Origin: Phormidesmis priestleyi BC1401
GTDB lineage: Bacteria > Cyanobacteriota > Cyanobacteriia > Leptolyngbyales > Leptolyngbyaceae
Direction of reading: 5' to 3'
DNA length: 32,818 nucleotides
NCBI RefSeq assembly: GCF_001650195.1
Contig: NZ_LXYR01000052.1
Span: 1-32,818, forward strand
Numbering within the stretch: position 1 is the first letter of the stretch; each line of letters starts with the position of its first letter. Below the pieces are notes generated by a model, which saw nothing but the letters and a program-made list of their open reading frames with translations, did no database searches and was not told where the DNA came from. A program made the translations under genes and the position numbers. This document shows positions 1 to 32,818 of the stretch, in pieces.

Positions 1-113
1 GAACCTTGCGTTTGTGGCAGCAAGAGTGTGGAACACATTGCCTGTTGGCAGTTTCCAGATGGTTGATAGAGGATCACGGGCACTCTATTTAGAACCCCTG
101 CTTCCTCAGCCCT

Positions 114-470
114 ATGCACCGCCTCCTCTCTCTGTTTACTCCCCAGAAGCCGACGAGTCCCATTCTCAGGAGCTACGGTCAAGAAGTCTCAGGCATTGCT
201 CCGCCAGTCATTCAGAAAGTAATTGAGTGGTTGGCGCTCAGTCTCATTCAAGCTGGATATTTTGGGAAGGCGCACTTATTTTGGTTGGATGCCGAGGATG
301 ACCCAGAGGTCATGAGGCAGCTAAAGCGAGTGGCTCATCAGCAGAAACCTATCTTTTTGTATCGATGTGCAGACCGGGTTCCTTCTCCTCCCCAGGGCTA
401 TTATTGGCGAATGATGACAGAGCACCCCTCCCTGCGGGTTTATCAGTTGGAGAGCAAAGAAGCGGATTGA
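114..470 (+). CDS. hypothetical protein (118 aa)
   Basis: I do not recognise this protein. It opens with ATG at 114, has no clear Shine-Dalgarno sequence, and ends with TGA at 468-470. The central part, about residues 30-110, looks protein-like, with alternating hydrophobic helices and strands (IEWLALSLIQAGYFGKAHLF, KPIFLYRC). The upstream frame is closed by TAG at about 90, so it may be an intact small gene or the 3' end of a gene broken near the window edge. The next gene lies on the opposite strand and converges on it. Confidence 0.35.
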   Translation: MHRLLSLFTPQKPTSPILRSYGQEVSGIAPPVIQKVIEWLALSLIQAGYFGKAHLFWLDAEDDPEVMRQLKRVAHQQKPIFLYRCADRVPSPPQGYYWRMMTEHPSLRVYQLESKEAD

Positions 471-522
471 GCGAGGGAGTCGTCGAGATTTCTCAAGTCT
501 TCGAGTTAGCGGTCGGGCTGGA

Positions 523-810
523 CTAGCAATAGGCGGCGATGTCTTCACCACACACGTCAGCCAGATAGCACAGCGCTCTGAATCGTAATCCCACCAGTTG
601 TTCGTAGAACGGGTTCAGTTTACACATCGGGGGAATGTGGAATAAGACCCGACCGAAGCAGTGAATATCTCGTTCAAATGGGCATTGAGAGGGGATGAAG
701 CGACAAAGGAAATGGGCTGTCTTGGCGTTGTGAATCTCGATCGCGTCGAGTTTTTGAGTGAGGGGCTGGAGCCAGGGAACTGCGAATGGGTGAGAAGTGT
801 GGTCTAGCAT
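523..810 (-). CDS. Mo-dependent nitrogenase C-terminal domain family protein (95 aa)
   Basis: This matches the small cyanobacterial family named after the C-terminal domain of Mo-dependent nitrogenase. Characteristic blocks are PWLQPL (residues 12-17), LDAIEIHN (21-28), CPFERDI (43-49), CKLNPFYEQLVGLRFRAL (63-80) and the closing CGED. The ATG at 810 is preferred because AGGAG lies 7 nt upstream; the in-frame ATG at 828 has no ribosome site. The length is normal for the stand-alone family. The biochemical role is unknown, and the name does not imply that nitrogenase is present here. The cysteines C43, C63, C81, C87 and C95 could bind metal, which is only an inference. Confidence 0.8.
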   Translation of the reverse strand: MLDHTSHPFAVPWLQPLTQKLDAIEIHNAKTAHFLCRFIPSQCPFERDIHCFGRVLFHIPPMCKLNPFYEQLVGLRFRALCYLADVCGEDIAAYC

Positions 811-1009
811 GGTCAATCTCCTGAGCATCGGGGGGAGCGATCTGGCTTTGTCGGCTGCTACTGATTCATATGGCTGTGTTGAAAAGTTTATGCAACCCAG
901 TTAGGAGGATCATCAGGGCAAACGCATAAAAACTGGACAGGTGACTAGGCAAGCCTTTCAAAGTTAAGTATTTTTGCTTATCAACTTTTGAATCCCTTGC
1001 TAGTCGGCG

Positions 1010-1077
1010 TTCCCGTAGCTTTATTAAACTAAGTGGCTCCTGTGAAGGGGTCACTTAGTTTAATAAAGCTACGGGAA
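1010..1077. repeat. 26-bp perfect inverted repeat with 16-nt loop
   Basis: Arms 1010-1035 and 1052-1077 are perfect reverse complements (left arm begins TTCCCGTAGC). They are separated by a 16-nt loop, 1036-1051. No T-run follows on either strand, so a simple terminator is not favoured. It lies just beyond the 3' end of the recombinase gene and could be a recombination site or the remains of a small palindromic element. Confidence 0.75.
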
Positions 1078-1097
1078 TACCATTATCGATAATTAGG

Positions 1098-1141
1098 GGG
1101 TATACTCAGCCGCCTCAGTGACGAAGTGGCTGAGTATACCC
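1098..1141. repeat. 14-bp perfect inverted repeat with 16-nt loop
   Basis: GGGTATACTCAGCC (1098-1111) pairs with GGCTGAGTATACCC (1128-1141). The loop is 16 nt, the same length as in the neighbouring 1010-1077 repeat. It ends 2 nt from the recombinase stop codon. It could act as a transcript-end hairpin for that gene, although there is no T-tract, or as a binding site. Confidence 0.6.
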
Positions 1142-1143
1142 GT

Positions 1144-3246
1144 TTAAGAAGCCAACGAAGCTATCCAATCTAGTAACTGCTGCCGCTCCTTTGTTGACAA
1201 CTGTTGGATAGTGCGTTTCAGGGTATCCAAAGGAATCAGTGACAGCATTCCAGAATCGGTGTCCTCCTGGCGAGATAGCTCATCTAGGAGCCATTTATCC
1301 ACAGCCTCCTGAACAATACGTCGTTGTTCCGCTGGCACCCGTTGTTCGTAGGTACGCCGCATCGTCTCGACCGTCATGCCCATCTGTGCGGCCAAAGCTC
1401 GAAGCTGATGCTCTGAGAGCCCAACCATAAAAGCCCAAGTGGCCCAGATGTAGCGCATTGTATGCGACGTGATGCGCTTACCGAGATAACTATGAGCAAC
1501 GTCACCATAAAGGTTGGAAAAATCTCCTTGTCCGTAGGGCTTACCAGTCCCTGGCTGCACAAAAACTACAGTGTGGGTCCAAGTATCTCCTCTCGGTCCA
1601 GTGACTTGATGAATCTCAGGCTCAAGCTCCAAAAGTCCTAGAGACTGCCAGACCCCCTTCTGACCATCCCGTATCGGATCACACCATTGGTAGGCGTAAG
1701 CAGTCTTGAAGGTTCCTGGAAACCAAGACCCATACAGATAGCGTTCGACATAATCATAAAAACTGGTGCCATCCGAGAATCGGTAGTTGGGCAAAATGCC
1801 TGAGAAGCAACCGTGGGCTTGACGGGTTTTGTAATCTTGGACATCAGCCACCCAAATACCCTCAGGATAATGTTTCCCTTGATCAGTGTAAGTTCGGTAA
1901 AGATAAATATCGGCTGGGAGCTGGTTAGGTCCGATTTCGCGTGCCCAGTCTGGAGGCAGCGGGTGATACAGCCCATCAGCCGGAACATCATCAGGGCGTT
2001 TGACGGGGCAGGAGGTAGAAACTTTGCGATCTCGTAATTCCTGTTGTCTACGAGGGGCTAGAATGATAAGCTCTAGCCAAATTAAAAGATGGGCGATGCT
2101 AGCTGTTATTCTCCATCCCGCTCGTCGCCGTCCTGAGGGGTCCCGAACGCGGCATTGGGGAGCTAGTCGCTCGATAAAGTGCTCCCTCAGAAACCTTAGT
2201 TCAGTCATGCCTTCCGGCACTTCCGGCCATTTTTTGTCGTAGTCGGAGACATACTTGCGACTAACCGTCCACTCCTTGGCTACTTTCCGGACGACGCGAA
2301 GTTCTTCTAAAATCGTTGCAATGATGGGAACCAGGCGCATTTCAGCTTTAGAGTCGGCCTCATCCTTGTAGATAAAGCGTCCGATCGCGTAGAGAGCCAC
2401 CAATCGTCCGACTTTAGTGCGGGGGCTCCGAGAATTTTGATGCTCCTCTAGAAATTGGAAGTAATGATGAATCAAATCCGTTAAAGTCTGGTTCAGTTTG
2501 CGCCATAACCGCTTGCGCTGGGTTGGCGAGAGTTCATCCAGTTCTTCTGCGGTCACGAGAGGGAGCAAACTTTGTAGAGATAATTGCTCTACAGGGACAG
2601 GGGGGTCTTGATGATTTGCAAGGTAGCCCAAGAAAAGGGCGGTATCCGCTAGATAAGATTCGATGGACCGAGGTTTCAGTTTTTCTTTAACCTTCAGATG
2701 GTACTGAAAAGCTTCGCATTCCGCTTGAAGAGGAGGTGTCATCTCGCTATGGGGCAAGCCGTATTTCTCAGGACGTGGAGCGTCTCGCAAAGGAGTGTTG
2801 CTTCGATGCCCAAAGGGGCGCTCCCGAGGAGGACAACATTTATCAGCACGTCTCGGATGCCGTTGGGATTTTTTGGGCCACCAGGATTGCTCTCCTACCC
2901 AGCTAATGAATTGATCACCTCGAGCCGCATAGGTGTTGAAGCTAGCTTGCGACGGCTTTTTCTTCCTCAGCGCGGCTCTCAGCATTTCACTCAGCGGCAA
3001 TTTAGCTAACTGTGCAAAATTGATCTTTTTCACGTAGGTTCTGGCCATCTCTTGATCACGACTGGTCCAGCGTCCATTGGGATTTTCGGGGTTGAAGCCC
3101 AATGCCTCTATTAGCGTGCGGAACATTGAGTTAAATTCATTGATGCTATTTTGAGCTGTCTTCTCTGATTTTTTAGCTCGGATATCAGCGATATAAAGTT
3201 CGCTAATTTCCAGAAGATTAACGGGATCTTGGTTTTGGTTTGTCAT
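1144..3246 (-). CDS. large tyrosine recombinase / integrase (700 aa)
   Basis: A predicted site-specific DNA recombinase of the tyrosine (phage integrase) class. The C-terminal catalytic part shows an Arg I box (LAPRRQQEL, R400), a likely beta-hairpin lysine (K473), HTMR (H595, R598) and the nucleophile Y633 in RRTYEQ. The usual LGH histidine position reads QMGM, so one member of the catalytic pentad seems replaced. Residues 1-125 and 170-300 look like two helical core-binding regions, and about 125-170 is a basic, proline-rich linker. At 700 aa it is about twice the usual integrase length. GAGG lies upstream of the ATG at 3246. Hairpins at 1010-1141 and palindromes at 3932-3971 and 4264-4299 lie around it and are candidate substrates. 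The class is clear; the role (integration, dimer resolution or other) is not. Confidence 0.85.
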   Translation of the reverse strand: MTNQNQDPVNLLEISELYIADIRAKKSEKTAQNSINEFNSMFRTLIEALGFNPENPNGRWTSRDQEMARTYVKKINFAQLAKLPLSEMLRAALRKKKPSQASFNTYAARGDQFISWVGEQSWWPKKSQRHPRRADKCCPPRERPFGHRSNTPLRDAPRPEKYGLPHSEMTPPLQAECEAFQYHLKVKEKLKPRSIESYLADTALFLGYLANHQDPPVPVEQLSLQSLLPLVTAEELDELSPTQRKRLWRKLNQTLTDLIHHYFQFLEEHQNSRSPRTKVGRLVALYAIGRFIYKDEADSKAEMRLVPIIATILEELRVVRKVAKEWTVSRKYVSDYDKKWPEVPEGMTELRFLREHFIERLAPQCRVRDPSGRRRAGWRITASIAHLLIWLELIILAPRRQQELRDRKVSTSCPVKRPDDVPADGLYHPLPPDWAREIGPNQLPADIYLYRTYTDQGKHYPEGIWVADVQDYKTRQAHGCFSGILPNYRFSDGTSFYDYVERYLYGSWFPGTFKTAYAYQWCDPIRDGQKGVWQSLGLLELEPEIHQVTGPRGDTWTHTVVFVQPGTGKPYGQGDFSNLYGDVAHSYLGKRITSHTMRYIWATWAFMVGLSEHQLRALAAQMGMTVETMRRTYEQRVPAEQRRIVQEAVDKWLLDELSRQEDTDSGMLSLIPLDTLKRTIQQLSTKERQQLLDWIASLAS

Positions 3247-3557
3247 AATAGTGACCTCTTACAGTAAATTAGGAAAAGCAGCCGCTTTGTAGGTCTTGTT
3301 GAAGTGCTAGCTCATCTGACACTCCTGATTTGAAAACATCAGAAAAGAGAACAAGTTTTATTATTAAAACAGCTTGGTTTCAATGCATCAAGACAATGTT
3401 CTGGAATGTCGTTGCTTTAATAACTGGAAGACTGAAAGCTTTATAAATAAAGGGATAGATGGAGATTTTAAGAGCCTAGAATCAATAGTTATTCTCGCTT
3501 TTCTTCAATAAGAATTAGCTCTTAAATAATTCCTAAACTCCTCCTCCATCACCTTTA
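3247..3557. other. AT-rich intergenic region
   Basis: These 311 bases separate the recombinase from the small basic protein gene, both on the minus strand. I see no open frame of note and no RNA gene. The promoter for the recombinase presumably lies here, but no convincing -35/-10 pair stands out. Confidence 0.4.
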
Positions 3558-3908
3558 TTAACCAAGTAAAAAGACTGATTTTGTTAAGGTTTGAATGCCT
3601 TGATCGGAAATTTGCTCTTGTGGAACTGCTGGAGTATTTGCAAATGCGACTTTTAAGATTCCCCGTCCGATCTGTTCGACAAATTCACTCCTGGATAAGT
3701 TAAAGGACTGGCTCAGGGCATCCAAACCTTTCACCCCAGTTGCCGTGATTCCGATCGAATACGGTTTTTTAATCTCGTCGTATAGCTCCGGTCTGCCGCG
3801 CATAGATTTTCCTGCTTTCTTGCCTTTTGAAATCGAGGATCTCTTGCCGCTTTCCTGGGCTTTCCGAGTGCAGAGTGTTTTTTTCTGGGTGCTTCGATTA
3901 GACTTCAT
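3558..3908 (-). CDS. small basic ribbon-helix-helix-like DNA-binding protein (116 aa)
   Basis: The first 40 residues are very basic and probably disordered (many K, R and S). Residues about 49-56 (PYSIGITA) could form the beta-ribbon. They are followed by two helices, about 57-70 (GVKGLDALSQSF) and 72-86 (SRSEFVEQIGRGIL), the pattern of an Arc/CopG-type RHH fold. AAGGAAAC lies 6 nt before the ATG at 3908. The gene follows a strong hairpin at 3932-3971 and lies downstream of the rep gene on the same strand. A role in plasmid copy control, partition or recombination is plausible but inferred only from fold and position. Confidence 0.6.
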   Translation of the reverse strand: MKSNRSTQKKTLCTRKAQESGKRSSISKGKKAGKSMRGRPELYDEIKKPYSIGITATGVKGLDALSQSFNLSRSEFVEQIGRGILKVAFANTPAVPQEQISDQGIQTLTKSVFLLG

Positions 3909-3931
3909 ACTTTGTTTCCTTTAAAAATGAA

Positions 3932-3971
3932 AAAGGAGCCCAATGTAGCAATTGCTGCATTGGGCTCCTTT
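3932..3971 (-). terminator. 40-bp near-perfect palindrome, possible terminator
   Basis: Twenty-base arms (3932-3951 and 3952-3971) differ at one position. On the minus strand the hairpin is followed by TTTTTCATTTTT and then by the ribosome site of the 3908 gene. This fits a Rho-independent terminator for transcripts from the rep side, or an attenuator in front of the small basic protein. With no spacer between its arms it could instead be a protein-binding palindrome. Confidence 0.5.
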
Positions 3972-4558
3972 GGGATCGGAAGCTAAATAAATTTCTGTTT
4001 GGCTCTCGCGTAGAGCGAGCACACATTCGGTACCTCTTTCCCCTGTGAAAATCACAGGCTCTTCGTACCTCTCCATGAGTGTAACCTCACTAGCTCGCTT
4101 TTGCGCTCCTTGATTAAGAATCTTCCCCAGTGACCTCTGTGCCTCTTCCGAGCAGTGCTAGCGTATCTGCTTTTGCCGCTGCTCATGAATAATGCATGCC
4201 AGAGCAACCTATAGGGCAGGCAAGGAACAATGGTACTTGCTGTCCACATTATTGATTAACTTTGCTTCTCTACGAACTTTGCAAAGTTCGTAGAGAAGCT
4301 CCACGAAACGTCAGCTTGTCAGAAAATTTACTGAAATGCCTTTGCAGCAGGCTCTTTCAACAAAAAAGTTACATATAAGCAGATGATCTTATATATGACC
4401 TTTTTTCCCTTCTGGTCACCTATATAAATAAACATCGTGATAACTCTTTTCTAGGAGCCATGTCACATAAGCGAGTCGGAGGAAGTGATTGCAGGCCTCA
4501 GCGAAGCTTGTCTACTCCTGGCATCAGAGCAAACCTTAAGGGAATCTTTGGTTCTGAC
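3972..4558. other. palindrome-rich region between the rep gene and the basic protein gene
   Basis: I support no gene in these 587 bases. They contain several dyads: CCTGTGA/TCACAGG at 4042-4058, the perfect 36-bp palindrome at 4264-4299, and ATATAAG/CTTATAT at 4373-4394, which is followed by a T6 run on the plus strand. The 65-codon frame on the minus strand at 4052-4249 has no ribosome site and runs through hairpins. Position 3' of the CyRepA1 gene suggests transcript ends, an origin or a recombination site. Confidence 0.45.
4264..4299. repeat. perfect 36-bp palindrome
   Basis: GCTTCTCTACGAACTTTG (4264-4281) is followed directly by its exact reverse complement (4282-4299), with no spacer. 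No T-run flanks it. A perfect palindrome this long is unusual in plasmid DNA. Candidate roles are a recombinase or resolvase site, an origin dyad or a transcript-end hairpin. Confidence 0.8.
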
Positions 4559-7500
4559 TCAGGAGATCGCCCTCTTTAACGCTTCGATCGGGATGTGCTT
4601 TTCCATCAGCTGGCGAATGTCATCCGACTTGCAGCCCTCCCACATCGCCCGAATACTTTCCAGCGAGTCCTGTGAGAACCAATCAGTCGAGATTTGAAAG
4701 TTTGTAGTCACTATTTTAGAAGGGGATTCTGCTTCCTTAAACTGCTGACTACTTGCGCTGATTTGCTCTGCCCACTTGGTTTCTAGGGCTTTGATGATGT
4801 CGTCAGAGATAGCTTGATTCAGGGGCACCGCTTTGTAGATCCGGGTCTGCTCACCTCGGCCTCCTTCCCGCCTCAAAACGACTTGCTTATAGCCCAGTTT
4901 CTTCAGCAGCTTGCCCGCGATTTCGATGCCCGTCTGATTTTCGTTGACGTTCAGACCCAGGTACCGCTGAATCTCACCTCGATTCTTGAGAGCCTCCCCT
5001 TTGAACGTGACGATCCCCTCGTCGGTCTCTCGATACTCGTCACACGTCATCAGTGCCTTGATCCCTATGATTAGCAAAATCTCCACCGCAGATCGCTTGT
5101 GAGACAGTCTCCATGTTGCCACAAACGGCTTGTCGAGTTGCCCTTTGAAGGATTGACGATCCAGATAGGTGGCAATCTCAGGATGCTGGGTCAGGAACAG
5201 TAGGGTCGTGGCTCGTTTCAGGGCTCCGTTATGGTTGATGACCGCTTCCAGCACAAACTCAGGGGTGAGGTTGATCCCTGGTAATTCATCCAACAGCAAG
5301 ACTTTGTGCGCTTTGCAGCGGTCTGCATAGAGAGACTCGTTGGAGTTGAGAATCCGTCGTGCCGTCTCAACGTCTAGCCCTGTGATGTCTGCGGTGGCTC
5401 GGTCGGTTGCTCTCCCGCAGCGGATAGCGGCCTTGGCGTCTGCAAGCTGCTTCCGTTCGGGGTCGTTTCTCTCCCAGCCTTCGTTAAGGGTGACGTGATG
5501 CCCCTTCGATTCCAGGGTTGCTGTCAAGCTCTTCAGCAACTGGCCCTTTGAGCCGTTCTGCCGAGCTTTGAAGGTGGCAGCATGATGCGCCCAAAATAGC
5601 GCAGGTGAATTGGCTTCAGCCTTTCTCCAGTCCTCGATCGCATCCAGACGTTTTTTGGTAGGTTCCACCTCGTCCCATGTGTCCAACCCTTCTTTGAGGA
5701 AGGTCTCGACTTGGGAGCGCATGAGGGTGGTTCGGGCCTTGAGGCTCCACTCCTTCAGCAGTTGAGCAGGTCGCAATCCCCGATCCCCGCCCTCAGCGGG
5801 TGCAAACGTCGCGCAGTAGATCTCTCTGGGCACGGGCAGGCGATACCGATTCAGCAGTTGATTTTGTAGCCGCGCTTCTAGGTGAGTCGCATAGTGCAGG
5901 TTGAGGTCAAAATGCTCAATTGTGATGTCAACCCCGCTTTGCACCGTGGGCGTCAGAATCAGTAAATCAGGCTGATGAGCGGCAATGTGGGCATTGGGGT
6001 CCAGCCGAAACGCAGCGATCTTCGGGTCCTCGATAGTTAGAGCATCCACGCGCACTACGGTGTAGTCCGAGCGAAACAGTCGGTCTAACGCCTCTCCTTG
6101 AATCTGGGAATCAGTGGTCAACACCACCTTCTGACTCGCGGCGAGCAGGGCTCTTAATCGAGCCACAAATCCGCTTGGGCTGCCTGCCCCGATCGTCACG
6201 TCCCAAGGTTGGGACGAGTGATGATTCACCACGAGCCGAACGGGATAGCGATCGTCCGTGGCCTCTTTGAGGAAGCGGACGGACAGATCGGTGAGGGAAT
6301 CCTCCATCAACAGAATTGAGCCGCGACGCTCCATCGCCGTGTTGAGAACAGCTTTAAAGTGTTCTAACGCTTGATTCTGCTTGTTGCCTAAAGTACCGCC
6401 CTCTAAGGCTTGCTGGAGCGTGGCTTCGCCTTCATCCAGGATGATCAAAGTATGCTCTGGCAACCAATCGAGATTGATTCTATGCAGGGAGTCTAGGCAA
6501 AGCGCGATCGCGCGTTCTTGTTGGAGGGCAAACCGTAAGCCGTTGGGATACCAGCGATCTAGTTCTTGGATATGAGAAATCCCTGTTTTTTGCCCCGTCT
6601 GCATTAAGAGGGCGTTGCGTCCGCCGATCATCAGAATGAGGCTGTCTGGATACTGCGATCGCCAATTGGTGACGAATCCCTTGAGTTGGGTCGTCTTCCC
6701 GGTGTTGCAAGCGCTGGAGATGGCCAGAATTTCGCCTGGTTTGGGTGCCTTGATGCCGCTTAGATAGCGTTGATTGAGTTCCTGGCGGATAGGATGGGTG
6801 AGGCTGTTGAGTTCTTTCTGAATCCGCTCCGTTTCGGCTCTGTAGGCTGCTTGACGAGCGAGCGCTTCAAACTCTGCCCAAGTTAGCAGTTGGGCTGAGG
6901 CCAGTTCAGCCTCGCTGGCCTCATCAATGTCATTGTCTTGTTTGGTGACTTGACCCCACCACAGGAATTTAGTCTCTGGGAACTGCTGTGCCGTCCGTTT
7001 GTGCCGTGCCATGACGTGCGGGTTGAGCACATCCCCCGCGTCTGGAATGGCGACAAGGGGTAAGCCGGGATACGCGGCGATCACGGCTTTGAGCTGAATC
7101 GGGGAGGCCAGATGATTCCCACCCGCCGAGCCGACAGCGATCCCGTTCAACCGCTGGGCCGTCAACAGGGGCTTCACGCCCGTGCCCTCGACGAAGGTGA
7201 TCATCGTCGGTTGGGCAGTTGGGTAAACCGCGAGCGGCATTTCATCGGTGCCGGGGAACTGCTTGCCGCCGGATAGGTTGTGCCAGCGATAGCGGCCCCC
7301 CTCGCCCGGATCAGCGTAGCGCCACTGGGCCCCAACATATTTGCCCTCTAATCCCTTAAATGGGATGGCATAGCCAAAGTCACAAGATAGAGCGATCGAC
7401 AGATCCGTAATGCCTCTGCGCTGCAAGTCAGCGCGGTCTCGGGCATTGAGGGAACCGTTCGCCAGCCAGTTCCGGTAGAAGCGATCTCGCTCCTTCAGGC

Positions 7501-7771
7501 TCATCGTTTGGGGCACTGCGACGGGTCTCTCATCCCGCTGGCGATACTGCCACGCGTCGCGATCAACCGGTGAGTTGGTCTCGGGTGCAAATTGCGTCCA
7601 CAGTCCATCTTTGGTGGAGCCGAACGCTTTCCAGCCGGAGGCAAAGTCAGCGGTCATGCAAAGGACTAACGGCTTATCGTCAAAGGTTCTGCACTTGCCT
7701 TTCACGTCCCCGCAGATGGGACACGAATTTGATCGAGTGGTGGGTCTAGGTTTGAAGGCTGTGGAGGTCAT
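4559..7771 (-). CDS. plasmid replication protein, CyRepA1 family (1070 aa)
   Basis: Likely the replication initiator of this plasmid. From the ATG at 7771 there is an N-terminal zinc-finger-like CPIC (17-20) with further cysteines at 27 and 38. A DUF3854/TOPRIM-like region follows, with VEG (about 194-196) and PDAGD (about 243-247). Next is a helicase-like P-loop domain: NTGKTT (356-361), LIILDEGEAT (442-451) and a motif V-like TPTVQSGVDI. This order is that of the cyanobacterial CyRepA1 proteins (such as Slr7037 of pSYSA), which run about 950-1100 aa. The start at 7771 is chosen over the in-frame ATG at 7795 because it overlaps the stop of the upstream 44-codon ORF by ATGA and has AAGGGGG before it. 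Family assignment is by recognition of motif order. Confidence 0.85.
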   Translation of the reverse strand: MTSTAFKPRPTTRSNSCPICGDVKGKCRTFDDKPLVLCMTADFASGWKAFGSTKDGLWTQFAPETNSPVDRDAWQYRQRDERPVAVPQTMSLKERDRFYRNWLANGSLNARDRADLQRRGITDLSIALSCDFGYAIPFKGLEGKYVGAQWRYADPGEGGRYRWHNLSGGKQFPGTDEMPLAVYPTAQPTMITFVEGTGVKPLLTAQRLNGIAVGSAGGNHLASPIQLKAVIAAYPGLPLVAIPDAGDVLNPHVMARHKRTAQQFPETKFLWWGQVTKQDNDIDEASEAELASAQLLTWAEFEALARQAAYRAETERIQKELNSLTHPIRQELNQRYLSGIKAPKPGEILAISSACNTGKTTQLKGFVTNWRSQYPDSLILMIGGRNALLMQTGQKTGISHIQELDRWYPNGLRFALQQERAIALCLDSLHRINLDWLPEHTLIILDEGEATLQQALEGGTLGNKQNQALEHFKAVLNTAMERRGSILLMEDSLTDLSVRFLKEATDDRYPVRLVVNHHSSQPWDVTIGAGSPSGFVARLRALLAASQKVVLTTDSQIQGEALDRLFRSDYTVVRVDALTIEDPKIAAFRLDPNAHIAAHQPDLLILTPTVQSGVDITIEHFDLNLHYATHLEARLQNQLLNRYRLPVPREIYCATFAPAEGGDRGLRPAQLLKEWSLKARTTLMRSQVETFLKEGLDTWDEVEPTKKRLDAIEDWRKAEANSPALFWAHHAATFKARQNGSKGQLLKSLTATLESKGHHVTLNEGWERNDPERKQLADAKAAIRCGRATDRATADITGLDVETARRILNSNESLYADRCKAHKVLLLDELPGINLTPEFVLEAVINHNGALKRATTLLFLTQHPEIATYLDRQSFKGQLDKPFVATWRLSHKRSAVEILLIIGIKALMTCDEYRETDEGIVTFKGEALKNRGEIQRYLGLNVNENQTGIEIAGKLLKKLGYKQVVLRREGGRGEQTRIYKAVPLNQAISDDIIKALETKWAEQISASSQQFKEAESPSKIVTTNFQISTDWFSQDSLESIRAMWEGCKSDDIRQLMEKHIPIEALKRAIS

Positions 7772-7902
7772 GATGGAACCCCCTTCAGCGTCCACTGAAC
7801 AATCCTCAGAATTGTGGGTTGATCAGCATCACCTTGAAGCAATGGCAGCCGCGATTCGGCATGGTCTAAGTCGAATTGGAGGCTGAGGGCAATGGGATTC
7901 AT
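7768..7902 (-). CDS. 44-aa leader ORF coupled to the rep gene
   Basis: This small ORF starts at the ATG at 7902 with a very strong ribosome site (GGGGAGGT, 5 nt spacing). It ends at TGA 7768-7770, sharing ATGA with the rep start. The peptide begins MNPIALSLQFDLDHAESR and I do not recognise it. The pairing resembles the small ORF ssr7036 upstream of slr7037 on pSYSA; similarity of sequence cannot be judged here. The arrangement implies that Rep translation depends on translating this ORF, a common way to set copy number. An in-frame extension reaches 8025 but has no ribosome site. Confidence 0.65.
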   Translation of the reverse strand: MNPIALSLQFDLDHAESRLPLLQGDADQPTILRIVQWTLKGVPS

Positions 7903-8640
7903 ACGCCACCTCCCCAACTTTGAAGCGGTGGGTGAGACGGTCAGCAGACGATGGGAGGAATTGCAGGTCGCTTTGGGAAGACCCTCAGACCGATCTGTTT
8001 GAGGGAGATGGATATAAGTCAGCATGGTTCTCTGTCCAAATAGGGTGTGGGAGGACAGAGAGCAAGGACGGAGAGAGGAGAATCGAGATGCGAGCCGTCA
8101 GGTTAAGGCGGCGGAATCAATGCATTAATGCACACGAACACTCTCCGGAACAGTCCATCGCTCTCTGTTCCAAACAGGCAGCGACGGGAGGGAGAACCAT
8201 GCGGAGAATCTTAAAAATGCCCAGCAAACACTATTGCCATTGGAGACAAATGAGGCATAATAAACACATGGCACTGTCAGGAACCTAACTATCAGCCCGT
8301 TCAAAGCAGTCAAGTTAGCGTCCCCGCCCTCCCGTTATTAAAGTGGATATTTGAGCCTTCAAAGCCCTCTCTGTTTCAGCAGTGGGGGTTTTTGGCATCT
8401 AGGGTGACTAGAACATGATGGGAACCTCTCGGATTGCAAGGGTGGAAACTGGGCATGTCATGGTGGATCGCTCACGTTTCTGAAGTGAGATTAAGTGTAT
8501 CAGGACATTTTCTCTGATCTGCACTCGATCCATGACAAATTCTTCTGTAAATGGGTTTGAGGAGTCAGGTCACGTCCTAGTCCGTTCAGCTCCTAAAGAT
8601 ATCGGCACCCGTGAAGTGAGTGGATTCGAGAAGTTCTCAC
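7903..8640. promoter_or_regulatory. dyad-rich leader of the rep operon, candidate origin or copy-control region
   Basis: No gene is supported across these 738 bases. On the rep-proximal side are three dyads: TCTCTGTCC/GGACAGAGA (8029-8037 and 8053-8061), the 12-bp palindrome TGCATTAATGCA (8121-8132) and GGAACAG/CTGTTCC (8147-8153 and 8165-8171). On the plus strand, antisense to the leader, TTGCCA-16 nt-CATAAT near 8236-8263 could be a promoter, but it reads away from rep. By analogy with pSYSA this region may hold copy-control RNA elements; that is inference. Confidence 0.4.
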
Positions 8641-9234
8641 TCATCTGCCAGCCCTCAAAATTTGTTCAGCCGTCAGTTTCAAGTCTGGAAACGTGGGAGA
8701 GACAACTCTATCGCTACCTCGAAACTCTCTAGACTGATAAGCTCCATCCTTCAGAGTCAGGATAAGTACCACCTTTCTTCCTTTATCTGGATCAACCTGC
8801 CAGAATTCAGGAATGCCCCGGGCTGCATACTCTTTTGGCTTCTCAACATAGTCGCGATCGTGGTTTCTGCTTCCAGGCTTTCCCGGTGAGACGACTTCGA
8901 CGACGAGCAAGGGGACGGGCATACCAAGGCGAATGAATTTTTCACCCGATAGTACGGCCCTGACTGACTCTTCTGTATGAACGATGAGATCTGGCTGTCG
9001 TGCTGTCACTTCAGCAGAATTCACTTCAATCTGATGACCGATAGCAAAGCGATGTGGAGGAATGCCCATCGCTGAAAATGCGAACGCGAGAAACATTGCG
9101 ATCGTGGGGGTGATTGGATCTTCAGAAGGCAAAGCGATTAACTCCCCATTAACCAATTCGTAACGGGTGTCGGTGCCGTCGTCATAGTCGAGATATTCAT
9201 CAATCGTTCTGAATCGTGGTTTGGCTTGGGTCAT
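8641..9234 (-). CDS. Uma2 family (DUF820) putative restriction-type endonuclease (197 aa)
   Basis: A Uma2/DUF820 protein with the PD-(D/E)xK nuclease fold, greatly expanded in cyanobacteria and of unknown target. Visible features are the N-terminal [13 protein letters not shown] (25-37), RQPDLIV with the active-site D82, VVEVVSPG with E113, K132 or K134 in [10 protein letters not shown], and the closing IPEFWQVDP (141-149). Length is usual for the family. AGGA lies before the ATG at 9234. It is the last gene of a minus-strand cluster with the three small genes at 9246-10149, 11 nt after the previous one. Related genes are often scattered singly, so a joint function with its neighbours is not assured. 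Confidence 0.9.
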
Positions 9235-9245
9235 GACGCGCTTTC

Positions 9246-9539
9246 CTACCCCGCTACAGCAGGTTCTTTAGGCTTCTTTTCAAAGACTTGTATGTTTGGC
9301 TCTGCCAGCACAAACCCCTTTTCTGTCGGCTGCCCCATCTTCCCAGCGACGGCAGCAACCCACATGGGAAAGTTTGCTTGAGCATCCTCTAGCTTCTTAA
9401 ACATTTTGGGTTTGAGGGTGACAGAGATGATTTGACCATCACAGTCAATCTCAAATGATTTCCAGCCATTCTCAACAGTGGCTGCGTTTGGCAGTTCGCT
9501 AATTTTGATGGTGAGTTCAAGTTTTCCACTGACTGTCAT
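9246..9539 (-). CDS. small conserved cyanobacterial protein, possibly FinO-like (97 aa)
   Basis: The protein begins [17 protein letters not shown] and has a predominantly beta-strand first half. A conserved-looking core follows: [21 protein letters not shown] (28-48, quoted in part), then [13 protein letters not shown] (57-69). I recall similar short cyanobacterial proteins annotated as fertility-inhibition FinO-like RNA chaperones, but the match is from memory and weak. GAGGGC lies upstream of the ATG at 9539. It sits between the coiled-coil protein gene and the Uma2 gene in one minus-strand cluster. If FinO-like, it would bind RNA duplexes and could touch plasmid gene control. Confidence 0.55.
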
Positions 9540-9586
9540 TGGTGGTTGCCCTCTTCTTTCTGTCTATAAATTTCTTGATCAACGAA

Positions 9587-9862
9587 TCAGCGACCTCTAT
9601 CGAGCAGAGAAATCAGTTGCGCGATGTTTGCCGTTTGAGCAGCAACGATCGCTGTTTGCTCTCTGAATGCCGCCACCTGTTCCCTAACGGTCGTCTCTTG
9701 TAACTCTGCCAGTCGTGCGATCGACTGATTTTGCTCTCTTGCAATATCGGCTTGCTCTCGCAGCATTAGCTTAATCTCAGTCATACCTTCAGACAAAATG
9801 CCTACCTGATGGATGAGCGTCTGTAAGTTGCTGTTTGCTGCCAGCAGTGGGTCTTGAGTCAT
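9587..9862 (-). CDS. coiled-coil protein (91 aa)
   Basis: Nearly the whole protein is predicted helix with a heptad-like spread of hydrophobic residues and many Q, E and R (for instance IKLMLREQADIAREQNQSI at about 31-49). A repeated REQ motif (REQADIAREQ, REQVAAFREQ) suggests internal duplication. The ATG at 9862 overlaps the stop of the upstream RHH gene by ATGA, and GAGGAGG lies upstream, so the two are translationally coupled. No known domain is recognised; an oligomerising partner of the RHH protein is a reasonable guess. Confidence 0.6.
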   Translation of the reverse strand: MTQDPLLAANSNLQTLIHQVGILSEGMTEIKLMLREQADIAREQNQSIARLAELQETTVREQVAAFREQTAIVAAQTANIAQLISLLDRGR

Positions 9863-10149
9863 TGCGTCCTACTACCTCCTCTCGTTTCTCCTAGCAGTTC
9901 TTCCGTATCAGGGATCAGGTTTGCATTCTTGCAGGCTTGAAAAAGCAATCTTTCTACAAACTGGTTCTCGCTGCGACCGTCCTGTCTGGCTAATTCCCCT
10001 ATCTTCTCGATGACCAAGGGGTCAAGAAGATAAGTTTTACGTTTGCGTTTGCGTTCACTTTCACCCGACATAAGACAGATCGCATTTGCTAAAGCTTGCA
10101 TCCAATAATCTCCTATTTTCAAACCTTCGATCGCTTTGCGCTCAATCAT
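9859..10149 (-). CDS. ribbon-helix-helix (CopG-like) protein (96 aa)
   Basis: The middle of the protein fits an RHH DNA-binding fold. A basic stretch ESERKRKRK leads into a beta-ribbon (KTYLLD). Two helices follow, VIEKIGELARQDG and SENQFVERLLFQACKN. The ATG at 10149 is listed; an in-frame TTG at 10167 would add 6 residues, and neither has a strong ribosome site. Two 26-bp direct repeats in the divergent promoter region (10163-10188 and 10231-10256) look like operators, so autoregulation is likely. It heads an operon with the coiled-coil protein, the 97-aa protein and Uma2. Confidence 0.65.
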   Translation of the reverse strand: MIERKAIEGLKIGDYWMQALANAICLMSGESERKRKRKTYLLDPLVIEKIGELARQDGRSENQFVERLLFQACKNANLIPDTEELLGETRGGSRTQ

Positions 10150-10162
10150 TTGGACAGAATAG

Positions 10163-10256
10163 CTCAATGAACACTCACTTTGAGTACAGTTTAGTTAATA
10201 CATCCGTTCAGATAATAAAGTTAAGCTGAACTCAATAAACACTCGTTTTGAGTTCA
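10163..10256. promoter_or_regulatory. pair of 26-bp direct repeats, candidate RHH operator
   Basis: Sequences at 10163-10188 and 10231-10256 share 22 of 26 bases: CTCAAT-A-ACACTC then TTTGAGT-CA. Starts are 68 bp apart. Each contains a CTCAAT...TTTGAGT dyad, as expected for a dimeric RHH repressor. They overlap the start of the minus-strand operon and lie between divergent genes, so they could control both directions. Confidence 0.55.
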
Positions 10257-10295
10257 ATCAAGCTAAATTAATCATGTCGAGTTCAAAAACGCCTC

Positions 10296-10454
10296 ATGCC
10301 TCACTCAAGCCACCGATTACAGACCGCCCTCGACTGCCTCAACAATTTGATTGAGCAAGGCTGTGAGTTTCCTGAAACGGTAGACAAGACCTTAGAAGCG
10401 CTGGCAGTCAATCGAGATGAGTTGGTTGCTGAATACGACTCACAGCCCGTCTAG
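10296..10454 (+). CDS. small hypothetical protein (52 aa)
   Basis: A short ORF beginning MPHSSHRLQTALDCL and ending with TAG at 10452-10454. It is amphipathic helical and acidic (NLIEQGCEFPETVDK, NRDELVAEYD) with a tidy protein-like composition. It has no strong ribosome site. It is the first plus-strand gene of the divergent pair, just ahead of the candidate centromere repeats and the actin-like gene, so it may belong to the partition module. Not recognised. Confidence 0.5.
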   Translation: MPHSSHRLQTALDCLNNLIEQGCEFPETVDKTLEALAVNRDELVAEYDSQPV

Positions 10455-10459
10455 CAAAT

Positions 10460-10517
10460 AGCCTACGGCAGCTTATGGCAGCCTACGGGAGCCTAACCAC
10501 TTCAAACACTTCAAACA
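10460..10517 (+). repeat. tandem 10-bp and 9-bp repeats, candidate partition centromere (parC-like)
   Basis: Four adjacent 10-bp units (AGCCTACGGC, AGCTTATGGC, AGCCTACGGG, AGCCTAACCA) span 10460-10499. Two exact 9-bp units CTTCAAACA follow at 10500-10517. They lie directly upstream of the ParM-like gene. Type II partition systems place the ParR-bound centromere, built of 10-11 bp direct repeats, in exactly this position. Confidence 0.5.
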
Positions 10518-10547
10518 TTTATCCAATCTACCTTTGAGGCGATTCTC

Positions 10548-11681
10548 ATGAATTTAGAAGCATCCACCGCTCCAAAATCACTGGCTACCGTAGACTATGC
10601 CAACCTCCTACAGCCTATGGGTGTAGACATTGGCAATGGGCAGCTAAAGCTCGTGACCACAAACGGTGAAACTCGCACTGAGAGCTATAGCTACCGCCAC
10701 ATAGGTTAGGACAGGGACATTTTTGGCAGTACGCGAAGCACACTACCAAAAATGTCCTAAGCAAAGTGGCGATGGCTATACGTTCACTATCTCATCGAGC
10801 GCTCAACTGACACCGTGAAGGGCTATGTCGAATACCAAGACGGAGATCGTTCTGACCTGATCGGCAAACAGTGGATCGGGGGACTGAACGCTTACTACAA
10901 CGGACTCAACTCAATCTATCGGGTCACAGACGATAAGCAGGGTAAACCTCAACTGGGGCTGCAAATCTTCCTCTCTGCCCTGTCAGAGTTTCCCCATCGG
11001 GACGTGTGGAACGTTGCCTTAGCGGTTTCGGTTCACGACTCTAAAACGCTTGGCTCTGCCTTAAAGAGAGCGCTGGAAGGCTCTCACGGGGTACGCATCC
11101 GTAACAAAACAACCCGCGTCAATATCAAAGTTGTCGCTGGTCTGGAAGAGGGAACAGGGGCAATCATCACCTACCAGAAGCAGGCAGACACCACGAACGC
11201 CATTCTTTATGACCTGGGCAATGGAACGCTCATCGTCTCCAGCTTCAATGGCATGAAGATGACCGATCGCAAGTACAGCCAGAACGGAGGGGTTGAGAAG
11301 CTGTTTGACCAAATCGCGACTCATGACGCAATCCGCGAAAAGCTTTTGAAGGAAGGAGATCGTCACCTCATTCGTAAGGGCATTGAAGCCCAAACCTTCA
11401 CCTATGGCACTCAATACCCCGACTGGAACTTTGAAGCCGTCTACCGTGAAGAGTTGCCCCGATGGGTGAAAGATGTTCTCTCTCCTACCGTTCGTCCTTG
11501 GGACGATCGCAGAGATTCAGCGACGGCGCTGATTGCCGTGGGAGGAGGTGCCGAACTACCGGGGATTGAGCCACTGCTGTCTAAAAAGAACATCAAGGTT
11601 CTGAGTGACCCTCTTTGGGCAAATGCCAGAGGACTCTACACGCTGGCAACTCGTAAAGTTACCGCACTGGAGGCACGGTGA
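10548..11681 (+). pseudogene. ParM/StbA-like actin-type ATPase gene interrupted by a 91-bp element
   Basis: A plasmid-segregation actin-like ATPase. The N-terminal phosphate-1 loop GVDIGNGQLKL lies in the first part (10548-10706). The phosphate-2 motif LYDLGNGTL and the adenosine motif AVGGGAELPG lie in the second part, which is open from 10815. The two parts are in one frame but separated by stops TAG (10707) and TAA within a 93-bp insertion (element plus one TA). Removing the insertion restores TESYVHYLIERS and a 346-aa protein, a normal length. A restart at GTG 10815 would give a 288-aa protein without the phosphate-1 loop, so the copy as read is probably inactive. It overlaps the ParR-like gene by GTGA. 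Confidence 0.8.
10688..10778. mobile_element. 91-bp palindromic MITE-like insertion with TA target duplication
   Basis: The element starts TAGCTACCGCCAC and ends GTGGCGATGGCTA. Over the outer 28 bases (counting the flanking TA) 23 pair. The inner part pairs again (GACATTTTTGG with CCAAAAATGTC) around a short centre near 10729-10742. TA flanks both ends (10686-10687 and 10779-10780). A TA duplication and long terminal inverted repeats are typical of IS630/Tc1-mariner-derived miniature elements. It carries no gene. Confidence 0.75.
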
Positions 11682-11893
11682 AGCAGCTTAGGGCCACGAT
11701 TCCGACTCACTTACAAGCTGCCTTTTTGGAAATAGGCAAACAGCTAAACACAACCGATCCGACCGTCATCAACACTCACCTCTTGAGTTGCTATTTCACG
11801 GGCGATAGGTCTGACTCTCCCCAAGAAACGCAATCAATCCAAACAGTAGACGGCTTTGATGATTTAGCTGACTGGACAGATGAGGAGATCTAA
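11678..11893 (+). CDS. ParR-like small partner of the actin ATPase (71 aa)
   Basis: Starts with GTG at 11678, overlapping the stop of the actin-like gene, so the two are cotranslated. The first half (TIPTHLQAAFLEIGKQLNTT) could be an RHH-type or helical DNA-binding unit. The last 20 residues are strongly acidic and aromatic (DGFDDLADWTDEEI), like a tail that binds the filament. In type II partition modules the gene directly after parM is the adaptor parR, which joins centromere and filament. Position and size support the call; sequence alone would not. Confidence 0.55.
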   Translation: MKQLRATIPTHLQAAFLEIGKQLNTTDPTVINTHLLSCYFTGDRSDSPQETQSIQTVDGFDDLADWTDEEI

Positions 11894-11902
11894 CAATCCA
11901 AA

Positions 11903-12225
11903 GCCGAACGCTACGCGCCAGAGAGTGTTCTCTGTTCCTACCACAGATGAGCGAACGCTATGCGCCACGGAGTGTTCGGCACTCTCAAACAACTGTCAAC
12001 ACAATCATTTGGAGATTCATCAATGATGACGAGTCAAAATTCACTCCTGACCTATCACGAACCAAACGCCGAACGCTACGCGCCAGAGAGTGTTCTCTGT
12101 TCCTACCACAGATGAGCGAACGCTATGCGCCACAGAGTGTTCGGCACTCTCAAACAACTGTCAACACAATCATTTGGAGATTCATCAATGATGACGAGTC
12201 AAAATTCACTCCTGACCTATCACGA
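11903..12225 (+). repeat. 158-bp tandem duplication
   Basis: Copies at 11903-12060 and 12068-12225 differ at one base (CACGGAG against CACAGAG), with a 165-bp period. Each copy holds two variants of a 25-bp word starting GAACGCTA and ending GAGTGTTC, plus the ribosome site and first codons of the 12188 gene. Only the downstream copy leads into an intact gene; the upstream copy gives a short dead-end frame. Confidence 0.9.
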
Positions 12226-12535
12226 TGGCAGGCTTGCTCAGATTGCAGCCATCTATGGTGACTCCCTAGAATCGCTCTGTCTGATTGAGAAGTTCTCCAT
12301 TCTCACGGATATTGCTGCCTGGGGTGATCAGTGCTGTGGTCACTATGAGAAGGAGTGGTCCAGCTTTGGTGAGTTCATGGCAGAACATGGCGAAACCTCA
12401 AAAGACTATGACGCGCACGGGTTGCTCACCCATCCCGATTGTGACTGGACAAACCCGATTCACTCAATGCCGCTGGTCATTGCAATCTGCCATCAGATTG
12501 CCGAAGGGATTCATCTGCCAGAGGGCGCGGAATGA
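12188..12535 (+). CDS. hypothetical protein (115 aa)
   Basis: Begins MMTSQNSLLTYHDGRLAQIA, with GGAG upstream of the ATG at 12188. I chose this start because the longer frame from 12125 runs through duplicated non-coding sequence. The protein is acidic and soluble, rich in W, H and C (WGDQCCGHYEKEW, HPDCDW), with no recognised domain. Its stop overlaps the next start by ATGA. It heads the cluster leading to the P-loop ATPase. Confidence 0.6.
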   Translation: MMTSQNSLLTYHDGRLAQIAAIYGDSLESLCLIEKFSILTDIAAWGDQCCGHYEKEWSSFGEFMAEHGETSKDYDAHGLLTHPDCDWTNPIHSMPLVIAICHQIAEGIHLPEGAE

Positions 12536-12699
12536 ATCACGAACGCTGCAACGCTGACCGCATTGGCTTCTTTCTAGTGGGGTGTGCTCTCGGAGTTGCA
12601 ATTTCAACCGCCATTCAAATCACACAAGTCTCTGTCTGTGAGGCAAAGGGCGGTACGGCAACCGTAGTCGATCACCAAGTGGTTTGTGCAGGAGGCTGA
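12532..12699 (+). CDS. small membrane protein (55 aa)
   Basis: Starts at the ATG at 12532, overlapping the previous stop by 4 nt, and ends one base before the next start. Residues 11-31 (IGFFLVGCALGVAISTAIQI) form a single hydrophobic helix. The short tail has two cysteines (VCEAKGG, VVCAGG). Not recognised. Tight packing indicates an operon with the two following membrane protein genes. Confidence 0.55.
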   Translation: MNHERCNADRIGFFLVGCALGVAISTAIQITQVSVCEAKGGTATVVDHQVVCAGG

Positions 12700-12700
12700 G

Positions 12701-13228
12701 ATGAATCAACCCTTCGTGATTAACAAGCGGTTCGCGGTGCGGATGACCTTTGTGTTTGCTCTTTTGATCGGTGCCACCGTCCATCAGACCTCGCTCCAGA
12801 GATGGCAGTCTGACCTTGCCGCATCTCAGGCAAAAGCCAACGCAGCCAAAAACAGTGAGGCTAGAGCGCGAGCGCGATCGAAGTCCATTAGCTCAGAGTC
12901 AAAGATTGCCCTCGATCGCGCTCGTGAAGGGTGTCAGTCGATCGTGCTCACTGCCAATAACAAACCCGCTCGGTTTCAAAAAAACTTGCGTGTGTTTGAC
13001 GCTCAAACCTTTCCCGCTAACCCGAAGACCCCGCGCTTTGACAGAGACGGCAACCCCATCAACGGGGTTCAACCGCAGCCAGAAGGTCTGACCATCTGTA
13101 ACGAATTTGGCGACAGCGCGATCGTGGGTTTTGAGGGTGCCGTTACCGACATCAAGCGAGTCGCACCCGCTCAACTGCCTGAGTTTCTCAAGTCCTTTAA
13201 CCCCCAAGAACATCATGAAAGACGCTAA
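12701..13228 (+). CDS. single-pass membrane protein (175 aa)
   Basis: The ATG at 12701 has AGGAGG at good distance, so I prefer it to the slightly longer frame from 12686. Residues about 17-30 (VRMTFVFALLIGATV) form one N-terminal membrane helix or signal anchor. Then comes a charged alanine-rich helix (about 35-70) and a C-terminal region with two cysteines (REGCQSIV, LTICNEFG). A periplasmic or extracellular C-terminal domain is likely. Not recognised. It overlaps the next gene by 14 nt. Confidence 0.6.
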   Translation: MNQPFVINKRFAVRMTFVFALLIGATVHQTSLQRWQSDLAASQAKANAAKNSEARARARSKSISSESKIALDRAREGCQSIVLTANNKPARFQKNLRVFDAQTFPANPKTPRFDRDGNPINGVQPQPEGLTICNEFGDSAIVGFEGAVTDIKRVAPAQLPEFLKSFNPQEHHERR

Positions 13229-13871
13229 AAGCAAACGCTCAAACCTTCGCTACTTGTCCTATTTCATCTACTTTGTGTGCGGCATGCTCATCATCTATTC
13301 AGTCGTGCCCTGGCAAGCAGCCGGCACCGCGATCGGAACCGCGATCGTCACTCTGCCATTAATCAAACAGCTTCAGACGGTTCCACTTCTAGGCTTAGTC
13401 GTCAGCTTGATTGCCTGGATTCTGCCTAACCTGATGTCAGTGCTGTTATGGGCACTCACCCAACTGATTGAGATTACGCCTGTTTTGCTGCATGACACTG
13501 AAATCTACGATGCTGTAGTGAGGCAGTTACGGACTCAGCAAGCCGCTCAACCGACTGACAACGAAGACGTTGCCAAGTTTCAAAAGAAGATTTCTCACTA
13601 TCTGATTGAGATCTTCAAAAACATCGGGCTGTATGCAGCGATGGCATACGTCGCAGAAGTGATCGTCAACGTCTGGTATTACTTGCCCTACGGGAACGGC
13701 TGGGATGACTTTGTTAGAGACTTTGCCGTGTGGGATGCCAGTTTGATCAAGTGGGGAGACTTCTTCTTGATGCTGGGTTCGATCGGCATCGTTGAGATTT
13801 TGGTGCTGTTCATGCTGAATGTTCACCGTCTCTTCAAAGCGATATCCCCTCGCACCGAACGCAACGCCTAA
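13215..13871 (+). CDS. polytopic membrane protein (218 aa)
   Basis: I start it at the ATG at 13215 (MKDAKSKRSNLRYLSYF), inside the end of the previous gene. About four to five membrane helices are visible: YLSYFIYFVCGMLIIYSVV, AIGTAIVTLPLI, LLGLVVSLIAWILPNLMSVL, LYAAMAYVAEVIVNVWYYL and FFLMLGSIGIVEILVLFML. A soluble loop of about 60 residues (TEIYDAVVRQLRTQQ onward) lies mid-protein. No family recognised. A strong terminator follows at 13881-13910, so this ends the small membrane-protein operon. Confidence 0.6.
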   Translation: MKDAKSKRSNLRYLSYFIYFVCGMLIIYSVVPWQAAGTAIGTAIVTLPLIKQLQTVPLLGLVVSLIAWILPNLMSVLLWALTQLIEITPVLLHDTEIYDAVVRQLRTQQAAQPTDNEDVAKFQKKISHYLIEIFKNIGLYAAMAYVAEVIVNVWYYLPYGNGWDDFVRDFAVWDASLIKWGDFFLMLGSIGIVEILVLFMLNVHRLFKAISPRTERNA

Positions 13872-13880
13872 TCAGCTAGA

Positions 13881-13910
13881 GGCAGAAGTATCAACGCTTC
13901 TGCCTTTTTT
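13881..13910 (+). terminator. Rho-independent terminator
   Basis: GGCAGAAG (13881-13888) pairs with CTTCTGCC (13897-13904) around an 8-nt loop and is followed by T6. It closes the operon ending at 13871 and lies just before the ATPase gene. Confidence 0.9.
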
Positions 13911-13938
13911 CAGGGTCTACTCAACTGAGATTTCAGCC

Positions 13939-15573
13939 ATGTCTAAGGTCATCAAACAAGTCTCTCCCCAAGAACTGCAAGCGTGGGATCTGTCCCCAGA
14001 TAGCAAGATTAGTTACTACGATGGAAAGCTTCTAATTGTGAGTGATGCCGATGAAGAAGCGCCATTTGGCATTGCCGCGAAAGCGGGCATTTCTGCATTG
14101 TTTGGCATTGCAGTCTTTACCCACGCTCCCTTAGTCGGGGTGGTTTGCGCTGCCTATGCCGCCTATAAAGTAACTGAAACGGTTCGCGGTTTGTATGGCG
14201 GTGACAACGCTTTAACGAGCCGATTAGAGCAGGATTTAGGCATCGTTGCGGAACCAGTACCCGCAAGGGCACCTGACCCAGTGGAGGCTACTAATTCAGG
14301 TACAGTCATCGCCACATCTTCACCCATCGGAACGGCTACGAAATTAGGTGCTGTGAAGGTGCCTGCGACGGTAAGCAAAGACTCTATCGCGTGTGGTCAG
14401 TGCGTTCACTTTCAAAAGGCAGCATTTGAAGGTGACGACGGTCAGTGTTTGGCTTATAGGGATCACGCTAAATCCGACGATCCGATCGCTGCGAAATGCA
14501 AAGCTTTCAAGGTGCCAGCTTCCCCGGCGGCTCAGTTGCCCGCAAACAAGACTGAACTGCTAGACCGCCTCAAGGTTGAGTGTTCCGCCCTTCTAAGACT
14601 GGTGAAGTCTCAACCCATTCGAGCGGTCGGAACCCAGAGAACAGGCAAAACCACGCTGGTTAAGAAGTTGGCTCTGTTGCGGCTGCTCTTTCTGCCAAGT
14701 CATAAAGTCATTGCTTCAACTCCCCACGATGAGCCTGAGAATCGCTATCCCTCAATGTTTCAAGTTGTGGGAGTCAAAGGAGGTAAGCGAGATTACCCCG
14801 CGATCGCCAGGGCGTGGGAGGCAATGTCAGAGCGAATTGAGAATGGCGATCGCTCATCTATCACGACGGTTTGGGACGAGTTCGGGCTGTTCAACAAAGT
14901 GATGGAGGAAGAGACATTAACAAGCGTTCTCACCTCCAGTTTGAGAGAAGCCACCAAACACGGTGAGTTTCCGGTGTTTATCGTGCATGGGGAAACTCAG
15001 GCATTCTTACCAGGCTCTAGAGGGTTGGTGACGGTCTTTCTCAGTTCAACGGTCAGAGTCGAGACGATCGGAGAATTGGTGACGGGCGCTGATGGGTTAG
15101 ACGAGATGCGACCCACTGGGAAATTTAGGGTTCAATGGCTCGACGGCACTAAAGAAGAGGGGCAGATTCCTAAGTGGTTGAGTGAGGAGTTTTTAATCTC
15201 ACTCTTGCCCGACTCAGTGGTTACGAACAGTCAGCCAGAAACCTATCCAGAGAAACCTGCTGAAAGCCTCATTCAAACTGATGAGCCTGAAGACGATGCG
15301 CCTGAGATTGGTTTGAATCATCCCAGTGTTGAAGAGGTCAAAGCTCAGAAGAAGGAACTGTTTGAATTAGGGCAGGCGATTCTAGAACTCCTTCAGAAGA
15401 ACCCTGATAAGTCTTATGGCGATGAGGCGATCAGAACTCACAGATTCATCCGAGAGACGCTTGGTAAAGCACCCGCGATCGGAGACATCAGGCAGAGTAT
15501 CAACATTATCTCTAAGACTCCTTTTGTTCGCACCGTCGATGAAGGAAGAATCCAATGGAATCAGCCTACCTAA
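13939..15573 (+). CDS. membrane-associated P-loop ATPase with a cysteine cluster (544 aa)
   Basis: Numbering is from the ATG at 13939 (MSKVIKQVSPQ); the frame is open upstream but runs through the terminator. Residues about 45-77 are hydrophobic (GISALFGIAVF, LVGVVCAAYAAY) and probably form a membrane hairpin. A cysteine cluster CGQC...C...C (152, 155, 170, 187) may bind metal. The ATPase has Walker A GTQRTGKTT (about 231-239) and a Walker B-like TTVWDEFGLF (about 309). The C-terminal third is charged. It resembles DNA-pumping or morphogenesis ATPases (HerA/FtsK- or Zot-like) only in outline. The preceding membrane genes suggest an envelope complex. Confidence 0.6.
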   Translation: MSKVIKQVSPQELQAWDLSPDSKISYYDGKLLIVSDADEEAPFGIAAKAGISALFGIAVFTHAPLVGVVCAAYAAYKVTETVRGLYGGDNALTSRLEQDLGIVAEPVPARAPDPVEATNSGTVIATSSPIGTATKLGAVKVPATVSKDSIACGQCVHFQKAAFEGDDGQCLAYRDHAKSDDPIAAKCKAFKVPASPAAQLPANKTELLDRLKVECSALLRLVKSQPIRAVGTQRTGKTTLVKKLALLRLLFLPSHKVIASTPHDEPENRYPSMFQVVGVKGGKRDYPAIARAWEAMSERIENGDRSSITTVWDEFGLFNKVMEEETLTSVLTSSLREATKHGEFPVFIVHGETQAFLPGSRGLVTVFLSSTVRVETIGELVTGADGLDEMRPTGKFRVQWLDGTKEEGQIPKWLSEEFLISLLPDSVVTNSQPETYPEKPAESLIQTDEPEDDAPEIGLNHPSVEEVKAQKKELFELGQAILELLQKNPDKSYGDEAIRTHRFIRETLGKAPAIGDIRQSINIISKTPFVRTVDEGRIQWNQPT

Positions 15574-15614
15574 TTCTCTTGAGAGTATCCATTCTCCTAA
15601 TAGTTTCTCTCTCT

Positions 15615-15754
15615 GGCACGATTTGGCACGGCACGGCACGATTTCACGGTACGGAGAGCGGCACGGACGGAATATCAATACGTGCCGCCATCGTGCCAAA
15701 TCGTGCCAGATGAATCGTGCCAAATCGTGCCGCCCAGTTGTGCCAAATCGTGCC
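15615..15754. repeat. iteron-like cluster of GGCACG words in opposed halves
   Basis: About a dozen copies of GGCACG lie within 140 bp. They read forward in the left half (15615-15665) and as CGTGCC in the right half (15681-15754). Longer units are GGCACGATTT on the left and AATCGTGCC on the right, several with about 10-bp spacing. The arrangement suggests an iteron origin, a centromere or an operator; it would also fold into a long hairpin if transcribed. Confidence 0.75.
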
Positions 15755-15798
15755 GCTCTACAAATCAATTAATTTTTATTAGGTAAAGGTGTCTATCA

Positions 15799-16650
15799 AT
15801 GTCTGAGTTTCAAGAGGATGTCCTGGCGATTACCTGGCATAAGATTAAATCCACTCGCACCCATATTTTGTGTGTCTGTCGGTTGCCACAAGAGGTGATA
15901 GATAGATGACTCCTAGAAATCTCCCTATGCCGCTCCAGAGAGATTGCTCTCATTGCCAGCTTAGATTTAGATCAAGTCGGCAACCTACATCCAAACCAGC
16001 TAGTTCCACTGTTGCAGTCTATTTTCCCAGGTGTGCGTGCCAATGCTCTGAGTGCGATCGCTCACCTTTCAACCAGTGAGAATTCTTTGACACATGACGA
16101 CCTCACGACCCTCTGCCAACTTCTATTCCAGGAAGAGAATCAAAACGTAGCACGGCTTTGGTGTAACTTAATTTCTCAATGGGTGAGGCAGCATCAGTGC
16201 GTTCCTCCGATCGTGCTAGATCTCCTCACTGAGATTCCCTCTCGCCTATCAGCGCAGCACTTGTTTGAAGGCGGCACTGCCCGTGCCATGATGGATGCTT
16301 TAAAGGCGATCGCCCAATCTGAGGCTCAATCTTTAGATTCAGCAGCACTGAGCCAAGTGGTCAGAAAGCTCCTGCTCTCGATTCACATCGTTCAGGTTAG
16401 AAATAGTGAGTCGGAAATGATCGATTTGCTGAGTGCCATGAATCGTCTCGATCGACAGCTTTTATCAATCCTGATTCACGAAGATTGTCCTTTAATAGCT
16501 AGGCACGGTTGGGTTCGGAATATTTTTGCGGTGGTCAAGACCATTCGACGAGTTGAGGGTCAACGCTCAGAGCTTTTGAACAATATTTTGGCGGCTGACT
16601 GGTGTACGCCCGAAATCAGGAGCGTCATCTTGGAAGTCCGAGGAGGCTAG
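15799..16650 (+). pseudogene. helical-repeat (HEAT-like) protein gene with an in-frame TGA
   Basis: One frame of 284 codons starts at the ATG at 15799 (MSEFQEDVLAITWHK) and ends at TAG 16648-16650. It is broken by a single TGA at 15907-15909. Either side reads as protein: EVIDR before, LLEISLCRSREIALIASLDL after. The long second part is all-helical with paired-helix units (VRANALSAIAHL, ARLWCNLISQW, ALSQVVRKLLLSI), suggesting HEAT/ARM-type scaffolds. No function can be assigned. A tryptophan codon (TGG to TGA) would fit the gap. It lies just upstream of the CRISPR operon on the same strand. Confidence 0.6.
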
Positions 16651-16700
16651 GCAAAATTAGACAGTCTTCACCAGCTTAATTTTTCCTACTTTTAATGAAG

Positions 16701-16739
16701 TGTGTATAATTTCGTAAGAGCCTCCGGAAAATACGGAGG
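16701..16739 (+). promoter_or_regulatory. candidate extended -10 promoter and following hairpin
   Basis: TGTGTATAAT at 16701-16710 is a good extended -10 with no clear -35. A hairpin CCTCCG/CGGAGG (16721-16726 and 16734-16739) follows without a T-run. It faces the cas10 operon about 350 bp downstream, with a repeat element between. Confidence 0.35.
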
Positions 16740-16754
16740 TGCTTGTGAAGTGTT

Positions 16755-16912
16755 TAGGATCGTGGATTAAATTAAGAGCCGGATTTGACCTCGCCCCAAC
16801 CCTCTCTCCAAGGAGAGGGAGCAAACGGGGTTAGGCAAGGGCTTTGCTCCACTTCGTGAGGAGGGCGAATCCGGCTTGTACAATTCCCGAAGTTATTTAA
16901 TCCACGACCCTT
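16755..16912. mobile_element. 158-bp MITE-like element with terminal inverted repeats
   Basis: Ends 16755-16774 and 16893-16912 are inverted repeats, 17 of 20 bases matching, around TCGTGGATTAAAT. A second pair lies inside: AGCCGGATT (16777-16785) with AATCCGGCT (16868-16876). No coding frame. It sits in the leader of the CRISPR effector operon, between the candidate promoter and cas10. No clear target duplication was seen. Confidence 0.55.
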
Positions 16913-17059
16913 AGTGACAACTCACACAAAATCAGATTGTTACGCTGGTCAGGATTGCCTGAGAAAAGATGAGTCCCTCAAAACTGATGAGTAAGTCCCT
17001 ATTAACAGGACGAACTATCGGAAGACTTTTATGCCCCTATCGTCTCCCGGACATTGCCG

Positions 17060-19399
17060 ATGCCCAATGTTATGCTTCCATCCCACAAGATTGCTCGTTG
17101 CATTTTGCAGGATGCTGCTTGGTTACTAGCACACTGGGCAGGTATTGATGCTCATGATCTTTGGGCTAATCTCGAATCGCCTAGTGAAGCTGAGATCGCT
17201 AAAGAAATCATCGGTTGGTCAGCTCAAACTCTAAATCCGCTTCAGCTAGTATTTGACTCTATCCACCTCAATCAAGAATCTAGCGATGTGACCCCCCGAT
17301 CTGCGCCAACCTATCGACCCGCGTGGGCGCTAGAAACGGAAAGGGAAGGCAGCGAACGCTATCCTCGCATTCCATATGCCCAAAATGCACCTTCTAATGG
17401 TCAATCGTTAGATTTACTACGCGGTAAGATCCGAGCCGCGATCGCAGATTTAGATTGGCAAAATCTAGCCCAACTCACCTTGTTTGTCGAAAAATTCGGT
17501 TCCCATCTCAGCGCTGGAGATCCTGATATTGCACTCATTGATTTAGCACGATCAACCGCCGCGATCGCTGCGGCACTCGCACAACAACCGCCCGGTGAAA
17601 AGCTGGCGCTGATCGGTGGCGATTTGATGGGGGTGCAAAAGTTCATCTACACTATCTCCTCAGAAGGAGCGCTTAAATCTCTGCGGGCACGCAGCTTTTA
17701 TTTGGAGCTAGCTGCTGAAGAGGTCGTACAGCAAATCCTAACAGAGTTGAATCTGCCCCGCACAAATGTAATTTATGCTGGAGCCAGCAAGTTTTATCTT
17801 CTAGTTGCTGCAACGGATGAGTTAGAGACCATCATCGAGCGAATTCAGAGCCAGTTTAACGAATGGTTGCTTGAAACGTTTCAACGTAAAGTCTTTTTGG
17901 CGATCGCGCTAGAGCCATTTCCCGCAGCACAGCTCAAATCTGTTTCGAGTCCTGATTCCACAACGACCCCGCTAGCTCAAATCTGGCAAAACGTGAATGA
18001 CCAGCTAACGGCTCAGGCATCCCGAAAATTTGCTGATCAGTTAGACGCACTCCTCAAAACACGAAACAGTCATCAGCCTTGTAAAGTTTGCCATCGCGAC
18101 GACGTGCCAGAGGAGAAACTACAGCGGCTTAGTAATTTTCCAGGCGAAGAGTCGGTTTTAGCGTGTGAAACCTGTCGGGAGATGTTTCAGTTGGGTAATC
18201 GCTTACCTGAAGTGAACGCATGGGTGCGATCGCCTAATCAATCCAATAGCTCAACCAAAACAGAGATTCAAGTACATCATCACTACTATCGTTCCGTTCC
18301 TCCTACCTACCAACCCGAACATGATGAGATAGTCTTCCAGATCAATAATTGGGATCTTGTCGCCTATTCTTCTAATCAGTTTGTGCCAATGCTTTTGGGA
18401 AATTATTTTAAAGAAAGCTCTGAAACTGGAGGATTCTTATCTGCGAATGAAATGGCAGAAGCGGCGAATGGAATTAAACGAGTGGGTTATCTGCGGATGG
18501 ATGTCGATCGCCTCAGTCAAATTTTCTCTAAAGGCTTGGGAAAGGGCTATACTCTGCCTCGCCTAGCTTGCCTGTCTCGACAGATGACCTACTTTTTTAA
18601 GGTTTATCTCAACAGTCTGGCGGATGCACGACAGCCGAACTTTATTGATCACTGCAATTCTCTGGGCTTTAAGCATCTACCCCATAAACCGCCTCAAGAT
18701 TCCAAAAAAGACTGCGACAAAAGAATGCGGAGAAATTTGTTGTTTATTTATGCCGGAGGCGATGATTTATTTGTCAGTGGTGCGTGGAATGAGACAGTAG
18801 AGTTTGCTTTTGATGTCTATCAAGCCTTTCGAGCATATACCGGACAGCATCCAGATATCACTCTCTCTGCGGGCGTTTGTATTGCTGGAGCCAAATTTCC
18901 GCTTTATCAAGCGGCAGACGAAGCTGGGGAGGTAGAGAAAATCGCTAAAGGAAACGGGCGCGATAGTTTCGCCACCTTTAATGCAGCCCTGAAATGGGAT
19001 GAATGGTTAGGCAACTGGAATCCAAAGGTGCTAGAGCCCGATGATTTGAATTATCTAAACTCTCCTGTCAAAGTAGACGAACCAGAACTCTTTGGAGTAT
19101 TTCCTTTTGTAGAAAAGCTCTTTGGGGAAGTCGGGCAAGGCTTTACGCGCAGTTTTGTCCGCAACTTGCTCAACACAGCCCAGATGCAAGAAGAAAAAAT
19201 TAAGGAGGCAAAAGAAAACCACCCTGACCAGGTGCAAGATATTCGATATTATTTGCACTTGCCCAAAGTTGCCTACACACTGGCGCGGCTACCAAACAAT
19301 ATTTTGGATGACTCCGATTTTCGGAAATCTCTTAAGAGTCCTTATAACGCTCCCTATTTTCGCGCGATCGCCACCTGGATCGAACTACTCAACCGCTAG
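17060..19399 (+). CDS. cas10: type III-A CRISPR Cas10/Csm1 (779 aa)
   Basis: Large subunit of the Csm complex; it makes cyclic oligoadenylate when target RNA is bound. From ATG 17060, the first palm is marked by GGDLMGVQKFIY (186-197) and SLRARSFYLEL. A zinc finger follows with C341, C344, C369 and C372 (CKVC, CETC). The second palm has RMDVDRL (479-485) and the cyclase motif GGDD (566-569). No HD dipeptide is visible in the N-terminal region, so the ssDNA nuclease seems lost. TTG at 17054 could also start it; neither has a strong ribosome site. It leads an operon with csm2-5, cas6 and the CHAT-SAVED gene. The Csm1 rather than Cmr2 identity follows from its gene partners. Confidence 0.93.
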   Translation: MPNVMLPSHKIARCILQDAAWLLAHWAGIDAHDLWANLESPSEAEIAKEIIGWSAQTLNPLQLVFDSIHLNQESSDVTPRSAPTYRPAWALETEREGSERYPRIPYAQNAPSNGQSLDLLRGKIRAAIADLDWQNLAQLTLFVEKFGSHLSAGDPDIALIDLARSTAAIAAALAQQPPGEKLALIGGDLMGVQKFIYTISSEGALKSLRARSFYLELAAEEVVQQILTELNLPRTNVIYAGASKFYLLVAATDELETIIERIQSQFNEWLLETFQRKVFLAIALEPFPAAQLKSVSSPDSTTTPLAQIWQNVNDQLTAQASRKFADQLDALLKTRNSHQPCKVCHRDDVPEEKLQRLSNFPGEESVLACETCREMFQLGNRLPEVNAWVRSPNQSNSSTKTEIQVHHHYYRSVPPTYQPEHDEIVFQINNWDLVAYSSNQFVPMLLGNYFKESSETGGFLSANEMAEAANGIKRVGYLRMDVDRLSQIFSKGLGKGYTLPRLACLSRQMTYFFKVYLNSLADARQPNFIDHCNSLGFKHLPHKPPQDSKKDCDKRMRRNLLFIYAGGDDLFVSGAWNETVEFAFDVYQAFRAYTGQHPDITLSAGVCIAGAKFPLYQAADEAGEVEKIAKGNGRDSFATFNAALKWDEWLGNWNPKVLEPDDLNYLNSPVKVDEPELFGVFPFVEKLFGEVGQGFTRSFVRNLLNTAQMQEEKIKEAKENHPDQVQDIRYYLHLPKVAYTLARLPNNILDDSDFRKSLKSPYNAPYFRAIATWIELLNR

Positions 19400-19420
19400 T
19401 CAATCTGCCATTAACAATCT

Positions 19421-19942
19421 ATGCCACCCACCGATTCAAAAGAATCTCAAAAACCCACTCCACCCAGCAAACTCACCGTGACCTCTGCTTCCAATCAATC
19501 TCGTACCAATCAATCAACCGCTCAATCTCAGAATCGCCCTGGAGACATCACAGCGACAATTATTCAACAAATTAACCAATCATCTGAAGGGTTCAGCAGC
19601 TATCCCATTCGGACGCTAGTGGAGCACGCTGAAGAATTTGGTAGTTATCTGCAACAGAACCAACTGAAAACAAACCAAGTGAGAAAGTTTCTGGATGCAG
19701 TAAATCAGATTAAGGCAGATCTGCGTGAGGATGAAGACTTCTCGAAAATTGAGACTGAAATTGTACTCCTTAAGCCTAAGTTAGCCTATGCTGCGGCACG
19801 TCAATCCTCGGTGCAAGCATTGAGCAAGGTCATGAGCGCAGCGATCGATAGAGTCCACAGCATTGATGATTTTCATCGCTTGGTGCAGTTCCTTGAATCG
19901 ACGATCGCCTATCACAAAGCTAGCGGAGGCAGAGACTCATGA
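19421..19942 (+). CDS. csm2: type III-A CRISPR small subunit Csm2 (173 aa)
   Basis: Cas11-type helical small subunit lining the target RNA in the Csm filament. The first 50 residues are S/T/Q/P-rich and probably disordered. The rest is helical, with the family pattern FGSYLQQNQLKTNQVRKFLD (about 73-92), ...LLKPKLAYAAARQ... and HRLVQFLESTIAYHKASGG at the end. It follows cas10 by 21 nt and overlaps csm3 by ATGA. The disordered N-terminal extension makes it somewhat longer than the usual 120-150 aa. Confidence 0.9.
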   Translation: MPPTDSKESQKPTPPSKLTVTSASNQSRTNQSTAQSQNRPGDITATIIQQINQSSEGFSSYPIRTLVEHAEEFGSYLQQNQLKTNQVRKFLDAVNQIKADLREDEDFSKIETEIVLLKPKLAYAAARQSSVQALSKVMSAAIDRVHSIDDFHRLVQFLESTIAYHKASGGRDS

Positions 19943-20895
19943 CTGTTGTAACAAGACCCCAGAAACCACTCGCTGGCAAAATTCGGATTGAAAGTACCCT
20001 ACTCGTCGAAACCGGACTACACATCGGCGGCGGCGGTGAAACGTTGGATATTGGAGGTTTAGACAAGCCTGTGATTCGCGATCCACTGACTCAGCAACCC
20101 TATCTACCAGGTTCGTCGATTAAAGGCAAACTGCGATCAATTCTAGAACGTCTACACAATAAGCCAGTCAACCGCAAAGGCAGCCGTGACACCTACCGCT
20201 ATGAAAGCGATGATGTTGTAGATGGCTACACTGAAATTAGTGCAAATCAGTTCGTAGCGTTTCAGGGGGCAAGTACTTGCCCAGTTAGTCGTCTCTTTGG
20301 CTCGACAGGGATTAAATGTTGGATTCCAACGAGCCACGTCACAGATGCTGTTGAATCAGACACAAAAACGCCAGAGCAGACAATCGCTGAGGTGAAGCAT
20401 ACGAAAGTGATTGGACGCAATGCCCCTGCAAGATTGATTGTGCGTGATTGTCATCTAGATCCACATTCGGCAGAAAAACTGAAGCGTGTTGACACTGGGT
20501 TATACATGACAGAGTGGAAGTTTGAAAATGGCATTGATCGCATTACATCTGCCGCAAACCCTCGGCAAGTAGAGCGCGTCCCTGCGGGTTCAGCATTCAA
20601 ATTTGAGCTAGTCTACACCATCGAGAACGAAAACCAAGTGGTTGAGGATTTGAAAAATCTAGCGATCGCACTGGCAATCTTAGAAGACGATGCCTTGGGT
20701 GGTCACGGCTCGCGCGGCTACGGCAAAATTAAGTTTCAACAAATTCAGTTCTTCTACCGCAGCCTTGATCAATACAAACTGATCGGTAAGAAGAGCGTCG
20801 ATTGGACTACACCCCTCGCCACGTTTGTCGATACCACAGCACTGCTTGGTGGCTTTGGCAGCATTGAGCAACAGTTGCCTCTGGGAGGCAACTAG
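19939..20895 (+). CDS. csm3: type III-A CRISPR Csm3 (Cas7 backbone and target RNase) (318 aa)
   Basis: Backbone RAMP that cuts target RNA every 6 nt. HIGGGGETLDIGGLDKPVIR (28-47) carries the conserved aspartate (D42, in the usual ID-x-PVI-x-DP block). YLPGSSIKGKLRSILE (55-70) is the RAMP signature, and GGHGSRGYGKI near residue 255 is the glycine-rich loop. With D42 kept, RNase activity is expected. Coupled to csm2 by ATGA; csm4 starts 1 nt after its stop. Confidence 0.94.
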   Translation: MTVVTRPQKPLAGKIRIESTLLVETGLHIGGGGETLDIGGLDKPVIRDPLTQQPYLPGSSIKGKLRSILERLHNKPVNRKGSRDTYRYESDDVVDGYTEISANQFVAFQGASTCPVSRLFGSTGIKCWIPTSHVTDAVESDTKTPEQTIAEVKHTKVIGRNAPARLIVRDCHLDPHSAEKLKRVDTGLYMTEWKFENGIDRITSAANPRQVERVPAGSAFKFELVYTIENENQVVEDLKNLAIALAILEDDALGGHGSRGYGKIKFQQIQFFYRSLDQYKLIGKKSVDWTTPLATFVDTTALLGGFGSIEQQLPLGGN

Positions 20896-20896
20896 C

Positions 20897-21943
20897 ATGA
20901 CCCACTGGAAGTTAATCAAGCTAGACTTTGGGCGAAACCCAGTCCACTTTGGTGACTTAGGCATCGGCATGGAGAAATCAGGTGAACGAGCTTACTCAGA
21001 TACGTTGTTTAGCGCCTGGGTCAGTTCTTACGCGCGGCTATTTGGTGGAGAGGCAGTGGAGCAATTATTTGCTCGATTTCCGAAGCAGGCACAATCTTCT
21101 CCGCTAGAGCCTCCTTTTCGGCTTGGTTCTACGTTTGTCTATTACAACGAAACGTATTATCTTCCTCGCCCGATCGAGCCTCCAAAAGGATATCCAGAAG
21201 ATAGTCTAGCCTTTGCAAAAGAATATAAGAAACTAACCTATTTGCCCCTGAAGATTTGGCAACGGTGGTATCAGGGAGAAGGTTTCACTGATGCAGATCG
21301 AGAAGAACTCGAACTCAAAGTGAAGCAACCAAAAACTTTCGGGAAACTTGAAGAAGCGAAAACATTTGACTACAGCAAAACGTTTCAATCACAGCGAGTT
21401 CCTAAAGTCAGCCTCGATCGCACCACTCGCGCCAGCAACTTCTACCATGTTGGCTTTGTCCAATTTCAGCCGGAAGCTGGGTTATATTTCCTGATTCACT
21501 TTCCCGAAGCTGATTCATCACTAGAAGACGAATTGAAAGCGGCGCTAGATTTCCTGGGAGATGAGGGGATAGGTGGAGAAAAGTCGAGTGGGGCCGGGCG
21601 ATTTACTGCTACTTGGCACGACTTGGACGAGGTATGGAAGAGTGTTGTTAACTTTAAGCAGTTCAACTTTCACGGTCTGATTAGCCTACTGTGGGAGCAT
21701 CCCTTTGCCTCTGAATATTTGCAAGGAGCGAGCTATGCTCTACAAGAACGAGGCGGCTGGATTGTCTCGCCTGTGTCTGGTCAGCAAGCGCGGCGACAGA
21801 CCGTGCAGATGTTTACTGAGGGTTCTGTGTTTCCGCAACCGATTAGCGGGATGTTAGCCAACGTTACACCGGGAAATTTCAAAGCACATCCCATCTATCG
21901 CAGTGGTATTAGTCTCAGCCTTCCTATTTATCTGGCATCCTGA
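20897..21943 (+). CDS. csm4: type III-A CRISPR Csm4 (Cas5 group) (348 aa)
   Basis: Caps the 5' handle end of the crRNA and joins Cas10 to the backbone. From the ATG at 20897 the N-terminal RAMP block reads PVHFGDLGIGMEKSGERAYS (about 15-34), followed by DTLFSAW, a Csm4 hallmark. GIGGEKSSGAGRF near residue 229 is the glycine-rich loop. The longer frame from 20825 only runs back into csm3. It ends 3 nt before csm5. Confidence 0.92.
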   Translation: MTHWKLIKLDFGRNPVHFGDLGIGMEKSGERAYSDTLFSAWVSSYARLFGGEAVEQLFARFPKQAQSSPLEPPFRLGSTFVYYNETYYLPRPIEPPKGYPEDSLAFAKEYKKLTYLPLKIWQRWYQGEGFTDADREELELKVKQPKTFGKLEEAKTFDYSKTFQSQRVPKVSLDRTTRASNFYHVGFVQFQPEAGLYFLIHFPEADSSLEDELKAALDFLGDEGIGGEKSSGAGRFTATWHDLDEVWKSVVNFKQFNFHGLISLLWEHPFASEYLQGASYALQERGGWIVSPVSGQQARRQTVQMFTEGSVFPQPISGMLANVTPGNFKAHPIYRSGISLSLPIYLAS

Positions 21944-21946
21944 CCT

Positions 21947-23233
21947 ATGCTTTCTTCCTCCACCTCTCTGACGAAGCCTCAGGCGCTAGATTCTTGCACG
22001 ATTCAGCTCACTAGCCCGATGTTACACATTGGTTCTGAAGTGCAGAAGCTGAGTCCGTTTGAATATGTGGCAACTTCTAAGTTTGTTTATCAACCGAATG
22101 CTGAGGTATTAGCGCGATCGCTTTATCAGCAAGGTCGATTACCAGATTATCTGGATACGATCAAGGAACGGCGATCAATCCTACCGATCCTAGAACAAGC
22201 ATTTGGTGAAGACTGGTCACAGGCGCAAGATGCTAGCGGTCAACCCATTTTTCCAAAAGTAACCCGAAGTTTGTGCTGGGCTGACTCCAAGCAGATTAGC
22301 GATCTCCGTCCTATGATTCGCAATGGCTATCGTCAACTCTACATTCCTGGCTCATCAATCAAGGGAGCAATTCGGACTGCGATCGCGTATCACCTGCTCA
22401 AAAATGCGGATCAGTTTCAAGTGCCGAAGCAGAAACGGATTAGCGCCATTGAACTTGAGCTTCAAAAGTCGATGGGCAGTCTGAGGCAGAAAGCCAAATT
22501 TGCTGATGATGCGCTATTTATGGATGCGTTGTTCAGTGACTTCCGGTTAGAGGGCGATCGCAGTAATGTGAGAACTGGACCTAACACTGATTTCATGCGA
22601 GCAATCAAGGTTACAGATTCTGAGCCGTTGATTGAGCAGAAGATTCCTCTGCCAAGCAGGAAAAATCGGTTTGAAAATCTGTCGATCACGGCTGAAGTAT
22701 TAGTTTCTAGCCGCTTTGGGGACTATCGCGCTAAATATCGAGCATCAATTTATGCTGAGTTAGCCCGCAATGTGCAGACCACGTTTACGATCACGCTTGA
22801 TCACCATCTTCTCAATCAGATGCAACATTTAGAAGGGACGAAAATTCCCTTTAAGTCTGTTGGTGATATTCTTCAGATTTGCCAAGCCTTCGCGCAAGAC
22901 CAGTGGGATGCAGAACATGACTATTGGCAGGATGTGCAAAACAATCCCAACCAGCGTGATCAGAATGGCAACAATCGCAATCTGGACACTGCTGCAATCC
23001 GCAATTTTTATGAAGCGACAACCTGCCCCTACGCGCTGCGATTGGGCTGGGGAAGCGGGATGAATGGTACAACAGTAGGCTTGTTGTTGGATGACCAATT
23101 GCGATCGCAACTCCGCGATACCTGTGGAATTAGAGCGCCTGGGTTTGAAGCTCCAAAGTCTAGACGAACAGTAGTCGGTTCCGACGGCACAATAAAATTT
23201 GTTCCAGGTTGGGTTAAATTCAAGGCTCTGTGA
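21947..23233 (+). CDS. csm5: type III-A CRISPR Csm5 (Cas7 group) (428 aa)
   Basis: Distal Cas7-like subunit of the Csm complex, involved in crRNA maturation. Starts MLSSSTSLTK; the first RAMP strand and loop are IQLTSPMLHIGSEVQKLSPF (19-38). YIPGSSIKGAIRTA lies at about 131-144, and a C-terminal glycine-rich LGWGSGMNGTTVGLLL at about 365-380. Length is a little above the usual 350-400 aa. Its TGA stop overlaps a GTG of the next frame; the cas6 ATG is at 23236. Confidence 0.92.
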   Translation: MLSSSTSLTKPQALDSCTIQLTSPMLHIGSEVQKLSPFEYVATSKFVYQPNAEVLARSLYQQGRLPDYLDTIKERRSILPILEQAFGEDWSQAQDASGQPIFPKVTRSLCWADSKQISDLRPMIRNGYRQLYIPGSSIKGAIRTAIAYHLLKNADQFQVPKQKRISAIELELQKSMGSLRQKAKFADDALFMDALFSDFRLEGDRSNVRTGPNTDFMRAIKVTDSEPLIEQKIPLPSRKNRFENLSITAEVLVSSRFGDYRAKYRASIYAELARNVQTTFTITLDHHLLNQMQHLEGTKIPFKSVGDILQICQAFAQDQWDAEHDYWQDVQNNPNQRDQNGNNRNLDTAAIRNFYEATTCPYALRLGWGSGMNGTTVGLLLDDQLRSQLRDTCGIRAPGFEAPKSRRTVVGSDGTIKFVPGWVKFKAL

Positions 23234-23235
23234 CG

Positions 23236-24030
23236 ATGCTTATCCGATCAACTTGGACATTAAAAGTAGCTGAACCAACGACGTTGCCGCGGTCGTATGG
23301 GCTGGAGTTGGTCAAGCAATTGCATCAGCGGTTAGGAATTGAAATGGGATCAGAGCAAATCCCTTCTACGACCTGCTCAGGAATTTTGGGCAATGTAACA
23401 GCATCCGGTGACTTTCTCACGTTTTATCCAGAGGAAAACTATCAACTAGCGCTCTGTGGGTTGCAGGAAAAAGCCTCGATCGCGATCGCATCTTTCGAGT
23501 TAGCGAATCATGCACTTGAATCTCGACTCGACTTGCTAGGAGCTAGGTTTCAAATTGTTGATCGAGTCGATGAAACTACCAGTTATGAAACGCTCTATCA
23601 CTTGTTAGTCGCGGCTGAACCCGAACCTACCTATCGGTTTGACCTCATATTTACCACCTCGACCGCTTTTTCTCAAAATCGCCTCCATTTACCATTGCCC
23701 GTCCCTGCTCTAATGTTTCACAGTTGGCTTGAACGCTGGAATCATTTTGCCCCCGTTTACCTAGGAAGCAGCGAACTAATCGATTATCTTGCGGCGGCTG
23801 TAGCGATATCGCGGCACAAAATCCAGACGCGCAGAGTGAGCGTTCACAGTAGCAAAATCACCGGATTCACGGGAGAAGTTTCTCTGAATATTCTATCCCG
23901 TGCTGATCCATTGCTTACCCATGTCGCAAACCTACTCATCAACTATTCCCAGTTCGCTGGAACAGGGATGAAAACCCGCTTGGGCATGGGACAGACAAAA
24001 ATAAAAATGAAGGAAAAGGATGATGAATAA
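23236..24030 (+). CDS. cas6: CRISPR pre-crRNA endoribonuclease Cas6 (264 aa)
   Basis: Processes the array transcript by cutting at the base of the repeat hairpin. It has the conserved central block LPLPVPALMFHSWLERWNHF (about 151-170) and ITGFTGEVSL. The C-terminal glycine-rich loop is FAGTGMKTRLGMGQT (about 240-254), the Cas6 signature. ATG 23236 is taken; GTG at 23230 would add two residues. It overlaps the CHAT-SAVED gene by 11 nt. A second Cas6 with an extra HTH domain lies at 26607-27725, so this one seems to belong to the effector operon. Confidence 0.92.
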   Translation: MLIRSTWTLKVAEPTTLPRSYGLELVKQLHQRLGIEMGSEQIPSTTCSGILGNVTASGDFLTFYPEENYQLALCGLQEKASIAIASFELANHALESRLDLLGARFQIVDRVDETTSYETLYHLLVAAEPEPTYRFDLIFTTSTAFSQNRLHLPLPVPALMFHSWLERWNHFAPVYLGSSELIDYLAAAVAISRHKIQTRRVSVHSSKITGFTGEVSLNILSRADPLLTHVANLLINYSQFAGTGMKTRLGMGQTKIKMKEKDDE

Positions 24031-25354
24031 CTCTGTAAAACGGATTTTGACCTTAGCAGCAAATCCTAAAGAGACGGGAAAGCTTCGCTTAGATGAAGAG
24101 GTTCGGGAGATCGATAAAGCCCTTCGACGGGCACAAAAGCGGGATCACTTTGAACTGAAATCGCGATGGGCAGTCACTCCTAGAGAACTGCAACTGGCAA
24201 TTTTAGAGGAAACTCCACAAATCATTCATTTTTGTGGGCATGGTGTTGGGAAAGATGGATTAGTACTGGAAAATGAAATAGGACAAGCAACGTTGGTAAG
24301 CACTACTGCGTTGTCAGAACTGTTCAAATTATTTGCTGACCAAGTTCAATGTGTGGTGCTCAATGCCTGCTATACAGAGGTTCAGGCTGAGGCAATCTGT
24401 CAACACATTGGTTATGTGGTTGGGATGAATCAGCCAATTGACGATCGCGCTGCGATAGAGTTTGCCTTTGGTTTTTATAGCGCACTGGGCAGCGATCGTT
24501 CCTACGACTTTGCCTATCAGTTTGGCTGTAACAGCATTCGTACAGCAGAGATTCCCCAAGCAGAGATTCCGGTGTTGAAGCAGCGATCGCTTCAGATTAC
24601 TGCTAGAGAGTCGTCCCCTCAAAATCCTCCCAGTCTTTGGATTCATGGTTTACATAAGCAGTCGTATGGTGCACCAACGGTTGAATTAGATTGGAGACTA
24701 TACTTTCTCCAAGAAGGTCGTCGTCAGAGTCCTAATGAATCGACCTGGAAAAACAAGCTCTTTCCTGATTTGGCTCAAGCGAAGCAGTTTCTTACCGATG
24801 TTCATTGGGGTGAATGTATTGACCTGCGTGCTAAATTACCGCTGCCTGCCATGCTAGCCGTAGGTGCTACTTTTCCAGAATTAGTGTACCGATTTCAGTG
24901 TGAACAAATTATTAGAAGCCAACCGTTTCTGTGGCAGTCATATACTACTCCGTCTGCAATAAAGTTTAGGGTAATGCAAAAGAGAGGTAAATCTGGAAAA
25001 CATCTGTTGATTGCTTTTGGTATCACAGGCTCTGCCTGGAAAGATGTTGTAGCTTTAGTTCAGAAGTCACCTGGAGAATTTGATGCTTTAGTCTACACAG
25101 AACCAGAAACAGGTGTTGGAGATGCTGCCATTTCTAACGCAGATGCTATTGCCTTGGCAATTCACGCAAAGGAATTGATGCGAACATATCGACAAAAGTA
25201 CAGCGCTGAATTCATTCATTTGGTTATCTTGGCACCTGCGGCATTTGCGTTATTTTTAGGGCAACGACTGAATACATTGGGCGAAGTTGTTAGCTACGAA
25301 TGGACAGCAACTGAAGGCTATCAAGCAGCAGTTAGGTTGCAAGTAGGAGGATGA
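24020..25354 (+). CDS. CHAT-SAVED fusion: predicted cyclic-oligonucleotide-activated caspase-like protease (444 aa)
   Basis: Residues about 6-185 form a CHAT (caspase-like) peptidase domain. The dyad is H74 in IIHFCGHGVG and C117 in VVLNACYTE, with the further conserved-looking VVGMNQPIDDRAAIEFAFGF. Residues about 205-442 fit a SAVED domain: DLRAKLPLPAMLAVGATFPE, KHLLIAFGITGSAWKDVV, then HLVILAPAAFALFLGQRLN and VVSYEW near the end. SAVED domains bind cyclic oligonucleotides, and SAVED-CHAT proteases are known type III CRISPR ancillary effectors, one acting in a cA3-driven protease cascade. The gene overlaps cas6 by 11 nt, so it is made with the Csm complex. No second caspase or obvious protease substrate gene is in the window. 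Confidence 0.88.
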   Translation: MMNNSVKRILTLAANPKETGKLRLDEEVREIDKALRRAQKRDHFELKSRWAVTPRELQLAILEETPQIIHFCGHGVGKDGLVLENEIGQATLVSTTALSELFKLFADQVQCVVLNACYTEVQAEAICQHIGYVVGMNQPIDDRAAIEFAFGFYSALGSDRSYDFAYQFGCNSIRTAEIPQAEIPVLKQRSLQITARESSPQNPPSLWIHGLHKQSYGAPTVELDWRLYFLQEGRRQSPNESTWKNKLFPDLAQAKQFLTDVHWGECIDLRAKLPLPAMLAVGATFPELVYRFQCEQIIRSQPFLWQSYTTPSAIKFRVMQKRGKSGKHLLIAFGITGSAWKDVVALVQKSPGEFDALVYTEPETGVGDAAISNADAIALAIHAKELMRTYRQKYSAEFIHLVILAPAAFALFLGQRLNTLGEVVSYEWTATEGYQAAVRLQVGG

Positions 25355-25454
25355 AGTAAATTGGTTACCCCGACAGACGTAGGGGCGAAACAACCATAAT
25401 TCTAGAGACAACTAATTAACGTGTGGTGAGCTAAATAAGTATTACTGTTAAACT

Positions 25455-25502
25455 TTTAATCCCTGATCGGGGATTAAGCTTGCAATTTAGGTCAACGTCT
25501 TA
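25455..25502 (+). repeat. 48-bp direct repeat, copy 1
   Basis: Shares 42 of 48 bases with 26548-26595, and all six differences are transitions. The unit starts TTTAATCCCTGATCGGGGAT, holds the dyad AATCCC-GATC-GGGGATT, and continues AGCTTGCAATTTAGGTC. The two copies flank the minus-strand toxin-antitoxin cassette. It is not a copy of the CRISPR repeat at 29374-31499. Confidence 0.85.
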
Positions 25503-25538
25503 TCTTGCGCTTGGCATGGCTCTCTGCCGCAGAGCAGA

Positions 25539-26276
25539 TTAATCTTCTAGTTGCTCACTGGTCATCCGTTCGGTTAAGGGCAAATCAAACTGCGCTGCCA
25601 ATTGATCCAGCCCAGTGATGATCGTGTAAGGTGTCCGAATTCCCAATCGCTCGTAACAGCGAGATCGATAATCCGGTTTAGCTTGAAAGTTGAGAATTGA
25701 TCGCTTGAGCGGATCGATACAGCGATAGGCTGCTTCTGCTTTAGATATCGCGGCGGCGGGAAACGGAGTCATTTGCCGAAGAATGCTCAGGTCAATTAAA
25801 TCGCGGGAATCGGTTGAGGCATCGGGTCAGCGATCGCCATTGGCGAGAAGCTTTTCTGCAATTTGGTCTACCACACTCAAGCAGGGCACAGGCAATCCAG
25901 CAGGATAAATAGGGGCTTCTAGGGAAATGCGTCCCTCTGCCACAATTTCTACTTTGAGCGAAGATTCTCCCACTCGGACAACAAAGCGAACTCCATCGCG
26001 ATCGGTGCGGATTTCCTGTGGCAAGTGGATGTCACTTAGCCGATTTGGATCAAAGAGCGCGTCGTAGCCACGATCGTACAAAGCGATTCGCAATCGCGAA
26101 AATGTGGCTCCATAGGGACAGAGAAAATCAATATCGCGACTGAGGCGATACTCTCCATAGCAAAGCGAGAGCAGTGTTCTCCCACCAAAGTATGCCTCGC
26201 AGGATGCTAAAAAATTACAGTTGAGTGCCTGTAAAACTTGCAAGACCTGATTATGAATGGCATGTCTAAAGATCAT
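25539..26276 (-). pseudogene. AbiEii-like nucleotidyltransferase toxin with an in-frame TGA
   Basis: A 246-codon frame, starting at the ATG at 26276, is interrupted once by TGA at 25827-25829. The first part has the nucleotidyltransferase signature FGGRTLLSLCYGEYRLSRDI (about 30-49) followed by DFLCP, the GG...S-x-D-x-DF pattern of AbiEii/AbiGii toxins. Homologues in memory read NGDRWxDxST...SRDLIDL across the break; here it is NGDR-TGA-PDASTDSRDLIDL, so a Trp codon has become a stop. AbiEii enzymes modify tRNA or other targets and arrest growth under an antitoxin. The second part resumes in the same frame to TAA-region 25539. As read it is probably inactive unless the stop is a sequencing error. 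Confidence 0.75.
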
Positions 26277-26478
26277 TGGCTAACCAAGAATGGTATTTAT
26301 CTGCAAGATTGCGGATGAATTGTTGTTCAACTGTACTCACACCAGCCAGCACTCCACGAAGCCGCCAGTTGCGTTCATAGAGTTGTAAAACTTCCACTTC
26401 GGTCAGGTTGGCGATCGAGGGGGTTTCTCCTTGCCAGCAGAGTGACTTTAGAAAGGGAAGCTGATCGAGATGCGGCAT
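26266..26478 (-). CDS. putative antitoxin partner of the AbiEii-like gene (70 aa)
   Basis: Starts at the ATG at 26478 (MPHLDQLPFLKSLCWQGETP); a TTG at 26484 is a possible longer start. It overlaps the toxin-like gene by 11 nt, so the two are cotranslated. The protein is helical (VEVLQLYERNWRLRGVLAGV, EQQFIRNLADKYHSWL) with no DNA-binding fold I can name. Small companion genes of this kind precede AbiEii-type genes in cyanobacteria; the antitoxin role is inferred from position. Confidence 0.6.
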   Translation of the reverse strand: MPHLDQLPFLKSLCWQGETPSIANLTEVEVLQLYERNWRLRGVLAGVSTVEQQFIRNLADKYHSWLANDL

Positions 26479-26547
26479 AATCAAATGATTCTAGACCCTC
26501 TCAATCTTAGTCAGAAACGCTGAGTCATGACTCAATCGATGAAGGAG

Positions 26548-26595
26548 TTTAATCCCCGATCGGGGATTGAGCTTACAATTTAGGTCGATGTTTTA
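26548..26595 (+). repeat. 48-bp direct repeat, copy 2
   Basis: Second copy of the unit at 25455-25502, beginning TTTAATCCCCGATCGGGGAT with a perfect 18-bp dyad AATCCCCGATCGGGGATT. It ends 11 bp before the second cas6 gene, so in this place it could act as a promoter-side operator. Distance between copies is 1093 bp. Confidence 0.85.
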
Positions 26596-26606
26596 GATGC
26601 TCCGTT

Positions 26607-27725
26607 ATGCCGTCTCGATCTCGCCCCACTCCCAAATCTTCTGCCTGGACGGAGGATGCTGCCTTGGTTGGCATTACGCTCCAAGTGCAGCCGCTGCGAG
26701 ACAGTACGCTCTATCCGCAGTATATGATCGGGCTTCATGCGTGGTTTCTTCATCAAATCCAGCAGAGTGACCCTGGTCTTTCTGCGACGCTGCATGACAA
26801 TCAGGATGAGAAGCCGTTTACGATTTCTGGGTTGATTGATCCGCATGATCCAACGGCTCGATCGCTGAGACTGAGTGCAAACCAGATTTATCACTGGCAG
26901 ATTACAGCGTTTAGTCAGCCTGTAGTGCGATGGTTGAAACAATGGCTCGAACAGTTGCCCGGTGAAATTGATTTGCGAACGGCTCCGCTCAAGATTTTGG
27001 GATGGTCGATCGTGGGAGAAACGACGACTTACGAAGCTTTATTTGATCAGGCAGCGGATCGTCCGCATCAAGCCAAAGCGGTTGATTTATCGTTTTTGTC
27101 ACCGACGAGTTTTAGACGCAAGGGCAATCATTTTCCGTTGCCTGTGCCGACCAATTTGTTTCACAGCTATCTACGCCGATGGAATCAGTTTGCTCATCTC
27201 GAATATGACGCGGATGAATTTCTAGAATGGATTGATGGATCGGTGTTGATTATGCGGCATCATCTGGAGTCTGCCAAGGTGGTGGCGGGAAAGAAAGGAT
27301 CGGTGACGGGGTTTACAGGATCGATCTCACTGGGTCTAACGGTGGTGGCGCGGGAAGATGCTGAATATATTCAGCTATTCACGGTGCTGTGTTGGTTTGC
27401 GCCCTATTGTGGCACGGGGCATAAAACGACGTTTGGGTTGGGGCAGACGCGGCTGGGCTGGCGAGATGCGCCGACGACTGCTGTGTTGCCTTCGACTCAA
27501 GATCTGCTGGCACAGAGAATTAGTGAGTTGACAAGTCAGTTTTTGGCAGTGAAGAAGCGATCGGGGAGCGATCGGGCGATCACCTCTGCGGAGACATGGG
27601 CAACAATTTTGGCACGAAGAGAACTGGGAGAATCGTTGCAGGCGATCGCGACGGATTTAGAGATGAATTATGAGACGGTCAAAACCTATATCAAGCTGGC
27701 GCGGCGGCAATTAGCGAACAAATGA
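26607..27725 (+). CDS. cas6: Cas6-family protein with C-terminal HTH domain (372 aa)
   Basis: The Cas6 part covers about residues 20-290. It shares FPLPVPTNLFHSYLRRWNQF with the first Cas6, SVTGFTGSISLGL, and a C-terminal glycine-rich loop CGTGHKTTFGLGQTRLGW. Residues 324-372 add a helix-turn-helix resembling sigma region 4 or a resolvase tail (ATILARRELGESLQAIATDL, then NYETVKTYIKLARRQ). It leads the adaptation genes cas1 and cas2, 83 nt ahead of cas1. The HTH could bind DNA such as the leader or the 48-bp dyad just upstream, which is an inference. Whether both Cas6 proteins cut the same repeat cannot be read from sequence. Confidence 0.9.
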   Translation: MPSRSRPTPKSSAWTEDAALVGITLQVQPLRDSTLYPQYMIGLHAWFLHQIQQSDPGLSATLHDNQDEKPFTISGLIDPHDPTARSLRLSANQIYHWQITAFSQPVVRWLKQWLEQLPGEIDLRTAPLKILGWSIVGETTTYEALFDQAADRPHQAKAVDLSFLSPTSFRRKGNHFPLPVPTNLFHSYLRRWNQFAHLEYDADEFLEWIDGSVLIMRHHLESAKVVAGKKGSVTGFTGSISLGLTVVAREDAEYIQLFTVLCWFAPYCGTGHKTTFGLGQTRLGWRDAPTTAVLPSTQDLLAQRISELTSQFLAVKKRSGSDRAITSAETWATILARRELGESLQAIATDLEMNYETVKTYIKLARRQLANK

Positions 27726-27808
27726 ACCCTGTTAGCCCTCAAAAAAACGGGGCAAGTTAGGGACAGTTGGGATGTGAGATCGCGAGCTAACTGCACGAGA
27801 GTTTTCCC

Positions 27809-28849
27809 ATGTCTTCACTTTATCTGGTCCACCAAGGCGCGACTCTGCGGAAGGAACAGGAACGGTTTGTAGTTGATGAGCCTAAACCAAAGATCAAGGC
27901 TGACGATTTGCTGTCAGAGGGGCTGCTTTCTCCAGTGCGAGTGCCTATCAAAGAAGTTGAGCAAGTGCTGGTGTTTGGCAACGTTCATCTCAGCACGGCA
28001 GCAGTTTCGGCTTGTTTGGAGGAGCAAGTTCCGGTTGTGTTTTTGTCTCAGAGTGGGCGCTATAAGGGACATTTGTGGAGTGCAGAGCGCTGCAATTTAG
28101 CAGTGGAGTCAGCCCAGTTTGATCGCCGTCATGATCAAATCTTTCAGCTAGAGATGGCACGATCAATGGTTTGGGGCAAGTTGATGAATTCTCGTCAGTT
28201 GTTGCTGAGGCTCAATCGCAAGCGGCAAGTGATGGAGGTGGAGAGGGCAATTGGGGGCATTGATCGAGATCTTGAATCGGTGGCAACTGTGGCTCAAATA
28301 GAATCACTACGGGGCTATGAGGGTGCAGCAGCGGCGCGATATTTTCCAGCATTGGGGCGGTTGTTGATCAATCCGGGGTTTAGCTTAACGGATCGGAGTC
28401 GCCGCCCGCCCAAAGATGCGGTGAATAGTCTGCTGAGTTTTGGATATACGCTGTTGTTTAACAACGTGCTGAGTTTGCTGCTGACGGAGGGGTTGAATCC
28501 TTATTTGGGTAATTTGCATCGCTCCGATCGTCATGATCCGCATCTGGCGTTTGATTTGATGGAGGAGTTTCGTTCTCCGGTGGTGGATACGTTGGTGGTG
28601 ACGTTGATTAATCAGCAGGTGTTGAAACCGGAGGATTTTAGTGACGTGAGTGAGGGGGGGATTTATCTGACAAATGCAGCGCGGCGGTTGTTTTTGCGGC
28701 GGTTTGAGGAGCGGATGAGTGAATTGGTGGCTCATCCGAATGTGCAGGGGCAGGTGTCTTATCGACGGGCGATGCAGTTGCAGATTCGGCAATATCAGCG
28801 GTGTTTGTTAGATGGGGTCGAGTATGAGTCGTTTTTGAGGGCGGTGTAG
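27809..28849 (+). CDS. cas1: CRISPR integrase Cas1 (346 aa)
   Basis: Catalytic subunit of the spacer-integration complex. Metal ligands expected from the family are present: E171 in LRGYEGAAAARYF, H237 in GNLHRSD, and the DLMEEFR block at 249-255. The N-terminal beta domain reads SLYLVHQGATLRKEQERFVV. It carries a segment (about 24-44, KPKPKIKADDLLSEGLLSP) that appears to be an insertion relative to short Cas1 proteins. No reverse transcriptase is fused. cas2 follows after 4 nt. Confidence 0.95.
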   Translation: MSSLYLVHQGATLRKEQERFVVDEPKPKIKADDLLSEGLLSPVRVPIKEVEQVLVFGNVHLSTAAVSACLEEQVPVVFLSQSGRYKGHLWSAERCNLAVESAQFDRRHDQIFQLEMARSMVWGKLMNSRQLLLRLNRKRQVMEVERAIGGIDRDLESVATVAQIESLRGYEGAAAARYFPALGRLLINPGFSLTDRSRRPPKDAVNSLLSFGYTLLFNNVLSLLLTEGLNPYLGNLHRSDRHDPHLAFDLMEEFRSPVVDTLVVTLINQQVLKPEDFSDVSEGGIYLTNAARRLFLRRFEERMSELVAHPNVQGQVSYRRAMQLQIRQYQRCLLDGVEYESFLRAV

Positions 28850-28853
28850 GGCG

Positions 28854-29129
28854 ATGCTGACTTTAGTGGTGTATGACATTGCGGATAGTAAGCGCCGTTT
28901 GAAACTATCTCATTTCTTGGAGGGTCAGGGGCGACGGGTGCAGGAAAGCGTGTTTGAGTGTTTCGTGTCGCTGGATAAGCTGAAGAAGCTGCATGAGCAG
29001 GTGCAGCGGCGAATCGAGCCGTCGGAGGATAGTGTTCGGTTTTACTGGATTCCGGCGGATGCGGTGCCGAGGGTGTTGACGATCGGGAGTGCGCCACCCC
29101 AACCACCGCCCAAGGTGTATATTATCTGA
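28854..29129 (+). CDS. cas2: CRISPR Cas2 (91 aa)
   Basis: Structural partner of Cas1 in spacer acquisition. It shows the ferredoxin-like N-terminus LTLVVYDIADSKRRLKLSHF with D8, the second-strand VQESVFECFV, and the closing RFYWIPADAVPRVLTIG. Length is standard. The gene ends in TGA at 29127-29129, and the leader begins at once. Confidence 0.95.
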   Translation: MLTLVVYDIADSKRRLKLSHFLEGQGRRVQESVFECFVSLDKLKKLHEQVQRRIEPSEDSVRFYWIPADAVPRVLTIGSAPPQPPPKVYII

Positions 29130-29373
29130 AAGTTACTTGACGTGTTGAAAGTGCTGAGTGGTATGGTGTGTGGATGGGTGTATCGACACACCTCGACCGA
29201 TCCTTGAAAACCAAATACTGTCGTTGACCTATGTCGATGCCTGAATCCGTGGGCATCTGAGCGTAGGGAGGAAAATGTTTTTTAAGAGAAAAAGCCTTTT
29301 CTTTAGTTGAAATTTTTACCTCTGTCGATTTCTGGCTGAGGAGCTTTACCCAGTCAGGCTTTCGACGGACGCG
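29130..29373 (+). promoter_or_regulatory. CRISPR leader
   Basis: The 244 bases between cas2 and the first repeat are AT-rich in their second half (ATGTTTTTTAAGAGAAAAAG near 29274). No gene is present. The side of the leader is inferred from cas1-cas2 position and from the repeat's 3' end, which gives an ACGGAAAC handle typical of type III crRNAs. The array promoter should be here, but no sure -35/-10 pair is seen. Confidence 0.6.
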
Positions 29374-31499
29374 ATTTCATGACCTCTTCCCCGCAAGGGG
29401 ACGGAAACTCCTTAGCGTTTCGTGGGGGAAGTCGATCGATCCCTCTTATTTCATGACCTCTTCCCCGCAAGGGGACGGAAACCTCCCTCATACCAAGCTC
29501 TCGTCTCAGTTCGTGAAGGATTGAGATTTCATGACCTCTTCCCCGCAAGGGGACGGAAACACTTGATTCGTCGGCACCACTAGCCTTTGGCAGATTGATT
29601 TCATGACCTCTTCCCCGCAAGGGGACGGAAACCGGAACTGCCCAGCCGCTTCAACGATCGAGTTGGCTCATTTCATGACCTCTTCCCCGCAAGGGGACGG
29701 AAACACCACGATCGCGGTATCGGTTGCAGTCGCGGGGGTAGATGATTTCATGACCTCTTCCCCGCAAGGGGACGGAAACTTCATTAGTCCACCTCGATGC
29801 CGTATTGCTTGCAGAATCTGATTTCATGACCTCTTCCCCGCAAGGGGACGGAAACTCGTCCACTTCGTTTCCCCAATCATCGTAATACGTTGTCATATTT
29901 CATGACCTCTTCCCCGCAAGGGGACGGAAACTTACCATCTTTAGTTGTAAAGTGGTTCATTTTGAAATGAAGCGATTATTTCATGACCTCTTCCCCGCAA
30001 GGGGACGGAAACTTAGACGGTTGCGACTTCAGGAGTCTTAGCAGCTTTATTTCATGACCTCTTCCCCGCAAGGGGACGGAAACGCATAGTTTTCAGCCAT
30101 AATCACAGGCAAAGATTCACCAGCCGATTTCATGACCTCTTCCCCGCAAGGGGACGGAAACTGCTTCTGATTTCTTGCTTGATGTCTTCAATGTCCATAT
30201 TTCATGACCTCTTCCCCGCAAGGGGACGGAAACAATAAAGACAATGCCGCCACAAATGACCCAAGAACAGATTTCATGACCTCTTCCCCGCAAGGGGACG
30301 GAAACTTTTGCCATTCGTTGCCGAGCACTTGGGGTGTCCTTCGTTGAATTTCATGACCTCTTCCCCGCAAGGGGACGGAAACAACGGCAGCTTGGGAATC
30401 GATCGGTAGGTTGCATCCGCTATTTCATGACCTCTTCCCCGCAAGGGGACGGAAACTCTCTCATAATTTGAAGCCATCGATCGTAGGCTTCGATTTCATG
30501 ACCTCTTCCCCGCAAGGGGACGGAAACATCCAGTCCCGAATCTGTGAGAGCGAGGCGTTGTCTTATTTCATGACCTCTTCCCCGCAAGGGGACGGAAACA
30601 AGTATCTCAGTGCTTTAATTAACGTATTTACATCACCAATTATTTCATGACCTCTTCCCCGCAAGGGGACGGAAACACAATCTTGACGCTACTAGAGCGG
30701 TGCCGTCCGATCGTATTTCATGACCTCTTCCCCGCAAGGGGACGGAAACATTCAATCCTGTAAGAATTTGGCAATCGTCGTCGTTGCCATTTCATGACCT
30801 CTTCCCCGCAAGGGGACGGAAACGGGTTCACTGACAAGGCGATTGATTTGGCTCTAGGAGGTATTTCATGACCTCTTCCCCGCAAGGGGACGGAAACAAT
30901 ACTGCCTTAAGCTGTGCAGAGACACTATCCTCTGAATTTCATGACCTCTTCCCCGCAAGGGGACGGAAACATAAACTCTAGAGAAGCCGATCGCCTGTAA
31001 GCCTCAACAATTTCATGACCTCTTCCCCGCAAGGGGACGGAAACTCAATTAACTCATCTTGCGTCGCGAATGCGGGCGTGATCGGATTTCATGACCTCTT
31101 CCCCGCAAGGGGACGGAAACTTTCGTCGTCCGTCAGCCAACCGATGCTCACAAGGTATTCGATGATTTCATGACCTCTTCCCCGCAAGGGGACGGAAACT
31201 CGTACTCCGCGATCGGGTTAAACGCTGGCTCTTTTATTTCATGACCTCTTCCCCGCAAGGGGACGGAAACATCGCGCTATCCCATGCTGAGATGAGTTTG
31301 TTTGGCTCATTTATTTCATGACCTCTTCCCCGCAAGGGGACGGAAACTCAATAGCCTCTACTGCTTTGACTTCCTCCATAGTGCGGAGATTTCATGACCT
31401 CTTCCCCGCAAGGGGACGGAAACCCTGGTTCCCCGATCGCCTCCAGTTGATGCCGCACTGCCATATTTCATGACCTCTTCCCCGCAAGGGGACGGAAAC
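29374..31499 (+). CRISPR. CRISPR array, 29 repeats and 28 spacers
   Basis: The 35-bp repeat starts ATTTCATGACCTCTTCCCCG and ends CAAGGGGACGGAAAC. All 29 copies are identical, the last included. Spacers are 36-46 bp. The repeat holds a short hairpin TCCCC-GCAA-GGGGA with a GNRA loop, a Cas6 target; cutting 3' of it leaves the 8-nt handle ACGGAAAC, close to the III-A handle ACGAGAAC of Staphylococcus. Transcription is thus plus-strand, away from cas2. Nine of 28 spacers contain CGATCG, the HIP1 core. No spacer match within the window was noticed by eye. Confidence 0.98.
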
Positions 31500-31740
31500 A
31501 ATTTCAGCTAATGTCGAGTTGGTTGCGTCACCAAGATTACTTGTCTAAGAAGAGAGCGGATGATTGATCTGTATGAGGAAAAGGTAGGTCGGATGGAGAG
31601 GGAAAACCGTGCAACAACGAGTCAAACATCCGCTTCCTGTTGAATGTGATATCCCCTGCTACTCACCGAGTCGCCATCCGCTGCCGTCGGCGTTGTAAAG
31701 CTTCAGCGTTATAATTCCCAAAGCTTTTACACAACACCCT

Positions 31741-32505
31741 ATGGACTGGCTCCCCCTCCTCGACCCAACCCACCTCTTCCACCTCGCCCAAACCCCGATC
31801 GCGCCTCCCAAAACTCCAGAAGTCGAACTCCTCCGCAAACAGCTTGACTTCATCACCCAAGCCAACAAAGACCTCAACGAAAGCTTCAAAACCTTCGTGG
31901 ACACCATGAAATTTGTCCTGATTATTTTTGGCTTTTTGGGAGGCGCGATCGCTTTCATCTTCGGCAAAAATCTAGACGATGCCAAAAAAGTCGCCCGCGA
32001 CGCTATCCGTCAAGAAGTCGAGGGTCACGTCACAGCGCTCGTGCAAACCGAAGTCAACAACCTAAAACGCACCCTCCAAAGAGAGCGCATCATCGGCGAC
32101 ACGATCGTCCACTACTACCTTCCCAACGCCATTCAACCCCCCAACGAATTTAAGCTCCTCACCGTCCGAGGCTTCCGAGACGTGCGCTTTCTGCGCGATC
32201 GACCACAACTTCACAGTGAAACCGCCAACATTGTCATCCTTGACCTAGAGAATTGGGTCACACCCAACCAGCAAAGATTTTCTAGCTTAGTCAACCCCGA
32301 TCGAGATACCCAAGCAAAACCCCAAATCGATGCGCTGCTCAAAATCCTGCCCTCTTCAACCGTACTAGTCGTGTACGTCCGATCGACTGTGAGCTATCTC
32401 TACACGGTCTCCAGCAGTTGCTACATTACACCCGCCAACAATCCCGTCACCCTACTCGGCATGGTCGCCGATGCTGCCTACGTTGTTGCAGGCATTCTCA
32501 CTTAA
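31741..32505 (+). CDS. single-pass membrane protein, possible CRISPR-linked effector (254 aa)
   Basis: Order of parts: an N-terminal segment with a helix (27-55), one membrane helix at about 57-75 (MKFVLIIFGFLGGAIAFIF), a charged helix likely to form a coiled coil (78-115), and a soluble alpha/beta domain (about 118-254). That domain has strands such as NIVILDLENW and TVLVVYVRS, and a closing PANNPVTLLGMVADAAYVVA. The plan resembles membrane-anchored ligand-sensing effectors such as CARF-membrane fusions, but I recognise no CARF or SAVED motif. It starts 241 bp after the array, preceded by TATAAT at 31710-31715. Function unknown; link to CRISPR is by position. Confidence 0.6.
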   Translation: MDWLPLLDPTHLFHLAQTPIAPPKTPEVELLRKQLDFITQANKDLNESFKTFVDTMKFVLIIFGFLGGAIAFIFGKNLDDAKKVARDAIRQEVEGHVTALVQTEVNNLKRTLQRERIIGDTIVHYYLPNAIQPPNEFKLLTVRGFRDVRFLRDRPQLHSETANIVILDLENWVTPNQQRFSSLVNPDRDTQAKPQIDALLKILPSSTVLVVYVRSTVSYLYTVSSSCYITPANNPVTLLGMVADAAYVVAGILT

Positions 32506-32584
32506 CACCACCTCACGCACTCGTCGTTGTCCGCTGCTGCCCACTCTCCCCTTGCCACCATTACACCCGCCATCCGCTGCCATC

Positions 32585-32818
32585 ATGCCCCTCCTCACCT
32601 GGTCAACCGACACCGCTCTGCTCGGCATCACTCTCACCCTGAAACCTCACGCCGACTTCCGGGGCAAACGGGGAATTCGGACAAAATCGTACGCTAAGCC
32701 TAAAAGTCTTTTCCTGTATGACTTACAGGATTTTATAATTTACTTGTCCGGTGTCCTAATCAGGCTAATATTGCCATCCCGCCCAAAACGTAAAGTTAGC
32801 CACACAGGCTATCGAAAG
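32585..32818 (+). pseudogene. 5' end of a third cas6-like gene, match lost near 32660
   Basis: From the ATG at 32585 the first 25 codons read MPLLTWSTDTALLGITLTLK. These align with the start of the HTH-bearing Cas6 (AWTEDAALVGITLQVQP), about 10 of 16 residues equal. After LKPHADFRG (near 32660) the frame stays open to the window end, but the protein no longer resembles Cas6 and the DNA becomes AT-rich with hairpins (TCCTGTA/TACAGGA; CGGACAA/TTGTCCG). An insertion into the gene is the simplest reading. The foreign part may hold the tail of a minus-strand gene ending TAG at 32765-32767. Confidence 0.5.

What the first reader, a model, noticed from the sequence alone, without database searches (positions are those of the whole stretch)
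25455..26595. Toxin-antitoxin cassette bracketed by 48-bp direct repeats inside the CRISPR locus
The minus-strand AbiEii-like pair lies between the effector operon and the adaptation genes, with direct repeats 42/48 identical on each side. All six mismatches are transitions. It looks like a module inserted by recombination or duplication at a regulatory site, or an addiction unit protecting the CRISPR locus.
Basis: partly seen in the sequence, partly recalled or inferred. Interest (0 to 1): 0.62.

Follow-up and report, generated by a model that had tools for sequence, protein, structure and literature searches.

The report
Copied cas6 promoter around toxin pair
The paired repeats are two copies of the probable switch region in front of a CRISPR RNA-cutting gene, a region that resembles a CRISPR repeat in many cyanobacteria, and the toxin pair caught between them carries a stop inside its toxin and is probably a passenger rather than a guard.

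Summary
In detail: 25455-25502 and 26548-26595 are 42/48 identical, six transitions, around a minus-strand AbiEi/AbiEii pair. The unit occurs twice in its genome; its 36-bp core is found in 1 of 386 genomes of the phylum, its own. It is no dispersed repeat.

It is the upstream region of cas6-HTH (26607), probably its promoter. Many orthologues carry the same design: a CRISPR-repeat-like dyad 11-12 bp before a -10-like box. The dyad is upstream in 51 of 80 named loci versus 128 of 4000 control windows; 41 of 56 strict cores there have the box, against 10 of 844 cores elsewhere. Only 1 of 20 more divergent homologues has it.

The right copy sits where a promoter should; the left has a weaker -10-like box and faces the toxin gene's end. 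No second copy was seen in 57 other loci.

The toxin gene has an in-frame TGA before motif IV; 29 other AbiE loci lack the core. Probably a duplicated promoter around a passenger toxin pair; addiction is not supported. Promoter activity and Cas6-HTH binding are inferred.

The parts
25455..25502 (+). Left copy of the 48-bp unit: dyad 25458-25475 (one mismatch), -10-like box TGCAAT 25481-25486; probably a decayed extra copy
   Evidence: box position read
26548..26595 (+). Right copy of the unit: perfect 18-bp dyad 26551-26568, -10-like TACAAT 26574-26579; putative promoter/operator of cas6-HTH, whose ATG is at 26607
   Evidence: the element recurs upstream of relatives
25539..26276 (-). AbiEii-like toxin gene, split by an in-frame TGA at 25829-25827 (codon 150); motif IV (RDLID, residues 158-162) lies after the stop
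   Evidence: motif definition from PMC3985639 section 28
26266..26484 (-). 72-aa AbiEi-like antitoxin gene, open
26521..26534 (.). Perfect 14-bp palindrome TGAGTCATGACTCA between the antitoxin gene and the right unit; function unknown, not seen upstream of 29 other AbiE pairs
26607..27725 (+). Cas6 with C-terminal helix-turn-helix (predicted helices at residues 297-370, about 27495-27716)
24020..25354 (+). CHAT-SAVED effector gene, last gene before the left copy
17054..24030 (+). Type III-A operon: cas10, csm2, csm3, csm4, csm5, cas6
27809..29129 (+). cas1 and cas2, downstream of cas6-HTH
29373..31500 (+). CRISPR array, 29 repeats with core TCCCCGCAAGGGGACGGAAAC

Best explanation
The 48-bp unit is the promoter/operator region of cas6-HTH (and probably of cas1-cas2 behind it). 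It consists of a CRISPR-repeat-like dyad (AATCCCCGATCGGGGATT) over the -35 area, then a -10-like box and the expected start region. The most likely operation is that the helix-turn-helix tail of Cas6-HTH, or another regulator, binds the dyad and tunes transcription of the crRNA-processing and adaptation genes. The right copy is the working one. The left copy is an extra, weakened duplicate left when the slot between the effector genes and cas6-HTH was rearranged. That slot now holds an AbiE-type pair as cargo, whose toxin is truncated in this assembly. Shown: the repeats, their uniqueness, the recurring element in relatives, the truncation, the absence of the element beside other AbiE pairs. 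Inferred: promoter activity, binding by Cas6-HTH, the decay of the left copy, and the route of the duplication.
For: Among 80 named Cas6-HTH loci, 51 have a dyad of this form (stem 5 bp or more) within 200 nt upstream, against 128 of 4000 control windows from the same loci with CRISPR arrays kept in (22 with one dyad, 106 with two or more). For the strict core CCCC-N4-GGGGA, 41 of 56 last cores before cas6-HTH have a TA..[AG]T box 11-12 nt on, against 10 of 844 other cores, which are largely array repeats. A first count gave 56 of 90 loci against 42 of 3891 windows; it dropped 109 control windows with two or more dyads. In that count the best box lay at distance 12 in 32 and 11 in 7 of 50. In 40 elements (37 distinct) the T and A closing TCCCC-N4-GGGGA are invariant though not demanded by the search, and a sequence near AYGGAAAY follows, like the local crRNA handle. 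In the window the core occurs only in CRISPR repeats and the right copy. The unit is unique to this locus. Shared sequence after the dyad (19 of 24) marks a promoter-region copy; the best array repeats in seven other loci share 12 of 24 or fewer. The core is absent from 29 of 29 other AbiE loci within about 1.5 kb. Six same-family AbiE contexts show no match to the window's cas proteins and no flank homology. Toxin motif IV lies after the stop. Loci L060, L074, L077 have a csm operon, other ORFs in the slot, then the element and cas6-HTH, without AbiEii.
Against: The element is not universal: not recognised in 34 of 90 loci, nor in 19 of 20 more divergent Cas6 homologues (42-53% identical), 19 of the 20 keeping the HTH part (three of the 20 are also among the 90). 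The window's dyad-to-box distance is 8, not 11-12, and its handle is degenerate. The simple sigma-70 scan calls no promoter at either copy. The weaker left box is judged from recalled -10 rules; the searches in relatives demanded TA in the box, so they cannot show that the A is conserved. AbiE pairs lie 6.6 and about 22 kb (G245), 21 kb (G127) and 65 kb (G153) from cas6-HTH in three genomes. No expression or binding data exist. The truncation may be an assembly error.
Confidence: 0.66

Rival explanations
1. A module inserted by recombination at the promoter: DNA bearing one unit plus the AbiE pair (a circle, or a transformed fragment) recombined with the resident unit, leaving one copy on each side.
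For: The structure unit-X-unit is what a single crossover would leave, with donor/recipient divergence explaining 6/48 (inference). GC3 changes across the cassette: csm genes 0.44-0.47, CHAT-SAVED 0.36, AbiE pair 0.46-0.47, cas6-HTH/cas1/cas2 0.53-0.65.
Against: No donor arrangement found: 0 of 29 AbiE loci outside the window (of 37 places listed) carry the CCCC-N4-GGGGA core within about 1.5 kb, six same-family AbiE contexts show no flank homology, no plasmid DNA match to the cassette.
Confidence: 0.3
2. An addiction device: the pair is held silent by the CRISPR system (CreTA-like, or by antisense RNA from the left promoter copy) and punishes loss of the locus.
For: CRISPR-repeat-like copies flank a toxin pair, as degenerate repeats flank creA in CreTA (PMC8501985 abstract and section 14). 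The left copy points into the antisense of the toxin genes. Two further cas loci in the genome have I-D-like gene order by eye.
Against: Copies are 1,045 bp apart, not flanking a short guide. No significant complementarity of the stretches after each dyad to the toxin promoter area: longest 8 nt, reached by 42 of 500 shuffles. The toxin is truncated before motif IV. The left -10-like box is TGCAAT. No AbiEii match in 80 named Cas6-HTH loci.
Confidence: 0.06
3. An RNA-level element: the hairpin in a read-through transcript is cut by Cas6, trimming the csm/CHAT-SAVED mRNA end or freeing the cas6-HTH mRNA.
For: Both copies fold as a 9-bp stem on the + strand, and the two stem differences keep pairing through G-U. 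In relatives a crRNA-handle-like sequence near AYGGAAAY follows the stem.
Against: A -10-like box 11-12 nt downstream in 41 of 56 strict cores places the hairpin before the expected start site, hence outside that mRNA. Handle degenerate in the window.
Confidence: 0.15
4. A CRISPR-array relic or spacer-like integration by Cas1-Cas2 that duplicated a repeat around about 1 kb of DNA.
For: Repeat-like element, cas1/cas2 next door; in L056, L099, L103 and L105 an array lies just upstream of cas6-HTH and a repeat precedes the promoter-like box.
Against: Wrong register: the duplicated stretch starts 3 nt before AATCCCC and runs 27 nt past the dyad, while the local repeat has about 14-15 nt before and 7-8 nt after its TCCCC-N4-GGGGA core. 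Best array repeats in seven other loci share 12 of 24 or fewer tail bases; the two copies share 19 of 24. The insert is far longer than a spacer.
Confidence: 0.04

Closest known systems
AbiE (type IV AbiEi/AbiEii toxin-antitoxin)
   Same: Bicistronic AbiEi-AbiEii order, AbiEii NTase family profile
   Different: Antitoxin only 72 aa, little room for the N-terminal winged HTH plus C-terminal domain described for AbiEi (PMC3985639 passages); toxin truncated before motif IV
CreTA, CRISPR-regulated toxin-antitoxin (PMC8501985, abstract and section 14; PMC10097628, search listing only)
   Same: CRISPR-repeat-like sequences next to a toxin gene at a cas locus
   Different: CreTA repeats flank a short guide RNA and the toxin is an RNA; here 1 kb of protein genes, no guide complementarity above shuffles, and a type III-A locus
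Standalone CRISPR repeat-like regulatory elements near cas genes (Shmakov et al. 2023, recalled, not read; one search found its title phrase in seven papers, passages not viewed)
   Same: Solo repeat-like element upstream of a cas gene
   Different: Here tied at near-fixed spacing to a -10-like box in front of a Cas6-HTH gene, so likely a DNA operator rather than a guide RNA
Type III CRISPR locus with a SAVED-CHAT effector (PMC11229360, passages)
   Same: csm operon plus CHAT and SAVED domains in one protein
   Different: Not tested further; domain order here is CHAT then SAVED

Membership tests
AbiE toxin-antitoxin | AbiEii NTase profile over the gene | tested here: met
   Pfam AbiEii 2.9e-21 and PADLOC AbiEii 2.7e-61, read through the TGA
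AbiE toxin-antitoxin | Intact toxin with motifs I-IV | tested here: not met
   In-frame TGA at codon 150; RDLID (motif IV) after it; mutation of motifs I-IV abolished toxicity in the studied AbiEii. Holds if the assembly is right
AbiE toxin-antitoxin | AbiEi antitoxin upstream in the same operon | tested here: met
   AbiEi 26484-26266 overlaps the toxin start; PADLOC 6.8e-17
AbiE toxin-antitoxin | Antitoxin with winged HTH binding inverted repeats | tested here: inconclusive
   72-aa antitoxin; a 14-bp palindrome lies upstream, not shared by 29 other pairs
CreTA | Repeat-like sequences (usually two) flanking a short guide | tested here: not met
   Copies 1,045 bp apart
CreTA | Guide complementary to the toxin promoter | tested here: not met
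   No match beyond shuffle level
CreTA | Type I effector doing the repression | tested here: inconclusive
   Two other cas loci in the genome, with their own cas6 genes and I-D-like gene order by eye, have other repeats; none in this locus
CRISPR-repeat-like cas promoter element | Dyad with the core of the local repeat upstream of a cas gene | tested here: met
   TCCCC-N4-GGGGA shared by the right copy and the array repeat
CRISPR-repeat-like cas promoter element | 11-12 bp spacing to the -10-like box and AYGGAAAY-like handle | tested here: not met
   Window spacing 8, handle ATTGAGCT
CRISPR-repeat-like cas promoter element | Binding by Cas6-HTH and effect on transcription | not testable with these tools
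   Needs binding and reporter assays
Transposon insertion with target-site duplication | Short target duplication, terminal inverted repeats, transposase | tested here: not met
   48-bp copies; no inverted repeats at the insert ends other than the dyads themselves; no transposase-sized ORF inside

The most novel reading that the evidence does not exclude
In many cyanobacteria the crRNA-processing enzyme Cas6-HTH controls its own gene through a DNA operator that copies the hairpin of its RNA substrate, so that unprocessed CRISPR RNA competes with the operator and sets Cas6 (and here Cas1-Cas2) levels; in this genome that operator was duplicated around a toxin pair.
Probability: 0.17. Interest if true: 0.75.

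Novelty: new variant of a known kind. Interest (0 to 1): 0.5.

Why it matters
How cas6 and adaptation genes are switched in cyanobacteria is, to my knowledge, poorly understood. A repeat-like element, usually 11-12 bp before a -10-like box in front of a Cas6 that carries its own probable DNA-binding domain, gives a direct, cheap test of substrate-coupled control of crRNA processing. The duplication around the toxin pair is by itself a single-genome curiosity. The lesson for genome reading is that repeats bracketing a toxin pair at a cas locus need not mean an addiction module.

Tried and rejected
Dispersed repeat: rejected. Viral copies of the dyad: no exact match in viral contigs. Transposon: no inverted ends besides the dyads, no transposase-sized ORF. 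Extension of homology beyond 48 bp: not above shuffles in 60-nt flanks, 438 and 436 of 1000 reach the observed score; a gapped alignment does run on downstream to an AATCTTCT match in nearly the same register, which lies in the toxin's own end. CreA-like guide: no. Other duplicated units: 0 of 57 other loci, within the DNA held. Correlation of HTH loss with element loss: not testable; the one locus of 20 that aligned without the HTH part (L193) runs to its contig end. Fold of the HTH: the domain alone matched nothing in PDB sequences at E 0.1, and the fold comparison covered only residues 17-287, so it was not tested further. Literature: searches listed no title or abstract start on a repeat-like cas6-HTH promoter; the listed papers were mostly not opened, and most subscription papers are not held. 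Plasmid records: no DNA match to the cassette; AbiEii protein hits in 78 records, all under 60% identity, best 51.4%. An earlier count gave the 14-bp palindrome as 26524-26537; the right place is 26521-26534. The control dropped 109 windows with two or more dyads and did not exclude the upstream regions themselves; one search repeats it without these faults.

Full report
What is there. They differ at six positions, all transitions. In the 5.55-Mb draft genome the unit occurs twice and no more; in 386 genomes of the phylum its 36-bp core with up to three mismatches is found only here. The dyad with at most one mismatch occurs in one other of 42 genomes of the order. Between the copies are a 72-aa AbiEi-like antitoxin gene and an AbiEii-like toxin gene on the minus strand.

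Surroundings. The locus is type III-A: cas10, csm2-5 and a cas6, then a CHAT-SAVED effector gene ending at 25354; to the right, cas6 with a C-terminal helix-turn-helix (cas6-HTH), cas1, cas2 and a 29-repeat array. The AlphaFold model of Cas6-HTH (mean pLDDT 78.7) gives a Cas6 fold at residues 17-287 (best Z 24.5, 244 aligned, rmsd 2.6, Cas6 TTHB231) and four helices at 297-370. The HTH assignment rests on a PADLOC HTH profile (4.3e-21) and a Sigma70_r4_2 match below its cut-off. An actin/ParM-like gene at 10815-11681, also below cut-offs, hints at a plasmid.

The unit is the cas6-HTH upstream element. Upstream of Cas6-HTH orthologues I found a recurrent element (one search left minus-strand loci unturned, corrected). 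In 90 loci (80 named, the window, eight of the same family, and L014) a CCC..GGG dyad with a stem of at least 5 bp occurs within 200 nt in 56, against 42 of 3891 control windows. Two of the 56 (L066, L097) are in-gene hits by eye, though one search shows a dyad further upstream in both; L045/L163 and L122/L167 look like the same loci counted twice. That control had dropped 109 windows with two or more dyads, so I repeated it: 51 of 80 named loci against 128 of 4000 control windows (22 with one dyad, 106 with two or more, mainly arrays). The box is the stronger sign: 41 of 56 last strict cores before cas6-HTH have TA..[AG]T 11-12 nt on, against 10 of 844 other cores. With a looser box distance, 41 of 80 loci have dyad and box near cas6-HTH, and of 21 further hits in 1.417 Mb, by eye, 18 are array repeats, two are the cas6-HTH dyad read on the other strand, and one (L063) is neither. 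Forty such elements (37 distinct) share TCCCC-N4-GGGGA with invariant closing T and A, then a sequence near AYGGAAAY, the same order as hairpin and handle of the local CRISPR repeats. In the window the core occurs only in the CRISPR repeats and in the right copy.

Limits of that claim. In 20 more divergent Cas6 homologues only one (L203) has the element (three of these 20 are also among the 90). In 34 of 90 loci it was not recognised; several of these show degenerate forms by eye. The window's own element is atypical: distance 8 and a degenerate handle. A simple sigma-70 scan finds no promoter at either copy. So 'promoter/operator' rests on recurring anatomy and position, not on activity data.

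Two copies. The right copy ends 11 nt before the cas6-HTH start codon and has a perfect dyad and TACAAT. The left copy begins 100 nt after the CHAT-SAVED stop, has a broken dyad and TGCAAT, a weaker -10 by recalled rules, and points into the 3' end of the toxin gene. Beyond the 48 bp, flanking similarity does not exceed shuffles. In 57 other loci no second copy was seen within the DNA held; seven show array repeats, whose tails agree at 12 of 24 or fewer in the best hits, against 19 of 24 here. Hence this is a copy of the promoter-like region rather than an array relic, and its register does not fit spacer integration. GC3 changes across the cassette, compatible with a junction of two modules.

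The toxin pair. The toxin gene has a TGA at codon 150, where 29 of 29 aligned relatives (L148 doubtful) have an aromatic residue; motif IV follows the stop. In the studied AbiEii, mutation of motifs I-IV abolished toxicity (PMC3985639, section 28 and passages). AbiEii relatives were found in 34 of 386 genomes and 8 of 42 of the order, own genome included. Of 37 places besides the window, 29 had loci, and none has the CCCC-N4-GGGGA core within about 1.5 kb. Six same-family contexts (3 to 19.5 kb) have no match to the window's cas proteins and no flank homology. Against me: in G245 two AbiE pairs lie about 6.6 and 22 kb from cas6-HTH, in G127 one at about 21 kb, in G153 one at about 65 kb, so AbiE and CRISPR share neighbourhoods there, though not this position. 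None of 80 named Cas6-HTH loci shows AbiEii within the DNA held. In L060, L074 and L077 the slot between the csm operon and cas6-HTH holds other ORFs, so it seems to be a variable slot.

How it most likely works. Cas6-HTH, or another regulator, binds the dyad at the right copy and sets expression of cas6-HTH, cas1 and cas2 (inferred). The left copy and the AbiE pair are remnants of a rearrangement (inferred). AbiE can stabilise plasmids (PMC3985639, abstract and passages), so an earlier role in plasmid maintenance is possible; with the toxin truncated it is doubtful now.

Compared with what is known. The toxin pair files as a degraded AbiE. The arrangement recalls CreTA (PMC8501985 abstract and section 14), but fails the features tested here (spacing, guide complementarity). 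The repeat-like element belongs with standalone CRISPR-repeat-like regulators near cas genes (Shmakov et al. 2023, recalled, not read), as a variant tied to a -10-like box and a Cas6-HTH gene. I found no description of it in the listings of the held library.

Noticed in passing
window 31741-32505 and about 32586-32660: A 254-aa ORF after the array has a 68% homologue in G406 (L194), where a Cas6-HTH gene follows it, and a 32% homologue convergent with a CHAT-SAVED/type III locus in G191 (L230). In the window it is followed by what looks by eye like a truncated second cas6 start; tblastn did not confirm that.
   Followed up: partly
L056, L060, L075, L099, L103, L105 upstream of Cas6-HTH: In these loci array-type repeats lie directly before cas6-HTH and the last one occupies the place of the promoter dyad, suggesting the element arose from a terminal repeat.
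   Followed up: partly
window 10815-11681: Actin/ParM-like gene (ALP_N, MreB-like_C, both below the curated cut-off), hinting that the contig is a plasmid; no terminal overlap of the contig was found.
   Followed up: partly
own genome C51 (L235) and C54 (L236): Two further CRISPR loci, each with its own cas6 and I-D-like gene order by eye, with different repeats; the C54 repeat shares AATCCCTGA with the left copy of the unit.
   Followed up: partly
window 26521-26534: Perfect 14-bp palindrome TGAGTCATGACTCA between the antitoxin gene and the right unit, not found upstream of 29 other AbiE pairs.
   Followed up: partly
window 11898-12225: 165-bp tandem duplication, 98% identical.
   Followed up: no
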